From NCBI RefSeq assembly GCF_020400825.1, contig NZ_JAINVH010000024.1, forward strand, positions 1-64,000: DNA of 64,000 nt, written 5' to 3'. Origin of the DNA: Streptomyces sp. HPF1205 (GTDB lineage: Bacteria > Actinomycetota > Actinomycetes > Streptomycetales > Streptomycetaceae). The translations under genes and the position numbers were made by a program. Shown here in pieces: positions 1 to 64,000 of this stretch. Numbering within the stretch: the stretch's first letter is position 1; each line of letters starts with the position of its first letter. The notes under the pieces were generated by a model that searched no databases, was not told the origin of the DNA, and saw nothing but the letters and a program-made list of their open reading frames with translations.

Positions 1-1
1 G

Positions 2-487
2 ACAGGCGGAACCACCACCGGAGGAACGACGACCGGCGGAACCACGACAGGCGGAACCACGACGGGCGGCACCACCACCGGCGGCACGACCACCGGCGGC
101 ACGACGACGGGCGGGACGACGACGGGCGGGACGACGACGGGCGGCACGACCACCGGCGGGACCGGTTCCGGGTCCTGCAAGGTCATCCTCACCCCGCAGA
201 CCTGGACCGGCGGCTACACCGCCAACGTGACCGTGGCCAACACCGGCTCCGACACCGTCAACGGCTGGAAGCTCGGCTTCACGCTCCCCTCAGGGCAGAC
301 GATCACGAACGCCTGGAACGCCACCATCAGCCCCTCGTCGGGCTCGGTGACCGCCACCAACGTCTCGTACAACGCCCAGATCTTGCCCGGCGGCAGCCAG
401 TCCTTCGGCTTCCAGGGCACTGACACCGGCAGCTACAGCCCGCCCACGGCCTTCACCCTCAACGGGTCGGCCTGCAGCGCCTCCTGA
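2..487 (+). CDS. C-terminal part of secreted protein with Thr/Gly linker and CBM2 module (5'-truncated)
   Basis: The gene runs off the left edge, so its signal peptide and any catalytic domain are not visible. The visible frame begins with ten Gly-Gly-Thr-Thr-Thr repeats and continues into a domain of about 105 residues ending in ACSAS. Spaced aromatic residues (PQTWTGGY, NGWKLGF, ITNAWNA) and a cysteine near each end match carbohydrate-binding module family 2, which binds cellulose or chitin outside the cell. In this family a low-complexity linker normally joins the CBM to a glycoside hydrolase or lytic polysaccharide monooxygenase. Which enzyme it was cannot be told from this fragment. A perfect hairpin follows the stop codon. 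Confidence 0.9.
   Translation, partial: TGGTTTGGTTTGGTTTGGTTTGGTTTGGTTTGGTTTGGTTTGGTTTGGTTTGGTGSGSCKVILTPQTWTGGYTANVTVANTGSDTVNGWKLGFTLPSGQTITNAWNATISPSSGSVTATNVSYNAQILPGGSQSFGFQGTDTGSYSPPTAFTLNGSACSAS
5..154 (+). repeat. Ten tandem 15-bp repeats encoding GGTTT linker
   Basis: Ten head-to-tail 15-bp units each encode Gly-Gly-Thr-Thr-Thr. They differ mostly at third codon positions (acc/acg/aca, ggc/gga/ggg), so selection appears to keep the peptide rather than the DNA. The array probably continues left of the window. It is a flexible, likely O-glycosylated linker before the CBM2 domain. Confidence 0.95.
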
Positions 488-508
488 ACACCTGAGCACC
501 TGAGCACC

Positions 509-540
509 GAGTGCCCGGGCGCGAGCGCGCCCGGGCACTC
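509..540. terminator. Perfect 14-bp stem hairpin between convergent genes
   Basis: A 14-bp arm (GAGTGCCCGGGCGC), a GAGC loop and the exact reverse complement lie between the stop of the CBM2 gene and the stop of the SpoIIE gene. There is no T tract, as is common in Streptomyces. It could stop transcription from both sides. Confidence 0.8.
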
Positions 541-571
541 GTCCGTCCCGGTGCGTCGGCGGGAGCCGCGA

Positions 572-2296
572 TCATCCCTCCGGCGGGGGCGTGCGCAGGG
601 CGAGCAGGGCGACGTCGTCGTGGCCGGGCGGGTGGACGCGGTGCAGGAGCCGGTCGGTGAAGGACGTCAGGGGGCGGTGGGCGAGGGCGGCCGCGTGCTG
701 GCGCAGCCGGTCCAGGCCCTCGTCCAGGGTGCGGCCGGGAGCCTCGACGAGTCCGTCGGTGTAGAGCAGGAGGGTGGAGTCCGGGGGCAGGTCGACGGAC
801 GCGTCGGGACGGGAGGCGTGCCCGCGCAGTCCCGTACCGAGCAGGAGGCCGTGGCCGTCGGTGAGATAGCGGGCCAGGCCGTTGCCGGTGACCAGCAAGG
901 GCGGGGGGTGGCCCGCGTTCGTCCAGCACAGGCGCCAGCCGCCGTCGTCCCCGCGGGTCAGTCGGGCGAAGATCAAGGTGGCCATGGTGACGTCGGTGAG
1001 CGGCGTGACCGCCTCGTCCAGCCGCTCCAGGATCCGGCTCGGGGGCTGCTGCTGGGACCAGGCGTAGGCGCGCAGGACGTTGCGCAACTGGGCCATGCCG
1101 GCCGCCGCCTCCAGGTCGTGGCCGACGACGTCCCCGATGACCAGGGCCGTGGCGCCGTCGGGGAGGGTGAAGGCGTCGTACCAGTCCCCGCCGACCTGGG
1201 AGGCGTCGGGAGCGGGCAGGTAGCGGACGGTCATCCGCAGGCCGGGGACGTGCGGCATCTGGGGCAGCAGGTGGTTCTGCATGGTCTCGGCGACCGCGCG
1301 CTGGCGCTGGTAGAGGCGGGCGTTGTCCAGGGCCAGGGCGGCGCGGCGGGCGATGTCCTCGAACAGCGGGAGATCGGCGGTGGTGAAGGGGCCGCGGCTC
1401 CCGGCCCGGCCCACGGTGAGGGCTCCGAGCACTTCCCGGGTGCCGCGCAGGGGGACGATGGCCGCGGAGCGGATACCGGTGGCGTCGAAAAGCCGGCGCT
1501 GTTCGACCGCGATGCCCGAGTCCGGCCGGCCCTGGTAGGTCTCGGGGCCGGCCAGGGCGGAGGCGACCCCGCGCAGCGCCCGGGACAGCGGCATCATGGA
1601 CTCCTCCGGCACCGGCGGCATCGGCCCCTGGAGCTCCTCGTGATCGACCAGCGTGCCTCCGTCGGCCTGGACCACGACACTGCGCCACACTTCGTCGCGT
1701 TCGGTGATCAGGTCGACCACGGCCCAGTCCGCCAGCCGCGGCAGGATCAGGTCGACCAGCCGGCGCACCGCCCCCTCGACGTCCAGGGTGGCGGTGACCC
1801 TGGTGGTGGTCTCGGCCAGCAGGGCCAGGCGCTCCACCTCCGTCAGCCGTTCCGCGGGCCGGTCACGCCGGTTCGCGGCGGGCCGCTCACGCCCGGAGGC
1901 GTGGAAGACCACCAGCGTCCCGGCCCCCCGACCGCCGAGGTCGTACGGGGCGATCAGCCACGAGACGGGCACCACGGAGTCGTCGGCACGGGCGAAGTAC
2001 TCGTCGTCGCCCTGCGCCGGGTGCCCGTCGTGGAACGCCTGCCGCATCCTGCACTGCGTGGCCGGCAGCCGCTGGCCCTGCGGCCCGCGGTGCAGCAACT
2101 CGTGGGCGTCGTGCCCGATCATGTCCGGCGCCGCCCTGCCCAGCAGATGCCCGGCGCGCGAGTTGACCGCGACGATCCGGCCCGACTCCTCCACCACGTA
2201 GGCGCCGGTCCCGATGGCCTCCAGCGCGACCGCGAACGGGTCGCCCGGCACTGCGCCCGCCTGCGGACCGCCCTCGGCCCGCTGAAGCCCTCCCAC
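572..2296 (-). CDS. PAS-GAF-SpoIIE (PP2C-type) serine phosphatase
   Basis: This is a cytosolic RsbU/SpoIIE-type phosphatase, a family that dephosphorylates anti-sigma-factor antagonists in stress or development switches. In about 574 residues, a PAS domain comes first (VEESGRIVAVNSRAGHLLGR), then a GAF domain, then the PP2C domain with its metal-binding motifs (SQVGGDWYDAF, VIGDVVGHDLEAA, NAGHPPPLLV, LYTDGLVE, GHDDVALLAL). No HATPase kinase domain is fused, unlike many Streptomyces relatives. I chose the GTG at 2296 because GGAGG lies 8 nt upstream; an open frame extends to 2446 without good ribosome-site support. No partner switch genes are nearby. Confidence 0.92.
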   Translation of the reverse strand: MGGLQRAEGGPQAGAVPGDPFAVALEAIGTGAYVVEESGRIVAVNSRAGHLLGRAAPDMIGHDAHELLHRGPQGQRLPATQCRMRQAFHDGHPAQGDDEYFARADDSVVPVSWLIAPYDLGGRGAGTLVVFHASGRERPAANRRDRPAERLTEVERLALLAETTTRVTATLDVEGAVRRLVDLILPRLADWAVVDLITERDEVWRSVVVQADGGTLVDHEELQGPMPPVPEESMMPLSRALRGVASALAGPETYQGRPDSGIAVEQRRLFDATGIRSAAIVPLRGTREVLGALTVGRAGSRGPFTTADLPLFEDIARRAALALDNARLYQRQRAVAETMQNHLLPQMPHVPGLRMTVRYLPAPDASQVGGDWYDAFTLPDGATALVIGDVVGHDLEAAAGMAQLRNVLRAYAWSQQQPPSRILERLDEAVTPLTDVTMATLIFARLTRGDDGGWRLCWTNAGHPPPLLVTGNGLARYLTDGHGLLLGTGLRGHASRPDASVDLPPDSTLLLYTDGLVEAPGRTLDEGLDRLRQHAAALAHRPLTSFTDRLLHRVHPPGHDDVALLALRTPPPEG

Positions 2297-2563
2297 CTGC
2301 CTCACCTCCCGGATCGGGCGTCCGCGCCGGCGCCGCCTGACCGCCGTTTCCGCGGCGGCCCACGCCGCACGCTCCCACCCATTCACCTTCCCGTATGCCC
2401 CGCCACCAGGCAAAAACCGCCGCACGTTCCCCCGCGCAGCCGCCACGGCGGCGATCTGCGGCCGGGCGGGCGGGCCGGTGGGGCCCCTGGGGCCGGGAGG
2501 GCGGGCCGGCGGGCCGCGCGCCGGCCGTCGCCGTACGCACGGGAGCGGACCGGACGTCCGCGG

Positions 2564-2941
2564 TCAGACGGGCTTGTGTCCCTGGAGGTAGTCGCGTACG
2601 GCTGCCGGGAGCAGGGCGCCGGCGGTCTCGGGGATCGGCGTCCAGCGCACCTGCGCCGGCGCGAGGGCCGCCTCGTCGGACGGGGTGTGGCTCAGCAACT
2701 GGCACAGCACCGACGGCGGGCCGTCCGCGGGCGCCGTGTCGCGCCGCGTCAGCGGTTCGGTGCCGTCGACGAGGTAGCCGGTCAGTTCGTAGACCACGCG
2801 CGCCGCGGTGGCCTCGGCCGACTCGGCGGGTTCCGCGGTGCCCGACGGCAGGACCCACTGGTCGCCCCGCGCGACCAGCAGCAGCTGTCCGTCGTAGAGC
2901 ACGACCGCCTGCACCACGCCCTCGGCGGGCTCCATCGTCAT
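2564..2941 (-). CDS. Nudix-like hydrolase with degenerate Nudix box
   Basis: The 125-residue protein has the Nudix fold signature around residue 33, GTAEPAESAEATAARVVYEL. The spacing of the GX5EX7REUXEEXGU box is kept, but the Glu after Arg is Val and the second Glu of the EE pair is Leu. Those residues bind the catalytic metal, so activity on nucleoside diphosphate substrates is doubtful. The ATG at 2941 has a GGAAGGA site upstream. The gene is read in the same direction as the SpoIIE gene but lies 267 bp upstream of it, so it is probably transcribed alone. Confidence 0.85.
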   Translation of the reverse strand: MTMEPAEGVVQAVVLYDGQLLLVARGDQWVLPSGTAEPAESAEATAARVVYELTGYLVDGTEPLTRRDTAPADGPPSVLCQLLSHTPSDEAALAPAQVRWTPIPETAGALLPAAVRDYLQGHKPV

Positions 2942-3188
2942 GACCGACCGTCCTTCCGTCCCCCGGCGCGCACGGCCGTGTTCTCTTCCCTACCCGTTGC
3001 CGAGCGGTCATGCACCGACGCCGTGCCGCTCTTCGACCGCCTCGGCGGTGTCCACGGCCTGCGGTCGCTGACGCCGCATCAACTCGCCGCCCCCGGGCGG
3101 CTGCAACGCCCCACCACCCGAACGACCGCGGACCCCGGGCAGGGCATGATGGCCCGGACGGAACCTACCCCCGTGGCTGGAGTGACGC

Positions 3189-4052
3189 ATGGACATCGGT
3201 ATAGGCCTTCCCAACACCGTGCCCGGAACCGAGGGACCCGACCTTCTCGCATGGGCGCGAAAGGCGGAGGCCGCAGGATTCACCACCCTCGGCACGATCG
3301 GCCGGCTGGTCTACGGGGGGTACGAGGAGCTGATCGCCCTCTCGGCCGCCGCGGCGGTCACGAGCCGGATCAGGCTGACCACCGGCGTGCTTCTCGGGCC
3401 GCTGTACACGAACGCCCCGCTGCTGGCCAAGCAGGCGGCGTCGCTCGACCGGCTGTCCGGCGGACGCCTGGTCCTGGGCGTGGGCCTCGGCGGGCGCGAC
3501 GACGACTACAGCGCGAGCGGGCTGTCCACCAAGGGCCGCGGGCGCCGCCTGGAGGAGCAGCTCACGCAGATGAAGCAGGTCTGGTCCGGCGAGGAGCGCG
3601 GCCTGGCCGGCGCGATCGGCCCGGAGCCGGCCCGCAAGGGCGGCCCCGAGCTCATTCTGGGTGGCGCGACGGCGGCCGGTTTCCGGCGCGTGGCCCGGCT
3701 GGCCGACGGCTGGATCATGGGCGGCGGCGGCCCCGACATGTTCGTCAAGGCGGCCACCGCCGTGGACAGTGCCTGGCAGGAGGCGGGCCGTTCGGGCCGT
3801 CCCCGCAAGCTGTCGCTGGCCTACTTCGCACTCGGCCCCGACGCGCGCGGCCAAGCGGACTCCTACCTCCTGGACTACTACGGGTTCGCCGGCGACTTCG
3901 CGCGCCGGATCGCGGACAGCGCCGCCGTGACCGCCGACATGGTCAAGTCCTGCATCGCGGCTTTCGAGGCCGGCGGCTGCGACGAGCTGATCCTCGTTCC
4001 CACCGGTTCCGGGCTCGATCAGGTCGAGCTCCTCGCCGAAGCGATCGCCTGA
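3189..4052 (+). CDS. LLM-class F420/FMN-dependent oxidoreductase
   Basis: This 287-residue protein has the bacterial luciferase-like (LLM) TIM-barrel pattern: MDIGIGLPNTVPGTEG at the start, LSGGRLVLGVGLGGRDDDY in the middle and LILGGATAAGFRRVARLADG near residue 160. Such enzymes use reduced FMN or F420H2 to oxidise or reduce small molecules; the substrate is not evident. The ATG at 3189 follows a GGAG site. The gene stands alone, is oriented away from the Nudix gene and ends in a strong hairpin. Family confidence is high, function confidence low. Confidence 0.92.
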   Translation: MDIGIGLPNTVPGTEGPDLLAWARKAEAAGFTTLGTIGRLVYGGYEELIALSAAAAVTSRIRLTTGVLLGPLYTNAPLLAKQAASLDRLSGGRLVLGVGLGGRDDDYSASGLSTKGRGRRLEEQLTQMKQVWSGEERGLAGAIGPEPARKGGPELILGGATAAGFRRVARLADGWIMGGGGPDMFVKAATAVDSAWQEAGRSGRPRKLSLAYFALGPDARGQADSYLLDYYGFAGDFARRIADSAAVTADMVKSCIAAFEAGGCDELILVPTGSGLDQVELLAEAIA

Positions 4053-4070
4053 CCACCGCGGTCAAGACGT

Positions 4071-4111
4071 CCGCGCGGCCCCGGCCGGCACGTCCGGCCG
4101 GGGCCGCGCGG
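4071..4111. terminator. 18-bp perfect stem hairpin after LLM gene
   Basis: An 18-bp arm (CCGCGCGGCCCCGGCCGG), a 5-nt CACGT loop and its exact complement start 18 nt after the LLM stop codon. This is a typical Streptomyces stem-only terminator. Confidence 0.85.
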
Positions 4112-4354
4112 CGGATCCGGCGGACGTCGCGCTCTTCGTGGAGTCGGCGGACCGGCCCTGAGCGGCCCGCTGCGGTGCTTTCGGGGCGGGCGGGGCGCCG
4201 ATGGGGGGACGTTCCGGACGGCGGCGAGGTCCCGGAGTGCGGCCTGGTACGGCCGCGGCGGCGGATTTTGGCATATGCCAGCGTGTCCGCTTGTGGAAGA
4301 CGGCCGGGCCGCGCCGGTACCTTCGAAGCACCGAGGAACGTTGGAGGCGGCCCC

Positions 4355-4639
4355 ATGAGCGAGCAGGCGTGGACGATCGAGCGCATCCGCGATGCCCTCG
4401 GTCACCCGCGGCTCGCCCAGCGCTTCCTGGGCGAGATCAACCGGGCGCCCGCCCACGAGTTGCTCACCGTGTTCGCCAAGTGGCAGCGCATCGCCCAGGA
4501 CACCACCTCGGCGGTGGCCCGCGGCCACGACCTCGCCGCCTACGACAGGCGCGGCGAGGCGGCCCCCGGTGAGTGGGTCGACGCCACCGACCGCGTCCTG
4601 CGGCGGGCGGCCGCGCTGCGGCGGCGGGGCGTCGCCTGA
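4355..4639 (+). CDS. Small hypothetical protein, 94 aa
   Basis: A short frame starts at ATG 4355 with TTGGAGGCGG just upstream. The predicted protein is soluble, helical and charged (MSEQAWTIERIRDALGH at the start, LRRAAALRRRGVA at the end). I see no catalytic motif and do not recognise the family. Codon use is strongly GC3-biased, as expected for a real gene here. It ends 143 bp before the ParE-like gene and reads in the same direction, but does not look like a known antitoxin. Confidence 0.75.
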   Translation: MSEQAWTIERIRDALGHPRLAQRFLGEINRAPAHELLTVFAKWQRIAQDTTSAVARGHDLAAYDRRGEAAPGEWVDATDRVLRRAAALRRRGVA

Positions 4640-4782
4640 CCGCGGTCCCCGGCCGGCCCCGGTTCTCCGGAAAGCCGGGCCGCGCCCGCGCGCTGTCGCT
4701 ACGCTGCATGCCGTAGTTCACCTGGGGCGGAGAGACGCCGCGCACGCACACCAGCGGGCCCCGACGAAAAGGGGCAACCGGC

Positions 4783-5025
4783 ATGTACCGCCTGAAGTAC
4801 GACCCGGCAGCGGAGGCCGCCTACGACGCCCTTCCCGCCGACGCCGGCCGGCAGTTCACCCTCGCGCTCGCCGACGTCTGCCGGGACCCGTTCGGGCACA
4901 GCATCCCGTACGACGACAACGACGGCGTCGTGCGCATGGTCGTCACCGACCAGGTCTTCGCCGTCGTCCTCGTCGGGGACGCCCTCAGGACCGTGACGGT
5001 CCTGCAGATCAGTTCGTTCGGCTGA
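4783..5025 (+). CDS. ParE/RelE-fold small protein, solitary
   Basis: The 80-residue protein resembles the RelE/ParE toxin fold. YRLKYDPAAEAAYDALPADA matches the first strand and helix, CRDPFGH the loop before the sheet, and VVRMVVTDQVFAVVLV with TVTVLQISSFG the closing strands. RelE toxins cut ribosome-bound mRNA and ParE toxins block gyrase, but the usual C-terminal catalytic basic residues are not evident. No antitoxin gene of familiar type adjoins it. It may be a lone, harmless member of the superfamily. Confidence 0.8.
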   Translation: MYRLKYDPAAEAAYDALPADAGRQFTLALADVCRDPFGHSIPYDDNDGVVRMVVTDQVFAVVLVGDALRTVTVLQISSFG

Positions 5026-5084
5026 GGCGCCCGCCGGGCGGCGTGCCCGCGGGCGCGGTCGACGGTCCGGCCGCGGGGCACCGC

Positions 5085-5831
5085 TCACCGGGCCGTCAGG
5101 GTGACCACCAGGACGTCGCGGCGGGCGGGTCCGGCGGACGGGTCGGCCGGGCGGACGGGGGTCACGTCGTGCCGGGTGCGCCGGTCGTCGCCGAGGAGCA
5201 GGGCCCCGGGGGTGCGGAGTGTGGTGGTCAGCAGCGGCTCGCCGTCGGGTCGGAAGACGGCGCTCTCGCCGCCGTCCGCGTTGCGCCGCCCGACGAGCAG
5301 GGTGGACACCAGCGTCACGCCGTCCCGGTGGCGTCCCTCGGGAGCCGGTTCGCCCGCCTGTCCGGGCGCGGCGACGACCCGGAAGGGGTGGACCTTGGCG
5401 CTCCAGCCGTCGGTGTCGTCCAGGCACGACGCGACGTTCGCCAGCAACCGCAGCAGGGCGGCCGGCACCGGGTCGGCGGCGAAGGCGTCGGTGAGGGGTT
5501 CGAAGTGCCGCTCCACGTCGACGTACAGGGGATTGGTGTCCTGCGGCTGCCGGAACACCTCGTGCGTCGACGCGGTGATCTCCCCGTTCCGGTCGAGCAG
5601 GAAGTGCCCGTACCGGCGCAGCCGCCGGGTTCCTGCCGCAGCGGCGTAGGCGTCCGGGACCAGGTCCTCCCAGTGCCTCGCGAACCGCTCCCAAGCGCCG
5701 GCCCGGTCCGCCCCCACCCACTTGCGCACCGTCCCGGCCCCCATCTCGTACGCCCCCTCCCGCGTCAGTGCCTCCCGCGCGGCCGCCGGCGCCGCGGCGC
5801 GAAAGGTACGCGAGGTACCCGTCGTGGTCAC
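5085..5831 (-). CDS. 2OG-Fe(II) dioxygenase family protein (BsmA-like)
   Basis: The protein of about 248 residues has the iron-binding pattern of the 2OG-Fe_Oxy_2 family: HxD in EGRHRDGVTLVST, a distal His in RRTRHDVTPV, and a VLVVTLTAR end. Members hydroxylate amino acids or related small molecules using 2-oxoglutarate and O2; the substrate is unknown. The GTG at 5831 follows GAGGAGG. The open frame extends much further upstream (to 6254), but that part has no homology-like features and covers a small gene on the other strand. Confidence 0.88.
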   Translation of the reverse strand: MTTTGTSRTFRAAAPAAAREALTREGAYEMGAGTVRKWVGADRAGAWERFARHWEDLVPDAYAAAAGTRRLRRYGHFLLDRNGEITASTHEVFRQPQDTNPLYVDVERHFEPLTDAFAADPVPAALLRLLANVASCLDDTDGWSAKVHPFRVVAAPGQAGEPAPEGRHRDGVTLVSTLLVGRRNADGGESAVFRPDGEPLLTTTLRTPGALLLGDDRRTRHDVTPVRPADPSAGPARRDVLVVTLTAR

Positions 5832-6138
5832 CGTCGCCTCCTCACCCCGTGCGCGGACGGCCCGCGCCCGGCTCACCCGTACGCAACGGCCTTCGCAGGG
5901 CGTCTTGCCGACCCAACACCGGACAAAACATGCCTTATTGATTCCCGCGTACGCCGGGTCCAGGGCGGCAGCCGAGGGCGCCGGTACCGATGGCGCCCTC
6001 TTCCGCCTTCTCTTCGCCCCCTGGATACGCCCCCTGGTGGCGCCCGGGCGGGGCCCCACCCGATCGGGGGCGAGTGGCGGAAGCCGTGCTGGGTAGTGTC
6101 CCCGCCGAAGACCGTCAGCGGGTGAAAGGGGTTGCGTC
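5832..6138. other. Divergent intergenic region
   Basis: These 307 bases separate two divergently read genes and should carry both promoters. A less GC-rich stretch at about 5920-5950 is the best candidate area, but I see no -35/-10 pair that I would defend. Confidence 0.4.
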
Positions 6139-6258
6139 GTGCACAACGGGCTCGTGCAGATCGCTTTGTCCACGGACGCGCGGGACGACATCATCTGGTA
6201 TTCGGTCATCGCGGCGATCTTCCTGATCGGCGTGATCTTCGCGATCCGCAGCAACTAG
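6139..6258 (+). CDS. Small single-pass membrane protein, 39 aa
   Basis: A 40-codon frame starts at GTG 6139, with a GAAAGGGG site about 7 nt upstream. It encodes a polar N-terminus (MHNGLVQIALSTDARDD) followed by one hydrophobic helix (WYSVIAAIFLIGVIFAI) and a short RSN tail. The codons are strongly GC3-biased and the stop is followed at once by a hairpin, both supporting a real gene. Topology suggests the C-terminus just crosses the membrane. Function unknown. Confidence 0.65.
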   Translation: MHNGLVQIALSTDARDDIIWYSVIAAIFLIGVIFAIRSN

Positions 6259-6277
6259 CCCGGCCCGCCGGGCCGGG
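6259..6277. terminator. Short hairpin directly after small membrane gene
   Basis: CCCGGCCC, a 3-nt loop and GGGCCGGG begin right after the TAG stop at 6258. Confidence 0.55.
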
Positions 6278-6346
6278 GCCGAAGCGCCGGCCGAGGGCGA
6301 ACGTGAGCGTCCCGTGCGGTGGGCCGGGTCCCGGGCCCGTTCGGGT

Positions 6347-6426
6347 CCTGTTCCGGTCTGCTCGGGCCTGTTCCGCTCTGTTCGCGCCTGTTCCGGTCCG
6401 CTCGGGCCTGTTCAGGTCCGCTCGGG
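6347..6426. repeat. Four tandem 20-bp imperfect repeats
   Basis: Four consecutive 20-bp units of the form CCTGTTCCGGTCYGCTCGGG lie in the non-coding gap between the small membrane gene and the response regulator. Copies differ by one to a few bases. No gene covers them. Confidence 0.85.
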
Positions 6427-6520
6427 CCGTCCGCGTCTGCCGAGCCGGTACGCCGGGCGGCCGCGGTTCCTGCCGCGCGTCGGCCGGCCGGACGGCGGGC
6501 TTGGCGAAGGTGCGCCGCGT

Positions 6521-7237
6521 TCAGCGGCCGGTGGGGTCGGCGAGGCCGTGCCGCCAGGCCCAGGCGATGAGCGCGGACCTGTCCTCCATCGCGAGCTTGG
6601 CGAGGATGTGGTTCAGGTGCGTCTTGACCGTCGCCTCGCCGACGACCATCTCCTTGGCCACCTGCCGGTTGTTCAGGCCCTGGGCGACAAGGCGCACCAC
6701 GTCGACCTCACGGCGCGTCAGTCCTCCCGCCTCGGGCGGCGGTTCGGCCGGGAACGCCGGGGGTGAGGAGGGCGGCGGGGCGGCGCCCGGGGCCTGCCCC
6801 GCGGCCGGATCCGGTTCGCTGACGACCAGTTGCACCAGGCGCCGCTGGACGGCGGGGTCGAGCACCGTGCGCCCGGCCGCCACGTCGCGCACCGCGGCCA
6901 GGAGTGCCTCGCCGGTGACATCCTTCGTCAGGTAGCCGACCGCCCCGGCCCGCAGCGCGGGCAGAACCGCGTCGTCGTCCGCGTACGTGGTCAAGACCAG
7001 CACCGGCACCCCCAGTCCCGCGGCGGCCACCTCGGCCGTCAGCCCGGCGCCGTCCAGCTCGGGCATCCGCAGGTCGACCAGGGCCACGTCCGGCCGCAGC
7101 TCCGCGGCCAGCCGCAGGGCGGTACGCCCGTCGCCCGCCTCGCCGACGACTTCCATGTCGTCGGCCGACGACAGCAGCAGCACCACCCCGTCGCGCACCA
7201 CCGCCTGGTCGTCGGCGACCAGCACCCGAATCGTCAC
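6521..7237 (-). CDS. NarL/FixJ-family response regulator
   Basis: The 238-residue DNA-binding regulator has a receiver domain with the acidic pair DD at residues 9-10, phospho-acceptor Asp55 in VALVDLRMPELDG and the switch Thr/Lys (VLTTYAD, YLTKD). A Pro/Ala-rich linker leads to a LuxR-type helix-turn-helix (LTRREVDVVRLVAQGLNN, TVKTHLNHILAKL). Its GTG start overlaps the stop of the upstream kinase by the four bases GTGA, so the two are translationally coupled and form a sensor-regulator pair. Confidence 0.95.
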   Translation of the reverse strand: MTIRVLVADDQAVVRDGVVLLLSSADDMEVVGEAGDGRTALRLAAELRPDVALVDLRMPELDGAGLTAEVAAAGLGVPVLVLTTYADDDAVLPALRAGAVGYLTKDVTGEALLAAVRDVAAGRTVLDPAVQRRLVQLVVSEPDPAAGQAPGAAPPPSSPPAFPAEPPPEAGGLTRREVDVVRLVAQGLNNRQVAKEMVVGEATVKTHLNHILAKLAMEDRSALIAWAWRHGLADPTGR

Positions 7238-8439
7238 CCCTCCGCCTTCCCGCCGGCCCTTTCGGGGCGTTCGAGCTCCCCGGCCGGGAAGGTGGTCCCG
7301 GCCGCGCCGCGCCGGGCCACCGGCACCCGCAGCTCGATCCGCCAGCCCGGGCCACCCGGCTCGGGTCCCGCGGTCAGCTCGCCGCGGACCGCCTCGATCC
7401 GCTCCGCCATGCTCCGCAGCCCCGTGCCGCCGCCCTCGACGCCCGAGGGGCTGCCGCCGGCGGGCAGTCCGTTGTCGCGCACGCCGACCCGCAGCTCCTG
7501 TTCGTCCCAGGCCACCCGCACCTCGATGGCGCTTCCTGTCGCGTAGCGCGCCGCGTTCGTCATGGCCTCCTGCACCGCACGGTACACGGCGTGCGCGGCC
7601 TCGGGACCCAGTGGTGCGGGCCGACCGGTGACCTCCAGCCGCGCGTCGCCGGGGAAGGCGTGGACCAGTGCGCGGAGGGCGTCGACGTCGTACGGGGTGG
7701 ACGCGCGCAGCGCGCCGACCGCGGCCCGCGCCTCCTGCACACCGTCCCTGGCCAGACGTGCGGCCCGGTCGATCGGGCCGGTCAGCGCCGGTGGGGCGCC
7801 TTCCCTGGCGGCCACCGCCCGGATCGCCTGCAGTTGCACCGACAGTCCCGCGAGGCTGTGCGCGAGAACGTCGTGCATCTCCCCGGCGATGCGGTTGCGT
7901 TCCTCGGCGGCGGCCGCCTCACGCAGCGCGTGCCGGGACGCCTCGACCTCCGCCAGCAGCGCGACCGCCCGGTCCCGCTGCACCTGGACGGCCTCGTGCT
8001 CCACGGTGCGGTCGGCGATGAACCACGCTCCGGTCCCGGCGAGCAGCCCGGAGTAGTCGCCGGAGACCACGGTGATCGTGACGCCGAAGGCGACGGCGAC
8101 CACCGCGATGGACGCGTTGCGCACCGGGCCGGCCGGCACGTGCAGGGGCAGCACGGAAGCACCGGCCAGCACCGGCACCAGGCCCAGCCCCTGTGGCGCG
8201 ATCACCGTGATGACCAGGCCGGTGCCGATCGCGACCGCCACGGGCACCACGGCGGCGGAGGCCGGCAGGACGCGGCGCCTCAGGACCATGCCGAGCTCGC
8301 CGGCCAGGACGAGCGCCGCCACGACCGCCGTGGCGGCCGTCCCGGAGGCCGAGCCCACCGAGACCACGCCGCAGGCGAGCACCGTCACCGCCCCGGCCAG
8401 CTCCCGTCGGCTCACGGGTACCCGGCGCACGCTCACCAT
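7234..8439 (-). CDS. NarL-type (HisKA_3) sensor histidine kinase
   Basis: The protein of about 401 residues has a hydrophobic N-terminal half with five or six predicted membrane helices, then the HisKA_3 phospho-acceptor segment (RNRIAGEMHDVLAHSLAGL) and a HATPase domain (AMTNAARYATG, VRDNG, GTGLRSMAERIEAV). It should autophosphorylate on that His in response to a membrane or extracellular cue and pass phosphate to the coupled regulator. I took ATG 8439 (MVSVRR); the frame is open to 8568, but the added part is arginine-rich and not membrane-like. Confidence 0.9.
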   Translation of the reverse strand: MVSVRRVPVSRRELAGAVTVLACGVVSVGSASGTAATAVVAALVLAGELGMVLRRRVLPASAAVVPVAVAIGTGLVITVIAPQGLGLVPVLAGASVLPLHVPAGPVRNASIAVVAVAFGVTITVVSGDYSGLLAGTGAWFIADRTVEHEAVQVQRDRAVALLAEVEASRHALREAAAAEERNRIAGEMHDVLAHSLAGLSVQLQAIRAVAAREGAPPALTGPIDRAARLARDGVQEARAAVGALRASTPYDVDALRALVHAFPGDARLEVTGRPAPLGPEAAHAVYRAVQEAMTNAARYATGSAIEVRVAWDEQELRVGVRDNGLPAGGSPSGVEGGGTGLRSMAERIEAVRGELTAGPEPGGPGWRIELRVPVARRGAAGTTFPAGELERPERAGGKAEG

Positions 8440-8638
8440 ACGCACGGCCCGGTCACCGGAATGTCGCCGTGTGTCACCGCGCCTCCTCCGCTCGCGCGTG
8501 TCGCCCGCCTGCGCCGCGCCCGCCCACCAGTGTGGATGATGCGGCGGCCCGGAAGGGCCGCGGACCACGGGCCACGGGCCTCGCGGCGCGGCCCGCCGTC
8601 ACCCCGACAGCGGGCCCCTGCCGTGATCGTGGTCGTGG

Positions 8639-9178
8639 TCATGCGTACAGGTCGGCGCGGGGCGCGGACTGCCCGCCCCGGGCGCCGCGGGCGGCGAGCA
8701 GCTGGCCGCGGACCACGATCGTGCCCAGCCGGAAGACCACCTCGCCGAAGGCCATCAGCAGCAGTGAGGACACCCACGCCTGTCCGCTGGTGATGTCGTG
8801 GGCCGCGGAGAAGTGCGCGAGGTGCCGCTCGCCGGAGGGGTGGGAGGACCACACGGCGAAGCCGAGCCGGAAACCCATGCTGATCACCCACAGCGCCGCC
8901 GCGCCGAGACCGGCCCTGATACGGACGTGCCCGTCGGCGTACCGCACCCGGGTCAGCAGGCCGCCGGCCACGCCGAAGGCGACGCCGGCGGCGGTGAACA
9001 GGGCGACGAGCGCCAGGTCGTGACCGGCGGTCGGCACGCCGTGGAGGTAGTGGCCGGCCGCCCAGCCCACCAGGGCCAGCGGCAGCAGGATCGTCCGGGC
9101 GGTGAGCCGCTCCTCGCGCATCTGGCGGAAGACCACGAGCAGCAGGGCGATGTCGATGAGCCAGTCGGAAGTCGTCAT
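8639..9178 (-). CDS. Membrane protein, 179 aa, upstream of two-component genes
   Basis: The protein has four to five hydrophobic helices (IALLLVVFRQM, ILLPLALVGWAAG, LALVALFTAAGVAFGVAGG, AALWVISMGFRLGFAVW, LLLMAFGEVVFRLG) and an RGARGGQ-rich tail. The layout loosely resembles CcdC/DUF1453-type proteins, but I cannot place it firmly. It reads in the same direction as the kinase-regulator pair, about 200 bp upstream, and could be a co-regulated partner or target. Confidence 0.8.
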   Translation of the reverse strand: MTTSDWLIDIALLLVVFRQMREERLTARTILLPLALVGWAAGHYLHGVPTAGHDLALVALFTAAGVAFGVAGGLLTRVRYADGHVRIRAGLGAAALWVISMGFRLGFAVWSSHPSGERHLAHFSAAHDITSGQAWVSSLLLMAFGEVVFRLGTIVVRGQLLAARGARGGQSAPRADLYA

Positions 9179-9224
9179 GCGAACGACTGTCGCGCTCGGC
9201 CACCCCTGATTCCTTCAGCCCCGG

Positions 9225-9324
9225 GGTGGAACGCGGGTGGAAGGCAGGTGGAGCGCGCGTGGAAGGCGGCGGGTGGAGCGCGGGTGGGAACGGCGGGGAA
9301 GGCGGCGGGTGGAAGGGGGGTGGA
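9225..9324. repeat. G-rich imperfect GGTGGAA repeat tract
   Basis: About 100 bases are dominated by irregularly spaced GGGTGGA/GGTGGAA units on the + strand, between the membrane protein start and the methyltransferase stop. No gene fits. Runs of G at this density could form four-stranded DNA. Confidence 0.6.
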
Positions 9325-9376
9325 GGCCGCCCGCCGCGCCGCGGGCCGGCGGCGGCCCGTGCCGCGGTGGGGTCCG

Positions 9377-9399
9377 CCGCAACGGGCCGGCCGTTGCGG
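9377..9399 (-). terminator. Hairpin at the stop codon of methyltransferase gene
   Basis: CCGCAACG and CGTTGCGG flank a GC-rich 7-nt loop immediately after the methyltransferase stop (TGA at 9402-9400). Confidence 0.7.
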
Positions 9400-10173
9400 T
9401 CAGGTGGCGCGGATCAGTACGAGTGAGCCGTGCAGGAAGGGCTGCCGGCGCAGATGGCCGTGGCGCTCGTCCCATGTGCCGTCGGCCAGGTCCGTCCTGA
9501 GGTGCTCGGTGTACCCCAGAGCCACGTCGGGTTCGACGAAGCTCCACGCCGAGCAGGACTGGCGGGCGGCCGGATCCAGCAGGCACTCGGGGCGGGCGTA
9601 GTACGCCTCGTTGAAGCCGTCCCGGCAGTCGGCCGGAATCGGCACCGTGGTGACCTCGGCGCGGCCACCCAGGGTCGCGGTGATGTCGTCGATCGACGGG
9701 TAGCGGCGTGCCTCGGCGTCGAGCACCAGCGGCGCGTACTCGTACAGCCAGAAGTCGCGTACGAGGAGGGGGTCGCAGGTGAGGACGACGACCGGCCCGC
9801 GGGCGACCCGGCGCATCTCCCGCAGTCCGGCCCTCAGGTCGCTCCACTGGTGCACGCTGAACGTCGTCATCGCGGCGTCGAAGGCGTCGTCCGCGAAGGG
9901 CAGGTGCTCGGCCACCGCGTCGACGGCGGCGGGCAGGTGCGGTGGCCGCTGCGCCCGCATCGACGCGGACGGCTCCACGGCGGTGGTGTCGAAAGCCGCC
10001 GACTCGTACGATCCGGCGCCCGCGCCCACGTTGACCACCGTGCGGGCGCCCGCCAGGGCCTGCTCGATCAGCGCGGCGATCCGCGGTTCCGGCTGCCGGT
10101 ACGCGCCGTACGCGCCGCCGATCGCCCCGTAGTCCGCGTCGCCCGCGCTGCCGTCCGCTGTTCTGCGCATCAT
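9400..10173 (-). CDS. SAM-dependent methyltransferase (type 11)
   Basis: The protein of about 257 residues has a Rossmann methyltransferase core: motif I TVVNVGAGAGSYE, the acidic strand end TTAVEPS, the AEHLPFADDAFDAAM segment typical of type 11 enzymes and VVVLTCDPLL. The acceptor is unknown. Its ATG at 10173 overlaps the stop of the MerR-peroxiredoxin gene (ATGA), so the two are co-translated. That coupling suggests the methyltransferase acts in the response sensed by that regulator. Confidence 0.9.
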   Translation of the reverse strand: MMRRTADGSAGDADYGAIGGAYGAYRQPEPRIAALIEQALAGARTVVNVGAGAGSYESAAFDTTAVEPSASMRAQRPPHLPAAVDAVAEHLPFADDAFDAAMTTFSVHQWSDLRAGLREMRRVARGPVVVLTCDPLLVRDFWLYEYAPLVLDAEARRYPSIDDITATLGGRAEVTTVPIPADCRDGFNEAYYARPECLLDPAARQSCSAWSFVEPDVALGYTEHLRTDLADGTWDERHGHLRRQPFLHGSLVLIRAT

Positions 10174-11099
10174 GCGGTCGCCTTCATCCATTCCAGTACC
10201 TGCCCGGCGTGCGCGCCGGGCTCGTCGACGGGGTGGAAAACGTGCTCGATCAGGCCGTCGCGGACGATCAGCGTGAGCCGCGAGTACAGCCGGTCCCCAC
10301 CCGCCTCGAACGTCGGCAGTCCGAGCACGGCCGCCAGCCGCAGACCGGGATCGGACAGCATCGCGAACGGCAGCCGCAGCCGCTCGACCACCTCGCGCTG
10401 GTACGCGGTGTCCTGGCTGGACACGCCGTAGACGGCGGTGGCGCCGGCCGCGAGCAGGTCCCGGTGGTGGTCGCGGAAACCGCATGCCTCGGCGGTGCAG
10501 CCGCGCGCGCCGGGGATGGAGTCCCAACCCGCCGGAAGGTCCACGTCCGGCCGGCCGGTCAGGGGGTACACGTAGAGCACCGACCGCCCTGCTCCCAGTC
10601 CGTCCAGGGCCACGGAACCGCCGCTGGTGGCGGGGAGGTCGATGGCCGGGACGCGCCGGCCGCGCACATGGCCGGCGCCGCCGGGCGGCGGCGCCGCAAT
10701 CGCGGCCGGGACGGCGTCCGCGCGTGCCGGACGGGACGCGCAACTGTTGCGGTACGCGGCCGTCTCCAGCCGGTCGGCCAGCCGCTCCCGCAGTGCCGTC
10801 AGCTCCTCGATACGCGCGGTCAGCCCGTCGATCGCCGTCCGGTACTCGGCCATCGAGGACGGGCAGTCGTCCGCCGTCTCGGCCCCGGACGCCAGGCAGT
10901 CCAGGAACGGCCGGGTCCGCCCGGCCGGGATGCCCAGCTCGCGCAGCGTGCGCAGTTCGCGCACGGCGCGCACGTCGTGCTCGCTGAACGCGCGGTAGCC
11001 GTTCGCGAGCCGGCGTGGCCTGATCAGTCCCAACGCCTCGTACCGCCGGATGGCCTTCGTACTCACGCCGGCCTGTCTGGCCACGTCACCGATGCGCAC
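10170..11099 (-). CDS. MerR regulator fused to AhpC/TSA peroxiredoxin domain
   Basis: The 309-residue protein starts with a MerR winged helix (VRIGDVARQAGVSTKAIRRY, LIRPRRLANGYR) and its dimer helix, followed from about residue 150 by a complete thioredoxin-fold peroxiredoxin. The peroxidatic and resolving cysteines are visible as C201 and C206 in GCTAEACGFRDHH, the atypical 2-Cys BCP/PrxQ pattern. The GTG at 11099 has AAGGAGG 8 nt upstream. A peroxide-reactive dithiol attached to a DNA-binding head suggests a redox-sensing regulator; this is inference. It is translationally coupled to a methyltransferase. Confidence 0.92.
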   Translation of the reverse strand: MRIGDVARQAGVSTKAIRRYEALGLIRPRRLANGYRAFSEHDVRAVRELRTLRELGIPAGRTRPFLDCLASGAETADDCPSSMAEYRTAIDGLTARIEELTALRERLADRLETAAYRNSCASRPARADAVPAAIAAPPPGGAGHVRGRRVPAIDLPATSGGSVALDGLGAGRSVLYVYPLTGRPDVDLPAGWDSIPGARGCTAEACGFRDHHRDLLAAGATAVYGVSSQDTAYQREVVERLRLPFAMLSDPGLRLAAVLGLPTFEAGGDRLYSRLTLIVRDGLIEHVFHPVDEPGAHAGQVLEWMKATA

Positions 11100-11236
11100 C
11101 GACCCCACCTCCTTGGCAGCCCGTCGCAGCGTAAACCTTGTCCTCGGGGTCAAGGTCAAGGGCCGGGGCGGCGGTGCGCGTGGTCACCGCGGTGGGCGGC
11201 TCGATCGACGGCGGGGCCACGGGCCGAGGGGCTTCG

Positions 11237-11962
11237 TCAGTGGCCGGCGAGGTCCCCGAGGTGGTCCACGGCGCCGTAGCGGGACAGGCGCATGCGGGTG
11301 CCGTCGCCGTCCCACGCGGACAGGGAGGCGTTGGGCACCGGCGTGGGATCGGGCGGCGGCGCGCCGATGCCGGCGAGCACCTGGCGGACCGCCGCCGTGA
11401 CCGAGTCGTGGGTGACGAGGAGGACGTGGCGGCCGGCGGCGGCGCCGCGCAGCTCGTTGACGAAGTCCCTGACCCGCAGCGTCACGTCCGCCAGGGACTC
11501 CCCGCCCGGCGGGCGGTGGAACCACTCCCCCACGCGCTCGGCCCTGGCCGCCTCCGCGGCCGCCCGCGCGCGGACGGCGGGCCCGGTCATCAGCTCCAGC
11601 GAGCCCGTCTCCCGGTCGCGCAGGCGCTCGTCGATCAGCGCGTGCGGCGCGGGGACGTTCGCATCGCGGGCGCTCTGCGCGATGGCGTCCCACGTCTGCA
11701 CGGCCCTCAGGTACGGGGAGCAGACCACGACGTGCGGGCGGTCCGCCGGGCCCAGCCGGGCGAACCACCGGCCCACGGCCCGCCCCTGCCGCAGCCCGCG
11801 CGGCGACAACGGGACGCGCGCGTCGGTCGGCTCGGGTACCGCGACCGCCGGGTCGTCCGCCTCCTCGGCCCGGGCGAAGACCGCGTTGGCGGTGCTCTGT
11901 CCGTGGCGGACCACCGTGAGGCGAGCCAGGCCGCAGGGGTACGCCATCGGCTCGGCCACCAT
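11237..11962 (-). CDS. Histidine phosphatase family protein
   Basis: The 241-residue protein has the RHG catalytic motif (LTVVRHGQSTANAVF), a downstream Arg in SPYLRAVQT, an acidic residue in the RETGSLE region and the second catalytic His in VLLVTHDSVTAAV. These define the phosphoglycerate mutase-like histidine phosphatases. The substrate could be a sugar phosphate or other small phosphoester. ATG 11962 lies 7 nt after GGGAG. It is oriented away from the CDF exporter. Confidence 0.92.
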   Translation of the reverse strand: MVAEPMAYPCGLARLTVVRHGQSTANAVFARAEEADDPAVAVPEPTDARVPLSPRGLRQGRAVGRWFARLGPADRPHVVVCSPYLRAVQTWDAIAQSARDANVPAPHALIDERLRDRETGSLELMTGPAVRARAAAEAARAERVGEWFHRPPGGESLADVTLRVRDFVNELRGAAAGRHVLLVTHDSVTAAVRQVLAGIGAPPPDPTPVPNASLSAWDGDGTRMRLSRYGAVDHLGDLAGH

Positions 11963-12092
11963 GAACACTCTCCCGCCGGTCGGTCCACGTCGACTCTAAC
12001 CGGCGGGCCGGTGACGGCAAGCGGGTCCGGCCGGGTGGTGTCCGGTACGCAGCGCGGAGCCCCGGGCAGGCGGCGGTGGGCGCGCGGGCGCA

Positions 12093-12102
12093 GATGCGCA
12101 TC
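12093..12102. promoter_or_regulatory. 10-bp palindrome upstream of CDF gene
   Basis: GATGCGCATC is a perfect palindrome about 90 bp before the CDF start, in the only less GC-rich part of this divergent gap. It could be an operator for a metal-responsive regulator, but nothing else supports it. Confidence 0.3.
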
Positions 12103-12187
12103 CCTTGCAGTTGGGGCTCCGTCGCACCTGGTCACGGCATGTTCTTCGCTGGTGGCTGCAACGGGATCCGGCTGGCACGGTGGTCCC

Positions 12188-13330
12188 ATGGCGACCCGCG
12201 GCACCCACCACGACCACGCGCACGACCACGACCACGACCACGGGCACGGGCACGAGGGGCACGGGCACGACGGCCACGCGCCGGGACACGAACACGAACA
12301 CGACCACGACCACGGGGGCGGACACGGCCCGGTGACCGGCGGCCGGTGGGGGAAGGCGCGGCACGAGCTCGCGCACCTCTTCACCGCGCACAGCCACGAC
12401 ACGAAGGACAAGGTCGATTCCGCCATGGAGGCCTCCCGCGAGGGGATGCGCGCCCTGTGGCTGTCGCTTGGCGTCCTCGGGGCGACCGCCGCCGTCCAGG
12501 CCGTGATCGCGGCGCTGTCCGGTTCGGTGGCACTGCTGGGGGACAGCGTCCACAACGCCGCCGACGCCCTGACGGCCCTTCCGCTGGCGGTGGCGTTCGT
12601 CCTCGGACGGCGGGCCGCGAACCGCCGGTACACGTACGGCTACGGCCGCGCCGAGGACCTGGCCGGCATCGCCATCGTGCTGGTCGTGGCCGCGTCCTCG
12701 GCTCTGGCCGGCTACGAGGCCGTCGCCAGGCTGCTGCACCCGCGCGGCGTCACGCATCTGTGGGCGGTGGCCCTCGCGGCCCTCGCCGGGTGCGCGGGCA
12801 ACGAGTGGGTGGCCCGCCACCGCGTCCGCACCGGCCGCCGCATCGGTTCCGCGGCGCTGGTGGCCGACGGCCTGCACGCGCGCGCCGACGCCCTCACCTC
12901 CCTGGCCGTCCTCCTCGGCGCGGGCGGCAGTGCCCTCGGCCTGCGGTGGGCGGATCCCGTCACGGGCCTGCTGATCACCGTCGCGATCCTGAGCGTCCTG
13001 CGCGGCGCCGCCCGCGAGGTCTACCGCCGGCTGATGGACTGCGTCGACCCGGCCCTCGTCGACGCCGCGGAGCGCGCGCTGCTCGGCGTCGACGGCGTCC
13101 TGGGTGTCGGGCAGGTCCGCCTGCGCTGGATCGGCCACACCCTGCGCGCCGAGGCGGACATCGTCGTCGACGCCGGCCTGACGGTGGTCGCCGCCCACCA
13201 GCTCGCGGTGGCCGCGGAACACGCTCTCGTCCACGCCGTCCCGCGGCTGACCGCCGCCACCGTCCACACCGATCACCCGCCGCACGGCGCCGATCCGCAC
13301 GCGCCGCTCGCCCACCACAGCGCGGCCTGA
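12188..13330 (+). CDS. Cation diffusion facilitator with His-rich N-terminus
   Basis: This 380-residue inner-membrane metal/H+ antiporter begins with a long cytosolic stretch of His-Asp/Gly-His repeats (about 25 histidines in the first 47 residues). Six membrane helices follow, with the two metal-site signatures LLGDSVHNAADAL and VADGLHARADAL, and then a C-terminal regulatory domain ending in more histidines. The family exports Zn2+, Co2+ or related ions; the His-rich tail suggests metal buffering, probably zinc, nickel or cobalt. No ribosome site is obvious before ATG 12188. Confidence 0.93.
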   Translation: MATRGTHHDHAHDHDHDHGHGHEGHGHDGHAPGHEHEHDHDHGGGHGPVTGGRWGKARHELAHLFTAHSHDTKDKVDSAMEASREGMRALWLSLGVLGATAAVQAVIAALSGSVALLGDSVHNAADALTALPLAVAFVLGRRAANRRYTYGYGRAEDLAGIAIVLVVAASSALAGYEAVARLLHPRGVTHLWAVALAALAGCAGNEWVARHRVRTGRRIGSAALVADGLHARADALTSLAVLLGAGGSALGLRWADPVTGLLITVAILSVLRGAAREVYRRLMDCVDPALVDAAERALLGVDGVLGVGQVRLRWIGHTLRAEADIVVDAGLTVVAAHQLAVAAEHALVHAVPRLTAATVHTDHPPHGADPHAPLAHHSAA

Positions 13331-14611
13331 CGGTCGGACGGGACCGTCCACCGCGCCAGGGAACGCTCCGCCCGCGGGCCCCGGTCGGTCCGAGATGCCC
13401 GCCGCGAGCGCGGTACGCAGGCGGTGGGCGCCCGGCGGTACTCGCCCGGGCGGCGGCCGGGCCGTCGGGGACGACGAGGACTCCGGTCCCGGGGCGGAAC
13501 GTGCCCGCCGTGAGCGGGACGGGGACGGGAATCGGAATCGGTGGCGAAAGCGGAACCGGGAGCGGCCGGCGGCGGGGCGGCCGGCGCCCGCCACCGGCCG
13601 GCTCGCGGCGGCGAAACCCCGGCGCCCTCGCCGGGCGCGTGATCTGCGTCGCGGTGCCGCCCTCTTGACCCGCATGCCCCACAGGCGAATCGCCGTCATC
13701 CCGGCAAAGCCGGAGCGGTGCCGCGAACGGCGTGCGGCGGGGCGAAAATCGCGGAGAACCCCGCAGTTCACGGCCGAAGACCACCGGTCCCGCGACTCCT
13801 TTCGGGCCGCCGGGCGGGCCGGGAAACGGGGCCCGGATGTAATTCAAGCCAAAACCGGTTCGCCGCACTGGTCCCGCGTGAGTACAGCAATGGGACGAGA
13901 GATGACGTATCTTCCGCCAATCGCGCGCCGGCGACGGTCGGTGACCAACTGGTATCCTTGTGCTCCGCTTCCCCATCGGCCTGTGTCTTCCGTCGCGGAT
14001 CCGCGCCGCGTGCCCGGCGCCGCGCGGGCGGGACCAGGCGTGCGGCGCGCGGACCGCCTCACGCCTCTCCGGACGGGCGGCAGCCGCGGGAGATAAGGTT
14101 TCGGACAACATTGGCAGGCTAATGACCGTCCTATCAGCCGGATCTGGGGCGTTAGGCGAGTGATTCAAGCCATCGGTGTGGCGCCAGTGGTGTTCTACGC
14201 GGGGCAAGGGTTGAATGCCGCTGTACTGCAGTGCGACTGCGGACGCCGAGACCTCGCGTTCGCCGCCGACGAAGCAGTGCCTACGGGGGACACGGGGAAG
14301 GCTTGGCGTGAGCGCAGAGCAGACGCATTCATCAGTCATCCGGAATCGCCGGCTTCGGCCGGTACCGGTCAGCGCCGGAGCATCCGTCACACAACCGGTC
14401 GGCGAGTTCCGCCGGTTGGACGTCACGAAAGGCACCACCGGCGTCGGGCGTGCCGACTGCCGGCGCCGGCCCGCGGGGAGTGCCGGTCCTCGCACGATTC
14501 CGGGACATCGCACACGCGCCGAGCCTGTCGCCCCGTGCGGTCCTCCGCCGCAGTTGCACGGCCCTGACGATTCATGCCCGGGTATGTCGCGGTAAGGGAA
14601 CTGGAGGCTCC
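13331..14611. other. 1.28-kb region without a supported gene
   Basis: Short open frames exist but none has both consistent third-position GC and recognisable protein features. The first 500 bases are very GC-rich; from about 13840 to 14350 composition is clearly lower in GC. ATTCAAGCCA occurs twice (around 13842 and 14162). The region separates the CDF gene from the first gene of the biosynthetic cluster and probably holds that gene's promoter and perhaps decayed sequence. Confidence 0.5.
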
Positions 14612-15226
14612 GTGTCCACCATCCGTCTTGGCTGTGGTCGTGCCGGAACGCTGTTCTACGAGCCGGACGGGCTGCTGCTGCGCAGTTGCCTGATCCCGGT
14701 CAGCTCGCGCCACGGTGAACATCTGCTCACGTTCCAGCTCGGCTACCTCGGCCCCGGGGAGATCACCGTGCACATCGCCCTGGAGGGCGACACCGGCGCG
14801 CTGAGCAGCCCGAAGAACACCACCGCCCTCCTGCGCGGTACCGACGCCGACGACGAGGACGAGGACGGCGAGTCGGCGCACCGCCGAATACCGGGTGTCT
14901 GGCTGACCTACGCGACGGTGCCGGAGCGGGAGGTGGCGTACCGGTACACGGTCTCGGGGCAGCCGGCCGAGGCCGACGACCACCTGCGCGGCGAGCTGGT
15001 GACGGAGATCAGCGGCAGGCTGCCGCTGCTGACCGCCACCACCTTGGCCCAGGCGACCCGCGAGCCCCTGCCCGAGGGGGTGCGGTCCCAGCCCGTGATG
15101 GACTGGGACCAGGCCGACGGCAGCGGGGCCGAGCCGTGCTGCCCGTACTCGGCCCGGCCCCGTGCCGTCCAGCGGAGCAGACCTCACCACCGGGCGTTGG
15201 GCCCCATGCGGAACATCTGCACGTAG
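14612..15226 (+). CDS. Hypothetical protein at the left edge of the cluster
   Basis: The frame from GTG 14612, preceded by CTGGAGGCTC, encodes about 204 residues that I do not recognise. It looks like a soluble beta-rich protein (GTLFYEPDGLLLRSCLIPV, HLLTFQLGYLGPGEITVHIA) interrupted by a very acidic loop (DADDEDEDGES) near residue 90. Its last 43 bp overlap the end of the convergent flavin reductase gene, so the C-terminal 14 residues are read from antisense sequence. It may belong to the cluster by position only. Confidence 0.7.
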   Translation: MSTIRLGCGRAGTLFYEPDGLLLRSCLIPVSSRHGEHLLTFQLGYLGPGEITVHIALEGDTGALSSPKNTTALLRGTDADDEDEDGESAHRRIPGVWLTYATVPEREVAYRYTVSGQPAEADDHLRGELVTEISGRLPLLTATTLAQATREPLPEGVRSQPVMDWDQADGSGAEPCCPYSARPRAVQRSRPHHRALGPMRNICT

Positions 15227-15786
15227 TTGCCGCGCCAGTAGCCCAGCGGGAAGCGCGACTGGTCCACCCGGCCGCCGATCAGGTGGCCGAGGACGATCAC
15301 GTGGTCCCCGGCGTCGATCAACTGGTGGACCGAGCACTCGGCGTGGGCCAGGGTGCGGTCCAGGATGGGCATCCCGGCAGCCGCGCCGGGATGCCAGCCC
15401 ACCTTCTCGAACTTGTCCTGGCCCGGCCTCGCGAACAGCTGGGAGACCTCCCGGGCGTGCGCGTCGAGGAAGTTCACCGCGAAGCGCCCGCGGGCCCGGA
15501 TCGCGTCCAGGGTGCTGGACGGGGTGCGCACGCAGGACAGCAGCAGGGGCGGGTCGGCGGAGACGCTGCACACCGCGGAGCAGGTCAGTCCGTACGGCTC
15601 GCCGTCCTCGGTCATCGTGGTGACCACGCTGATGCCGCTGGCGAACGAGCCCATGATGTCGCGGAACGACTCGTAGTCCAGGCCGGCGGCCTGACCGGCC
15701 GGCGGTACGGCGGTCATGGTGGTGGAGCCGGGGGTGGCGGGGAGGGGGGATCCGGAGGTGGGGGTGGATACCTGGTTCGTCGTCAC
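15184..15786 (-). CDS. Flavin reductase (FAD/FMN:NAD(P)H)
   Basis: The 200-residue enzyme has the flavin reductase-like fold of HpaC/PheA2-type reductases: FRDIMGSFASGISVVTT, GLTCSAVCSVSADPPLLLSC, RFAVNFL and GDHVIVLGHL. It should make the free reduced flavin needed by the four FAD-halogenase homologues of this cluster. The GTG at 15786 overlaps the stop of the adenylating enzyme by GTGA, so it is the third gene of a tightly coupled operon (dehydrogenase, ligase, reductase). An ATG at 15717 is a possible but poorly supported shorter start. Confidence 0.93.
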   Translation of the reverse strand: MTTNQVSTPTSGSPLPATPGSTTMTAVPPAGQAAGLDYESFRDIMGSFASGISVVTTMTEDGEPYGLTCSAVCSVSADPPLLLSCVRTPSSTLDAIRARGRFAVNFLDAHAREVSQLFARPGQDKFEKVGWHPGAAAGMPILDRTLAHAECSVHQLIDAGDHVIVLGHLIGGRVDQSRFPLGYWRGNYVQMFRMGPNARW

Positions 15787-17258
15787 AGCTCGCCTCGCTC
15801 GATGGCGGCCAGCAGGGCCGGCCTGTCGGTCTTGCCGTTCGGGGTCAGGGGCAGGGCGTCGGTCAGGTGCAGGGCGTCCAGGACCATGTAGGTGGGCAGC
15901 CGGGCGGCGCTGAAGCCCTTCAGGTCCAGCAGCCGGGGCCGGGCGCCCTCGGCGGGCACGGCGATCGCGTGGAGCTCGGACTCCAGGCCGGAGCCGACGA
16001 CGACCACGGCGGCCGCCGCGACGGCCTCGTGGGCCCCCAGCACGGCCTCGATCTCGCCGAGTTCTATCCGCTGGCCGCGGATCTTGACCATGTGGTCGAT
16101 GCGGCCGACGTACTCCAGTTCGCCGTCGGCGCCGATCCGGCCGATGTCGCCGGTGCGGTAGGGGCCCCGGTGCGCGGGCCGCCCCCAGTAGCCCAGCATC
16201 ACCGTGGGCCCGCTGACGACGATCTCGCCCTCGCCGGGCGGGTCGAGGGTGACGGTGTCGCCGCTGGCGGCCGAGCCGATGGGCAGCGGCCGGGTACGGG
16301 CCAGGTCGGCGTCGGTGACCTCGTAGGAGGTGCACACGTTGGTCTCGGTGGGCCCGTACCAGTTCAGCAGCCGCACCCCGGACCAGTGTTTGCGCAGGGT
16401 CTGGGCCTGGGCGAGGGCGAACGGCTCGCCGGCGAACACGCAGGCGCGCAGCGCGGGCGGCTGGGGCCGGTCCAGCAGCTTGCCGTCCCGCATCATCAGC
16501 ACCAGCGCGGAGGGCACCGAGTACCACACGGTGATGCGCTCGCTGGTGATGAACTCGGCCAGGTGCAGCGGCGTGTAGGCCATCTCCGGGGAGACCAGGT
16601 GCACCGAGGCGCCGGCCAGGAAGGCGCCGTACAGGTCGAAGACGGACAGGTCGAAGTTGAAGGGCGCGTGGTTGGACAGCCGGTCCTCGGGTCGCAGGTC
16701 CAGCAGGCGCGCCGCCCAGGTGACGAAGGCCAGCGCGTTGGTGTGGCTGATGCTCACGCCCTTTGGCGTCCCGGTGGAGCCCGAGGTGTAGAGGATGTAG
16801 GCCGGCGCGTCCGGGTCGGCCCGGTGGGGCGGCTCGGCGGGCTGTCCGGCGCCTTCGGCCAGCAGGTCGTCCAGCGGCACCAGCGGCGCGCTGCCGGGGC
16901 CGAGGGCGTCCGGGTCCTGCGCGGCCCGGGCGGCGGCCGAGTCGTCGACGGCGACGAGGACGGCGTCGCAGTCGCGGGCGATGGTGGCGACCCGGGTGGT
17001 GGGGTTGGAGGAGGTGACGGGCACGTAGAGCGCGCCGGCCCGCAGCGCGCCCTGCATCAGGGCCACCGCGGCGGTGCTCTTGCCGCCCCAGACGAGGACG
17101 CGGTCGCCGGGCCGCACCCCGCGGGCGCGCAGGGCGGCGGCGTACCGGTCGGCCGCGGTGTCCAGTTGTCCGTACGTGAGGGTGTCGTCGCCGCAGGCCA
17201 CGGCGAGGGCGCCGGGGTCGCGGCGGGCGGAGTCGGTGACGAGTTCGTGGAGGATCAC
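15783..17258 (-). CDS. L-prolyl-AMP ligase (PltF-like adenylation enzyme)
   Basis: The 491-residue stand-alone adenylating enzyme has the core motifs of the ANL superfamily: YILYTSGSTGTPKGV (A3), NWYGPTETNV (A5), YRTGDIGR (A7), GRIDHMVKIRGQRIELGEIE (A8) and the A10 Lys in LTPNGKTDRP. Its length and context (free carrier protein, prolyl dehydrogenase, pyrrole halogenase) match PltF, which activates L-proline and loads it on a peptidyl carrier protein. Substrate choice is inferred from context rather than from a decoded specificity pocket. It starts by GTGA overlap with the dehydrogenase stop. Confidence 0.93.
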   Translation of the reverse strand: MILHELVTDSARRDPGALAVACGDDTLTYGQLDTAADRYAAALRARGVRPGDRVLVWGGKSTAAVALMQGALRAGALYVPVTSSNPTTRVATIARDCDAVLVAVDDSAAARAAQDPDALGPGSAPLVPLDDLLAEGAGQPAEPPHRADPDAPAYILYTSGSTGTPKGVSISHTNALAFVTWAARLLDLRPEDRLSNHAPFNFDLSVFDLYGAFLAGASVHLVSPEMAYTPLHLAEFITSERITVWYSVPSALVLMMRDGKLLDRPQPPALRACVFAGEPFALAQAQTLRKHWSGVRLLNWYGPTETNVCTSYEVTDADLARTRPLPIGSAASGDTVTLDPPGEGEIVVSGPTVMLGYWGRPAHRGPYRTGDIGRIGADGELEYVGRIDHMVKIRGQRIELGEIEAVLGAHEAVAAAAVVVVGSGLESELHAIAVPAEGARPRLLDLKGFSAARLPTYMVLDALHLTDALPLTPNGKTDRPALLAAIERGEL

Positions 17259-18388
17259 AGTCCCAGTTCCTTCGCGATGAGCAGCCGCTGGATGTCGGAG
17301 GTGCCGGAGAAGATCGTGCTGGGGACGGTGTCGCGCAGGTACGCCTCGATGCCCTGGTCTCGCCGGTAGCCGCGACCGCCGAAGATCTGCACGGCGTCCA
17401 CGGCGCTGGCCAGGGCGCCTTCGGAGACGGCGAGTTTGGACAGCGCCACGCTCAGCACGCTGTCCTCGCCCTGGTCCATCTGCCAGCAGGCCCGGTGCAG
17501 CAGCAGCCGGGCGCTGTCCAGGCGCAGCTTCATCTCGACGACGCGGTGAGCGACGGCCTGGAAGTCGCCGATGCGGTGCCCGAACTGGCGGCGGGAGCGG
17601 GCGTGCTCGACGCAGCGCTCGATCAGCCGGTCCATCAGGCCGAGGTAGCCGGCGAACAGGCAGGCCCGCTCCCAGCCCATGGAGTGCTGGAAGATCGCGC
17701 CGCCCATGCCCTCGCCGCCCAGCACCTGCTCGTCGGGCACGAAGCAGCGGTCGAAGGTGACGGTGCCGGCGGGGCAGGCCAGCAGGCCGAGTTTGTCGAA
17801 GGGTTCGCTCGCGGTGACCCCGGGCGTGTCGCGCTCGACGACGAAACCGGTGACGCCCAGGTGGCCGGCCCAGGGGTCGGTGGTGGCGTACGTGACGTAG
17901 ACGTCGGCGACCGGGCCGTTGCTGACGAAGCTCTTCTCGCCGCTGAGCAGCCAGCCGCCGTCCGTCCGCTCCGCGGTCACGGCGAGCCGGGAGACGTCGG
18001 ACCCGGCCTCGGCCTCGGTCATGGCGTTGCCCGCGACGAGGTCGCCGGAGCACAGGCCGGGCAGCAGTTTGGTACGGACCGTGTCGGTGCCGAAGTCGGC
18101 GATGGGTACGGTGCAGGCGAACAGGTGGGCGGAGGCGGCGAAGACCAGGCCCGTGTCGGCGCAGCCGCGGCCGAACGCCTCGACCATGCCGGCGGTCTCC
18201 AGCGCGCCCAGGCCCTGGCCCCCGTACTCGGTGGGCACGCACAGGCCGAGCAGACCGAGATCACCGAGCGTGCGCCACTGCCCGCGGGTGAAGAAGTCGG
18301 TCCCGGGGCGGCCGTCGAACGCCTCGCGCACCGCCTCCAGCACCGCGCTCTGCGCGGCCCGCTGCTGCGTGCTCCAACTGAAGTCCAC
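17255..18388 (-). CDS. Prolyl-S-carrier-protein dehydrogenase (PltE-like, acyl-CoA dehydrogenase fold)
   Basis: The 377-residue FAD enzyme follows the acyl-CoA dehydrogenase pattern: NAMTEAEAGSDVSRL for flavin binding, CARSRRQFGHRIGDFQAVAHRV style helix (visible as RSRRQFGHRIGDF), and VQIFGGRGYRRD with TIFSGTSDIQRL near the end. In the pyoluteorin pathway the homologue oxidises prolyl-S-PCP to pyrrolyl-2-carboxyl-S-PCP. GTG 18388 follows AGGAGG. It is the first gene of the proline-to-pyrrole operon and diverges from the TetR1 gene, so the gap between them should hold a shared control region. Confidence 0.93.
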   Translation of the reverse strand: MDFSWSTQQRAAQSAVLEAVREAFDGRPGTDFFTRGQWRTLGDLGLLGLCVPTEYGGQGLGALETAGMVEAFGRGCADTGLVFAASAHLFACTVPIADFGTDTVRTKLLPGLCSGDLVAGNAMTEAEAGSDVSRLAVTAERTDGGWLLSGEKSFVSNGPVADVYVTYATTDPWAGHLGVTGFVVERDTPGVTASEPFDKLGLLACPAGTVTFDRCFVPDEQVLGGEGMGGAIFQHSMGWERACLFAGYLGLMDRLIERCVEHARSRRQFGHRIGDFQAVAHRVVEMKLRLDSARLLLHRACWQMDQGEDSVLSVALSKLAVSEGALASAVDAVQIFGGRGYRRDQGIEAYLRDTVPSTIFSGTSDIQRLLIAKELGL

Positions 18389-18481
18389 GGTTCCTCCTGT
18401 CACACGGATCCGGATCCGGCCGGTCGGCCGGTTGTTCGGGCGAAAGCCGGGAAGCCACGGCCAAAGCCATGGCCAAGGGGT

Positions 18482-18529
18482 CTCAATCGGGTCGCAGTGT
18501 TGCCCCACCGGTGTCGGCAAGCGATTGAG
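18482..18529. promoter_or_regulatory. Nested inverted repeats between dehydrogenase operon and TetR1
   Basis: CTCAATCG (18482) and CGATTGAG (ending 18529) form an inverted repeat. Inside them TTGCC and GGCAA form a second one. Placed between divergent genes, this dyad is a likely regulator site. The outer half-sites share CTCA-TCG with the cluster operators described elsewhere, but the fit is weak. Confidence 0.45.
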
Positions 18530-18558
18530 TGGTGCACCATGGACCTGTGCCACGTGAC

Positions 18559-18570
18559 ACGTGATCACGT
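18559..18570. promoter_or_regulatory. Perfect 12-bp palindrome ACGTGATCACGT
   Basis: The palindrome is preceded directly by another CACGTG. It lies about 108 bp before the TetR1 start and about 170 bp before the dehydrogenase start. TetR proteins often bind such sites to control themselves; binding is not shown here. Confidence 0.4.
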
Positions 18571-18677
18571 ACCGAGGCGAGCACCGGCCGGTCGCGGCAT
18601 CGTTGGGACGGGCCGGTGAGGGTCGGCGCCGGCGAGCGTTCACCGGCCGGCGCTTCCGAGTGGGACGAGGTGGATAC

Positions 18678-19367
18678 ATGCAGACCGGAGACTCCACGGA
18701 GCACAGCGCGGAGTCCCAGCAGCCCGTGCCCTCCACTCGTCAGTGGCTGATCGAGGTGGCACGGCGGGAGATCTCCGAGCGGGGTTTCACCGGGGTGAGC
18801 ATGCGCAGCATCACCGCCCGCGCCAATGTCGACCCCAGCCTGGTCAGGCACTACTTCGGGTCGAAGCAGAACCTGCTGATGCAGGCCATGAGCGTGTCGC
18901 TGGACACCGATGAGCTGGTCGCCGAGGCGCTGCGCGGCACCCCGGCCGGGGTGGGGCGGCGGACCGTCAAGATGCTGCTGGCGCTGTGCGACAGCCCCGG
19001 CACCTCGGCCCGCACGCTGGTCGGCTTCTCCGCGCCGCTGAGCAGCCCGGAGCACACCGACTTCGGTGACGCCGCCTATCTGGGCGGGCTGTTCGGGCAG
19101 ATCGCGGCGCAGGTCAGCCCGGACCGGCCGGAGTTGCGGGCCTCGCTGGTCACCGCCCAGATGATGGCGCTGATCATCGGGCGCTACCTGGTGCACGACC
19201 CGGTGATGGCCGGCGTCGGCCAGCAGGACCTGATCCGGATCGTGGGCCGCAGCGTCCAGGAGTTCCTGACCGGCCCGCTCCCGGAGGAGGACGGCGACGA
19301 CGCTCCGGGGGCGTCGGGCGGCGATGCCGCGGGCCTGGGTGCGGGCCAGCACTTCGTCGCTTCCTGA
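18678..19367 (+). CDS. TetR-family regulator 1
   Basis: The 229-residue protein has an N-terminal TetR helix-turn-helix (GFTGVSMRSITARANVDPSL, VRHYFGSKQNLL at about residues 35-70) and an all-helical ligand-binding C-terminal domain with an acidic tail (EEDGDDAPG). ATG 18678 follows GAGGTGG. It diverges from the proline-to-pyrrole operon and converges on PKS1. It is one of two TetR proteins that could recognise the shared operator of the cluster, the ligand perhaps being the product or an intermediate. Confidence 0.92.
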   Translation: MQTGDSTEHSAESQQPVPSTRQWLIEVARREISERGFTGVSMRSITARANVDPSLVRHYFGSKQNLLMQAMSVSLDTDELVAEALRGTPAGVGRRTVKMLLALCDSPGTSARTLVGFSAPLSSPEHTDFGDAAYLGGLFGQIAAQVSPDRPELRASLVTAQMMALIIGRYLVHDPVMAGVGQQDLIRIVGRSVQEFLTGPLPEEDGDDAPGASGGDAAGLGAGQHFVAS

Positions 19368-19423
19368 GCCGCCCGGCGGCCGGCCCGGGACCCTGTCCGT
19401 CACGTCTTCGGCCGGGCCGCGGC

Positions 19424-19451
19424 CCGCGCCGGGGGTGGTCCCCCGGCGCGG
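19424..19451. terminator. 12-bp stem hairpin between convergent TetR1 and PKS1
   Basis: CCGCGCCGGGGG, a TGGT loop and its perfect complement lie in the 133-bp gap between two stop codons, so it can serve both strands. Confidence 0.8.
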
Positions 19452-19500
19452 TACCGTCGGCCGGCGCCCGGCAGGGCCGGGCCGCACGGCGGGCCGCATG

Positions 19501-22500
19501 TCAGCCCTCCCCTCCGAGCAGGTGCTCGGAGGCGGCCAGCCCGGCCATCAAACGCTCCATGAGCTCGTCGTCCGACAGGCTGTCCAGGTCCTCGTCGCCG
19601 CCGGACGCCGCGCCGCTCGCGCCGGTTGCCGCCGCCCCGGCCGCCTCCGCCGCCGCGGCCTCCTGCCCGGGGTCGTCGTCCCCGGACAGGCCGTCGAGCA
19701 GATGGCGGGCCAGCGCCCGGGCGGTGGGGAACTCGAAGGTGAGCGTGGCCGGCAGGTCCACGCCCAACTGCTCGTCCAGCCGGGTCTTGAGGGCGACCGC
19801 CATCACCGAGTCCATGCCGAGTTCGAAGAAGCCCCGTTCCGGGTCGACCTCGCCGCCGGAGTCCTCCCCCAGCACCTCGGTCACCGTCCGCAGCACCCGT
19901 TCCAGCAGGACGTCGCCGCGCAACTGCGGGCTCAGGGCGAGCAGTTCGGCCACCAACGGTGGCCGGTCCCGGCCCGGGTCCCGGTCCGGGTCCTGCGCGG
20001 TCCCCGCGGCCGGTGAGCCGTCCGAGGGGCGGGCGAGCAGGTCGAGGAAGCCGCGGGCGGTCTGCCGCCGGCAGGCGTCGGCGTACCGGAGCGTGTCCAC
20101 CCGGGCGACCGCCACGTCCGCGTGGCCGCCGCGCAGCAGGAGGTCCGCTGCCTCGGCGATGTCGCCGGCGGTGAGCGCCGTCAGCCCGCTGTTCTCCATC
20201 ATCAGCCGGTCCCTGCGGCTCAGCTCGCCGGTGTCGGCCCGCGGCATCCAGCGGATCACCGCGGCCGCCTGTCCCGCGGCGGTACGGGCGGCGGCCACCG
20301 CGGACAGCGCCCCTTCCAGCGCTCCCGCGGCGGCCATGCCGGCCGATCCCCAGGACGCCGCGGCGGAGCCGAGGACGTAGAAGAAGTCCAGCGGCACGCC
20401 GCGCAGGGCGGCCTCCAGGCGGGCGACGAGGCCGGCGAGCGCCCGGCCGGCGGCCAGGTGCTCCGGTTCGGTGTCCGCCAGGTTGCGTACGGGGGGCGCG
20501 GGCGGGGCGACGACCACCCCGGCGACCGGCTCGCCGCCCGTCACCGCGGCCAGGACGTGGGCGTCGCTCGCCCCGTCGTGGCCGGCGGCGACGTCGCGGG
20601 CGGACAGTTCGGCGACCTTGACGTCCACCCCGGCCAGCGACATGTCCTCGGCCCAGTCCGCGTCGGGCTCGGCCGGGCCGTCGCCGTCGGCGGGCCGGAC
20701 CACCAGCAGGCGCCGGGCGCCCGCGGCCACCAGCCGGTCGACGACGGGACGGACCGCCGCGGTCAGCGCGCCGGCGATCACGTACCAGCCCTCCCGGCCG
20801 AAACGCAGCGACGGCAGCGGGCCGGACGGGGGGTCGGCCGCGAGCAGGCGCGGCGCCCACCAGGTGCCGTCCCGCAGGACCAGTTCGTCCTCCACCGCGC
20901 GGTCCGGGGCCCGGTCCGCGGTCAGGACGGCCGCGGCGGCGTCGAACTCCGCCTCGGTCGCGGCCGGCAGGTCGAGGCAGCCGCCCCACGCGTCCGGCGC
21001 CTCCATCGCCATCACACGGGCCAGGCCCCAGGCCGCGGCCTGGCCGCGGTCGGGCGGCGCCGCGCCCGCCGGTTCCTGCGCGCCGCGGGTGACCAGCCAC
21101 AGCCTGGGCGCGGTCCCGGCGGCCGCCGCCGCCCGTGCGGCGGTCAGGAGCGCGACCGCGGCATCGCCTTCGGGGCCGTCGGACCCGCTCTCGCCGGTGG
21201 GGGCGGTCGCGGCCAGCACGATGCCTGTCAGGTCGCTGCCGGGACCGGACCTGTCGGGGGCCGTGGCGACCGCGCGCGCGTCGGCTCCGGCGCGGACCAG
21301 TGCCGCCGCGATCCCCTCGGCCGCCGTGGTGTCCCGCGGCGTGGCCGCGGCCACCAGCCACTGCTGCCCCCGCGCGCGCCCGGCGGGCCCGGGCGGTTCG
21401 GCCGGCTGCCACCGCACGGTCCAAAGCCGCTCCTCGACCCGGCGCCGTACCCCGCCCGGGACCTCGGGGTCGGCCGCGGGCGCGTACCGCACGCCGCTCA
21501 GCTCGGCCAGCACCCGGCCGTCGGCGGCGAGTACCCGCACCCGGCCCGTGTCGTCCGCGTCGGCCACGGCGTGCAGCAGCACCTCTTCGCCGGCGGCAGC
21601 GCCGTACGACCGCACCGATCGAGCGGCGGTCGCCGGCAGGCCGGGTCCCGTCAGGCAGGAGGACAGCAGGTCCACGGCCGCGTCGAGCACCGCGTCCGGG
21701 AGCGGGGCGGTACGGGGGCGTGCTCCGGCGCCGCCGGGTGCGGCGGTCAGGCGCAGCGCGGCGAGCCGTTCGGTCCCGCCGGATCCCTGCGTCAGCGCGG
21801 CGACCTCGAAGGCGCCCGGGGAGCCGCCCGTCGCCTGCCGGTCCCCGCGCCACGGTGCCTGGTCCCCGGGGACGGGCAGCGCGAGACGCGCGCGCAGGGC
21901 GGCCGGGTCGACCGGGTCCGGCCGGCCGGAGGGTCGGGTGAGGTCCGCGGTCGCGGCCGGTGCGGCGTCGCGGCCGCCGTGGCGGCCGGAGACGAGGGAC
22001 AGGGACCAGGCGGTGCCGGTCCTGCGTGCCGCGATCTGCGCGCCCGCCGCGGGTGCCAGGGCGGTCGCGGCGATAAGCGGGGCGTCGAAGGCGACCTCCC
22101 GCAGCTCCACCGCGTCACCGCCCAGCAGGTCGCGTCCGGCGGCGAGCAGGAGCCCGGTCACGGCGGCGGCGCCGACCGGGCCGCCCCCGCCCACGGCCCG
22201 CCGCACCGGGTAGTAGCGGGCGCCGGGCGTGTCGTACGGGACGACGGGCGCGCCGAGCGCCTCGGAAGTGTCCCGCGCCGGATCGGACGCGGGCTCCGGC
22301 GCGCGTCCCGCCGCCGTCGCCGCCGGGACGTCGATCCAGTGCCTGCGGTGCTGCCAGGGGTACGCGGGCAGCGAGACCTGCCTGCCGCGTCCGGCGAGCA
22401 GCACGTCCCAGTCCACCGGGGCGCCGTGCGCGTGCAGGGCGGCCGCGGCCCGTACGAGCGCGCCCTCGTCCGCCGGGCCGGCCGGCCGGAGGGCCGTCAG

Positions 22501-25500
22501 CTCCTCGGCGTGCGCGGCGAGTTCGGCGGCGGCGGAGGCGAGTCCGGCGTCCAGGAGCAGTTCCACGCCTTCGTCCAGCAGCCGCTCGGCCGTGGCGGGT
22601 GCGAAGGCGGAGGCGTCGGCGGGTGAACCGGGTGTCCACGCCGCCAGGGCGGGCGGCCGCGAGGCCAGGTGCAGCGGCACGGCGGGCTCGCCGGACAGCC
22701 GCGCGCCCTTCAGCCCGCCGGCCACGGCCATCGCGTCGCGCAGCCCCAGCACTCCGGCGACGTGGGCGGCGGCGATCTCGCCGGTCCCGCGCGCGGCCAG
22801 CGCGTCCGGACGTACGCCGTGGTCGGCCCACAGCGCGGCCAGGGCGATCTGCGCGCCGACCGCGGCGACCGGTGTCATGGCGGACGCCGTCCGGTCGGCG
22901 GGCCCGCGCCGGGTGAGCTCGGTACGGACCGAGGTGCCCAGCACGGCCAGGGCCGCGGCCTCCACCGCGTCCAGGGCGGCCCGGAAGGCGCCTTCCCGCT
23001 CGTACAGCGTCCGCCACGGCAGATCGGCCACGTCCGGGCCGAACACGGCGGCCAGGCGGGCCGGTTCGCCGGGCCTGGCGGTCGCGGTGACCGGCGCGGA
23101 ACGCAAGGAGGCCAGCAGTTCGGCGCGGTCGGCGCCGGTCGCGACCAGCCGGTGTTCCAGGTGGGTACGGCGCACGCCGAGGGTGTGGGCGAGGTCCGCC
23201 GGCGCGGGGCCCGCGGGGTCCTCCAGGAGGGCCGCGACCCGGCGCGCGGCCTCGTCCAGTGCGGCCGGGCCGGCCGCGGAGACGGCCAGCGCGTACGGCC
23301 GGGAGCTGTCACGCGCCGCGGCCCCGGACCCGGATCGGGACGCGGTTTCGGCGGGCGGCTCGCTGAGCACCACGTGCGCGTTGGTGCCGGTGAAGCCGAA
23401 GGCGCTGACGCCGGCGGTGCGCGGCCGGCCGGTCCGCGGCCAGGGCGTGGCCCGGCCCGTCACCCTCAGCCGGAGCCGGTCCCAGGGGATCTTCGGGCTG
23501 GGCTCGGTGAAGTGCAGGTGTGCCGGGATCTCGCCGTTGCGCATCGCCAGGACCGTCTTGATCAGGCCGGCCACGCCGGCCGCGGCCTCCAGGTGCGCGA
23601 TGTTGGTCTTCACCGAGCCGACCAGCAGCGGCCGTCCGTCCGGCCGGTGCGCGCCGATCGCCCGGTCCAGGGCGGTGAGTTCGACGGGGTCGCCGAGGGG
23701 GGTGCCGGTGCCGTGCGCCTCGACGTAGTCCACCTCGGCGGGGTGCACGCCGCCCTGGGCGAGCGCGGCGCCGATCACCTCGGCCTGGGCCAGCGCGCTG
23801 GGCACGGTCAGGCCGCCTGAGGCGCCGTTGTGGTTGACGGCGCTGCCGCGGATCACCGCGTGGATCCGGTCGCCGTCGGCCCGGGCCTGCGAGAGCCTTT
23901 TGAGGATCAGCGCGCCGGCGCCCTCACCGCGGCCGTAGCCGTCGGCGCTCGCGTCGAAGGTCTTGCAGCGCCCGTCCGGGGCGAGCGCCCCGCCCGCCGA
24001 CATCGCCATGTAGACCGTCGGCGTCAGCAGCGCGTTGGCCCCGCCGACCACGGCGATGTCGCTCTCGCCGGAGCGCAGGCTCTGGCAGCCCAGGTGCACG
24101 GCGGTCAGCGACGAGGCGCAGGCGGTGTCGACGGCGACGCTGGGCCCGCGCACGCCGAGGAAGTACGACATGCGGCCGGCGCTGCCGGAGAAGGTGTTGC
24201 CGGTGCCGTAGTAGAGGTCGACCTGGTCCGGGGCGCCGGCCAGCATCTGCCCGTAGTCCACGGTGTTGAGGCCGACGAACAGGCCGGTGCGGCCGTCGCG
24301 CAGCGCCTGCGCGTCCAGCCCGGCGTCCTCCAGCGCCTCCCAGGCGACTTCGAGGAAGATCCGCTGCTGCGGGTCCATGCTGCGGGCCTCGCGGGCCGAG
24401 ACGCGGAAGAAGGCGTTGTCGAACCGGTCGATGCCCTCGATGAACGCCCCGCGGCCGGTGGCGGTCCTGCCCGGCCCGGCCTGCCCGTCGTCCAGCAGCC
24501 CCGCCGCGTCCCACCGGTCGGCCGGCACGTCACTTGTCGCGTCGACGCCCTGCGACAGCAGCGACCAGTAGGCGTCGAGACCGGGAGCGCCCGGCAGGCG
24601 GCAGCTCATGCCGACGATGGCGATGGGCTCGGGAACCGGAGCGGCCGACGCGGCGCCCCCGGACGGCCGGCCGGGCACGGACCGGGGGGCGGGGTCGGGG
24701 ACGAGTCGCGGTACGGCCGCGGAGGCGGGGACGGCTTCCGGTACGGGCGCCGCTTCCGGTACGGGCGCGGCCACCGGTACGGGCGCTTCCGGCGCGGGCA
24801 CGGTTTCGGCCGGAACCCGGGCCGGCGCGGCTTCGGCCGGGGCCGATGCGGGTGCGTCCTCGGCGACGGGATGCGGGGCGGGTGCGGTCGCGACGGCCGC
24901 GACCTCGCCGAGGATCCGCTCGGTCAGCGCCTCGATGCTGGGGTGCTCCAGGCCCACGCCGGCGGGCAGTTCGACGCCGAACCGCTCGCTCAGCCGGTTG
25001 ACCAGCTCCACGATGGAGAAGGAGTCGAAGCCGAGCTCGTAGAAGCCGCGCACGCGCGAGAGCCGCTGCCCCGGCACGCCCAGCACCTCGGCCGCGATGC
25101 GGCCGACGGTCCGCGCGGCCTGCTCCGGGGCGAGCTCGGGAGCTCGTTCCGTGGCGAGTTGCGGGGCGAGTTGCGGGGCGAGCACCTCACCGGGCCGCAC
25201 GGATTCGGCGGACGCCTCACCGGGCGGCACGGGCGTCGGTGCGGGCACGGGCCGGGAGGGGGGCGTGGGCGCCGGTACGGGCATGGGCTGCCGTACCGGC
25301 GCCTCCCCCGCCGGTGTCACCGGCACCGGCAGGTCCTCGAACGCCGCCACGAGCCGGCGGTCGGCGTCGAACAGGCGGATCTCCGCGCGCAGTTCGCGCG
25401 GCGCCCACGCGGCGGAGCCGCCCTGGTCGCCGCGGGTGACGCCCGGCAGCCAGTAGCGGTCCCCCGCCAGCGGCACCGGCGGCAGCGCGACATGCCGGCC

Positions 25501-28170
25501 GCGCGCCGGGTGGACGGCGGCCCAGTCGACGGCCACGCCGGTGGGGTACAGCGCGGCGAGCGACGCGGCGAGCGTCAGCGCCGCCGACTTGCCGCGGGCC
25601 AGCGAGGAGACGACCGGTCCCGAGCGGCCGCGGTGGGCCAGCGCGTCGCGCAGCGGCCTGGTGAGCACCGGGTGGGGGCCGATCTCGATGAACAGGGCGT
25701 CGCGCTCGGCCAGCCGCCGGTCGACGGCGGGCCAGAACTGCACGGCGTCGCGGACGTTGCGGCCCCAGTAGGCGGCGTCGGTGACGGGCGCCGTGGTCCC
25801 GGGGGCGACGCTGGACAGCATGGGGATGCGGGCGGGTTCGGGGGCCAGGCCGGCCAGACGCTCCTCCAGCCGGTCGCCGTGGGCGTGGACGGCCGGGCTG
25901 TGGAAGGCGTAGTCGACACCGAGGGGCATGCAGTGGGCGCCGGTGCGCTTGAGGTGCGCCACCGCGCGGTCCATCGCGGCGGTGGGCCCGGCGATCACCA
26001 CGGAATGCGGTCCGTTGACGCCGGCGATGACGACGTCGCCGCCGAGCGGGCGCAGCGCGGTGCGCACCTGCTCGGGCGGCAGTTCGACCTGGGTCATCCG
26101 GCCGGAGCCGGTCGCCTCCTGCATGATCCGGCCGCGGTCGACCACGAGGCGCACGGCGTCGCGCAGGCCGATCGTGCCCGCGGTGTGGGCGGCGGCGATC
26201 TCGCCGACGCTGTGCCCGACCACCGCGGTGGGCGTCAGGCCCCAGGAGGACCACAGGCGGCTGAGCGCGACCTGGACGGCGAAGACGGCGGGCTGGGCGA
26301 TCTCGGTGCGGGCCAGCCGGCTGTCGCGGGTGCGGGCGATCTCCTCCAGCACGGACCAGCCGGCGAAATGCCGTACCAGGGCGTCGCACTCGTCGAGCGC
26401 CGCGCGTACGACCGGCTGGTCGCGGTGCAGGTCCATCGCCATGCCGGGCCACTGGGAGCCCTGGCCGGAGAAGGCGTACACGATCCGCGGCGGCCGTCCG
26501 CCGAGCACGTCGCCGTGCGCGGCGCCGTCGGCCTCGCCGGCGAGGTACGCCTCCAGCGCGCCGGCCAGGGCGGGGCCGGTGGTGCCGGTCACCGCGAGCC
26601 GGTGGTCGTGGTGGGTACGGCGGGCCGAGGCGCTGTGCAGCAGGGCCGGCAGTTCGTCGGGAGCGGTCCGTGCGAGCACGTCCCGGTAGGCGGCGGCCTG
26701 TGCGGACAGCGCGGCCGGGGTCGGCGCGGAGACCAGCAGTACGGGCAGCGGCTCGGGACGCCGGCCGGCCCCGGATTCATCCGCCGGCTCGGCGTCCCGG
26801 GCGGGTTCCGTACCGGGGGCGGCGGGCGGGGACTGCAGGACGACGTGCACGTTGGTGCCGGACAGGCCGAAGGCGCTCACGCCGACCAGCCGCGGCCCGT
26901 CGCCGGGGAGCGGGGTCGGCGTGGTCGCGACCCGGACCGCGCCGTCGGTCAGCGGGTCTATCGGGTTCTCGATGTTGATCTGCGGGGGCACGACGCCGTG
27001 GCGTGCCACCGCGATGCCCTTGAGCAGGCCGAGCACCCCGGCGGCGGAGTCGCAGTGCCCGAAGTTCGCCTTGTGCGAGCCGATGTGCAGCGGCCGCACC
27101 GGATCGCGGCCGTCGGCGAACACCGAGGTGAGGGCCGAGACCTCCAGGCGGTCGCCGAGCGGGGTGCCGGTGCAGTGGGTCTCGACGTAGTCGACGTCCC
27201 GGGGGTCGACCGCGGCGGCCGAAAGGGCGGAGCGCAGCAGCATCTCCTGGGCCTCGGCGCTGGGGGCGATCAGGCCGGCGCTGTGGCCGTCGTGGACGGT
27301 GGCGCTGCCCTTGAGCACCGCGTAGATCCGGTCGCCGTCGGCGACCGCGTCGGCGTACCGCTTGAGCACCACCATGCCGGAGCCCTCGCCGCGGACCACG
27401 CCGTCCGCGGCGGCGTCCAGCGGGCGGCAGATCTCGGTCGGGGACAGCGCCTCGATGCGGCTCATGAAGATCTGCAGTTCCGGCGAGAGGATCAGGTTGA
27501 CCCCGCCGGCCAGCGCGGCGTCGCACTCGCCCGCGCGCAGCGCCTGGCAGGCCAGGTGCACCGCGAGCAGGGAGGAGGAGCAGGCGGAGTTGACCATCAT
27601 GCAGGGGCCGTGCAGGCCGAAGGTGTACGCGATGCGGCCCGCGCCGAAGCTGGCCTCCTTGCCGCTGGCGTAGTACGGCCCCACGCCCCGCTCCCCCCTG
27701 GTCTTGGCCAGCAGGAGGGAGTAGTCCATGCCGAGGATCCCGGTGAAGACACCGGTCCTGCTGCCTTCCCAGCGGTCGCGGGGTATGCCGCTGTCCTCCA
27801 TCGCCTCCCAGGCGACGGTCAGCAGCAGCCGGTGCTGGGGGTCGATCTCGGCCGCCTCGCGCGGGGTGACGCCGAAGAAACGGGCGTCGAAGCGGTCGAT
27901 GTCGTCCAGGAAGCCGCCCCGCCCGCAGTACATGGTTCCCTCGGCGCGGTCCTTGTCCAGGAAGCGGGCGTCCCAGCGGTCCGCGGGAACCGGGGAGGTC
28001 AGGTCCCGGCCGTCGAGGATCGCCCGCCAGAGGCTGTCCAGGTCGTGCACTCCGCCCGCGTACTGGCACCCGATGCCGACGACCGCGATGTCGCCGCGGC
28101 CGGCCGGGTCGGTGGAAGTGGAGGCCGGGTCTTCGAAATCAGGGTGTTCGCGGTTGTCCCGCACCGTCAT
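19501..28170 (-). CDS. Type I polyketide synthase PKS1: KS-AT-ACP-KS-AT*-DH*-KR*-ACP
   Basis: This cytosolic PKS of about 2889 residues holds two modules. Module 1 has KS with Cys195 (NSACSSSL) and both histidines (VETHCTGT, KANFGHCDSA), AT with GHSVGE near residue 652 and YAFHSP, and ACP Ser near 1049 (GFDSFS). Module 2 has an intact KS (DTACASSL, Cys1350; EAHGTGT; KTNIAHLEA) but an AT in which GHSVGE has become ARGTGE and the small subdomain is missing, a DH-like fold without its catalytic His, and a KR with neither the GGxGxxG motif (IAGALTAAV) nor the catalytic Tyr. The last ACP has GMDSVMA (Ser near 2787). The homologue in pyoluteorin synthesis is PltB. ATG 28170 is crowded by GAGGGG; GTG 28164 has better spacing. 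Confidence 0.95.
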   Translation of the reverse strand: MTVRDNREHPDFEDPASTSTDPAGRGDIAVVGIGCQYAGGVHDLDSLWRAILDGRDLTSPVPADRWDARFLDKDRAEGTMYCGRGGFLDDIDRFDARFFGVTPREAAEIDPQHRLLLTVAWEAMEDSGIPRDRWEGSRTGVFTGILGMDYSLLLAKTRGERGVGPYYASGKEASFGAGRIAYTFGLHGPCMMVNSACSSSLLAVHLACQALRAGECDAALAGGVNLILSPELQIFMSRIEALSPTEICRPLDAAADGVVRGEGSGMVVLKRYADAVADGDRIYAVLKGSATVHDGHSAGLIAPSAEAQEMLLRSALSAAAVDPRDVDYVETHCTGTPLGDRLEVSALTSVFADGRDPVRPLHIGSHKANFGHCDSAAGVLGLLKGIAVARHGVVPPQINIENPIDPLTDGAVRVATTPTPLPGDGPRLVGVSAFGLSGTNVHVVLQSPPAAPGTEPARDAEPADESGAGRRPEPLPVLLVSAPTPAALSAQAAAYRDVLARTAPDELPALLHSASARRTHHDHRLAVTGTTGPALAGALEAYLAGEADGAAHGDVLGGRPPRIVYAFSGQGSQWPGMAMDLHRDQPVVRAALDECDALVRHFAGWSVLEEIARTRDSRLARTEIAQPAVFAVQVALSRLWSSWGLTPTAVVGHSVGEIAAAHTAGTIGLRDAVRLVVDRGRIMQEATGSGRMTQVELPPEQVRTALRPLGGDVVIAGVNGPHSVVIAGPTAAMDRAVAHLKRTGAHCMPLGVDYAFHSPAVHAHGDRLEERLAGLAPEPARIPMLSSVAPGTTAPVTDAAYWGRNVRDAVQFWPAVDRRLAERDALFIEIGPHPVLTRPLRDALAHRGRSGPVVSSLARGKSAALTLAASLAALYPTGVAVDWAAVHPARGRHVALPPVPLAGDRYWLPGVTRGDQGGSAAWAPRELRAEIRLFDADRRLVAAFEDLPVPVTPAGEAPVRQPMPVPAPTPPSRPVPAPTPVPPGEASAESVRPGEVLAPQLAPQLATERAPELAPEQAARTVGRIAAEVLGVPGQRLSRVRGFYELGFDSFSIVELVNRLSERFGVELPAGVGLEHPSIEALTERILGEVAAVATAPAPHPVAEDAPASAPAEAAPARVPAETVPAPEAPVPVAAPVPEAAPVPEAVPASAAVPRLVPDPAPRSVPGRPSGGAASAAPVPEPIAIVGMSCRLPGAPGLDAYWSLLSQGVDATSDVPADRWDAAGLLDDGQAGPGRTATGRGAFIEGIDRFDNAFFRVSAREARSMDPQQRIFLEVAWEALEDAGLDAQALRDGRTGLFVGLNTVDYGQMLAGAPDQVDLYYGTGNTFSGSAGRMSYFLGVRGPSVAVDTACASSLTAVHLGCQSLRSGESDIAVVGGANALLTPTVYMAMSAGGALAPDGRCKTFDASADGYGRGEGAGALILKRLSQARADGDRIHAVIRGSAVNHNGASGGLTVPSALAQAEVIGAALAQGGVHPAEVDYVEAHGTGTPLGDPVELTALDRAIGAHRPDGRPLLVGSVKTNIAHLEAAAGVAGLIKTVLAMRNGEIPAHLHFTEPSPKIPWDRLRLRVTGRATPWPRTGRPRTAGVSAFGFTGTNAHVVLSEPPAETASRSGSGAAARDSSRPYALAVSAAGPAALDEAARRVAALLEDPAGPAPADLAHTLGVRRTHLEHRLVATGADRAELLASLRSAPVTATARPGEPARLAAVFGPDVADLPWRTLYEREGAFRAALDAVEAAALAVLGTSVRTELTRRGPADRTASAMTPVAAVGAQIALAALWADHGVRPDALAARGTGEIAAAHVAGVLGLRDAMAVAGGLKGARLSGEPAVPLHLASRPPALAAWTPGSPADASAFAPATAERLLDEGVELLLDAGLASAAAELAAHAEELTALRPAGPADEGALVRAAAALHAHGAPVDWDVLLAGRGRQVSLPAYPWQHRRHWIDVPAATAAGRAPEPASDPARDTSEALGAPVVPYDTPGARYYPVRRAVGGGGPVGAAAVTGLLLAAGRDLLGGDAVELREVAFDAPLIAATALAPAAGAQIAARRTGTAWSLSLVSGRHGGRDAAPAATADLTRPSGRPDPVDPAALRARLALPVPGDQAPWRGDRQATGGSPGAFEVAALTQGSGGTERLAALRLTAAPGGAGARPRTAPLPDAVLDAAVDLLSSCLTGPGLPATAARSVRSYGAAAGEEVLLHAVADADDTGRVRVLAADGRVLAELSGVRYAPAADPEVPGGVRRRVEERLWTVRWQPAEPPGPAGRARGQQWLVAAATPRDTTAAEGIAAALVRAGADARAVATAPDRSGPGSDLTGIVLAATAPTGESGSDGPEGDAAVALLTAARAAAAAGTAPRLWLVTRGAQEPAGAAPPDRGQAAAWGLARVMAMEAPDAWGGCLDLPAATEAEFDAAAAVLTADRAPDRAVEDELVLRDGTWWAPRLLAADPPSGPLPSLRFGREGWYVIAGALTAAVRPVVDRLVAAGARRLLVVRPADGDGPAEPDADWAEDMSLAGVDVKVAELSARDVAAGHDGASDAHVLAAVTGGEPVAGVVVAPPAPPVRNLADTEPEHLAAGRALAGLVARLEAALRGVPLDFFYVLGSAAASWGSAGMAAAGALEGALSAVAAARTAAGQAAAVIRWMPRADTGELSRRDRLMMENSGLTALTAGDIAEAADLLLRGGHADVAVARVDTLRYADACRRQTARGFLDLLARPSDGSPAAGTAQDPDRDPGRDRPPLVAELLALSPQLRGDVLLERVLRTVTEVLGEDSGGEVDPERGFFELGMDSVMAVALKTRLDEQLGVDLPATLTFEFPTARALARHLLDGLSGDDDPGQEAAAAEAAGAAATGASGAASGGDEDLDSLSDDELMERLMAGLAASEHLLGGEG

Positions 28171-28276
28171 TCCCCTCGCTCGACGTGTCCGCGGAGCCGG
28201 GTCGGCCGGGTGCCCCGCGGGGTTCCCGCGGGGCCTGGTGCTCGGACCGGCCACGATCGACTCACCACGCGATGAT

Positions 28277-28320
28277 TTCATCGAGTGGGGAGTCTATGTA
28301 TGATGTGGTCGTCCGGTCAA
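28277..28320 (-). promoter_or_regulatory. PKS1 promoter with overlapping operator (site C)
   Basis: Reading the minus strand, TTGACC (28320-28315), an 18-nt spacer and TAGACT (28296-28291) form a good -35/-10 pair. The 16-bp operator-like element at 28277-28292 (TTCATCGAGTGGGGAG on plus) begins inside the -10 box. A bound repressor here would block PKS1, and could also affect the PPTase gene read the other way. Confidence 0.65.
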
Positions 28321-28360
28321 CGACGATTAACCCGGAGTGACGAGCCGACGAGGGGATGCC

Positions 28361-30148
28361 GTGGCCCGGCCCGAGGTGCACGTCTGGCTCGTGGACGTCG
28401 ACGACGAAGCCGCTTCCCACGCGGCCGCGGCCTGTCTTCCGCCCGCCGAGCGGGACCGGCTCGCGGCGCGCGTCCAGCCGCACCGGCGGCGGGCGCTGTC
28501 CGCCAACGCGGCGCTGCGGATCCTGGCGGCGGGCGCCTCCACCGGAATCCTGCCCCTGCCCGAACTCGCCCACGACCCGCGCGGAAAGCCGTTCCTGGCC
28601 GCGTGGACGCACGTGCCGCGCGAGGCGGACGAGGTGGACGAGGTGGACGAGGTGGACGAGGTGGACGAGGTGGACGAGGTGGACGAGGCGCCCGGCGACG
28701 GCCGGTGCCCGCCGCCGGGCGGGCCCGGCGGCGGGCAGTGGCCGGGCCGCGCGGACGTCACCGGAGCCGCTCCCCCGCTCGCGCTGCGGCTGAGCCTGTC
28801 GCACGCCGGCGCCTACGCCGCGATCGCGCTGAGCTGGGCGGGCCCGGTCGGTGTGGACATCGAGGAGTGCGCCCCGCTGCCGGACCGGGAGCGGTTCGCC
28901 CGCGGCATCCTGTCCGACGCCGAGCGCGCCGACTGGCGGACCGTCCCGGAGTCCGTCCGCGACGCCGCCGTCGCCCGTGCCTTCACCCGCAAGGAGGCCG
29001 TACTCAAGGCCCTGGGCACCGGGCTGGCCGGGGACCTGCGCCAGGTGGCCACCGACCTGCGCTCCGCCGGCCGGGTCCGGGTGCGGGGACTGCCCCGGGA
29101 GGCGGGCCCGGCCGGCGTATGGTCGCTGGCCGACCTGGCCGGAGTCCCGCCGGGCCTGCGGGGGGCCGTCGCCGTGCAGTGCCCGCGGGCCGTCGTGCAC
29201 GAGCACCGTACGACGATCGCCGAGCTGCTGCGGGCCGCCCGGCAGCCGCGCCAGGACGGCGACCCGCTCCCCTGGGCCGAGCCCCGGCCGTCCCGGCCGC
29301 AGCGACGAGTGCGACGGCCCCGACCGGCGCGAGCTCCGCGCCCCCCGCGACCACCGCGAACCCCGCGACCACGAGGAGAACGCCCCATGACCGCCACGCC
29401 CTTCGCCCACGACCCGGCGGCGCCGGACGACGCCCTGCCGCCGGCCGGGCTGCAGCTCTTCTGCCTGCCGCACGCGGGCGGCAACAGCGTGGTCTTCCGG
29501 AGCTGGCGCTGGCTGGCCCCGTACGCCCGGGTGGTGCCGATGGACCTGCCGGGACACGGCAGCAGGCTCGGCGAACCCCTGGCGGAGGACTGGGACCTCC
29601 TGGTGGCCGGGCTCACCGACACCATCGCCGCCCAGGTGGACGGCCCTTACGCGCTCGTCGGCCACAGCCTGGGCTCGCTGCTGGCCTTCGACATCAGCCA
29701 CCGCATGCTCGCCCGGGGGCTGCCGCCCGCGCTGCTGGTGGCCGCGGGCCGCAACGGGCCGAGCGCGAAGCCCGCGTACCCGCCGGTCCACCAGTTGCCC
29801 GACGCGCAGTTCGTCAGCGCGCTGCGCAGGCTGGGCGGCATGCCCGACGCCCTGCTGCGCCAGCCGGAACTCCTTCAGGTGTTCCTGCCGCTGCTGCGCG
29901 CCGACCTGCGGCTGGCCGAGCGGTACGTGCGGCCCGAGGTCCCGCCGCTGCCGGTGCCCGTGGTGGCCTTCGCCGGCGGCGACGACCCCATGACCGACGA
30001 CCTGGGCATGCTGGCGTGGAAGCGGGAGACGACCGGCACCTGCGAGCTGGTCTTCCTGGAGGGCGGCCACTTCTTCCTGGACCGCCCGCAGTTCGCGAGC
30101 GCGCTGACCGAACGCGTGGCGCGCCTGGCGTATCCCCTCACCGTGTGA
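28361..30148 (+). CDS. Sfp-type phosphopantetheinyl transferase in frame with type II thioesterase
   Basis: One open frame of 595 codons joins two enzymes. The first (about residues 1-290) is an Sfp-type PPTase: LSLSHAGAYAAIAL, VGVDIEEC and FTRKEAVLKALGTGL carry the Mg2+ and CoA-binding residues; it would activate the ACPs and the free carrier protein. After a Pro/Arg-rich stretch (RPRPARAPRPPRPPRTPRPR) comes a complete type II thioesterase. No stop codon separates them. An internal ATG at 29387 has GAGGAG 8 nt upstream, so the thioesterase may also, or only, be made separately. GTG 28361 follows GAGGGG. A (Glu-Val-Asp)n repeat interrupts the PPTase near residue 91. Confidence 0.85.
   Translation: MARPEVHVWLVDVDDEAASHAAAACLPPAERDRLAARVQPHRRRALSANAALRILAAGASTGILPLPELAHDPRGKPFLAAWTHVPREADEVDEVDEVDEVDEVDEVDEAPGDGRCPPPGGPGGGQWPGRADVTGAAPPLALRLSLSHAGAYAAIALSWAGPVGVDIEECAPLPDRERFARGILSDAERADWRTVPESVRDAAVARAFTRKEAVLKALGTGLAGDLRQVATDLRSAGRVRVRGLPREAGPAGVWSLADLAGVPPGLRGAVAVQCPRAVVHEHRTTIAELLRAARQPRQDGDPLPWAEPRPSRPQRRVRRPRPARAPRPPRPPRTPRPRGERPMTATPFAHDPAAPDDALPPAGLQLFCLPHAGGNSVVFRSWRWLAPYARVVPMDLPGHGSRLGEPLAEDWDLLVAGLTDTIAAQVDGPYALVGHSLGSLLAFDISHRMLARGLPPALLVAAGRNGPSAKPAYPPVHQLPDAQFVSALRRLGGMPDALLRQPELLQVFLPLLRADLRLAERYVRPEVPPLPVPVVAFAGGDDPMTDDLGMLAWKRETTGTCELVFLEGGHFFLDRPQFASALTERVARLAYPLTV
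28631..28684 (+). repeat. Six exact 9-bp repeats (GAGGTGGAC) inside the PPTase gene
   Basis: Six identical copies encode (Glu-Val-Asp)x6. Identity at all codon positions points to recent slippage expansion. The array is in frame and sits in a region where Sfp-type enzymes vary in length. Confidence 0.95.
29387..30148 (+). CDS. Type II thioesterase (PltG-like), internal in-frame start
   Basis: If translated from ATG 29387, this is a normal-length type II thioesterase of 253 residues with alpha/beta-hydrolase motifs: LFCLPHAGGNSVVF, the nucleophile Ser in LVGHSLGSLLAF, Asp in AFAGGDDPMTDD and the catalytic His in EGGHFFLDRP. Such enzymes remove wrongly loaded groups from carrier proteins; PltG in the pyoluteorin cluster has this fold and may help release the chain. 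The strong GAGGAG site favours independent translation, although the frame upstream is open through the PPTase. Confidence 0.85.
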   Translation: MTATPFAHDPAAPDDALPPAGLQLFCLPHAGGNSVVFRSWRWLAPYARVVPMDLPGHGSRLGEPLAEDWDLLVAGLTDTIAAQVDGPYALVGHSLGSLLAFDISHRMLARGLPPALLVAAGRNGPSAKPAYPPVHQLPDAQFVSALRRLGGMPDALLRQPELLQVFLPLLRADLRLAERYVRPEVPPLPVPVVAFAGGDDPMTDDLGMLAWKRETTGTCELVFLEGGHFFLDRPQFASALTERVARLAYPLTV

Positions 30149-30302
30149 CGCCCGGCCCGCGAGCGGGGCGGCGGCGAGCCGCAGGCGGGGTACGCGGGGC
30201 ACGACGGCCGACGACGGCGCACGACGGCAACGGGACGTTCCGCCCGCCGCAAGGGATGCGCCGCCGCTCAGGCGGTCCGACCGCCCCGCCGCCCCGGGCG
30301 GG

Positions 30303-30899
30303 CTACATGCGGTCGCACATGTACGCCTGGCAGGTCCCGCTCATGACGCCGACCAGTTGCCGCCGGCTGAGCGAGGCGGTCGGCTCGGTGTGCGAGACGT
30401 AGCGCAGCGCGGCGATGCCCAGCAGGAAGGAGCCGCACAGCGAGGCGCGCAGTTCGTGGCGTCCCTGTCCGACCCTCGCGGCGACCGGGAGCAGCGTCTG
30501 CGCGAAGAACTGGCGGATGGCCAGCGACGCGCCGTCGAAGGCGGTCGCCGAGCGCATCAGGGCCACCAGCCGGGGCAGCATGTCGGGACTCTCCCAGTGC
30601 CGCACGTACGCCCAGGCGAGCCGTTCGCCGACGGCCTGCGGATCGCCGTCGGCGACGACGGTCATCAGGTCGGGCACGGTGAACACGTCCTGCACGGCCG
30701 CCGAGAACAGGCCGCCCTTGGACAGGAAGAAGTGGTGGATCAGCGCGGCGTCCACCCCGGCGGACCGGGCGATCGCCCGCATCGTGGTGCCCTCGAATCC
30801 ATGCGCGCTGAATTCGGTTCGAGCGGCGTCCAGGATCACGTGCTGGCTGCTCGTCGGCCCGGCCCTGCGTCCGCTGTGCTTCTTCGGCGGGGGGCGCAT
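30303..30899 (-). CDS. TetR-family regulator 2
   Basis: The 198-residue protein has a basic N-terminus (MRPPPKKHSGRRAG) and a clear TetR helix-turn-helix (GFEGTTMRAIARSAGVDAAL, IHHFFLSKGGLF). ATG 30899 follows GGAGAGG. It is downstream of the carrier protein and halogenase genes on the same strand. A copy of the cluster operator element lies about 60 bp before its start, which suggests autoregulation and makes this the better candidate for the cluster-wide repressor. Confidence 0.92.
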   Translation of the reverse strand: MRPPPKKHSGRRAGPTSSQHVILDAARTEFSAHGFEGTTMRAIARSAGVDAALIHHFFLSKGGLFSAAVQDVFTVPDLMTVVADGDPQAVGERLAWAYVRHWESPDMLPRLVALMRSATAFDGASLAIRQFFAQTLLPVAARVGQGRHELRASLCGSFLLGIAALRYVSHTEPTASLSRRQLVGVMSGTCQAYMCDRM

Positions 30900-30959
30900 C
30901 TCGTCCTCTCCGACCAACCGAATGACACCCCCTGAAGGCCGCGGGCTGCTGGGTCCGGG

Positions 30960-30975
30960 CTCATCGTACGGTAAA
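30960..30975 (+). promoter_or_regulatory. Operator-like element upstream of TetR2 (site J)
   Basis: CTCATCGTACGGTAAA agrees at 11 of 16 positions with the consensus drawn from the other cluster sites, including the whole CTCATCG half. It lies 61-76 bp before the TetR2 start. Confidence 0.5.
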
Positions 30976-31082
30976 CCCCCGGGCGCGGACACAATGCCGC
31001 GGGGGCGGAACCCGACGTCGTCGTCGGGTCCGCCCGCGCGCACTCGCCGGCGCTCCCGTGGCCGCCGCCTCGCCGGCGAGAG

Positions 31083-32426
31083 TCAGAAGCTCGCCTTCGC
31101 CGTCGGTGCCTTGAGTTCACCGAGGAACGGGCGCCACAGGTGCGTCTCGTCCTGCTCCACCGCGGCGACGACCTCCCGCATGGCGGCCAGGGCCTTGGGC
31201 TCCTCGTCGTCGTACACGTCGCCCTGGAGCATCTTCAGGACGTCCAGCCGGTAGCGCGGATCCTGGACGAAGGCGGTGAACAGGATGTTCAGCCGGTAGT
31301 AGATGGAGATGAACTCGTACCAGTTGTTCACCGCCTTGCGCAGCTTGTTCTCATAGGTGGCGAACCGGGCCTTGGAGAAGTCGCCCGCCTGGTGCGCGGC
31401 GATGATGTCGGCGGCCGCGAGCCGGGCGCTGTTGAGGGCGACGCTCACCCCGCTGGAGAAGATCGGGTCCACGAACCGGGCCGCGTCGCCGACCAGCAGG
31501 AAGTTGTCGCCGGCGATCCGGCTCATGCCGTAGCTGTAGTCGCCCTCGGTCTTGAACGGCCTGACCTGGTCGGCGCGCTTGAGGGCGTCCAGCAGCTCGG
31601 GGCGGCTGGCCACGGTGTCCCAGAAGAACTCCTCGCGGTTGGAGGCGACCTCCTGGAACCGCTTCTTCTGGGTGACGACGCCGATCGAGGTGATGGTGTC
31701 GGTGATCGGGATCTGCCACACCCAGGTGTCGGTGATCGGCAGGAAGTGGATGAAGATGAAGTCGGCCTGGCCCTTGTTGGGGTTGAGCGAGTCCCGGTCG
31801 AAGTTGTCGAACCAGGTGTGGATCGCGTACTGGTTGAAGACCGGGTCGTTGACCTTCACCTTGAGCTGGTTGCCGAGCAGGGTGCGGCGCCCGCTGGCGT
31901 CCACCACCATGCGGGCCGTCACGTCGGTCGTGCGGCCGCCGATCCTGGCCTTCAGCACCGGGAACTCGCCGTCGAAGTCGATCTTGCTGATCCGCACGCC
32001 CTGGTGGACGACGGCCCCCAGGCTCTCCGCGTGCTTGAGCAGGATCAGGTCGAACTTCCCGCGGTCCACGTGGTAGGTGAAGTCGCGGTCCACCCCGGGC
32101 TGGTCGCGCTCCTGGAAGCGGATCTCGGCGGTGCCGAAGCTGTGCGGGCCGACGTTGTAGCCCAGCGGGTTGATCTCGCGGGTCTCGCCGGAGGTCCACG
32201 CGGCGCCGTACTTCTTGGGAAAGCCGGCGGCCTCGACGGCCGGCATGGCGCCGATCTCCAGCAGGACCGGAGTGGTGGCCGTGACCAGGGACTCGCCCAC
32301 GTGCTCACGGGGGAAGTTCTCGGCCTCGAAGACCGCGACCGACAGGCCGGCCTTGGCGAGGTAGGAGGCCGTGGTGGAGCCGGCCGGCCCACCACCGATG
32401 ACCGCTACATCGAAGTCTGTCGTCAC
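31083..32426 (-). CDS. FADH2-dependent pyrrolyl-S-carrier-protein halogenase (PltA-like)
   Basis: The 447-residue flavin halogenase has the FAD motif VIGGGPAGSTTASYLA, the halogenase segment HVGESLVTATTPVLLE and the WxWxIP signature (TWVWQIPITDT). GDAARFVDPIFSSGVSVAL closes the FAD site. Length and sequence type match PltA and its relatives, which put one or two chlorines on pyrrolyl-S-PCP. The preceding gene encodes that carrier protein, 110 bp away. Reduced flavin would come from the reductase at 15.2-15.8 kb. GTG 32426 follows GGAG. It is the only member of this subtype here; the other three belong to a different subgroup. Confidence 0.94.
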   Translation of the reverse strand: MTTDFDVAVIGGGPAGSTTASYLAKAGLSVAVFEAENFPREHVGESLVTATTPVLLEIGAMPAVEAAGFPKKYGAAWTSGETREINPLGYNVGPHSFGTAEIRFQERDQPGVDRDFTYHVDRGKFDLILLKHAESLGAVVHQGVRISKIDFDGEFPVLKARIGGRTTDVTARMVVDASGRRTLLGNQLKVKVNDPVFNQYAIHTWFDNFDRDSLNPNKGQADFIFIHFLPITDTWVWQIPITDTITSIGVVTQKKRFQEVASNREEFFWDTVASRPELLDALKRADQVRPFKTEGDYSYGMSRIAGDNFLLVGDAARFVDPIFSSGVSVALNSARLAAADIIAAHQAGDFSKARFATYENKLRKAVNNWYEFISIYYRLNILFTAFVQDPRYRLDVLKMLQGDVYDDEEPKALAAMREVVAAVEQDETHLWRPFLGELKAPTAKASF

Positions 32427-32536
32427 GACGATCTCCTACTCCGTGAAGGGGGTGCGGGTCTGAAACGGCACGACCGGCGTCGCCGGTCCGGTCGGGGGCG
32501 CCTGGACGTCGCGGGTCGGCCGGATGTCACCGGCAT

Positions 32537-32809
32537 TCAGGCGGCCAGCAGTTCGGCGACGAGGCCACTGATGCTCTCCAGGTCTCCGAAGTACTTGCCG
32601 GTGATGCGGGTCGGCGGCACGGAGACCCCGAACTCCTCGTGGATGTACGCCAGGAGCCGTCCGGTGTTGCGGGAGTTGAGAATCCCCAGCTGCAGCAGCG
32701 GCGTGGTCCCGTCGAGCTGGGAGTCGCCGTCGATGTCGTCCAGGAAGTTCTGGCGCACGTACTCGGTGATCTTCAGGAGAATCTCTCCCTCACTCACGGC
32801 GGTCGTCAC
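32537..32809 (-). CDS. Free peptidyl carrier protein for proline/pyrrole (PltL-like)
   Basis: The 90-residue carrier protein has the phosphopantetheine Ser in LLQLGILNSRNTGRLLAYI. The residue before Ser is Asn instead of the usual Asp. Its helix pattern and length match the stand-alone carriers on which proline is loaded, oxidised to pyrrole and chlorinated before transfer to the PKS. GTG 32809 follows GGAGG at close spacing. It is the first gene of the carrier-halogenase transcript, behind a promoter with an operator-like element. Confidence 0.92.
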   Translation of the reverse strand: MTTAVSEGEILLKITEYVRQNFLDDIDGDSQLDGTTPLLQLGILNSRNTGRLLAYIHEEFGVSVPPTRITGKYFGDLESISGLVAELLAA

Positions 32810-32888
32810 GGTTCCTCCTCGGGTCGGCCCGGGGGCCTCGAGCCCCAGCCGGTGGAAACCGTGGGCTGACCTCCCCGGTGCGCAGCGT

Positions 32889-32930
32889 TCTCCTCGCGTT
32901 GAATTCTACAATCGATGAGATCCGGGTCAA
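32889..32930 (-). promoter_or_regulatory. Carrier-protein operon promoter with operator elements (site D)
   Basis: On the minus strand TTGACC (32930-32925), a 16-nt spacer and TAGAAT (32908-32903) form a near-consensus promoter. The element at 32904-32919 (CTCATCGATTGTAGAA, minus strand) covers the spacer and most of the -10. A second, weaker copy (TTCAACGCGAGGAGAA) begins at the last T of the -10, as at sites A and B. Confidence 0.65.
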
Positions 32931-33152
32931 CCCCCGGCCCGTGCGAGGGACGCCACAGCGGGCCGCACGGGCGGGACCGCCGGAAGGAACCGGCCGCACC
33001 GGGCACGCGCGGCCGGGAGGGCGGGCCCGGGGCGGCAGGCGGGGCGGACACGCAGGAATCAGGGAGCAAGGAGCGGGGAGCCGGACGAGCGCGGCGGGGC
33101 GGAACGGGCGCGCGGCGAGCGGGAGGTGGCGGGCGGCTGTTCGCGGCGGATC

Positions 33153-33178
33153 CACCGCGTCCACCGCCGGACGCGGTG
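33153..33178 (-). terminator. Hairpin downstream of MarR gene
   Basis: CACCGCGTCC, a 6-nt loop and its exact complement lie 56 bp past the MarR stop. The rest of the 33.0-33.2 kb gap shows no gene. Confidence 0.65.
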
Positions 33179-33233
33179 CGGACCGGGACGATCGGGGGCG
33201 GCGGCCGGGCGCGGCAGCCGACCGGCGGCGGGG

Positions 33234-33674
33234 TCAGACGGCCTCGGCCTGGTCCCCGCCCAGCGACTGCGCGTTGTCGGCGATGCGGGTGAGCGCGGCC
33301 ATCAGGTCGCGGATCTCCTCCTCGCCCATTCCGGCGGTCAACTGCTTCTCCAGCAGCCGCAGTTCCTCCTCGACGGGCTCACGCAGGGCCCGTCCGGCAT
33401 CGGTGAGGTAGAGCCGCACCAGGCGGTTGTCGCGGTCGTCGCGGCGGCGGGTGAGCAGACCCGCGGCGGTCATGCGGTTGGCCATCTTCACGATGGTCGG
33501 GGTGGTGACGTGGACCGCGGTGGCGATCGCGCCGGGGGTCTGTCCGTCCTCCTCCCACAGCGCCGCGAGCACCAGGTTCTGGCCCAGGTGCAGGCCGTGC
33601 CGGCGCAGCGTGGTGTCGGTGACGCCGCGGAAGGCCTTGGAGGCCCGCGTGTACACGTCCATGAACTCGCTCAC
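33234..33674 (-). CDS. MarR-family regulator
   Basis: The 146-residue protein shows a MarR winged helix: LVLAALWEEDGQTPGAIATA, VTTPTIVKMANRMTAAGLL and a wing with RRRDDRDNRLVRLYLT. GTG 33674 has GGAGG 7 nt upstream. It diverges from the MFS pump gene, a standard arrangement in which the MarR protein represses the pump and itself until a toxic phenolic compound binds. The cluster product, a chlorinated phenol, would suit as a ligand; this is inference. Confidence 0.93.
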   Translation of the reverse strand: MSEFMDVYTRASKAFRGVTDTTLRRHGLHLGQNLVLAALWEEDGQTPGAIATAVHVTTPTIVKMANRMTAAGLLTRRRDDRDNRLVRLYLTDAGRALREPVEEELRLLEKQLTAGMGEEEIRDLMAALTRIADNAQSLGGDQAEAV

Positions 33675-33745
33675 GCTACTACCTCCGGTCATCGGCAGGG
33701 GCGGCCGCACCCGCCACCTCATCCTAATCCGCGGGACGACACGTC

Positions 33746-33808
33746 ACTAGCCAGCGAATAACTTGACGGCTATCGATCGGCACCCTAGAGTCGGTTTCGA
33801 CGCTAGCC
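33746..33808 (+). promoter_or_regulatory. MFS promoter with CTAGCC repeats
   Basis: TTGACG (33763-33768), a 17-nt spacer and TAGAGT (33786-33791) form a strong promoter for the pump gene. TAGCC (33748) and GGCTA (33768-33772) make an inverted repeat over the -35 box, and CTAGCC recurs at 33803. These are likely operator sites for the divergent MarR protein. Confidence 0.65.
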
Positions 33809-33849
33809 GGCAACTGATGTTCTCTCGTCCCCAGCCAGGAGGCAACGTA

Positions 33850-35376
33850 ATGAGCTCACCCAGCGCGCCACCGGGGGCCCCGGCGGCCGGCCTGGATCCA
33901 CGTCGCTGGACCATGCTGATAGTCGCCCTGGTGGCCATGTTCATGGCGATCTTTGACTTCTACGTCATCAACATCGCCACTCCCTCCTTGCAGTCGCAGC
34001 TCCACATCGGCGAGGCCACCCTCGAACTGATCATCGGCGGCTACACCTTCACGTACGCCAGCCTGCTGGTGACCAGCGGGCGCTGGGGCGACATCTTCAG
34101 CTACAAGCGGCTGTTCATGCTCGGCATGGGCCTGTTCACGGTCGCCTCGCTCGGCTGCGGCGTCGCGCAGAACGGCACTCAGCTCGTCATCGTCCGGCTG
34201 ATCCAGGGCATCGGCGCGGCACTCATGGTGCCGCAGGTGGTCGCCTTCATCACGGTGACCTTCCCGCCGCCGGAGCGGCCCAAGGCGCTGTCCTGGTTCG
34301 GCGCCACGGTCGGCCTGGCCGTCGTCGCCGCGCAGATCCTCGGCGGGGCTCTGCTGTCCGCCAACGTGGCCAGCCTCGGCTGGCGGGTCATCTTCCTGAT
34401 CAACATCCCGATCGGCGCGGTCACCCTGCTGCTCGCGGCCCGCCTGCTGCCCGACACCAAGGCAGCGCGCAAGCCCAAGCAGGACGTGGTCGGCAACCTC
34501 GGCATCGCGCTGACCCTGGGCCTGGCCATCCTGCCGATCGTCATCGGCCGCTCCGAGCATTGGCCCGTCTGGGGCTGGATCATGCTGGCCGCCTCGGCGC
34601 CCATCGCGGTCGCCACGGTGATCTACGAGAAGGGGCTGCCGGCCAGGGGCGGCGAGCCGATGCTGGACCTGCGGCTGTTCACCAACCGCTCGTACAGCGT
34701 GGGCGTGCTCACCATCGTCGGCGTGATGACCTTCTACGCCGGGTTCATCTTCGGCATGACGATGTTCCTGCAGTTCGGCCTCGGGCTGTCGCCGGCCAAG
34801 GCCGGTCTGACCTTCGGCCCGATGGGTCTGGGCTTCGCGTTCAGCTCCTTCATGGCCCGCCCGATGCTGATGAAGTACGGCGTCAAGGTGATCAACCTCG
34901 GCCAGGTGCTGCTGGTGCTGAGCACCGTGGTCCTGCTGGTCGAACTGAAGGCCTCGGGTACGGACACCAAGGCGTGGGAGATGGTCATTCCCATGGTCCT
35001 CGGCGGCATGGGCACCGGTGTCACGCTGCCCGCGCTGACCGGTGTGGTGATGTCCAAGGTGCCGCCGCAGCAGGCGGGTGTCGCCTCGGGCCTGCTGTCC
35101 ACCGCGCAGCAGTTCGCCAACACCATCGGTGTCGCGGTCTTCGGCGTGATCTTCTTCAACGCCCTGGGCAGCACCCCGAGCAAGGCCCACTACGTGCACG
35201 CCCTGGAGGTCGTGGGCGGTACCGGGATCGGGCTGAGCCTGGTCACCCTGGCGGCCACCTTCCTGCTGCCGCGCGGTCCGATGGGCCCGCCGCCGGGAGC
35301 CCGCCCGCCGGCCGGCGCTCCGGCCGCGGCCGCACCGGCCGGCGCCGCCTCCGGCGCCACCGCCGACGGCAAGTAG
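33850..35376 (+). CDS. MFS drug exporter, DHA2 (14-TM) type
   Basis: The 508-residue inner-membrane transporter has the DHA2 pattern: FMAIFDFYVINIATPSLQ in helix 1 (motif D1), LVTSGRWGDIFSYKRLF (motif A), RLIQGIGAALMVPQ (motif B) and an antiporter motif C-like segment around GATVGLAVVAAQILGGAL. About 14 helices are visible, then an Ala/Pro-rich cytosolic tail. It would export the cluster product in exchange for protons. ATG 33850 follows AGGAGG. Expression should be controlled by the divergent MarR gene, and an intrinsic terminator follows. Confidence 0.94.
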   Translation: MSSPSAPPGAPAAGLDPRRWTMLIVALVAMFMAIFDFYVINIATPSLQSQLHIGEATLELIIGGYTFTYASLLVTSGRWGDIFSYKRLFMLGMGLFTVASLGCGVAQNGTQLVIVRLIQGIGAALMVPQVVAFITVTFPPPERPKALSWFGATVGLAVVAAQILGGALLSANVASLGWRVIFLINIPIGAVTLLLAARLLPDTKAARKPKQDVVGNLGIALTLGLAILPIVIGRSEHWPVWGWIMLAASAPIAVATVIYEKGLPARGGEPMLDLRLFTNRSYSVGVLTIVGVMTFYAGFIFGMTMFLQFGLGLSPAKAGLTFGPMGLGFAFSSFMARPMLMKYGVKVINLGQVLLVLSTVVLLVELKASGTDTKAWEMVIPMVLGGMGTGVTLPALTGVVMSKVPPQQAGVASGLLSTAQQFANTIGVAVFGVIFFNALGSTPSKAHYVHALEVVGGTGIGLSLVTLAATFLLPRGPMGPPPGARPPAGAPAAAAPAGAASGATADGK

Positions 35377-35521
35377 CACTGCCTCCGCGAGGACGGCGCC
35401 GGGGAACCGTTCTTCCCCGCGGCTCCGGCCCCGTCCCGCACCGAGCTCGGCCCTGTTCTCGAGTCCCCCGTCCGATGACAGGGCCGAACCCCGGCACACC
35501 CCCGGTGCCGGAGCACGGCCC

Positions 35522-35573
35522 GGCCCCGCTTCCCCGGTCACCCCCGTCCGGGAAGCGGGGCCGTTGGGTTTTT
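35522..35573 (+). terminator. Intrinsic terminator with T tract after MFS gene
   Basis: GGCCCCGCTTCCCCGG pairs with CCGGGAAGCGGGGCC (one bulged C) and is followed by GTTGGGTTTTT, a classical hairpin plus T-run that is uncommon in this GC-rich DNA. Confidence 0.85.
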
Positions 35574-35587
35574 CCGGCCCGATTTCA

Positions 35588-35603
35588 CTCCACATTCGAT
35601 GAG
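35588..35603 (-). promoter_or_regulatory. Operator-like element upstream of antiporter (site H)
   Basis: On the minus strand CTCATCGAATGTGGAG closely matches sites C and D. It lies 135-150 bp before the antiporter start. No convincing -35/-10 pair accompanies it. Confidence 0.5.
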
Positions 35604-35698
35604 TTTCCCTGTCGGGCATTACCGGACATATGACTCGTCCATATCGCACGTCTGCTTGTCATACCGTCACCGCCGATGAGACGCTTTCACATGCGAGC

Positions 35699-35714
35699 CT
35701 CAACAATCGTTGAT
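35699..35714 (-). promoter_or_regulatory. Operator-like element at antiporter leader (site I)
   Basis: On the minus strand ATCAACGATTGTTGAG matches the consensus core (CGATTGTTGA) and is itself near-palindromic. It ends 23 bp before the antiporter start codon, where a bound protein would block transcription. Confidence 0.55.
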
Positions 35715-35737
35715 TTCCATCACGAGAGTGAGCGGGG

Positions 35738-37087
35738 ATGAGCAATCATCAGGCGGACATACTCCAGGCGACCGTGCTCGCCGACATCGGCCTCGTACTG
35801 GTGGTCGGGGCGTTACTACTGAAGCTCTGCCGCTGGGGCCGGCAGCCGGTGGTCGTGGGCGAGATCGTGGCCGGGATCGCGCTGGGACCCAGCCTGCTCG
35901 GTCTGCTGCCGGGCCATCCGACCTCCCGGCTGTTCCCGGCGGACGGACGGCCGTACCTGTCGGCGATCGCCCAGGTGGGGCTGCTGCTGTTCATGTTCCT
36001 GCTGGGCTGGGAACTGGAGCCCGCCAACCTGGGCCGGTCCAAGAGCTCCGTGGCCGCGGTGACGCTGGGCAGCATGGCGCTCCCGTTCGCGCTCGGCCTC
36101 GGGGCCGCCGCCGTCATCTACCACGAGCACAGCACGGTCGACGGCCGCCATGTGAGCTTCGGCGTGTTCGGCGTGTACGTCGGCATCTCCATGGCCATCA
36201 CGGCCTTCCCCGTGCTGGCCCGCATCCTGGCCGACCACCACCTGGGCGGCACCCGCATCGGCGCCCTCGCACTGGCCAGCGCCGCCGTCGGCGACGTGCT
36301 GGCGTGGTGCGCGCTCGCCGTCATCGTCGGCGCCACCACCTCCAGCGGCATGGGCCAGTTCGCCACCACCACCGGCGGCGCGGCGGTCTACGTGGTCGTG
36401 CTGGCCGGCGTGGTGCGCCCGCTGCTGCGCCTGGGTGTGGACCGGGCGCTGCGCCGCGGGGGCGGCGCCCAGGGCCCCGCGCTGTACACCGCGGGCCTGG
36501 TCGCGGCCGGGATCTTCTTCTCCTCGTACGCCACCACGCGCATCGGCATCCACCCGGTCTTCGGTGCCTTCGCCTTCGGCCTGGTCATGCCGCGCGAGCC
36601 GCGCCGCGAACTGGAGCAGTACATGTTCCGCCCCTTCCAGGGGATCAGCCGGGTGCTGATGCCGGTGTACTTCGTGGTGACGGGGCTCGCGGTGGACATC
36701 AGCGGGCTGCGCGGCCGGGACTGGAGCGACCTGGCGCTGCTGGTCGCGGTGGCCTGCGTCGGCAAGGTGCTCGGCGCCGGTGTGCCGGCCCGGCGGCTGG
36801 GCATGTCCCGCCGCGACTCGGTGGGCGTCGGCGTGCTGATGAACGTGCGCGGCCTGACCGAACTGATCATCCTCAACATCGGGCTGAGCCTGCACGTCCT
36901 GGACGACCGGCTGTTCACCGTGATGGTCCTGGTGGCGCTGCTGACGACCGCGCTGGCCGGACCGCTGCTCCCGGTGCTGCTGCCCCGGCCGCCCGGCGAC
37001 CGCGACGCCACCGCGCCCGGCGCCCGTACGGCGGCGGGCTCCCCGGGCGCCACCGGCCGCAGCAACGACCTGTCGGCCACCGGCTGA
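35738..37087 (+). CDS. Kef-type Na+(K+)/H+ antiporter (CPA2 family)
   Basis: The 449-residue membrane protein has 12-13 helices and CPA2 features: QPVVVGEIVAGIALGPSLLG at the start, SMAITAFPVLARIL for helix 5 and ASAAVGDVLAWCALA with the ion-binding Asp. It ends in a short polar tail with no RCK/TrkA-N domain. It exchanges monovalent cations for protons. Found inside a cluster for a chlorinated phenolic pyrrole, it may protect the producer from a protonophore. Two operator-like elements precede ATG 35738, so it appears co-regulated with biosynthesis. Confidence 0.93.
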   Translation: MSNHQADILQATVLADIGLVLVVGALLLKLCRWGRQPVVVGEIVAGIALGPSLLGLLPGHPTSRLFPADGRPYLSAIAQVGLLLFMFLLGWELEPANLGRSKSSVAAVTLGSMALPFALGLGAAAVIYHEHSTVDGRHVSFGVFGVYVGISMAITAFPVLARILADHHLGGTRIGALALASAAVGDVLAWCALAVIVGATTSSGMGQFATTTGGAAVYVVVLAGVVRPLLRLGVDRALRRGGGAQGPALYTAGLVAAGIFFSSYATTRIGIHPVFGAFAFGLVMPREPRRELEQYMFRPFQGISRVLMPVYFVVTGLAVDISGLRGRDWSDLALLVAVACVGKVLGAGVPARRLGMSRRDSVGVGVLMNVRGLTELIILNIGLSLHVLDDRLFTVMVLVALLTTALAGPLLPVLLPRPPGDRDATAPGARTAAGSPGATGRSNDLSATG

Positions 37088-37138
37088 CCGGCGCGGCACC
37101 GGCCGGACGGGGCCGGGCCGGGCCGGGCCGGACACGAA

Positions 37139-37173
37139 GCGTGCCCCGGGCGCTGGGACCGCCCGGGGCACGC
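37139..37173. terminator. 14-bp stem hairpin between antiporter and halogenase operon ends
   Basis: GCGTGCCCCGGGCG, a 7-nt loop and its perfect complement lie between two convergent stop codons and can serve both. Confidence 0.85.
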
Positions 37174-37194
37174 TGCTGTGGGTCGCCGAGACCG

Positions 37195-38850
37195 TCAGTG
37201 GACGGCCGGCGGCGGCACGTTGGTCAGGTTCTCCTTGGTGAGCATGGTGCGGAACTCGGCCGGGGCGATGGTCTTGGTCCAGGCGAGCGCCTTGAGCCGC
37301 TTGCTGAGGGTGAAGTGGTAGAAGCGGTCGTCGGGGTCGGCGAAGCCGTACAGCGGCGGGGTGAACGGCGCCTCTTCCAGGGCCTTCCAGATCCGGTCGG
37401 CGGCCGCGCCCGTGGTGAGCCGGCCCTCACGCACCTCCTCGGTCCACGCGAAGGTCTGCTCCAGCAGCTCCGGCAGGCCGCCCGGCAGGGCGAACCAGAA
37501 CGCGCCGTCGTGCCGCCGCTCCGTGCGGCTCCAGTCGCCGTCGCCGAGCGCGTGGTTGCGGTTGCTCTTCAGCGACAGCGCGCCCAGCATCGACCACAGC
37601 AGCCACACCCGGCTGAAGGCGTTCCACAGCCGGAAGTCGCGGGTGGCGACCCGGGCCGCGGCGATGATGCGGTCGTTGAAGGCGATCAGCTCGGACTGGA
37701 AGGCGGCCACCTGCGCGAACCGCTGCGGCGACCAGTCGTCGGTGCGCGCCGCCTCCACCAGCACCGGCGCGAGGGCGTAGACCATCTCGCCGGCCATCGT
37801 GACGTCCCGCGACAGGAAGAAGTCGTTGCGGCTGGCCGAGCGCTCGAACAGGAAGTGCCGGTTGCCGACGGTCTCGGCGACCGTGCGCTGCCAGAGGATG
37901 TCCTCGGTCCACGGCGTCGTGGCCACGGCGCCGGAGAACGTCTCCCGCAGCTGCGGGAACCGGTCGATCAGCGCGCGGAAACCGGCCTCGGGGTCCTTCG
38001 GCAGGTCGCTGAAGGCATCGGGGTCGACGCTGACGGTGACCGAGGCCCGCGCGGTGCCCGCCTCGGCGTGGTTGTCGAAGTGGACGACCTGGATCCAGCC
38101 GCCGTCGAACAGGTGGCTGATGGTGCCCTGCGACCAGGGGGCCGCCTTGGGGTAGTCGGACAGCGGGACCCGGTCCTCGAACTGCTGGACACCGCTGAAG
38201 TGGGCCGTCATCACCCTGGAGCGGGTGCGCAGGCGCGCCACCGGGTCGGGGCCGCCGAGCTTGGCGATGATGGGCGAGTCCATGCCGATCGAGTCCACCA
38301 GGTAGCGGGCCCGGTAGCTCGCCCCGTCCGCGGTGGTGACGCTGACGCCGTCCCCGCCGGGCAGCGGGGCCATCCGGCTCATCACCCGGCGGTGCCTGGG
38401 CACCTTGGCGCCGTAGGCGCGGGCCACCTCATGGGCGTACGCGTCGACGTCCGGGCGGAACATGTGCCACTCGGAGTGCTCGCCGGGCACGTTGAACTGG
38501 ACGCTGTGCTCGGGGTTCTGCGCGCGCCCGGCCCGGTGGTACAGGAAGCTGAGGCTGCGCTTGACACCGCTGGTGCGCCGGACCCGGTCGGGCAGGTCGC
38601 AGGTCAGGCCGAATGCGGCGAGCTCGGGCATGTCGAACCGCCGGGCCAGGGTGAAGAACACCTCGGCCGTGTAGGGAACGGTGGTCTCCCCCGCCGGGAC
38701 GGCGCCGTCGGCCTCGCTGTCCACCAGCAGGACGCGCAGCCCGTGCCGGGCCAGGACGGCGGCCAGCAGGTTCGACGCGAGATGAGCGCCGACGAGGGCG
38801 ACGTCGTACTTCTCCTCGGGGTCGGCGAATTGCTGCCGGCCGTCGTCCAT
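37195..38850 (-). CDS. FAD-halogenase homologue with degenerate FAD motif (PltD-like?)
   Basis: The 551-residue protein is full length and clearly related to the next two genes, yet key motifs are altered. The Rossmann GxGxxG is replaced by VALVGAHLASNLLAAVLA, WxWxIP by GGWIQVVHFDN, and GEST(I)P by GETTVPYTAEVF. It may not bind FAD in the normal way and may act as a non-catalytic partner. The pyoluteorin cluster also has an essential but apparently inactive halogenase homologue, PltD. ATG 38850 follows GGAGG. It is the last gene of the PKS2 operon, 159 bp after the previous one, ahead of a strong terminator. Confidence 0.9.
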   Translation of the reverse strand: MDDGRQQFADPEEKYDVALVGAHLASNLLAAVLARHGLRVLLVDSEADGAVPAGETTVPYTAEVFFTLARRFDMPELAAFGLTCDLPDRVRRTSGVKRSLSFLYHRAGRAQNPEHSVQFNVPGEHSEWHMFRPDVDAYAHEVARAYGAKVPRHRRVMSRMAPLPGGDGVSVTTADGASYRARYLVDSIGMDSPIIAKLGGPDPVARLRTRSRVMTAHFSGVQQFEDRVPLSDYPKAAPWSQGTISHLFDGGWIQVVHFDNHAEAGTARASVTVSVDPDAFSDLPKDPEAGFRALIDRFPQLRETFSGAVATTPWTEDILWQRTVAETVGNRHFLFERSASRNDFFLSRDVTMAGEMVYALAPVLVEAARTDDWSPQRFAQVAAFQSELIAFNDRIIAAARVATRDFRLWNAFSRVWLLWSMLGALSLKSNRNHALGDGDWSRTERRHDGAFWFALPGGLPELLEQTFAWTEEVREGRLTTGAAADRIWKALEEAPFTPPLYGFADPDDRFYHFTLSKRLKALAWTKTIAPAEFRTMLTKENLTNVPPPAVH

Positions 38851-38898
38851 CGTGCTCCTCCAGTGGTGAGTCGCTGACGAGCTGACTTGGGATGACCG

Positions 38899-38930
38899 GG
38901 CCGGCCGTCCCGCTGTGCGGGCGGCCGGCC
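38899..38930 (-). terminator. Intercistronic hairpin in the halogenase operon
   Basis: A GC-rich stem of about 14 bp with one bulged base and a TGT loop sits between two halogenase genes. It could be a partial terminator or an mRNA processing/stability element that lowers expression of the last gene. Confidence 0.45.
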
Positions 38931-39009
38931 GGGGGTGCGGGCGGGCGGGACCGGCGGGACCGGCCGCGCTCGGCCGGCCGGTACCGCCGCCACTGCCCCG
39001 CCGCGCCGG

Positions 39010-40701
39010 TCAGAACAGCTTCTTGCCGCGCAGCCGGGACTTGATCGCCGCGCGCATGTTCGCGGTGAGCATGCGGGCCACCTGCGGGTCGCCCTCCTTC
39101 GCCGCCCACCGCACCAGGTTGAGCATGTTGCGGGGCGAGGGGATGATGAACTTCACGTCGCGCTCGGCCAGGCCGAAGCCCTTGGGGAAGTAGTCGGCCC
39201 GCTGGATCTCCTCGTACAGCAGGTCGGTGGCGTCGGCCGCGGTGGTGGCGCCCGCCTCGACCGCGTCGGTCTGCTTGACCATCAGGTTGTGCAGCTCGGC
39301 GAAGCCGTCGTTGTCGGGCCAGTACAGGCCGACGTGCGGCACGTCCTCCAGCGCGGTGAAGTGGTCGTCGCGGCCGTCCTCGCGGAATTTGGTCAGCGCC
39401 TCCTGCATGCGGTAGGTGCCGGCGTTGGCGCCCCAGCCCCAGATGCGGAAGACCGCGGACCACAGGCCGTAGTCCTGCCAGGAGATGAAGGCCGCGTTGA
39501 CCAGCTCGTCGTTGCAGTCGAGCATCGTCTGCTGCAGGCGGTCGACGTGCTGGAACCGCTCGCCCGAGAAGTCGTCGTCCTTCACGGCCCGCATCAGCCG
39601 CCAGGCCAGCACGTTGACCGCCTCGGCGGTGTTGGACAGGCCGCGCGAGAACAGCGGGTCGATGAACCCGGCCGCGTGGGACAGCAGGCACCAGCGGTCG
39701 CCCGCGGTGGCCTTCGAGGAGTACTGCAGCCGGTCGGTGGAGATCCACTCGCGCACCGGGACGCAGCCCTCGTACTGCCGGGCGATGTCCGGGAAGGGCG
39801 CGCACAGGCGGGCGAAGTCCTCCTCCGGGCTCATGCCGGGGATCTTGGGGTACTTGCGCGGGTCCACGGTCATACCGATGCTGCACAGCGGGTTCGTGGA
39901 CCACTTGTTGTTGTCGAAGGCGATGACCCACGCCCAGCCGCGCTCGAACATGTGGTGGACGGTGCCCTCGTACCACGGCGTCGGGGGCTTGAGGTCGTCG
40001 TTGATGTGGGTGAACAGCTCGTCGGTGCGCTTGACGTTGAGGGCGTGGTTCCACATGGACCGCGAGTGGTGCTTGAAGCGGACCGGGTCCTCGCGCAGGT
40101 CCAGCTTCGTCGCCAGCGGCGAGCGGAAGCCGGAGGCGTCCACGATGTAGCGGGCCCGGAACTGGCCGCGCTTGCCGCTGAGGGTGACGCCGGAGCCGTC
40201 GAAGTCGACGTCGTCGACGATGAAGTTCTGCCGGATCTTGGCCCCGTACTTGGCCGCGACCTGGAACAGGTAGTAGTCGACGTCCTGGCGGAAGTAGTGC
40301 GCCGCCTCGTGGAGCACCTGCGGCGGGGTGCCGAACTCGTTGACCTCCAGCGGGTTCTGCGGGGCCCCCTCGTGGTGCAGCAGGAAGCCGAAGTGCCGCT
40401 TGATGCCGAACCGCGGGCCGAGCGCCTTGGTGGTGTCGGTGAACGAGGCGAGGGCGGCGATCTCGGGTACGTCGTAGCGCTCAGCCAGCGTGCGCAGCGT
40501 GAGCAGGGTGTACGGGATCGTCGACTCGCCGATCGAGAACCTGGGGTGCTGGCCGCCGTCCAGGAGCAGGGTGTTGACGCCCTGCCGGGCCAGGATGGCG
40601 GCGAGCATCGAGCCCGCCATGCCCGAACCCAGGATCGCCACGTCGTAGGTGACAGCCTCCGACGGTCCGGTGTCCATGCCGAGTTCCGTAGCTGTGGTCA
40701 C
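39010..40701 (-). CDS. FAD-dependent halogenase homologue (PltM/Mpy10-Mpy11 subgroup)
   Basis: The 563-residue flavoprotein has an intact FAD motif (VAILGSGMAGSMLAAILA), FSIGESTIPYTLLTL and the closing FAD segment LLSHAAGFIDPLFSRGLS. The halogenase signature is WAWVIAFDN, where the Pro of WxWxIP is Ala. Relatives of this longer subgroup chlorinate free phenols (PltM) or drive oxidative bipyrrole coupling (Mpy10/Mpy11). Here it could chlorinate the resorcinol ring or act in coupling, alone or with its neighbour. GTG 40701 follows GAGGAGAGGG. It is third in the PKS2 operon. Confidence 0.92.
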   Translation of the reverse strand: MTTATELGMDTGPSEAVTYDVAILGSGMAGSMLAAILARQGVNTLLLDGGQHPRFSIGESTIPYTLLTLRTLAERYDVPEIAALASFTDTTKALGPRFGIKRHFGFLLHHEGAPQNPLEVNEFGTPPQVLHEAAHYFRQDVDYYLFQVAAKYGAKIRQNFIVDDVDFDGSGVTLSGKRGQFRARYIVDASGFRSPLATKLDLREDPVRFKHHSRSMWNHALNVKRTDELFTHINDDLKPPTPWYEGTVHHMFERGWAWVIAFDNNKWSTNPLCSIGMTVDPRKYPKIPGMSPEEDFARLCAPFPDIARQYEGCVPVREWISTDRLQYSSKATAGDRWCLLSHAAGFIDPLFSRGLSNTAEAVNVLAWRLMRAVKDDDFSGERFQHVDRLQQTMLDCNDELVNAAFISWQDYGLWSAVFRIWGWGANAGTYRMQEALTKFREDGRDDHFTALEDVPHVGLYWPDNDGFAELHNLMVKQTDAVEAGATTAADATDLLYEEIQRADYFPKGFGLAERDVKFIIPSPRNMLNLVRWAAKEGDPQVARMLTANMRAAIKSRLRGKKLF

Positions 40702-40787
40702 GTCGCCCTCTCCTCGTCGATTCTTTGCGTCGTGTTCGGTGGTGCTCACGGGGGTAGCGGGGGCCGCCGCGGTCGCGGGCCGGCGGG

Positions 40788-42467
40788 TCACCGGCGCAGC
40801 CGCGGGAGCAGGTTGCGCAGTCGCTCCTGGACCAGGCCGCCCATGGCGCCGTGCAGCACGTGGCCGACTTCCTCGGGGGCTTCGGAGCCCGCCCATTTGG
40901 CGGCCTGGACCATCTTGGGCGGGGTGACGTAGACGTACCGTTCCTTGGGATCGCCCATCTTGAAGGCCGAGGGCATGTAGTCGGCCTGCTGGAGCACGGC
41001 GAACAGGCGGTCCGCGGCGGTTTTGGGGTCCAGCGCGCCGGTCTCGACCTGCTGGCACAGCTTCACCGCGGTGCCGCACATGTCGTTGAAGCCGTCGCTG
41101 ATGGGGAACGGGGAGCCGGGGTAGCGGGTCTGCTCCAGGTTGCGGAAGACCTCGTCGCGGCCGTGGCCGGCGAACTCGAAGTAGGCGTTCTCCAGGTTCA
41201 GGGCGGCCAGCATGGTGCCCATCGCCCAGGTGCGGAAGACCGCGTTCCACAGGTCGTAGTCGCGGAAGGAGACGAACGAGGTGTAGACGAGGTCGTCGTG
41301 CACGTCGAACAGGCCCTGCTGCAGGTCCTCGACGTACTGGAACCGCTCCATCGCCCAGTCGCCGTCGCGGGAGGCCTCGATCAGCCGCCACGCCAGGGCG
41401 TTGACCACCTCGAAGGAGTTGGTCAGGCCGCGGGAGTAGAGCGGGTCGATGAACCCGGCCGCGTGCGAGGTCAGGCAGAAGCGGTCGCCGATGACCTGCT
41501 TGGAGGAGTACTGCAGCCGGCCGGTGGCCACCCACGGCCGGGCCGCCCTGGCCTCCTTGAACTGCTCGGCCACCGCCGGGAAGCGCCGCAGGAAGGTGTC
41601 GAACTCCTCCTGCGGTCCCATGGCGCCGGCCGGGTGCACCCGCGGGTCGAGCGTGAGGCCCACGCTGCACAGCGGGTTGAGGGAACCCTTGCTGTTGTCG
41701 AAGGGGATCACCCACAGCCAGCCGCCGTCGAAGACGTGGTGCAAGGTGCCGTCGTGCCACCGGCTGGGCTGGCCGTGCCTGCTGCCCGAGTCGGTCTGGT
41801 CGAACGGCTTGACGCCCAGCATGTGCGTGAACACCGAGCGCGAGTGGGTGCGGGCCCGGGTGGGCTCCTCGCGCAGGCTGAGCCGCTCGGCCAGCGGCGA
41901 GCGGAACCCGGAGGCGTCCACGATGTACTCGGCGTGGAACTGCTCGCCGGAGTCGGCGTGCAGCACCACTCCGGTGCCGCCGTCGATGTCGACGTCGGCG
42001 ATCTTCACCCCGGTCCGCGCGTCGGCGCCGTACTTCAGCGCCACGTTGAACATGTAGGCGTCCACGTCCTGGCGGAACAGGTGCGTCTCGGTCTGCAGCG
42101 CGACCGGGAGGACCAGCTGATTGGCCTCGACCGGGTTCTGGGCGAGGCCCGGCCGGTGGTAGACGAACCCGAAGTTCTTCTTCCAGCCGCAGTTGCGGGA
42201 GATGTTGTTGCGGATGTCCTTGTAGGTGGACATGTTCGCGATCTCCGGCACGTCGTAACGCGCCGAGATCAGCCGGACGAGCGCCGAGGTGTACGGGATG
42301 GTCGACTCGCCCACCGCGAACCGCGGATGCAGGCCGGCGTCCACCAGCAGGGTGCGTACGCCGTTGCGGGCGAGCACCGCCGCGAGCATGGACCCGGCGA
42401 TTCCCGCGCCCAGGATCGCCACGTCGTACCGCTGCCCGCCGGCAGGGGCGTCGATGGGGTTGCTCAT
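40788..42467 (-). CDS. FAD-dependent halogenase (PltM/Mpy10-Mpy11 subgroup), canonical motifs
   Basis: The 559-residue enzyme keeps every halogenase hallmark: VAILGAGIAGSMLAAVLA for FAD, FAVGESTIPYTSALV, WLWVIPFDN for WxWxIP and LTSHAAGFIDPLYSRGLT. Of the three paralogues in this operon it is the best candidate for an active phenol halogenase. ATG 42467 begins only 5 nt after the PKS2 stop, with its ribosome site (GGTGAAG) inside the PKS2 coding end, so the two are coupled. The frame stays open far upstream within antisense PKS2 sequence; that part is not coding. Confidence 0.93.
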   Translation of the reverse strand: MSNPIDAPAGGQRYDVAILGAGIAGSMLAAVLARNGVRTLLVDAGLHPRFAVGESTIPYTSALVRLISARYDVPEIANMSTYKDIRNNISRNCGWKKNFGFVYHRPGLAQNPVEANQLVLPVALQTETHLFRQDVDAYMFNVALKYGADARTGVKIADVDIDGGTGVVLHADSGEQFHAEYIVDASGFRSPLAERLSLREEPTRARTHSRSVFTHMLGVKPFDQTDSGSRHGQPSRWHDGTLHHVFDGGWLWVIPFDNSKGSLNPLCSVGLTLDPRVHPAGAMGPQEEFDTFLRRFPAVAEQFKEARAARPWVATGRLQYSSKQVIGDRFCLTSHAAGFIDPLYSRGLTNSFEVVNALAWRLIEASRDGDWAMERFQYVEDLQQGLFDVHDDLVYTSFVSFRDYDLWNAVFRTWAMGTMLAALNLENAYFEFAGHGRDEVFRNLEQTRYPGSPFPISDGFNDMCGTAVKLCQQVETGALDPKTAADRLFAVLQQADYMPSAFKMGDPKERYVYVTPPKMVQAAKWAGSEAPEEVGHVLHGAMGGLVQERLRNLLPRLRR

Positions 42468-42472
42468 AAACT

Positions 42473-45400
42473 TCACCAGCCTTGATCGGCCGCGGTACCG
42501 TCCGCGGAGTGGGCGGGTTCCGTGTCGAGGTGGCGTTCCTCGACGCGGGTGAGAAGGAAGGCGGCCCAGAAGTTGGCGTCGGTGGCGAAGAACTCCGGGC
42601 TCTTGATCTCCACCCCGAGGTCCTTGCGGCAGCGGCTGATCAGCTCCATCACCATCAGCGAGTCCAGGCCGAAGTCCAGCAGGTGGAACGGCCCGTCCAG
42701 GTCGGACACCGGTACCCGCAGCAGTTGGGCGAGCTGCTCGCGGACGTAGGTGTCGAGCAGCGCGAGCCGGTCGCCGGGCGCCGCGGCCAGCAGTTCGCCC
42801 AGGATCGCGGCGGCCTCGCCGCCCGCCGCGCCCTCCGGGGGACTGATCTCGATCCGCCGCAGCACCGGGCGCTCGGCGCGGGCCTCCAGGATCGACTTGT
42901 ACGTCGGCCAGTCGGCCGAACACACGACGTGGTGCGTCTCCTCGCTGTCCAGCAGCGCGCTCATCAGCCGCAGCGACTGGGGCGCCGACAGCGGCCGCAG
43001 TCCCGTGGCGGCCAGGAACGCGGCGATCTCGCCGTCGAACAGGGCCGATTCCAGTTCCCAGGACGACCAGGCGATGGTGAGCGCCGAAAGGCCCCGGGAC
43101 CTGCGGTGGTAGGCCAGGCCGTCGAGGAAGGCGTTGCCGGCCGCGTAACTGGTCAGGTGCTGCGAGCCCCAGGTCGCGGCGATGGAGGACAGGCCCAGGA
43201 AGAAGTCCAGGGGCACGTGTTCGGTCGCCTGGTGCAGTGCCCAGCCGCCGAGCACCTTGGGCCGCCACACCTTGTCGTACTCGGGGCGGGAGACCTCGCG
43301 GACGAATTGCGGGCCCGAGACGCCGGCGGCGTGCACCACGCCGGCCAGCGGGGTGTCGGGGTCGGCGGCGAGCCGGCGCACCAGCGCGGTGACGGCCTCC
43401 TGGTCGGCGACGTCGGCGGCGACGACCTCGACCTCCGTGCCGATGCCCTCCAGTTCGCGCACCACCTGGATCCGCTGCTTGACGCCTTCCTTGAGGCGGG
43501 AGTTGTTCCACTTGCGTCGGTCGGGCAGTTCGGTGCGGCCCAGCAGCACCAGCCGTCCGGCGCCGCGCAGCGCCAGCCAGCGGGCCACCTCCTGGCCGAT
43601 GCCGCCGAAGGCGCCGGTGATCAGGTAGCTGCCGTCGGGGCGGACGGCGACCTCGCGCCGCAGTTCGTCGCCGCCTGGGTGACTGGCGACGATCCGCGCC
43701 GCGAGCCGGGCCCCGCCGCGCAGCGCCTGCTGGTCCTCGGCCTCGGTCCACGCCAGCGCCTCGGCCAGCGCGGCCGGGCCGTCCTCGGCGTCCGGGTCGA
43801 GGTCGATGGCGCCGCCCCAGTGCTGCGGGTGCTCCAGGGCGACGACGCGGCCCAGGCCCCACAGCGGTGTGGCGGCCGGGGTGTGCCGGGCCTGGTCGTC
43901 TCCGGTGGCGACGGCACCGCGGGTGACGAGGGTGAGCTTGACCCGCTCGTCGGCCGGCTCGGCCTGGAGCGCCTGGGCCAGGCCGACCGCGAGGAGTTCG
44001 GCCCGGTCGCGGAAGGCCAGCAGCGCCTCGGCGTCGGTGGCGTCGGGGTCCGGGGCGTCCAGACCGGTCAGCAGCACCACGCGGCCGGGCAGGGCGTCGA
44101 GGGGCGCGCCCTGGGCGGCGTGGGCGTCGGCGGCGGCGCGCGCGGTGCGCTCGCGGCGCCAGCGGCCGAGCAGTTCGGTCAGCGCCTCGCGGTGGAGGGC
44201 GCCGTCGGGCTCGTCGCCCGGCCCGCCGGTGGGGGCCGGTACGACCGTCGCGGACGCGCCTGCCTCGTCCAGGGCCGCCGCGAGCGCCTCGGCCATCCCG
44301 CCCGCGTCGGCGATCAGCAGGACGTCGCTGTCGCGCAGTTCGGCCCGCGGGGGCACGTTCTCGGTGTCGGCCGGCTGCCACTCCATGCGGTAGAGCAGCT
44401 CGTCCGGGTCCCGCCACGGCTCGGGTGCCGGGCCGGGCGGCGGGACCGGGATCTCCACGCCGTCCACCGCGCCGAGCCAGCGGCGGGCCTCGTCGTAGAA
44501 GTCGGCGCGGCCGCGGACCGTGCCGTCCGCGCCGGCCTCGGCGGCGGCCCGCAGGTACCGTACGGCGCCGGGCTCGGGGCAGACCGCGTCGGCGATCGTG
44601 CCCGGGCGGGCGGCGGGCGCGGCCTCGTCGCCGGCCGCGGCCCAGGCCACCGCGGCGACGGCCGTGTCCAGCAGGGCGCCGCGGCTCGGCGCCGCGTCCG
44701 CGAGCCGGAGCAGGGCGGCGCCGGCGCCGCGTTCGGCACCCGCCGCGATCCCGGCGAGCGCGGGCGGCAGGCCGGCCGGCGGCCCGGCGGGCTCCGCGTC
44801 CTGTCCGGGGCCGGCGTCCTCGGCGGCGAACGGCACGGGCCGGCGGACCGCCGCGCCGGGGCGGCGGCGGACCCGGCCGCTCAGGTGCAGCCGCCAGGGC
44901 GCGGCCGAGGCCTCCTCGGCGGGCGAGGTGCTGCGCACCTCGAACGTGGCGGCCGTTCCCTCGTCGGAGAGGGTCAGGTGCACGGTGCGCTCGTCCTCCA
45001 GCCACAGCGGCTCGGCGGCCACCACGTCGCCGGCCCCTGCCCAGGCGCCGCCGAGGCCGTCGGCCGCGGCGGTCAGGGCCGCCTCGACGAGGGCGCCGAC
45101 CGTGATCCGCGGGCGCCCCTCGGTCGACTCGTCCGCCTCCTGGCGCAGGCGGGGATCGGCCAGGTCGAGCTGGTACGCGGGCCGCGCGGAGCGCAGCCTG
45201 CGCCCGAGGCCGGGGACCGCCTCGCCGACGGGGGCGGCCTGCGCGGCGGGGGCGGTGGGGAACCAGTACGACTCGCCCTCCCACACGTAGGTGGGCAGCG
45301 GGACCCGGCGGGCGCCGTCGCCCTCGTGGTAGGCGGCCCAGTCGACCGTGGCGCCGCGCAGGTGCAGCGCGCCCAGGGCGGTGGCGACCGACTGCCGGTC

Positions 45401-48097
45401 GTCCAGGCCGCGGCGCAGCGCGGGGACGAAGCGGCAGGCGGCGTCGTCCAGGCCGCGCGAGCCCAGGCCCGACAGCACCGGCTGCGGCCCGATCTCCAGG
45501 AAGGTGCGGAAGGAGTCGTCGTACAGCGTGCGGATGCCGTCGGCGAAGCGGACCGTGCCGGCGGCGTGCCGTACCCAGTACTCGGCGTCGATCTCGCCGG
45601 GGGACACGGCCTTGCCGGTCACGTTGGAGATCAGCGGGATCCGCGGGGCGCGGTACGTGATCGTCCGGGCGACGGCGCGCAGGTCGTCGAGGGCGGGGTC
45701 CATCAGCGGGGAGTGGAAGGCGTGCGAGACCGTCAGCAGACGGTGCTTGATGCCGTCCTTCTCCAGCGCGGCGGTGATGGCGGCGACGTCGGCGGCGGGG
45801 CCGGAGATCACCGTGTCGGCCGGTCCGTTGACCGCGGCGACGGCGACGGTGGCGCGGTGGCCGGCGATCGCCTCCAGCGCCCTGGCCTCGTCGCAGACGA
45901 CGGTCGCCATGACGCCGCCGTCCGGCAGGGCCTGCATCAGCCGGCCGCGTGCGGCGATCAGCCTGCAGGCGTCCGCCAGGTCCATCACGCCGGCCACCGT
46001 GGCCGCGACGATCTCGCCGACGCTGTGGCCCATCAGGGCGGCGGGTACGACGCCCCAGGACTGCCACAGCCGGGCCAGCGCGTATTCGACGGCGAACAGC
46101 GCGGGCTGGGTGTATCCCGTCCGGTGCAGCGGCGAGGACGGGTCGCCGGGCTCGGCGGGGTCGGACGGCGGCAGGGCGAGCAGGTCGGCGAGGGGGCGGT
46201 CCAGCAGCGGGTCGAGGTGGCCGGCCACTTCCTCGATCGCGGCGGCGTAGGCCGGTTCGGCGCGCAGGAGTTCGCCCATCCGCGGGTACTGCGAGCCCTG
46301 GCCGGTGAACAGCCAGGCGACCTTGCGCTGGGTGTGCAGGGCGAGGTTCGCGGTGACGGTGCGGTCCTCGCGGCGGCCGTCGGCGAAGGCGTCGAGGGCG
46401 TCGGCGAGTTCGGCGGTGCCGGAAGCGGCCACCGCGACACCCGTCGGCAGCCGGGAGCGGCCGACGTGCGAGGTCAGGCAGACGTCGGCGAGCGACAGGG
46501 CCGGGTCCTCGCGCAGGGCGGCGGCGTAGCGGCGGGCCAGCGCGTTCAGGGCGGTCGTGCTGCGGGCCGAGAGGGTCAGGACGTGCGTCCCGCGGGCGGC
46601 GCCGGCCGCGGGCCCGCGGGTCGCCCCGCCGGCGGACGCGGCGCGGGGCGGCGGCTGCGAGACGATCGCGTGCGCGTTGGTGCCTGAGGCGCCGAAGCTG
46701 CTGATGGCGCCGATCCTGGCGGGCTTGTCCGCGGGCCAGGGGCGGCGGTCGGTGACGACCTCGATGTCCAGCGCGTCCCAGTCCACGTTGGGGTTGGGCG
46801 CGGTCATGTGCAGGTGCGGGGGGATCTCCTCGTGCTGCAGCGACAGGACCAGTTTGAGCAGCCCGGCCACGCCGGCCGCGGGCTCCAGGTGGCCGATGTT
46901 GGTCTTCACCGAGCCGATCAGCAGCGGGCTGCCGCCGGCGTGGTGCCTGCCCACCACCTGCTGCAGGGCGCGCAGTTCGATCGGGTCGCCGAGCGCGGTG
47001 CCGGTGCCGTGCGCCTCGACGTAGCCGACCTCGGCCGGGTCCGTGCCGGCCTGTTCCAGGGCCGCGCGGATCACCGCCTGCTGGGCCGCCGGGTTGGGCA
47101 CCGAGATGCCGCTGGAGCGGCCGTCGTGGTTGACGGCGGTGCCGCGGACCACGGCCAGGATGTTGTCGCCGGCCTCAAGGGCGTCCGACAGCCGCTTGAG
47201 CACCACGACACCGGCGCCCTCCCCGCGGGCGTACCCGTCGGCGCCCGCGTCGAAGGTCTTGCAGCGCCCGTCGGGTGACAGCGCGCGGAACTTGCTGAGC
47301 AGCACGAAGCTGTACGGGGTCAGCATCAGGTTGACGCCGCCGGCCAGTGCCATGTCGCACTCCCCCAGGCGCAGCGCCTGGCACGCGTCGTGCAGGGCGA
47401 CCAGCGAGGAGGAGCAGGTGGTGTCGACGACCTTGCTCGGGCCCATCAGGCCGAAGGTGTAGGACACCCGGCCGGCGACGAACGACGGTTCGCCGATGAG
47501 CTGGTAGCCGTCCACGTCGCGGATGTCGCCGTACTCCTGGCGGGCGCGGACGTAGTCGGTGGTGGACACCCCGATGAACACGCCGGTCCTGCTGCCTTCG
47601 AGGCTGTCGGGCGCGTATCCGGCGCGCTCCAGTGCCTCCCACACGACCTGGAGCGTCATGCGCTGCTGGGGGTCCATGCCGACCGCCTCGCGCGGCGAGA
47701 TGTTGAACACGCCCGGCTCGAACCGGTCGACCTCGTCGAGGAATCCGCCGCGGATCACGTACGCCTTGCCGGGCGCCTCGGGGTCCGGGTCGTAGAGCTT
47801 CGCGGCGTCGGCGCGGGAGGCGGGGAACTCGCCGGTGGCGTCCACGCCGTCGCGCAGCAGCTCCCAGAAGCCCTCCGGGTCGGTGACGCCGCCGGGCATC
47901 CGGCAGCCCAGGCCGATCACGGCGATCGGTTCCGCGGCGCGTCGTGCGGCGCCGGCCGCCGCCGCGGCGTTCAACTGCTCGATCCGCCGGAGCGCCTCGA
48001 CCAGCAGCCTCCGGTCGCTGCCCGCGCCGCCGCCGGGCCCGGCCTCCGGTGCGGCCGGACGCCCCGGGCTCTGCGCGGGACCACTGTCGCGTGCCAT
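42473..48097 (-). CDS. Type I polyketide synthase PKS2: KS-AT-DH*-KR-ACP
   Basis: This single-module PKS of about 1874 residues begins with a helical docking segment ([17 protein letters not shown]). KS has Cys227 ([11 protein letters not shown]), EAHGTGT and [12 protein letters not shown] has GHSVGE near residue 691 and HAFHSP, both typical of malonyl-CoA. A DH-sized region lacks the HxxxGxxxxP motif. The KR is intact: [14 protein letters not shown] near 1496, the Lys helix [13 protein letters not shown], and SYAAGNAF with Tyr near 1650. ACP has GLDSLMV (Ser near 1812). There is no thioesterase domain. It should do the third extension and reduce the C5 ketone, as PltC is thought to do. ATG 48097 follows GGAGG 10 nt upstream. 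Confidence 0.95.
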
Positions 48098-48139
48098 GAA
48101 CTCTGGACCTCCAGGAAGACGGAACCCACAGTTGACGAC

Positions 48140-48187
48140 TTCAACACTTGATGAACGATGCTCGACGATGCACGAGTGCCGTGTCAA
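48140..48187 (-). promoter_or_regulatory. PKS2 promoter region with operator (site E)
   Basis: On plus, 48140-48155 reads TTCAACACTTGATGAA, 14 of 16 bases matching the ideal palindrome TTCAACACGTGTTGAA. On the minus strand TTGACA (48187-48182), an 18-nt spacer and a weak -10 GAGCAT (48163-48158) lie just upstream, so the operator would cover the start of transcription of the PKS2-halogenase operon. Confidence 0.65.
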
Positions 48188-48249
48188 CGGAGTTTCGGGG
48201 AAAGCGGAAGCGGATTCGGCCACCGGCCCGGGGGCGGGGCATGCCACAG

Positions 48250-48286
48250 GCCTCCGCGTCCGGTGGGGGGGCCGGGACGCGGAGGC
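48250..48286 (-). terminator. Hairpin between P450 and PKS2
   Basis: GCCTCCGCGTCCGG pairs with CCGGGACGCGGAGGC (one extra G). It lies downstream of the P450 gene and upstream of the PKS2 promoter, separating the two transcripts. Confidence 0.7.
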
Positions 48287-48428
48287 ACTGCGGGGTGTGC
48301 GGTTGGTACGGGGCGGCCGGACGGGCCGGCCGGGAAGGGAGTGAGCGGGGACGCGGGGACGGGGAGGACGACGGGGGACGGGCGGGTACGCCGGGGAACG
48401 GGCGCGAACCGGCACGCGGGGGCGCACG

Positions 48429-48557
48429 CTCAGCACCCGGGTCCCGGGCGGGCGAGGACCCTCGCTCAGCACCCGGCTCCGGGACAGGCGGGCCCTCGGC
48501 GCCCAAGTCCCGGGCGGGCGGACCTCAGCGCCCGGCTTCCGGGCGGGCGGCCCTCAG
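48429..48557. repeat. Imperfect tandem repeats downstream of P450 gene
   Basis: About four copies of a 30-36 bp GC-rich unit (CTCAGCACCCGGSTCCGGG followed by CGGGCGG) run from the P450 stop into the intergenic space. The last copy reaches the stop codon itself. Confidence 0.65.
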
Positions 48558-49840
48558 CGCAGGAAGACCGGCATCGCGTCCAGGCCGCGGAACGGCGTGC
48601 GCAGCTCCCAGTTGAGCTCCTGCTCCGGCACGGCAAGCCGCAGCGCGGGGAAGGCCTGGAGGACGGCGAGGGTCGCCACGCCCACCGCCTTCAGCGCCAG
48701 CCGGGAGCCGACGCAGTAGTGCACGCCGGAGCCGAAGGCGATGTGGTCGGCGGCGTTCTCCCGCTCGAAGTCCAGCACATCGGGGTCGGGGAACTTGCGC
48801 GGATCGCGGTTCGCGGCCGACGGGCACAGGATGACCAGCGAGCCCTTGGGGATGAGGCCGCCGCCGACCTCGATGTCCTGGGTGGCGTACCGGTTGGAGC
48901 CGGGCTGCTGGGGGCCGTCGAAGCGGAAGATCTCGTCCATGGCCGCCGGCATCACGGCCGGGTCGGCGAGCAGTTCGCTCTTCTTCTCGGGGTACTTCAG
49001 CAGCCAGTACACGCAGTTGCCGATCATGCTCTGGATGCCGAAGTAGCCGGCCAGCATGACCTGGATGGCGGCGGCGAGGAGTTCGACCTCCTCCATCCGG
49101 CCTTCTTCCTCGGCGACCTCGACGAGCGTGGTGAGCAGGTCCTCGGCCGGCCGACGGCGCTTCATCTCGATCTGCTCGGCCAGCAGTTCCTTGATGAGGT
49201 CCAGGCCCTTCTGGGCGGCCTCCACGTCCTTGCCGCCGGTCAGTTCGTCCATGCCGAAGGTGAAGTCGTCATGCTTGTCGGCGGACACGCCCAGCAGTTG
49301 GGACTGCACCTTCACCGGGTACGGCTTGGCGTAGTCCAGTACCAGGTCCACCCGGTCCTTGCCGGCGAAGCCCGCTATCAGCTCGTCGGCGATGCGCTTC
49401 ATGTGCGGTTCCATGGCGTTGATCCGCTTGGCCGCGAAGGAGGGCACCACCAGCTTGCGCAACCGGGTGTGGTTCGGCGGGTCCTGGTTGATCATCATGT
49501 GGCCGGAGACCTCGTCGCGCCGCAGCACCAGGCCGCCGACCGGCGGGGCCGCCATCGAGCCGGCCCCGCGGGGCTTGGGCGCCTCGTCCAGGCTGCTGCT
49601 CAGCCGCAGGTCGCCGTAGCACGCCTTGACGTCGTCGTAACGGGTGATGATGAACGCCTCGGAGCCGTCCCTGAGCGTGATCGGCCGGACGGGTCCCGCC
49701 TCCTGGATCTCCTTGTAGACGTCGTACGGCATGTTGCCGAACTCGTCGCCCAAGTGGACCGGGCAGCCGGCGGCCGCGGCCGCCTCGGCCACGCTCATCG
49801 GCTCCTCGTCCGTACCCACCGACACGCCTTCAGCAGACAT
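48554..49840 (-). CDS. Cytochrome P450 with atypical I-helix
   Basis: The 428-residue soluble bacterial P450 has the heme-Cys loop FGSGVHYCVGSRLAL and the ExxR motif (DEIFRFDG). In the I-helix, where most family members read AGxETT, this one reads LAGYFGIQSM: both the acid and the Thr that deliver protons for O2 activation are missing. Such changes occur in P450s with unusual chemistry, for example peroxide-driven or coupling reactions. It may hydroxylate or couple aryl-pyrroles. ATG 49840 follows GGAGG. Its promoter appears to lie about 205 bp upstream, leaving a long leader. Confidence 0.94.
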   Translation of the reverse strand: MSAEGVSVGTDEEPMSVAEAAAAAGCPVHLGDEFGNMPYDVYKEIQEAGPVRPITLRDGSEAFIITRYDDVKACYGDLRLSSSLDEAPKPRGAGSMAAPPVGGLVLRRDEVSGHMMINQDPPNHTRLRKLVVPSFAAKRINAMEPHMKRIADELIAGFAGKDRVDLVLDYAKPYPVKVQSQLLGVSADKHDDFTFGMDELTGGKDVEAAQKGLDLIKELLAEQIEMKRRRPAEDLLTTLVEVAEEEGRMEEVELLAAAIQVMLAGYFGIQSMIGNCVYWLLKYPEKKSELLADPAVMPAAMDEIFRFDGPQQPGSNRYATQDIEVGGGLIPKGSLVILCPSAANRDPRKFPDPDVLDFERENAADHIAFGSGVHYCVGSRLALKAVGVATLAVLQAFPALRLAVPEQELNWELRTPFRGLDAMPVFLR

Positions 49841-50044
49841 TCAGACCTCCAGTCGATCGGCCGCTTCCGGGACCCCGACACGGCACGCGCGGACCTCAGC
49901 GGACCCGACAAGACAGACAGACAGTCAACAAGCCACTAGGAAACAGACACTCGCAGCACACGAGTCGAACGGGAGCGGCGGCCGGGGCGCGGCCGGTGGC
50001 GCGGCCTCAGAAACCAGCCCACTGACTATTCTTCACTTGATGAC

Positions 50045-50087
50045 TTCACTACCCGTTGAAGAATACGCGACTGCGCTCGACTGTCAA
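50045..50087 (-). promoter_or_regulatory. P450 promoter with operator (site B)
   Basis: On the minus strand TTGACA (50087-50082), a 16-nt spacer and TATTCT (50065-50060) form a good promoter. The element at 50045-50060 (TTCACTACCCGTTGAA on plus) starts at the last T of the -10, exactly as at site A. The leader from here to the P450 start holds no other feature except a short ACAG repeat. Confidence 0.7.
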
Positions 50088-50134
50088 CGGACTTGGGGGT
50101 CCTGCCGCGGGCGGGAGCGGGGCGGGCGAAGAAC

Positions 50135-50164
50135 GGCGGGGCCGCCCGACCGGCCGGCCCCGCC
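50135..50164 (-). terminator. Hairpin downstream of DinB-like gene (distal)
   Basis: GGCGGGGCCG and its complement CGGCCCCGCC are separated by a 10-nt loop. With the hairpin at 50183-50212 it makes a tandem terminator before the P450 promoter. Confidence 0.6.
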
Positions 50165-50182
50165 ACGAGAATTGAAGGCCAC

Positions 50183-50212
50183 GCGCCCGCGCCCTTCGCG
50201 GGGCGCGGGCGC
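50183..50212 (-). terminator. 12-bp stem hairpin just after DinB-like gene
   Basis: GCGCCCGCGCCC, a TTCGCG loop and the perfect complement begin 11 nt past the stop codon. Confidence 0.8.
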
Positions 50213-50222
50213 CGATGGCCCG

Positions 50223-50780
50223 TCAGGCGACCTTGCGGCCCGCGAACGCGGCCAGCCGGTCGGCCGGCGAGGCACCCTCGGGAGCGGTCTGCTCGGCCCC
50301 GAAGGGCAGGCCCGCGCGGTCACCGGGGAGCATCATCCGCAGCTGTGCCTCCGCGGCCTCGACCACCGGCTCGGTCAGCTCGATCGTCTGCCCCGTCGAG
50401 TCGGCCAGGTCCCAGCCGTGCACGCTCATCTCGATGACCCGCGTGGTCACCAGGCGCGGCGCCGGACGCTCGCCCATCGGGGTCTGGAACACCTTGTCCA
50501 TCACGCCGTCGGCGGCGAACGCCTCCTTCAGCCCGGCCAGCGAGTCGCGGAACGCCTGCACGGGGTCGTCGCCCAGCACGTCCCCGCCGGCCGGCGCGCC
50601 GCCGCCGGAGACCATGGCGGTGAACATCAGGTTCCCCGACACGACGTGGGCGATCAGCTCCCGCACGGTCCATCCGTCGCACGATGAGGCCTCGGCCAGC
50701 CGGCCGGGCTCCACTCCTCGCAGGACAGCCTCGAAAGCGGCTCCTGCGTCATCAAGCAATCCAAGATTGTTAGCCGTCAC
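50223..50780 (-). CDS. TIGR03086-type mycothiol-dependent metalloenzyme family (DinB fold)
   Basis: The protein of about 185 residues belongs to the actinobacterial DinB-like/maleylpyruvate isomerase N-terminal family. CDGWTVRELIAHVVSGN and VIEMSVHGWDLADSTG carry the histidines expected to bind metal. Members use or act on mycothiol adducts, so a role in detoxifying reactive chlorinated intermediates is possible, but many have no known substrate. The start is uncertain: GTG 50780 fits the family length but lacks a ribosome site. Two operator-like elements (F and A) lie upstream, which ties it to the cluster. Confidence 0.85.
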   Translation of the reverse strand: MTANNLGLLDDAGAAFEAVLRGVEPGRLAEASSCDGWTVRELIAHVVSGNLMFTAMVSGGGAPAGGDVLGDDPVQAFRDSLAGLKEAFAADGVMDKVFQTPMGERPAPRLVTTRVIEMSVHGWDLADSTGQTIELTEPVVEAAEAQLRMMLPGDRAGLPFGAEQTAPEGASPADRLAAFAGRKVA

Positions 50781-50917
50781 AGGATCGGAATCTACCACCC
50801 GTGCAACACCCCAGCAACACTTGCCGATTGGTGCGCGGCGCCGCCGGCACGCCACCGCCCGGGGGGCGTCGGGCCGCGCGACCGGCCGCACACGAGAAGC
50901 CCGGAATCCTGGATGCG

Positions 50918-50933
50918 TTCAACATGCGATGAA
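50918..50933. promoter_or_regulatory. Operator-like element between promoter A and DinB-like gene (site F)
   Basis: TTCAACATGCGATGAA matches the ideal palindrome at 12 of 16 bases. It has no promoter boxes of its own and lies about 140 bp downstream of promoter A, so it could be an auxiliary site. CGATGAGC recurs 3 bp further on. Confidence 0.55.
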
Positions 50934-51067
50934 CTGCGATGAGCAACGTACTCGCGGCGCGCGGAGGCCGGGCGGGGTCCGCGCGCCGCAGGTCGCCATC
51001 GGCCGGACGGCGGGGTCGGAACCGACTCGAGCATCGACGGGGGAATCGGCCCTCACCACACGATGAC

Positions 51068-51110
51068 TTCATTACGTGTTGAATCCTACGCGCCCGCATG
51101 GTGTTGTCAA
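51068..51110 (-). promoter_or_regulatory. Promoter with operator at right end of cluster (site A)
   Basis: On the minus strand TTGACA (51110-51105), a 16-nt spacer and TAGGAT (51088-51083) form a near-ideal promoter. The element at 51068-51083 (TTCATTACGTGTTGAA on plus, 14 of 16 to the palindrome) begins at the last T of the -10. The transcript would read toward the DinB-like gene with a leader of about 290 bases. Confidence 0.7.
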
Positions 51111-51239
51111 CGCCTCGCCCGCCCGCGCGGACCGCCGGACCGCCCGCGCGACCACCCGACCACCCGACCGCCGGACGACCGACCTCCCACCGCCCTGCGC
51201 GGACCGGTGGGGCGTCCGCACCTGCGCGCCGGGGCCCGC

Positions 51240-52478
51240 TCAGTCGTCCTGCGGCACTTCGGCGGTGGGGTCCGGGACGTGCGGCAGGACGTCGGCGATG
51301 TAGCTGGCCACGGTCGCCTCCAGGCCCACGTCGTGCTGCGCCCGCTCCGAGAGGTACCAGCGGTGCTCCAGCAGTTCGTGGTAGACCTGCGCCGGGTCCA
51401 TGCCGCGGCGCAGCTCCACCGGCACGGTGCGTACGGCGGGCCGGAAGACCTGGCGGACCCAGCGGTGGGCGAGCACTTCGGGGCGCGCTCCGAGGGGGTC
51501 CCCGGGGGCGTAGTCGTCCTGGGTGGCCATCCACTGCTCCAGGTCGTTGAGCAGGCTGCGGGCCTGGTTCTCCTCGGTGTCCATGCCGGTCAGCCGCAGC
51601 AGTTGGCGCTGGTGGTGGCCGGCGTCCACGACCTTCGGCAGGAAGGTGACGGTGTCGCCCTCGGGCGAGCGCTGGATCTGCATCTCGGCGACGTCGAAGC
51701 CGAGGTCGTTCAGGCGGCGCACGCGCCGGTCGATGTAGTGCCGCTTGCTCGCCGGGTACACCGACTCGCGGGTCAGCTCGTTCCACAGGTCGCCGTAGCG
51801 CGCCACGATGGCCTCGCCGGTGGTCACCGGGTCGACGGAGGGGTGCAGCGATCCGCCGGCCTCCAGGTCCATCAGCTCGCCGGCGATGTTCACCCGGGCG
51901 AGGTCGATGTCGTACTCGCGCTGCCCGTCGCTGAGCCGGGGCTGGAGCTGCCCGGTCTCGGCGTCGACGAGGTAGGCCGCGTAGGCGCCCGCGTCACGCC
52001 GGAACAGGGTGTTGGACAGCGAGCAGTCGCCCCAGGCGAAGCTGGCCAGGTGCAGCCGCACCAGCAGCACCGCCAGCGCGTCCAGCAGCCTGTTCACCGT
52101 CCCGGGGCGCATCGTCGTCTCGAACATCGACCGGTACGGCAGGGAGCCGTTCAAGTGCCTTGTGACCAGCGCGGGTTCCAGCGGCGTGCCGTCCGCGGCG
52201 ACGCGGCCGGTGACCACGGCCATCGGGTCGACGGCGGGTATCGCCAGCCGGTCCAGGTCGCGCAGCAGCTCGTACTCGCGCTCGGCCGCCCACTGGCTGA
52301 CCTCCTTGATCGCGACGACCTCGGCGCCCGCGCGGGCGAAGCGCACCACGTGCCGGGAGATGCCGCGGGGCAGCGCCACCAGCGACTCGGCCGGCCACTG
52401 CTCCAGCGGGAGGTTCCACGCCAGGTCGAGCAGCGCGGACGGGTGTTCGGCATCGTGCGCCGTGATCTGCAGGGGCAT
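51240..52478 (-). CDS. DUF4032 (LPS kinase-like) protein
   Basis: The 412-residue protein is a conserved actinobacterial DUF4032 protein with a protein-kinase-like core: a possible Lys in VVAIKEVSQWAAEREYELL, a catalytic-loop-like WGDCSLSNTLF and a metal-loop-like YLVDAETGQL. A separate C-terminal helical region follows. Its role is not established; the pattern suggests phosphorylation of an unknown substrate. It is unrelated to the biosynthetic genes and marks the right edge of the cluster. ATG 52478 has GAGAGGA upstream. Confidence 0.9.
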   Translation of the reverse strand: MPLQITAHDAEHPSALLDLAWNLPLEQWPAESLVALPRGISRHVVRFARAGAEVVAIKEVSQWAAEREYELLRDLDRLAIPAVDPMAVVTGRVAADGTPLEPALVTRHLNGSLPYRSMFETTMRPGTVNRLLDALAVLLVRLHLASFAWGDCSLSNTLFRRDAGAYAAYLVDAETGQLQPRLSDGQREYDIDLARVNIAGELMDLEAGGSLHPSVDPVTTGEAIVARYGDLWNELTRESVYPASKRHYIDRRVRRLNDLGFDVAEMQIQRSPEGDTVTFLPKVVDAGHHQRQLLRLTGMDTEENQARSLLNDLEQWMATQDDYAPGDPLGARPEVLAHRWVRQVFRPAVRTVPVELRRGMDPAQVYHELLEHRWYLSERAQHDVGLEATVASYIADVLPHVPDPTAEVPQDD

Positions 52479-52638
52479 GGCGTGGTGCGTCCTCTCGTCC
52501 GCGGGCCGCGCGGCGACGTCCGGCCCGGTCGGAGCATGCTAACGGCCTGACCTGCGCCGGTGACCGGCCCCCTCGGCCGCGCCCTCGGCCGGCCCGTCCC
52601 GCCGCCGCGCCCGGCGGGCCCCGCGGCCCGGCCGGCGT

Positions 52639-53454
52639 TCAGCAGCCGTCGCCTCCCGCGGCCGGCACGGTGTCGGGGGGCACGCCGAGCGTGGCGCGCA
52701 GCACCAGCGCGTAGACCTGGAGCCGGAACGCCGGGGAGTAGGAGGTGTACTCGTAGCAGCCGCCCTGGTGGAGGCCGCCGATGAGGCCCACCACGGCGGT
52801 GCGGCGGGTGCCGGGCACGGTGGCCAGCCAGGGGCTGCCGCTGCTGCCGCCCACGTAGCCGTGGCAGTCGAAGGAGGGGAAGCCGCCGGTGTAGTACACC
52901 GGGACGGTGCAGCGGACCGGCTGGTCGCCGATGCCGGAGTTGTACGCGACGTCGGTCACCTCCTGGCCGGCGGGCGGGGCGAGCCCGAGCACGTTCGCGC
53001 CGGTCACGTCCTGTACGCCGACCTCTCGGCCGTCGCGCTCCTGGTCGGCGACCCGCAGGATCGCGTAGTCGTACCGCGGATCCTGGTCCCGACTCCACTT
53101 CGGGTCCACGTAGGCGCCGGTCACGGTCCAGACGCCGTACGGGGTGCGGCCCGCGTCGTAGCCCGGGGCGAACAGCCAGCCGGCCGCGGTTCCTCGCACG
53201 CAGTGGGCGGCGGCCAGGATCAGGTCGTGACCGGGCGCGGCGACGACACTGGCCGTGCAGGAGTGGTCGTGGTCCAGGCCGCCGCGGAACAGCGGGCCCA
53301 CGGTGGCGATCCCGTCGAACCGGGTCGCGGTGGGCGTCCCCGGCGGCGCCCCCGGGCCGTCGTCCGCAGCCGCGGGCACCGCGGTCAGCGTCCCCAGCGC
53401 CATGAGTGCCGCCACGGCGAGCCCGGTGAGAGTCGCGCCGGAGAACCTGGGCAT
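52639..53454 (-). CDS. Secreted trypsin-like serine protease
   Basis: The 271-residue protein starts with a signal peptide (LTGLAVAALMALGTL, likely cut after VPAAA). The catalytic triad is visible as His in ILAAAHCVRG, Asp in PRYDYAILRV and Ser in YVGGSSGSPWLA. Two or three disulfides are likely from HSC/AAHC, VRC/FDC and GGC. It resembles chymotrypsin-fold, GluV8-like extracellular proteases of Streptomyces. It follows the MFS gene at 53.5-54.9 kb on the same strand by 61 bp. Confidence 0.92.
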   Translation of the reverse strand: MPRFSGATLTGLAVAALMALGTLTAVPAAADDGPGAPPGTPTATRFDGIATVGPLFRGGLDHDHSCTASVVAAPGHDLILAAAHCVRGTAAGWLFAPGYDAGRTPYGVWTVTGAYVDPKWSRDQDPRYDYAILRVADQERDGREVGVQDVTGANVLGLAPPAGQEVTDVAYNSGIGDQPVRCTVPVYYTGGFPSFDCHGYVGGSSGSPWLATVPGTRRTAVVGLIGGLHQGGCYEYTSYSPAFRLQVYALVLRATLGVPPDTVPAAGGDGC

Positions 53455-53515
53455 GCGGAAGAACCCCTCGTCGGACGGTCGCCCATGGCGCGAGGGGCCT
53501 CACGCGTGGCGGCCG

Positions 53516-54898
53516 TCAGGGACGGTGCCGGCGCGGCTCGCGCGATGGTTCGGTGGGCGCTGACGCGCCGTTCCTACCGGTCCGCCGACGGCCTGCGCAA
53601 GGGCGCGCCGTCGCCGGAGCGTCGGGGATCCGGGCCCGCTGGGGCGCCGGCCGGCCGACGGGTACGGGGCGCACACCGGAACCCTCCTGCCCGGCCCCGG
53701 CGTCCGGCGCGGCGGGCCACCGGCGGCCCGCGACCGCCACGGCGCAGACCGCGCCCACGCAGGGCAGCCAGCCCGCAAGCGTCGGCCGCCCGGCCGCGAC
53801 CAGCGATCCCGCCGCCCAGCTGCCCAGCGCGGCCCCCGCGGGCTCGGCCGCGCTGATCCACGCGAACGCCTCGGTCAGCCGCGACGCCGGGACCAGCTCC
53901 GGCACGAGGGAGAGGACGGTCGTGAGCGCGGGGGCGAGCGCCAGCCCCGCCGTCAGCAGGGTCAGGGCCCGCCACAGCAGGTCGGACCACACCGCGAACA
54001 GGGTCAGGAAGGCGGCGAACCATGTCAGGGCGATCGCGGCCCGGCGGGCCGGCGGTCCGGCCCAGCCGCGGCTTCCGTACCACAGCCCGCCGGCGAGACT
54101 GCCGACCGACCATGTCGCCTGGACGGGACCGCTCAGCGCGATCGCCCCGGAAGCCTGTGCGGTGGCCGGGACGACGACCGCGACGGCCCCGAGTGCCACC
54201 CCCACCGAGACCAGGGCGGCGACCGGTCGCACGACGCCGGTCAGGGAGCCGGACCGTGTCCGGCCGGGCGGGGCGCTCGCGCCGGCGGAGGCGCCGGCCG
54301 GCACGCTCGCGGCCAGCAGCGTGCCCGCGAAGGCGAGGACGCCAAGGACCACCACGGGCACCGCCGGGGGCGTCAGGGCGACCAGCACGCCGACCAGCAA
54401 GGGCCCGCTGACCAGGGCGAGTTCGTAGAGCACCGAGTCGAGGGCGTACGCCGTGCCCAGCAGGTCCTTCGACACGGGAAGCCCGGCCCACGCGACCCTG
54501 ATGAACGCCGACAGCGACGGGAGGGTGAGACCCGCCGCCCCGCAGAGCACCAGGACGGCGCCGGCGGGGGCGCCGCCCGCGGCCGACGAGGCGAGGGCCA
54601 CCAGGAGCACCAGGTGCGCGCCGGTCAGCAGCCGCAGCAGTCCCGCGCGCCCGTAACGGTCCATCAGCCGCCCCTGCACCGGCCGGTTGGCCGAGGCGGT
54701 GACGAGGTAGACCGCGACCGACAGGCCGCCGGCCCGGTAGGAGCCGGTCTCGTGGTGGATCAGCAGGACGAGCGCCAGGCTCATGCCGCCGACCTCGGTC
54801 CTGGCCACGAAGCCGCCCACGATCAGGGGCAGGGCGCGAGGCGCCTTGAGCACGGCCTCGTACCGGCGGTAGACCGCCGTGTTCCGCGGTGCGCCCAT
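53516..54898 (-). CDS. MFS transporter, 12-TM
   Basis: The membrane protein of about 460 residues has 12 hydrophobic helices and a loop-2 motif A variant (NRPVQGRLMDRYGRAGLL). Many small residues line the helices (ALSGPVQATWSVGSLAGGLWYG). The C-terminal 60 residues are basic and Pro-rich and look disordered. No substrate can be named. I chose ATG 54898 (MGAPRNTAVYRRYE), preceded by GGAGGGCGAGG; the frame is open to 55033 but that part is not membrane-like. It diverges from the signal peptidase gene. Confidence 0.88.
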   Translation of the reverse strand: MGAPRNTAVYRRYEAVLKAPRALPLIVGGFVARTEVGGMSLALVLLIHHETGSYRAGGLSVAVYLVTASANRPVQGRLMDRYGRAGLLRLLTGAHLVLLVALASSAAGGAPAGAVLVLCGAAGLTLPSLSAFIRVAWAGLPVSKDLLGTAYALDSVLYELALVSGPLLVGVLVALTPPAVPVVVLGVLAFAGTLLAASVPAGASAGASAPPGRTRSGSLTGVVRPVAALVSVGVALGAVAVVVPATAQASGAIALSGPVQATWSVGSLAGGLWYGSRGWAGPPARRAAIALTWFAAFLTLFAVWSDLLWRALTLLTAGLALAPALTTVLSLVPELVPASRLTEAFAWISAAEPAGAALGSWAAGSLVAAGRPTLAGWLPCVGAVCAVAVAGRRWPAAPDAGAGQEGSGVRPVPVGRPAPQRARIPDAPATARPCAGRRRTGRNGASAPTEPSREPRRHRP

Positions 54899-55161
54899 CC
54901 TCGCCCTCCGTCCGCCGCCCTCCGCGGCACAGTGGTGCGCGCCCGCGTCGTACGACCTTGCCCGGCCCGCCCGTGACGGCGCGCTCCCCGTCCAACGTCC
55001 GGCCGGGAGCCCCCAGTTCCTGCACGAACACACGCGGGCCGGGCAGGCCGGACGAACGGGAGGCGTCCCGCACCGCGGAGGTGCGCCGCCACCGCGGGCC
55101 CGGCCGGCGGGCGGCGCGCGTACGCTCGGTGCGGGGGCGGCCGGTGAACGGGAGGTGGGCG

Positions 55162-55734
55162 GTGCGGCGGACGTACGCGCTGTGGGCGACGGCGGCGGCC
55201 GGGCTCGCGGTGGACCAGGGCACGAAGGCGATCGCCGCGGCAGCCCTCGAGGGCCGCGAGCCGAGGCACGCGCTCGGCGGGACGGTGACCCTCACCGCGA
55301 TCCGCAACCCGGGCGCCGCCGGTTCGTTCGCGCCCCACGCGACGGTGGTCTTCACGCTCATAGCCGTGGCGGTGCTCGTCTTCATCGCCCGGGTGTCGCC
55401 GCGGGTGCGCGACCGCGGCTGGGCGGTCGGGCTCGGCCTGCTCTTCGCCGGCGCGGGCGGCAACCTCACCGACCGCCTCTTCCGCAGCCCGGGACTCGGC
55501 CGGGGCGCCGTCCTGGACTTCATCCAGGTCGGCCACTCGGGCATCTTCAACCTCGCCGACCAGTGCGTCACCGCGGGCGCCCTCGTCGTCCTCGTGCAGA
55601 CCGTGCGCGGCGTCTCCATGCGGGCGCCGGCCGCACGCGGCACCGGACCGGGGAACGGCCCGGGACCGGGTACGGGTACGGGAGCGGGACCGGGCGCCGG
55701 CCGGCAGTCCGGCGGCGAGGGCCAGCCGGTGTAG
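55162..55734 (+). CDS. lspA: Lipoprotein signal peptidase (signal peptidase II)
   Basis: The 190-residue aspartyl protease of the inner membrane removes signal peptides from prolipoproteins. Family motifs are all present: AVDQGTKAIAA, IRNPGAAGSF, GGNLTDRLF with one catalytic Asp, and VLDFIQVG followed by IFNLADQC with the other. Four membrane helices are evident. The C-terminal 35 residues form a Gly/Pro-rich tail (GPGPGTGTGAGPGAG) that is longer than usual. GTG 55162 has GGAGG 6 nt upstream; a GTG at 55144 is an alternative. Streptomyces often carries more than one copy. Confidence 0.9.
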   Translation: MRRTYALWATAAAGLAVDQGTKAIAAAALEGREPRHALGGTVTLTAIRNPGAAGSFAPHATVVFTLIAVAVLVFIARVSPRVRDRGWAVGLGLLFAGAGGNLTDRLFRSPGLGRGAVLDFIQVGHSGIFNLADQCVTAGALVVLVQTVRGVSMRAPAARGTGPGNGPGPGTGTGAGPGAGRQSGGEGQPV

Positions 55735-55866
55735 CGGCGAGGCCCCGCCGTACGGCGCGAGCGGCGGCCGCGGCTTTGCGGACGCTTGACGGCCGCTTCA
55801 CCCGCTGCCGGTGGGATGGGCCTGCGCACCGCGCAGTCGGTTCTCGCTCGCGTGAGGCAGGTTCGT

Positions 55867-57135
55867 ATGAGGAAGACGCCGGTCCAAGGCGGTGGGGTCG
55901 AGGAGCACGCGGGCCGGGTCCGCGGCGACGGGGGCGGAGACCGGGGCGGGGGCGGGGGCGCCCGGCTGGAGTCGCTGACCGGCCTGCGCTGGTTCGCCAC
56001 CTTCGGTGTGTTCCTGTCGCACGTCAACATCCTCCTTCCGCTGCCGCGCACCCGCGGGCTGTTCTCGCTGGGCGAGACGGGAGTCTCGCTGTTCTTCGTG
56101 CTGTCCGGCTTCGTACTGGCCTGGAACTGGTCGCCCGATCTGCCCGCGCGCGCCTTCTACGGGCGCCGCTTCGCCCGGGTGTGGCCGCTGCTGGTGGTGG
56201 CGGTCGCCCTCCCGACGGTCTTCGCCGCGACCTCCGAGGGCGGCCCCGCGGTGACGCACCTGCTGCTGATCTCGGCCTCGGCGGTGCTGCTGGTGCAGGC
56301 GTGGGTACCGGGCTGGATCCTGCTGGGGGCGAGCCCGGTGACCTGGTCGCTGTCGTGCGAGGCGTTCTTCTACGGCCTGTTCCCCGGCCTCATGCGGCGG
56401 TTGCACGCGGCGTCCGCGGGCCGGCTCGTCGCCCTGGTGTGCGCCGCGGTGGTGGCGCTGTGGGGCGTACGCGTCGGGCTGTGGTGCGCGTATCCGCCGG
56501 TGCGCCACGTGTCCGGCCTGGACGGATACGGCCCCGCGGTGTTCTGCGTGTACTCGCCGCTCGCCCGGCTGCCGCAGTTCCTGATCGGGATGGCGGCGGC
56601 GATCTGGGTGCGCCGCGGCCGGCGGGCGGTGCCGGTTCGCACGGCGGCCGCGGCGCTGCTGGTCCCGGTGGTGGCGCTGTGGCTGCTGCGGGGGTACCCG
56701 TTCCGCGGCGCGGTGCTGTTCGACGCGGGTGACACGGCCACCACGCCGTTCCTCGCGCTGCTGATCGCCGCGCTCGCCCGCCGCGACCTGGACGGCGGCC
56801 GGTCGTTCCTGCGCAGCGCGCCGCTGGTGCGGCTCGGGCAGTGGTCGTACGCCTTCTACCTGTTCCAGTTCACGGTGCTGCTGCCGGTCGCGCTGGCCTC
56901 CAGTCCCGGCCGCCAGGTCGCGGACTTCTTCACCGACCCGGTCCCGCCGAGCGTCGGCCACCTGGGGTACGCGGTGCTCGCACTGGTACTCACCCTGGCC
57001 GTTTCGGCGTTCTTCCACCGTTTCGTGGAGCACCCGATGGAGCGGCGGCTGCGGCGGCGGCTCGGCAGCGGGCGCTCCGGCCGGAGGGCGTGGCAGCCGG
57101 CCGGGGCCGCGGGTCCCGCCGTCAGCCGGAAGTAA
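55867..57135 (+). CDS. Acyltransferase-3 family membrane protein (OafA/YrhL-like)
   Basis: The protein of about 422 residues has ten or so membrane helices and Acyl_transf_3 features: SLTGLRWFATFGVFLSHVNI with the conserved His, GVSLFFVLSGFVLAW, and FYGRRFARVWPLLV with catalytic-region arginines. Members transfer acyl groups to sugars, lipids or antibiotics. The N-terminal 35 residues are Gly-rich and disordered. The start is uncertain: I took ATG 55867 (MRKTPVQGG) behind GAGG, but ATG 55816 is possible. The stop overlaps the convergent MarR gene by 14 bp. Confidence 0.88.
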   Translation: MRKTPVQGGGVEEHAGRVRGDGGGDRGGGGGARLESLTGLRWFATFGVFLSHVNILLPLPRTRGLFSLGETGVSLFFVLSGFVLAWNWSPDLPARAFYGRRFARVWPLLVVAVALPTVFAATSEGGPAVTHLLLISASAVLLVQAWVPGWILLGASPVTWSLSCEAFFYGLFPGLMRRLHAASAGRLVALVCAAVVALWGVRVGLWCAYPPVRHVSGLDGYGPAVFCVYSPLARLPQFLIGMAAAIWVRRGRRAVPVRTAAAALLVPVVALWLLRGYPFRGAVLFDAGDTATTPFLALLIAALARRDLDGGRSFLRSAPLVRLGQWSYAFYLFQFTVLLPVALASSPGRQVADFFTDPVPPSVGHLGYAVLALVLTLAVSAFFHRFVEHPMERRLRRRLGSGRSGRRAWQPAGAAGPAVSRK

Positions 57136-57604
57136 CGTTTCTGAGGATCCGGTCGAGCAGCGAGCCGAGCTGCTCGACCTCCTCGTCGCTGAGCCCCTCC
57201 AGCATCCGCTGCTGGCTCTTGAGGGCGACCGCCTCGATGTCGGCGTACATCCGCTCGCCGTCCGCGGTCAGCGCCACGGTGGCGGCCCGGCGGTCGGCGC
57301 CGTCGCGGGTGCGCGCCACCAGTCCGCGCCGCTCCATGGTCTCCAGGTGGCGGGAGAGGGTGGGGCCCTCGATGTTCAGGTAGCGGGCCAGCGCCCGCTG
57401 GATCATCGGGCCCTCCAGCTTGAGGGTGGCCAGCATCGTCCAGGTGGTGAAGGTCGCGCCGGCCCTGCCGAGCTCGGCCTCGAAGAACGTCCGGCTCTCC
57501 TTCGCGGCCTGCCGCAGCTTGGGCGCGATGCTCCGGTGCAGCCAGGTGGGCCCCGCCTCCGACGGCGCCGACCGCCCCGACGGACTGTGCTCCTGACCGC
57601 GCAC
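57122..57604 (-). CDS. MarR-family regulator of adjacent MFS gene
   Basis: The protein of about 160 residues has a MarR winged helix (FTTWTMLATLKLEGPMI, LNIEGPTLSRHLETMERRGL) with the wing ARTRDGADRRAATVALT. It diverges from an MFS exporter gene, and a 10-bp inverted repeat lies in the shared promoter. The start is ambiguous: GTG 57604 has GGAGG 5 nt upstream, while ATG 57628 and GTG 57631 lack a ribosome site. The ligand is probably the substrate of the pump. Confidence 0.9.
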   Translation of the reverse strand: MRGQEHSPSGRSAPSEAGPTWLHRSIAPKLRQAAKESRTFFEAELGRAGATFTTWTMLATLKLEGPMIQRALARYLNIEGPTLSRHLETMERRGLVARTRDGADRRAATVALTADGERMYADIEAVALKSQQRMLEGLSDEEVEQLGSLLDRILRNVTSG

Positions 57605-57675
57605 CACTACCTCCGCTCCCGCGTTCATCACTCAAAAGGGTATCCCGTGACGTGATCCGAGCCGGTCCGGACCGG

Positions 57676-57715
57676 TTGCGGGGGCAGAATTAGTTCGTTA
57701 GGTTGCGAAGTAATT
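57676..57715 (+). promoter_or_regulatory. MFS promoter and MarR operator palindrome
   Basis: TTGCGG (57676-57681), a 17-nt spacer and TAGGTT (57699-57704) form a promoter. AATTAGTTCG (57688-57697) and CGAAGTAATT (57706-57715) are inverted repeats (9 of 10 bases pair) that surround the -10 box, the expected place for a MarR dimer. Confidence 0.75.
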
Positions 57716-57735
57716 CTGAATCATGGGAGTCCCCG

Positions 57736-59448
57736 ATGAGTGATGCCAGTTTCGAGGAGGCCGTGGCCTCCGCCGCGGCCGTGTCCGATCCGCGGGCGCC
57801 CTCGCGCCGGGCCTGGCTGGGGCTGGCGGTGATCCTGCTCGCCGCGTTCATGGAGCTGCTGGACGTCACCGTGGTGACCGTCGCGTCCCCGACGATCCAG
57901 TCCTCGCTGCAGGCCAGTTACGCCCAGGTGCAGTGGATCCTGGCCGGCTACCAGCTCGCGTTCGCGGCCGGGCTCGTGGCCGGCGGCAGGCTCGGTGACA
58001 TCTACGGGTGCCGCCGGGTGTTCATCTGGGGCGTGCTGCTGTTCTCGGCGGCCTCGGTCCTGTGCGCGGCGGCGGGCAGCGGCACCACGATCGTGCTGTT
58101 CCGCCTCCTGCAGGGGCTCGCCGCCGCGGTGATGTTCCCGCAGGTGCTGTCGATCATCCACGTCACCTTCACCGGGCGGTACCGTGCGGCGGCCTTCGGG
58201 GCGCTGGGCGGCACCATCGGGCTCGCGGGCATCGCCGGTCCGCTGGTCGGCGGGGCGCTGATCCACTTCGACCTGTTCGGGACGGACTGGCGCGCGGTCT
58301 TCCTGATCAACATCCCGATCGGCGTGGTGGCCGCGATCGGCGCCCGGCTGCTGGTGACGGAGTGGAAGTCGCAGCAGCGCCCCGGGCTGGACCTGTGGGG
58401 CACCGCGCTGGGCACGGCGACGGTGGCGCTGGTGATCTTCCCGCTGGTGCAGGGGCGGGACGCCGGCTGGGCGTGGTGGATCTGGACACTGCTGGGCCTG
58501 TCGGCGCCGGCGCTGTACCTGTTCTGGCGCCACCAGCGCCGTCTGGAGCGGCTCGGCGGCTCGCCGATGGTGGACCTGGCGCTGTTCCGGGGCGGCTCGT
58601 TCGGGGTGGGCCTGCTGGTGGAGTTCGTCTGCTTCACCGGGGTGTCCGCGTTCTTCCTGGTGCTCGCGGTCTCGCTGCAGGCCGGGTACGCGTGGTCGCC
58701 GCTGCGGACCGGGGCGGCGTTCCTGCCGATCGCGGTGGGCACCGGTCTGGCGTCGGGTGTCGCGATCCCGCTGCTGCCCAAACTGGGCAAGCGGGTGCTG
58801 CAGATCGGCGCGGTCGTGATGGCGGGCGGCATGGCCGGGCTGATGCTGACCCTGCACGCCCGTCCGCACGACCTGACGCTGTGGAGCCTCGCGCCCGCGG
58901 GCCTGGCGATCGGCGTGGGCCTCGGCATGATCGTCACGACGGTGAACGACGTGGTGCTGGCGGAGGCGTCGGGCCCCAGCGCGGGGTCCGCGGCCGGGGT
59001 GCAGACCACGGTCGGCCAGGCGGGCAACGCGGTGGGCGTGGCCGTGCTGGGCGCGGTCTTCTTCGGCCTGCTGAGCGGGAACGCGACGTCGGCGGCCCAG
59101 CACTCCGTGCCGCGGCTGCGCGAGGAGTTGCGGAGCGCGTCCGTCTCGGCGCCGGCCGCGGCGACGCTGGAGCGCTCGCTGGTCACCTGTTTCTCCGACC
59201 AGGCGTCGGCGGACGACCCGGGCAAGCTGCAGCCCAGTTGCGGGGCCCTGATGGACCAGGCGCGTCGCACCGGCGACCCGGCGGCCGTCGGAATCGTCGG
59301 CCGGACCCTGACCGACACGCGGCAGCAGCACTTCTCGAACTCGATGCGGACCAGCCTCACTTACGAGATCGCCGTGCTGGGACTGGTGTTCCTGCTGGTC
59401 TTCCTGCTGCCGCTGCGGCGCGGCCTGCAGGCGGGGACCGCCCACTGA
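57736..59448 (+). CDS. MFS drug exporter, DHA2 (14-TM) type
   Basis: The 570-residue transporter has the DHA2 signature FMELLDVTVVTVASPTIQ in helix 1, LVAGGRLGDIYGCRRVF (motif A) and RLLQGLAAAVMFPQ (motif B). Fourteen helices are visible. Before the last helix there is an unusually long loop (about 95 residues) with two cysteines (LVTCFSD, QPSCGAL) that could form a disulfide outside the cell. ATG 57736 follows GGGAG. It is controlled by the divergent MarR gene and may serve the second biosynthetic locus to its right. Confidence 0.93.
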   Translation: MSDASFEEAVASAAAVSDPRAPSRRAWLGLAVILLAAFMELLDVTVVTVASPTIQSSLQASYAQVQWILAGYQLAFAAGLVAGGRLGDIYGCRRVFIWGVLLFSAASVLCAAAGSGTTIVLFRLLQGLAAAVMFPQVLSIIHVTFTGRYRAAAFGALGGTIGLAGIAGPLVGGALIHFDLFGTDWRAVFLINIPIGVVAAIGARLLVTEWKSQQRPGLDLWGTALGTATVALVIFPLVQGRDAGWAWWIWTLLGLSAPALYLFWRHQRRLERLGGSPMVDLALFRGGSFGVGLLVEFVCFTGVSAFFLVLAVSLQAGYAWSPLRTGAAFLPIAVGTGLASGVAIPLLPKLGKRVLQIGAVVMAGGMAGLMLTLHARPHDLTLWSLAPAGLAIGVGLGMIVTTVNDVVLAEASGPSAGSAAGVQTTVGQAGNAVGVAVLGAVFFGLLSGNATSAAQHSVPRLREELRSASVSAPAAATLERSLVTCFSDQASADDPGKLQPSCGALMDQARRTGDPAAVGIVGRTLTDTRQQHFSNSMRTSLTYEIAVLGLVFLLVFLLPLRRGLQAGTAH

Positions 59449-59978
59449 GCCCGCCGGGCACAGCCCGACCATCGTCACACACCGTGTCCGCGAGGGCCCA
59501 CGGCGACCGCCCGCCGGGGGCCTTCACGGTCACGCCCATCGGATCCGCGCAATGCGGTGGGCGTGCGCACGCGCCCCGCGCTCCGGCCGCGCGCCGCGCA
59601 ATACCGGTGCGACGCCCGCGCCGGGGCGGATGGCGGAGGAATTCATCCCAGGGGTTGATATACGCAAGCCGCCACCCTGGTACTTTTGAAATCCACGGCA
59701 TTGCGACGCAAACGAGGCCATAAATATGACTTTCACTGTGACGCGTGCCTGATGTTTCTTGGCCTACGACCAGGGGGGACGTGGTGGAAGGCAAAACCAC
59801 TCGGAAAGTCGGGACCGGATGCACAGCGACGGACCAGCAGACATCACGCTCGACCGCCGGGTGCCGGGCGGCCGGAGCCCGGCTCCTCACCCTCCGGCGC
59901 CCGGCGGGGCCGTCCCCGGTGACCGCGGACAGCGGTTCGCGCCCGGCCTTCCCGCAGCAGCCCGGGGGGTCGTAGCCA
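59449..59978. other. 530-bp gap upstream of SARP gene
   Basis: No protein gene is supported. From 59650 to 59770 the DNA is much less GC-rich, consistent with a regulated promoter for the SARP gene. A mini-frame of eight codons (59726-59752) has GAGG 8 nt before its ATG and could be a leader peptide. Nothing else stands out. Confidence 0.45.
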
Positions 59979-60764
59979 GTGCGCTTCACATTGCTGGGGC
60001 AGCTCCAGGTGCACGACGGGGGGCGCATCCTCACTCCGCAGGCGCACAAGCAGCGCGTTCTGCTCGCCGCCCTCCTGCTGCACCACCACACCGTACTGTC
60101 CGTCGAATCACTCATCGACGAGCTGTGGCCCGAGGGGCCGCCGCGCACCGCCCTGCAGGCATTGCGGGTCTATATCTCACAACTGCGCAAGATACTGCAG
60201 AGCGGCGGCGGCCCGGGCGGTCCGGCACTGACCGGCCAGGCGCCCGGCTATTGCCTGGTCGTCGAGGACGGAATACTGGACGTCCGCGAATTCGACCGGC
60301 ATCGGGAACTCGCCCGGGCCGCGCATGAGCGCCACGACTTCGACACGGCGCTTTCCCACTACCGGGCGGCGGCCGGTCTGTGGCGCGGCGCCCCACTGGT
60401 CGACCTGCGCGAGGGAATGCTGATACGGAGCGTGACCTCCCGGCTGGAGGAGTCCTGGATGGCGGTCGAGGAGGGCCGCATATCACTGGAGGTCCGGCTG
60501 GCCGGCAGCCGCGGCGAGGCCATCGCCCGGCTGCGCGAGCTGGTCGCGAGACACCCGTTCAACGAGCGCCTGCACGCGCTGCTGATGATCGGTCTGTTCC
60601 TGTCCGGCCGGAGCGGGGACGCGCTCCAGGTCTACCGCAGCACCCGGGAGTGCCTCATCGACGAACTCGGCATCGAGCCGGGCGAGGAGCTCCGCCTGGT
60701 CCACCAGGTCGTCCTCGACTCGAATCCTGCCGCCCTGGCGAACGTCCGCATGTGGACGGCCTGA
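59979..60764 (+). CDS. SARP-family transcriptional activator
   Basis: The 261-residue regulator has the OmpR-like winged helix typical of Streptomyces antibiotic regulatory proteins (FTLLGQLQVHDGG, PQAHKQRVLLAALLLHHH, LIDELWPEGPPRTALQALRVYISQLRKIL), then a bacterial transcriptional activation domain ending in ELGIEPGEELRLVHQ. It lacks the ATPase domain of AfsR, so it is a small pathway-specific activator of the ActII-ORF4 type. SARPs bind heptameric direct repeats near -35 boxes. It probably switches on the methyltransferase, SDR and cupin locus to the right. Confidence 0.94.
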   Translation: MRFTLLGQLQVHDGGRILTPQAHKQRVLLAALLLHHHTVLSVESLIDELWPEGPPRTALQALRVYISQLRKILQSGGGPGGPALTGQAPGYCLVVEDGILDVREFDRHRELARAAHERHDFDTALSHYRAAAGLWRGAPLVDLREGMLIRSVTSRLEESWMAVEEGRISLEVRLAGSRGEAIARLRELVARHPFNERLHALLMIGLFLSGRSGDALQVYRSTRECLIDELGIEPGEELRLVHQVVLDSNPAALANVRMWTA

Positions 60765-60766
60765 CG

Positions 60767-60800
60767 CCGGGGCCGCGGCCCGCCCGGCCCGCGGCCCCGG
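60767..60800 (+). terminator. 12-bp stem hairpin after SARP gene
   Basis: CCGGGGCCGCGG, a 10-nt loop and its perfect complement begin 2 nt after the stop codon. Confidence 0.75.
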
Positions 60801-60891
60801 TCCTCAAGCGGTCCCGGTACGGGGCGGCCCGGCCACCGCGGGTGCCTCGACCGCCCGACGGCACCGGTTCCTGCCCCCACACCCCACCCGC

Positions 60892-60917
60892 GGCCCCGGC
60901 CCCGGCCCCGGCCCCGG
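60892..60917. repeat. GGCCCC hexanucleotide tandem repeat
   Basis: Four exact GGCCCC units plus a partial copy lie in the gap between the SARP and methyltransferase genes. Confidence 0.85.
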
Positions 60918-61002
60918 ACGTGCGGGGAACCGGCGCCGACGCACCCCCGCCCTCACCACCGACCCCTGTCCACCCCTTCGTCAACGCCTGGAAAAGGACC
61001 CC

Positions 61003-62049
61003 ATGACCCTCGCCGACCGCCGCCCGGCCCCCCGCACCGAGCCGATCACCGACGCCTACGACCTGCTGATGGTCGGCTGGTCGTTCGTGCGCGGCAACCT
61101 TCTGATGAGCGCGGTGGAGCTGGGCCTGTTCGAGGCGCTCGCCAAGGAGCCCGGCACCGCGGAGCAGCTCACCTTGCGGCTGGGGCTCCACGAGCGGGGC
61201 ACCCGCGACTTCCTGGACGCGCTGGCCGCCCTCGGCGTACTGCGCCGCGACGGGGAGGTCTACCGCAACAGCCCGGCCGCCGAGCACCACCTGATCCCCG
61301 GCCGGCAGGACTTCGTCGGCGGATTCCTCGCCATGACCACTCAGTTCATGGGCGGGGCCGGCTGGAACGCCCTGACCGGCATGCTGCGCACCGGCGAGCC
61401 GCACGGCCACGACGCGGGATCGGTCCCCTTCGACGAGGTCTTCCGCGATCGGCGGCGGCTGCAGCTGTTCCTGTCGGCCATGGACAGCCTGGGCGGGGCG
61501 ATCGGCCCGGAGCTGGCGAAGCGGTACGACTGGTCGCGGCACAGCACCTTCGTGGACGTCGGCGGCGCCCGCGGCAACCTGGCGGGCACCTTGCTGCTCG
61601 CCCACCCGCACCTGACGGGGGGCGTCTTCGACCGCCCGGTGATGGAGCCGTTCCTGGACGAACTCGCCCGCGAGCGGGGGGTCGCGGACCGGCTCGCCTT
61701 CCACGGCGGCGACTTCCACGTGGACGCCCTGCCGGCGGCCGACGTGCTGATCTTCGGCAACGTCCTGCACGACCTGCCGGTCGGCGCCCGGCGCGGCCTC
61801 ATCGCCCGGGCGGCCCGGCGCGTCCCACCCGGCGGCACCGTGCTGGTCTACGACCCGATGCTCGACGACGACCGCACCGCGATCGACAACCTGGTGCTCA
61901 GCCTGGTGATGATGATGCAGTCCCCCGCGGGCAACGAGTACCCGCCGGCGCAGTGCCGGAGCTGGATGGAGGAGGCGGGGCTGCGTGTCGAGGATGTGTT
62001 CGCGCTGCCCGCGCACGCCACCGCGGTCGTGGGCCGCAGGCCCGCCTGA
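61003..62049 (+). CDS. SAM-dependent O-methyltransferase (dimerisation plus AdoMet domain)
   Basis: The 348-residue enzyme has the two-part plan of hydroxyneurosporene/polyketide O-methyltransferases: an N-terminal winged-helix dimerisation domain (LMSAVELGLFEALAKE, GTRDFLDALAALGVL), then a Rossmann domain with motif I (FVDVGGARGNLAG), GDFHVDALPAADV and the catalytic-base region NVLHDLPVG. It should methylate a phenol or hydroxyl of an aromatic product. ATG 61003 follows AAAGGAC. It precedes a LuxR gene by 62 bp and is probably under SARP control. Confidence 0.94.
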   Translation: MTLADRRPAPRTEPITDAYDLLMVGWSFVRGNLLMSAVELGLFEALAKEPGTAEQLTLRLGLHERGTRDFLDALAALGVLRRDGEVYRNSPAAEHHLIPGRQDFVGGFLAMTTQFMGGAGWNALTGMLRTGEPHGHDAGSVPFDEVFRDRRRLQLFLSAMDSLGGAIGPELAKRYDWSRHSTFVDVGGARGNLAGTLLLAHPHLTGGVFDRPVMEPFLDELARERGVADRLAFHGGDFHVDALPAADVLIFGNVLHDLPVGARRGLIARAARRVPPGGTVLVYDPMLDDDRTAIDNLVLSLVMMMQSPAGNEYPPAQCRSWMEEAGLRVEDVFALPAHATAVVGRRPA

Positions 62050-62111
62050 GGGCCTGCGCGCACCCGCCGTCGGAAGCCGCCCCAGCGGCGGCAGAGCTCC
62101 AGGGGGAGAGA

Positions 62112-62885
62112 GTGCTTTCCGTACTCGTCACGGGCCCGTACGACGCCGGTCGGCGGGAGCTGGAGCGACGGGCCGCCCGGATCGGGGAGTTCGTCCTCCT
62201 TCCGGACGACAACCGGCGTCCGCCCGCCGCCGATGTGCTGCTGGTGGCCGCGGACCGCGAGGGCTTTACGGAGACCCGCAGGATCGCCGTGCGGGCCGCG
62301 GCGGCTCGAACGGCGGCGCTGATCGTGGTGGACGAGCCGTTCGAGGAGCTGCTGAGCGTGGTGGGGCTGGGCGCCGGCGGTATCGTGCTCGGCTCGGCGC
62401 CCGACCGGGAGCTGGCGGACTGCGCCGCCCTCGTCGCCCGCCGCGGCACCGTCGTACCCGAACAGGTGCTGGAAGGAGAGCGGTTGCGCGGTGGAAGCTG
62501 CCCGTGCCGGAAGGCGCCGGGCCAGGACCCGCGCGAGGCCCTGGCCCGGCTCTCGACGCGGGAGCTGGAGGTGCTCGCGCTGGTGGGGGCCGGCCGGAGC
62601 AACGCCGAGATCGCCCGGCTGCTGTGGCTGAGCAGCAACACGGTGCGGTCCCATGTGCAGCGTCTGATGCGGAAGCTGGAGGTGCGCAACCGTCTGTGCC
62701 TGGTCATCCTCGCCCATGAGGTGCGGCTGATGATCCCCGCCGCGGCGGCCGCGGACGCGCCTGCCGCGGACGTACGGGCAGGCGGCCCGGGCGACGGCTT
62801 CCCGGCCGGCGTCCCGGCCGGGAGCGTGCGCCGTCGGGTGGCGGCGGGGTCAGACCCGGTACACGCGCCGCACCAGCGCCTGTAG
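62112..62885 (+). CDS. LuxR-family regulator with non-canonical receiver-like N-terminus
   Basis: The protein of about 257 residues ends in a LuxR helix-turn-helix (LSTRELEVLALVGAGRSNAE, NTVRSHVQRLMRKLEVRNRL). The N-terminal 115 residues have the alternating pattern of a receiver (LSVLVTGPYDAG, DVLLVAADREG, ALIVVDEP, GLGAGGIVLGSA) but lack the acidic pair, phospho-Asp and Lys, so control is probably not by phosphorylation. GTG 62112 follows GGGGGAGAG. Its 3' end overlaps the convergent SDR gene by 36 bp, and a Pro/Ala-rich tail of about 50 residues follows the HTH. Confidence 0.9.
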   Translation: MLSVLVTGPYDAGRRELERRAARIGEFVLLPDDNRRPPAADVLLVAADREGFTETRRIAVRAAAARTAALIVVDEPFEELLSVVGLGAGGIVLGSAPDRELADCAALVARRGTVVPEQVLEGERLRGGSCPCRKAPGQDPREALARLSTRELEVLALVGAGRSNAEIARLLWLSSNTVRSHVQRLMRKLEVRNRLCLVILAHEVRLMIPAAAAADAPAADVRAGGPGDGFPAGVPAGSVRRRVAAGSDPVHAPHQRL

Positions 62886-63632
62886 CAGGGGGCGGGGGAA
62901 CAGGCCGAGCAGGAACGGCTGCGGGCGGTTCATCGCGCCCGGGGTGACGAAGGGGCGGCCGCGGGCGACGGCCCGCAGCGCCGGGGTGACGACCTGGTGG
63001 GGCTCCATCCAGGCCAGGCGCGGCAGCCCCTCCGTGTCCAGCCCGGCGGCCCGGTGGAACTCGGTGTGCACCAGCCCGGTCCGCACCGTGGTGATGTGCA
63101 CCCCGCTCCCCCGCGCCTCCATGTGCAGGCTCTCGCCGAAGGAGCCGAGGAACGCCTTGGAGGCTCCGTAGACGGCCGACTTGGGCATCGGCAGTCCGGC
63201 GGCGATGGAGGAGACGTTGACGATGCCGCCGTGCCGGCGCTCGCGCATCGCGCCCAGCGCGGCGTGCGTGAGCACCACCGGGGCCACGACGTTGACCCCG
63301 ATCTGCCGTACCTCGTGCTCCTGCGGGAGTTCGCCGAAGGGCCGGGCGGACGCGAAACCGGCGCAGTTGACGAGCAGTTCCACGGGTCTGCCGGTGTCGG
63401 CCAGCCGCTCGGCGGCCGTCTGCAGGTCGATGTCGCTGGCGAGGTCGAGTGCCAGGGGGTCCGCCCGCACGCCGTGGCGTTCGGTCAGCCGGTCGGCGAG
63501 CTCCTTCAGGCGGCCGAGGCGGCGTGCCACCAGGACCAGGTCGGTGCCGTTGCGGGCGAGTTGTTCCGCGAACTGCGCGCCGATGCCGCTCGACGCCCCG
63601 GTGACCAGCGCGGTGCGGTACGGGTAGGCCAT
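62850..63632 (-). CDS. Short-chain dehydrogenase/reductase (SDR)
   Basis: The 260-residue classical SDR has the cofactor motif ALVTGASSGIGAQFAEQLA, NCAGFA, and the catalytic Ser-Tyr-Lys (VNVSSIAAGLP, YGASKAF). The RR at the end of strand 2 (VARRLGRL) suggests NADP(H). It would reduce or oxidise a ketone/alcohol in the second locus. A hydrophobic C-terminal segment (PFLLGLFPRPLLQAL) may associate with membrane. ATG 63632 begins 14 nt after the cupin stop and shares its GGAGG, so the two form an operon. Confidence 0.93.
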   Translation of the reverse strand: MAYPYRTALVTGASSGIGAQFAEQLARNGTDLVLVARRLGRLKELADRLTERHGVRADPLALDLASDIDLQTAAERLADTGRPVELLVNCAGFASARPFGELPQEHEVRQIGVNVVAPVVLTHAALGAMRERRHGGIVNVSSIAAGLPMPKSAVYGASKAFLGSFGESLHMEARGSGVHITTVRTGLVHTEFHRAAGLDTEGLPRLAWMEPHQVVTPALRAVARGRPFVTPGAMNRPQPFLLGLFPRPLLQALVRRVYRV

Positions 63633-63646
63633 GGCCGCCGCCCTCC

Positions 63647-64000
63647 TCACGCGTCGGCCGGTCGTCCGCCGGGGCGGCCGCCGGGCCGCGCGCCGGGCGG
63701 GCCCGCCTGCGGCCGGAAGCCGGTGATGCGGTGCTTGGCGGCGAGCGCCTGCATGGCCTCCCACTCGGGCGGGCCGGGCCGGTCCAGCAGCGCCCCGAGT
63801 TCCTCGAACCAGTCCTCGACGCCGCCGGGAGTGGCGATGCACAGCATGGTGCTGGGCTTGTGCCAGGTGTTCACAAAGGCGTGACCGATTCCGCGCGGTC
63901 CGTAGACGAGAGTTCCGGGGGGCGCTTTGTGCTTCTCGCCGTCGAGCTCGATTTCGTATTCGCCGTCGACGACGTAAAAGGATTCGTCGACGTCGTGGTG
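63647..64000 (-). CDS. Cupin-domain protein (5' end outside window)
   Basis: The gene enters from the right edge, so its start is missing. The visible frame has the first cupin motif (HHDVDESFYVVDGEYEIELD, with its metal-binding His/His/Glu) and the second (GPRGIGHAFVNTWH), which together hold one metal ion in a beta-barrel. A GGRPGGRPADA tail ends the protein. Single-domain cupins in such loci act as dioxygenases, cyclases or isomerases on polyketides; which applies here is unknown. It is the upstream partner of the SDR. Confidence 0.9.
   Translation of the reverse strand, partial: HHDVDESFYVVDGEYEIELDGEKHKAPPGTLVYGPRGIGHAFVNTWHKPSTMLCIATPGGVEDWFEELGALLDRPGPPEWEAMQALAAKHRITGFRPQAGPPGARPGGRPGGRPADA

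Follow-up and report, generated by a model that had tools for sequence, protein, structure and literature searches.

A probable PltD-like aromatizing dehydratase beside two predicted flavin-dependent halogenases in a pyrrolic polyketide cluster of Streptomyces sp. HPF1205

Introduction

PltD of the pyoluteorin cluster and McsG of the pyrrolomycin K/L cluster are halogenase-like proteins that lack the flavin-halogenase motifs and belong to pyrrolic type I polyketide synthase (PKS) clusters, McsG being described as the motif-less counterpart of PltD (PMC12670696, excerpt). An aromatizing dehydratase function is reported for PltD (Yi et al. 2022, cited in the same excerpt), and deletion of pltD is reported to abolish pyoluteorin (PMC9395707, excerpt). 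Among related enzymes that keep their motifs, the tetracycline 7-halogenase CtcP is reported as a dimer (PMC12400496, excerpt) and the phloroglucinol halogenase PltM is a monomer (PMC6424973). Bipyrrole coupling in marinopyrrole biosynthesis involves Mpy10 and Mpy11, two flavin halogenase-like enzymes of a pyrrolic polyketide cluster (PMC12942903, excerpt). Of the two halogenase-like proteins Ams8 and Ams9 in the armeniaspirol cluster, one is deficient in motifs and the other intact; Ams8 is described as an auxiliary subunit, and deletion of its gene abolishes the product (PMC13311259, excerpt).

Results

Gene set and layout

The window, the whole stretch of 64,000 nucleotides that was analysed, contains the following features (coordinates, strand, assignment).

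about 15184..15690, -, flavin reductase, likely supplying FADH2; start approximate
16185..17234, -, AMP-binding (adenylation) domain with a putative PltF-type role; coordinates taken from the PF00501 match
17255..18736, -, acyl-CoA-dehydrogenase family protein, putative PltE-type prolyl oxidase; annotated start of the ORF probably too far upstream
19501..28281, -, PKS1, two KS modules with ACPs; degenerate ketoreductase (KR) in the second
28337..30148, +, phosphopantetheinyl transferase and thioesterase domains in a single open frame; putative PltG-type release
31083..32426, -, PltA/Mpy16-like pyrrolyl-carrier-protein halogenase (bits: Mpy16 746, ChlB4 711, PltA 631)
32537..32809, -, PltL-type stand-alone carrier protein of 90 aa, assigned by location and serine site (LNS)
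33763..35376, +, MFS transporter (Pfam)
35738..37087, +, sodium/proton exchanger (PF00999)
37195..38850, -, H3, PltD-like protein with a halogenase fold; probably an aromatizing dehydratase
39010..40701, -, H2, flavin-dependent halogenase-like protein with GxGxxG, Lys, WxW and FxDPxxSxG; Ala at the Pro of WxWxIP
40788..42467, -, H1, flavin-dependent halogenase of the CtcP/PltM type with every motif and the catalytic Lys
42473..48472, -, PKS2, single module KS-AT-KR-ACP, taken as the last module (Pfam)
48554..49840, -, cytochrome P450, adjoining PKS2 and also present in the Kitasatospora cluster

An earlier note on this DNA had drawn a comparison with pyoluteorin and marinopyrrole, which proved apt, as the cluster carries the gene set of a pyrrolic type I PKS pathway. 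It had also noted three tandem halogenase homologues behind PKS2, and the open reading frames and coordinates bear this out: H1, H2 and H3 lie downstream of PKS2 on the minus strand, with the PKS2 stop at the H1 start (a GTG at 42476 is an alternative start), 86 nt between H1 and H2, and 159 nt between H2 and H3. A scan of positions 36900-49000 returned 0 promoter-like sites against 0.2 expected, and 3 terminator-like sites against 2.8 expected.

The similarity of the PltA/Mpy16-like halogenase is full-length (residues 4-447 of 447), its nearest solved structure is Mpy16, and the carrier protein gene adjoins it. This gene is a fourth FAD halogenase in the window, besides the trio. A Pfam search with the carrier protein gave no match at 1e-6. 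The exchanger is a neighbour within the same cluster in 10 of the 13 genomes that carry H3.

Searches, catalogue and trees

Relatives were sought in family, order and phylum samples and assembled in a catalogue of 61 rows. The second of three L100 genes and the H1-type partners in L101 and L102 were seen by tblastn and stand outside the catalogue, as do G836 and G891, whose motifs were read separately. The trees were built without L033 and L035; two later trees leave out PltM and thin most H1-like family rows, and the final tree omits the L089 pair, the L099 partner and L094. In the phylum sample (396 genomes, E 1e-90) no match was found except in the genome itself; 11 further members of the family, likewise unmatched, are among the rows listed. 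None of the 15 records in the plasmid search exceeded 35% identity.

Motifs and relatedness of the trio

The motifs listed in the earlier note are as described, with GAGIAG and WLWVIP in H1, GSGMAG and WAWVIA in H2, and GAHLAS and WIQVVH in H3. The nearest solved relative of all three proteins is CtcP, aligned almost over its full length (E 6e-162 for H1, 1.5e-173 for H2 and 1e-74 for H3), followed by PltM, to which H3 aligns over residues 13-446 of 551 only. The trio shares the CtcP/PltM fold, the C-terminal helical region included. H1 and H2 resemble both enzymes in keeping the lysine and flavin motifs; unlike them, H2 lacks the Pro of WxWxIP and H3 lacks three motifs, and the substrates of the trio are presumably different. 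Among the NCBIfam hits shown for H1, H2 and H3, none reached the curated cut-off.

The same note had arranged the trio as a series graded from canonical to degenerate, an arrangement contradicted by the trees, in which the three proteins belong to separate, well-supported clades, set side by side in the cluster. A gradient of decay after a single local duplication is rejected because each protein is more similar to genes from different genomes than to the two beside it: BLAST identities to the Kitasatospora genes are 80% (H1), 77% (H2) and 81% (H3), compared with 47% for H1-H2, 33% for H3-H1 and 31% for H3-H2 within the trio. The dN/dS ratios against the Kitasatospora genes, obtained from a single genome pair with very high third-position GC, are 0.35 for H3, 0.32 for H1 and 0.42 for H2. 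A row of apparently graded halogenases can conceal differing jobs.

The H3 clade

The H3 clade comprises 13 genomes, namely 11 of the 394 family genomes together with G836 and G891 from the order sample, in which 10 of 391 genomes, the source genome included, gave a match. Besides GxGxxG and WxWxIP, H3 has lost Fx.Px.Sx.G (SRNDFFLSRDV, compared with GFIDPL[YF]SRGL in H1 and H2) and has kept the catalytic lysine. This pattern holds throughout the catalogued H3 rows, where GxGxxG, WxW and FxDPxxSxG are each intact in 0/11 and the lysine in 11/11; in the catalogued rows outside H2, H3 and H3', the corresponding counts are 34/34, 34/34, 33/34 and 31/34. N120, E124, Q254, R341, D349, K428 and R518 are among the residues that never vary in these 11 rows and that fewer than 10% of the rows from beyond the H3 and H3' groups share. 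In the G891 copy of H3, Asn replaces the lysine, Ala replaces N120, Glu replaces D349 and Arg replaces K428, which leaves E124, Q254 and R341 as the only ones conserved among the residues checked; Asn at the lysine position agrees with the description of Ams8 (PMC13311259, excerpt).

Homology and a predicted model (mean pLDDT 72, built from 7 sequences), which fits CtcP with a TM score of 0.88, place H3 in the PltM/CtcP-type halogenase fold. H3 is likened to PltD and McsG by description rather than by the PltD sequence: it is halogenase-like, lacks the flavin-halogenase motifs, and belongs to a pyrrolic type I PKS cluster that would leave a ring hydroxyl to be removed. Since these features and the type of cluster match PltD, H3 is probably an aromatizing dehydratase of the PltD kind, that is, an already known kind of enzyme and not a scaffold.

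H1 and H2

H1 contains GxGxxG, WxWxIP, Fx.Px.Sx.G and the catalytic lysine and is predicted to be an intact phenol-type halogenase. A single H1 lineage across all trio clusters is rejected by the tree: seven other trio clusters share an H1 clade (100/100) that excludes H1 of the window and of Kitasatospora, and these two are weakly linked to the partner in G259 and G340 (88/36). H2 is predicted to be a halogenase that is intact apart from the Pro of WxWxIP. This Pro is replaced by Gly or Ala in 13 of the 15 rows of the H2 clade (G372 and G008:C35 keep it); it is present in 0/12 catalogued H2 rows as against 34/34 catalogued rows outside H2, H3 and H3'.

Ketoreductases and proposed pathway

Read by eye, the motifs of the PKS2 KR appear intact, and the KR of the second PKS1 module is without its catalytic Tyr; this PKS1 stretch has no match in G117. 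With an intact-looking KR in the last module and a dead one in the module before it, aromatisation of the ring would require dehydration. As the PKS2 KR alone looks functional, a single hydroxyl would be left on the ring at release.

A pyoluteorin/marinopyrrole-type pathway is likely. From the gene set, homologies, motifs, clades, KR motifs and selection on H3, which the computational analysis shows, we infer the reactions, their order and the cooperation of H1 with H2. The A domain would load proline onto the carrier protein, where it would be oxidised to a pyrrole and dichlorinated by the PltA/Mpy16-like halogenase. PKS1 and PKS2 would then extend the pyrrolyl unit three times and release a ring with one hydroxyl that must leave. 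H3, which would use a halogenase fold without flavin chemistry, would dehydrate and aromatise this ring. H1 would chlorinate the phenolic product with FADH2 from the linked reductase, and H2, together with H1, may act on that released monomer too, serving as a second halogenase or taking part in an oxidative coupling.

Discussion

The earlier note had proposed a complex in which one subunit is catalytic and the other two, H3 included, are accessory or scaffolding. The operon-like run of the three genes would suit such a complex, as would the predicted Ams8-Ams9 heterodimer, interpreted as a catalyst with an auxiliary (PMC13311259, excerpt). However, H3 shows its own set of conserved residues, it remains beside the PKS in G259, G340 and G836, where H2 and its partner are on another contig, and it looks like PltD, for which dehydratase activity is reported (PMC12670696, excerpt); the complex is therefore improbable, and a scaffolding role for H3 is not supported. 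The disappearance of three halogenase motifs could also mark H3 as a decaying copy without function, but its frame is intact, its dN/dS is similar to that of its neighbours, and the clade has new conserved residues and extends over 13 genomes, so decay is very improbable. The preferred reading of H3 remains a PltD-like dehydratase, which differs from the auxiliary role described for Ams8.

For H2, it is quite conceivable, if short of probable, that the protein is an ordinary second phenol halogenase in which the change of Pro to Gly or Ala is neutral. The remaining motifs and the lysine are kept in 12/12 catalogued H2 rows, variants of WxWxIP are known among halogenases (PMC8407142, excerpt), two rows of the H2 clade retain the Pro, and the partner proteins in L089 and L099, outside the catalogue, carry other changes in the motif. 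Against neutrality are the sharp division of the Pro between H2 and the other catalogued rows and four residues (F98, T125, W423 and D538) that all 12 H2 rows share and that seldom occur elsewhere. It is likewise conceivable, though doubtful, that H1 and H2 form an obligate pair, perhaps a heteromer, for one joint reaction (site-selective chlorination, or N,C-bipyrrole coupling of the type reported for Mpy10/Mpy11), with H3 acting separately. H1 and H2 are encoded by adjacent genes, and like Mpy10 and Mpy11 as described they are two flavin halogenase-like proteins of a pyrrolic polyketide cluster. An H1-type gene lies directly upstream on the same strand of 12 of the 13 Pro-less H2 genes (12 genomes), and the genomes with a Pro-less H2 are, at the limits used, the same 11/394 as those with H3; these counts come from related, non-independent genomes, with three candidates per genome scored in the family searches. 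The H1-H2 pair is on a different contig from the PKS/H3 cluster in G259, G340 and G836, and when the two 20 kb stretches from G259 and G340 were compared, nothing but this pair matched (ORFs of at least 100 aa, E 1e-20, third-position GC >0.85). The partner in G259 and G340 has Leu at the catalytic Lys, and CtcP offers a dimeric precedent. On the other hand, PltM is monomeric, the H1 proteins are not of one lineage, the Pro-less H2 of G008:C1 stands without an H1-type gene in the 20 kb examined, and G891, which has H3, gave 2 matches at E 1e-120, neither of them a Pro-less H2. The excerpts of PMC10204065 and PMC11411704 cite Yi et al. and hold nothing further on H1-H2. The support for a cooperating pair is genomic, and the Pro-less H2 clade with its partner offers a pair that can be tested.

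A wider proposal, which we advance only tentatively and consider unlikely as a whole, is that H1 and H2 constitute a two-gene cassette separable from the PKS, an unequal pair in which H2 would supply the lysine and flavin chemistry and the partner may drift, to the point where its own lysine is gone, as is the case in G259 and G340. Pairs of this kind could provide a general means of coupling or of site-selective halogenation, and H3 with the Lys-less H3' might form a wider family of halogenase-fold dehydratases, possibly with Ams8; a lineage shared by Ams8/Ams9 and the window proteins is only a guess. For halogenase-fold dehydratases annotated as halogenases, a first signature would be Gln in place of the second Trp of WxWxIP together with Glu at 124, accompanied by loss of RQD and Fx.Px.Sx.G. 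The combination of this Gln and Glu124 is found in all 11 catalogued H3 rows, in 4 H3' rows, and in G836 and G891.

The three genes and their cluster

The three ORFs that the earlier note had placed behind a polyketide synthase (PKS) gene were confirmed, and its reading of their motifs (GxGxxG and WxWxIP both kept in H1, only the former in H2, neither in H3) proved exact throughout. The cluster contains the following features:

about 15184-15690: flavin reductase
16185-17234: adenylation domain
17255-18736: acyl-CoA-dehydrogenase-like oxidase
19501-28281: PKS gene (PKS1)
28337-30148, plus strand: single open frame with thioesterase and phosphopantetheinyl transferase domains
31083-32426: PltA/Mpy16-like halogenase (best solved relative, Mpy16)
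32537-32809: carrier protein, assigned from its place and serine site only
35738-37087, plus strand: sodium/proton exchanger gene
37195-38850, minus strand: H3, ORF behind the PKS gene
39010-40701, minus strand: H2, ORF behind the PKS gene
40788-42467, minus strand: H1, ORF behind the PKS gene
42473-48472: PKS gene (PKS2)
50223-50891, minus strand: gene with a mycothiol maleylpyruvate isomerase N-terminal domain, adjoining the P450 gene

CtcP aligns with H1, H2 and H3, in each case across almost the full length, and PltM is the next solved relative (residues 13-446 for H3). H3 has lost one motif beyond those in the note: Fx.Px.Sx.G, described as lining the tunnel between the flavin and the halogenation site (PMC8407142), reads GFIDPL[YF]SRGL in H1 and H2 and SRNDFFLSRDV in H3. 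The lysine aligned with PltM Lys87 and with the CtcP lysine is retained in H3.

Judged from its sequences, the gene set is the pyoluteorin/marinopyrrole/pyrrolomycin kit, which bears out the note's comparison with pyoluteorin. The mcs cluster, already in print, combines a PltD-like gene, phenol-type halogenases and a pyrrolic type I PKS (PMC12670696), and the window cluster appears to be a further case of this arrangement. On inspection by eye, both the nucleotide motif and the catalytic Tyr are present in the PKS2 KR; the Tyr is missing from the KR of PKS1, as is also the case in genomes G340 and G259. In the cluster of Kitasatospora sp. SUK 42 no match covers this stretch of PKS1. From pathway knowledge, a chain from such PKSs would leave the assembly line still bearing one ring hydroxyl to be eliminated.

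The Kitasatospora cluster can be aligned over approximately the whole length of the thioesterase/phosphopantetheinyl transferase frame, and also contains the mycothiol maleylpyruvate isomerase-domain gene; a mycothiol adduct of pyrrolomycin has been reported (PMC12670696). In the family sample, nine of the 11 H3 clusters (all but those of G259 and G340) include a sodium/proton exchanger gene at most about 6 kb from H3; the H3 cluster of G836 has one as well. Pyrrolomycins and marinopyrroles have been reported to act as protonophores (PMC12670696), so the exchanger could serve in self-protection.

H3 as a PltD-like protein

Of 394 genomes sampled from the family (Streptomycetaceae), 11 yielded H3-like genes, with three candidates scored per genome in the family searches. 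The order sample gave a match in 10 of 391 genomes at E 1e-110, own genome counted, and contributed two further H3 genomes, G836 and G891. The H3-like rows form a single clade (13 rows, 97/96). GxGxxG, WxW and Fx.Px.Sx.G are each intact in none of the 11 H3 rows of the motif catalogue of halogenase-like sequences; the lysine is retained in all 11 and in G836, and is Asn in G891. Several residues are invariant across the 11 rows and rare among the 47 rows outside H3 and its related group H3'; of the residues checked in G891, E124, Q254 and R341 hold, and N120, D349 and K428 do not. For one genome pair, the window and Kitasatospora, dN/dS is 0.35 for H3, 0.32 for H1 and 0.42 for H2. An H3 model built from seven sequences (mean pLDDT 72) fits CtcP with a TM of 0.88. 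Because the lost motifs are accompanied by invariant residues of its own and by a dN/dS of 0.35, H3 appears to be a maintained protein with changed chemistry.

McsG, like PltD, is described as having none of the motifs (PMC12670696). PltD is an aromatizing dehydratase according to Yi et al. (2022), as cited in PMC12670696, and deletion of pltD abolishes pyoluteorin (PMC9395707). Given its maintenance, the motif loss shared with PltD and McsG, and the dehydratase report for PltD, H3 is best read as a putative aromatizing dehydratase of the known PltD/McsG-like kind. A known kind of enzyme would thus explain the third gene, which the note had taken for a specialised or scaffolding partner in a multi-subunit complex. 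Yi and colleagues (2022) are said to have found the PltD-type enzyme conserved among other pyrrolic polyketide clusters.

H3' genes occur in four genomes (loci L062-L065), where a different type I PKS and an H1-like halogenase precede them. All four retain GxGxx[GA], and all four have lost the lysine, WxW and FxDPxxSxG. The H3' proteins and the 11 H3 rows have in common Gln for the second Trp, Asp349, Glu124 and Lys428, and the two groups join at 100/100, at a point where, as the program warned, long branches meet. H3' may represent another family of dehydratases built on the halogenase fold. This lysine-less subfamily also carries WxQ and GRDLY.

For the armeniaspirol pair Ams8/Ams9, a heterodimer in which one subunit is auxiliary has been proposed (PMC13311259). 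As deletion of ams8 abolishes armeniaspirol (PMC13311259), and Ams8 is described as having Asn at the lysine position, like the G891 H3, one might speculate that Ams8 is a dehydratase, a role worth testing.

H2 and the possible H1-H2 pair

The Pro of WxWxIP is replaced by Gly or Ala in 12/12 catalogued H2 rows and kept in 34/34 catalogued rows outside H2, H3 and H3'; the G836 H2 has Gly as well. Two H2-clade rows have Pro, one from G372 (on a long branch, with the lysine also lost) and one from G008 (contig C35). With 13 of the 15 clade rows Pro-less, the change appears to be old and mostly conserved, rather than fresh decay in the window genome. Partner proteins outside the catalogue (loci L089 and L099) also have an altered WxWxIP, which counts against reading much into it. 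No description of the Pro-less clade, or of an unlinked two-gene H1-H2 pair, was found in the literature searched, which has few subscription papers.

Whether H1 and H2 cooperate as a pair is the question that merits follow-up. The 13 Pro-less H2 genes are spread across 12 genomes, and for 12 of these genes the immediate upstream neighbor, on the same strand, is of H1 type. Nine of these 12 pairs lie inside the PKS cluster; those of G259, G340 and G836 lie on a contig apart from it, which favors cooperation. When 20 kb stretches of G259 and G340 were compared, the two pair genes alone matched at the limits used, and the H1-type partner in both has Leu for the catalytic lysine. Pro-less H2 genes occur in the same 11 of 394 genomes as H3 (at the limits used), and among the 13 H3 genomes G891 has none. 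Against a fixed pair, however, the H1 partners come from different clades in different clusters, related genomes in the counts are not independent, the family counts come from three scored candidates per genome, PltM is reported as a monomer (PMC6424973), and the second Pro-less copy of G008 (contig C1) has no H1-type gene within 20 kb. CtcP is reported as a dimer (PMC12400496).

Other halogenase and antiporter loci

Another three-gene halogenase-like run behind PKS sequence occurs in G372 (L100); in its third gene the lysine is replaced by Arg and the SRG motif is broken. A pyrrolnitrin-like operon with a cation:proton antiporter gene is present on the Azotobacter salinestris plasmid NZ_CP045303.1, typed as conjugative (L060). 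The window's own genome has four more CtcP/PltM-type halogenase genes outside the window contig, on contigs C112, C152 and C1 (L003, L005, L006 and L007), and two of these share a C1 stretch (L075) with a sodium/proton exchanger.
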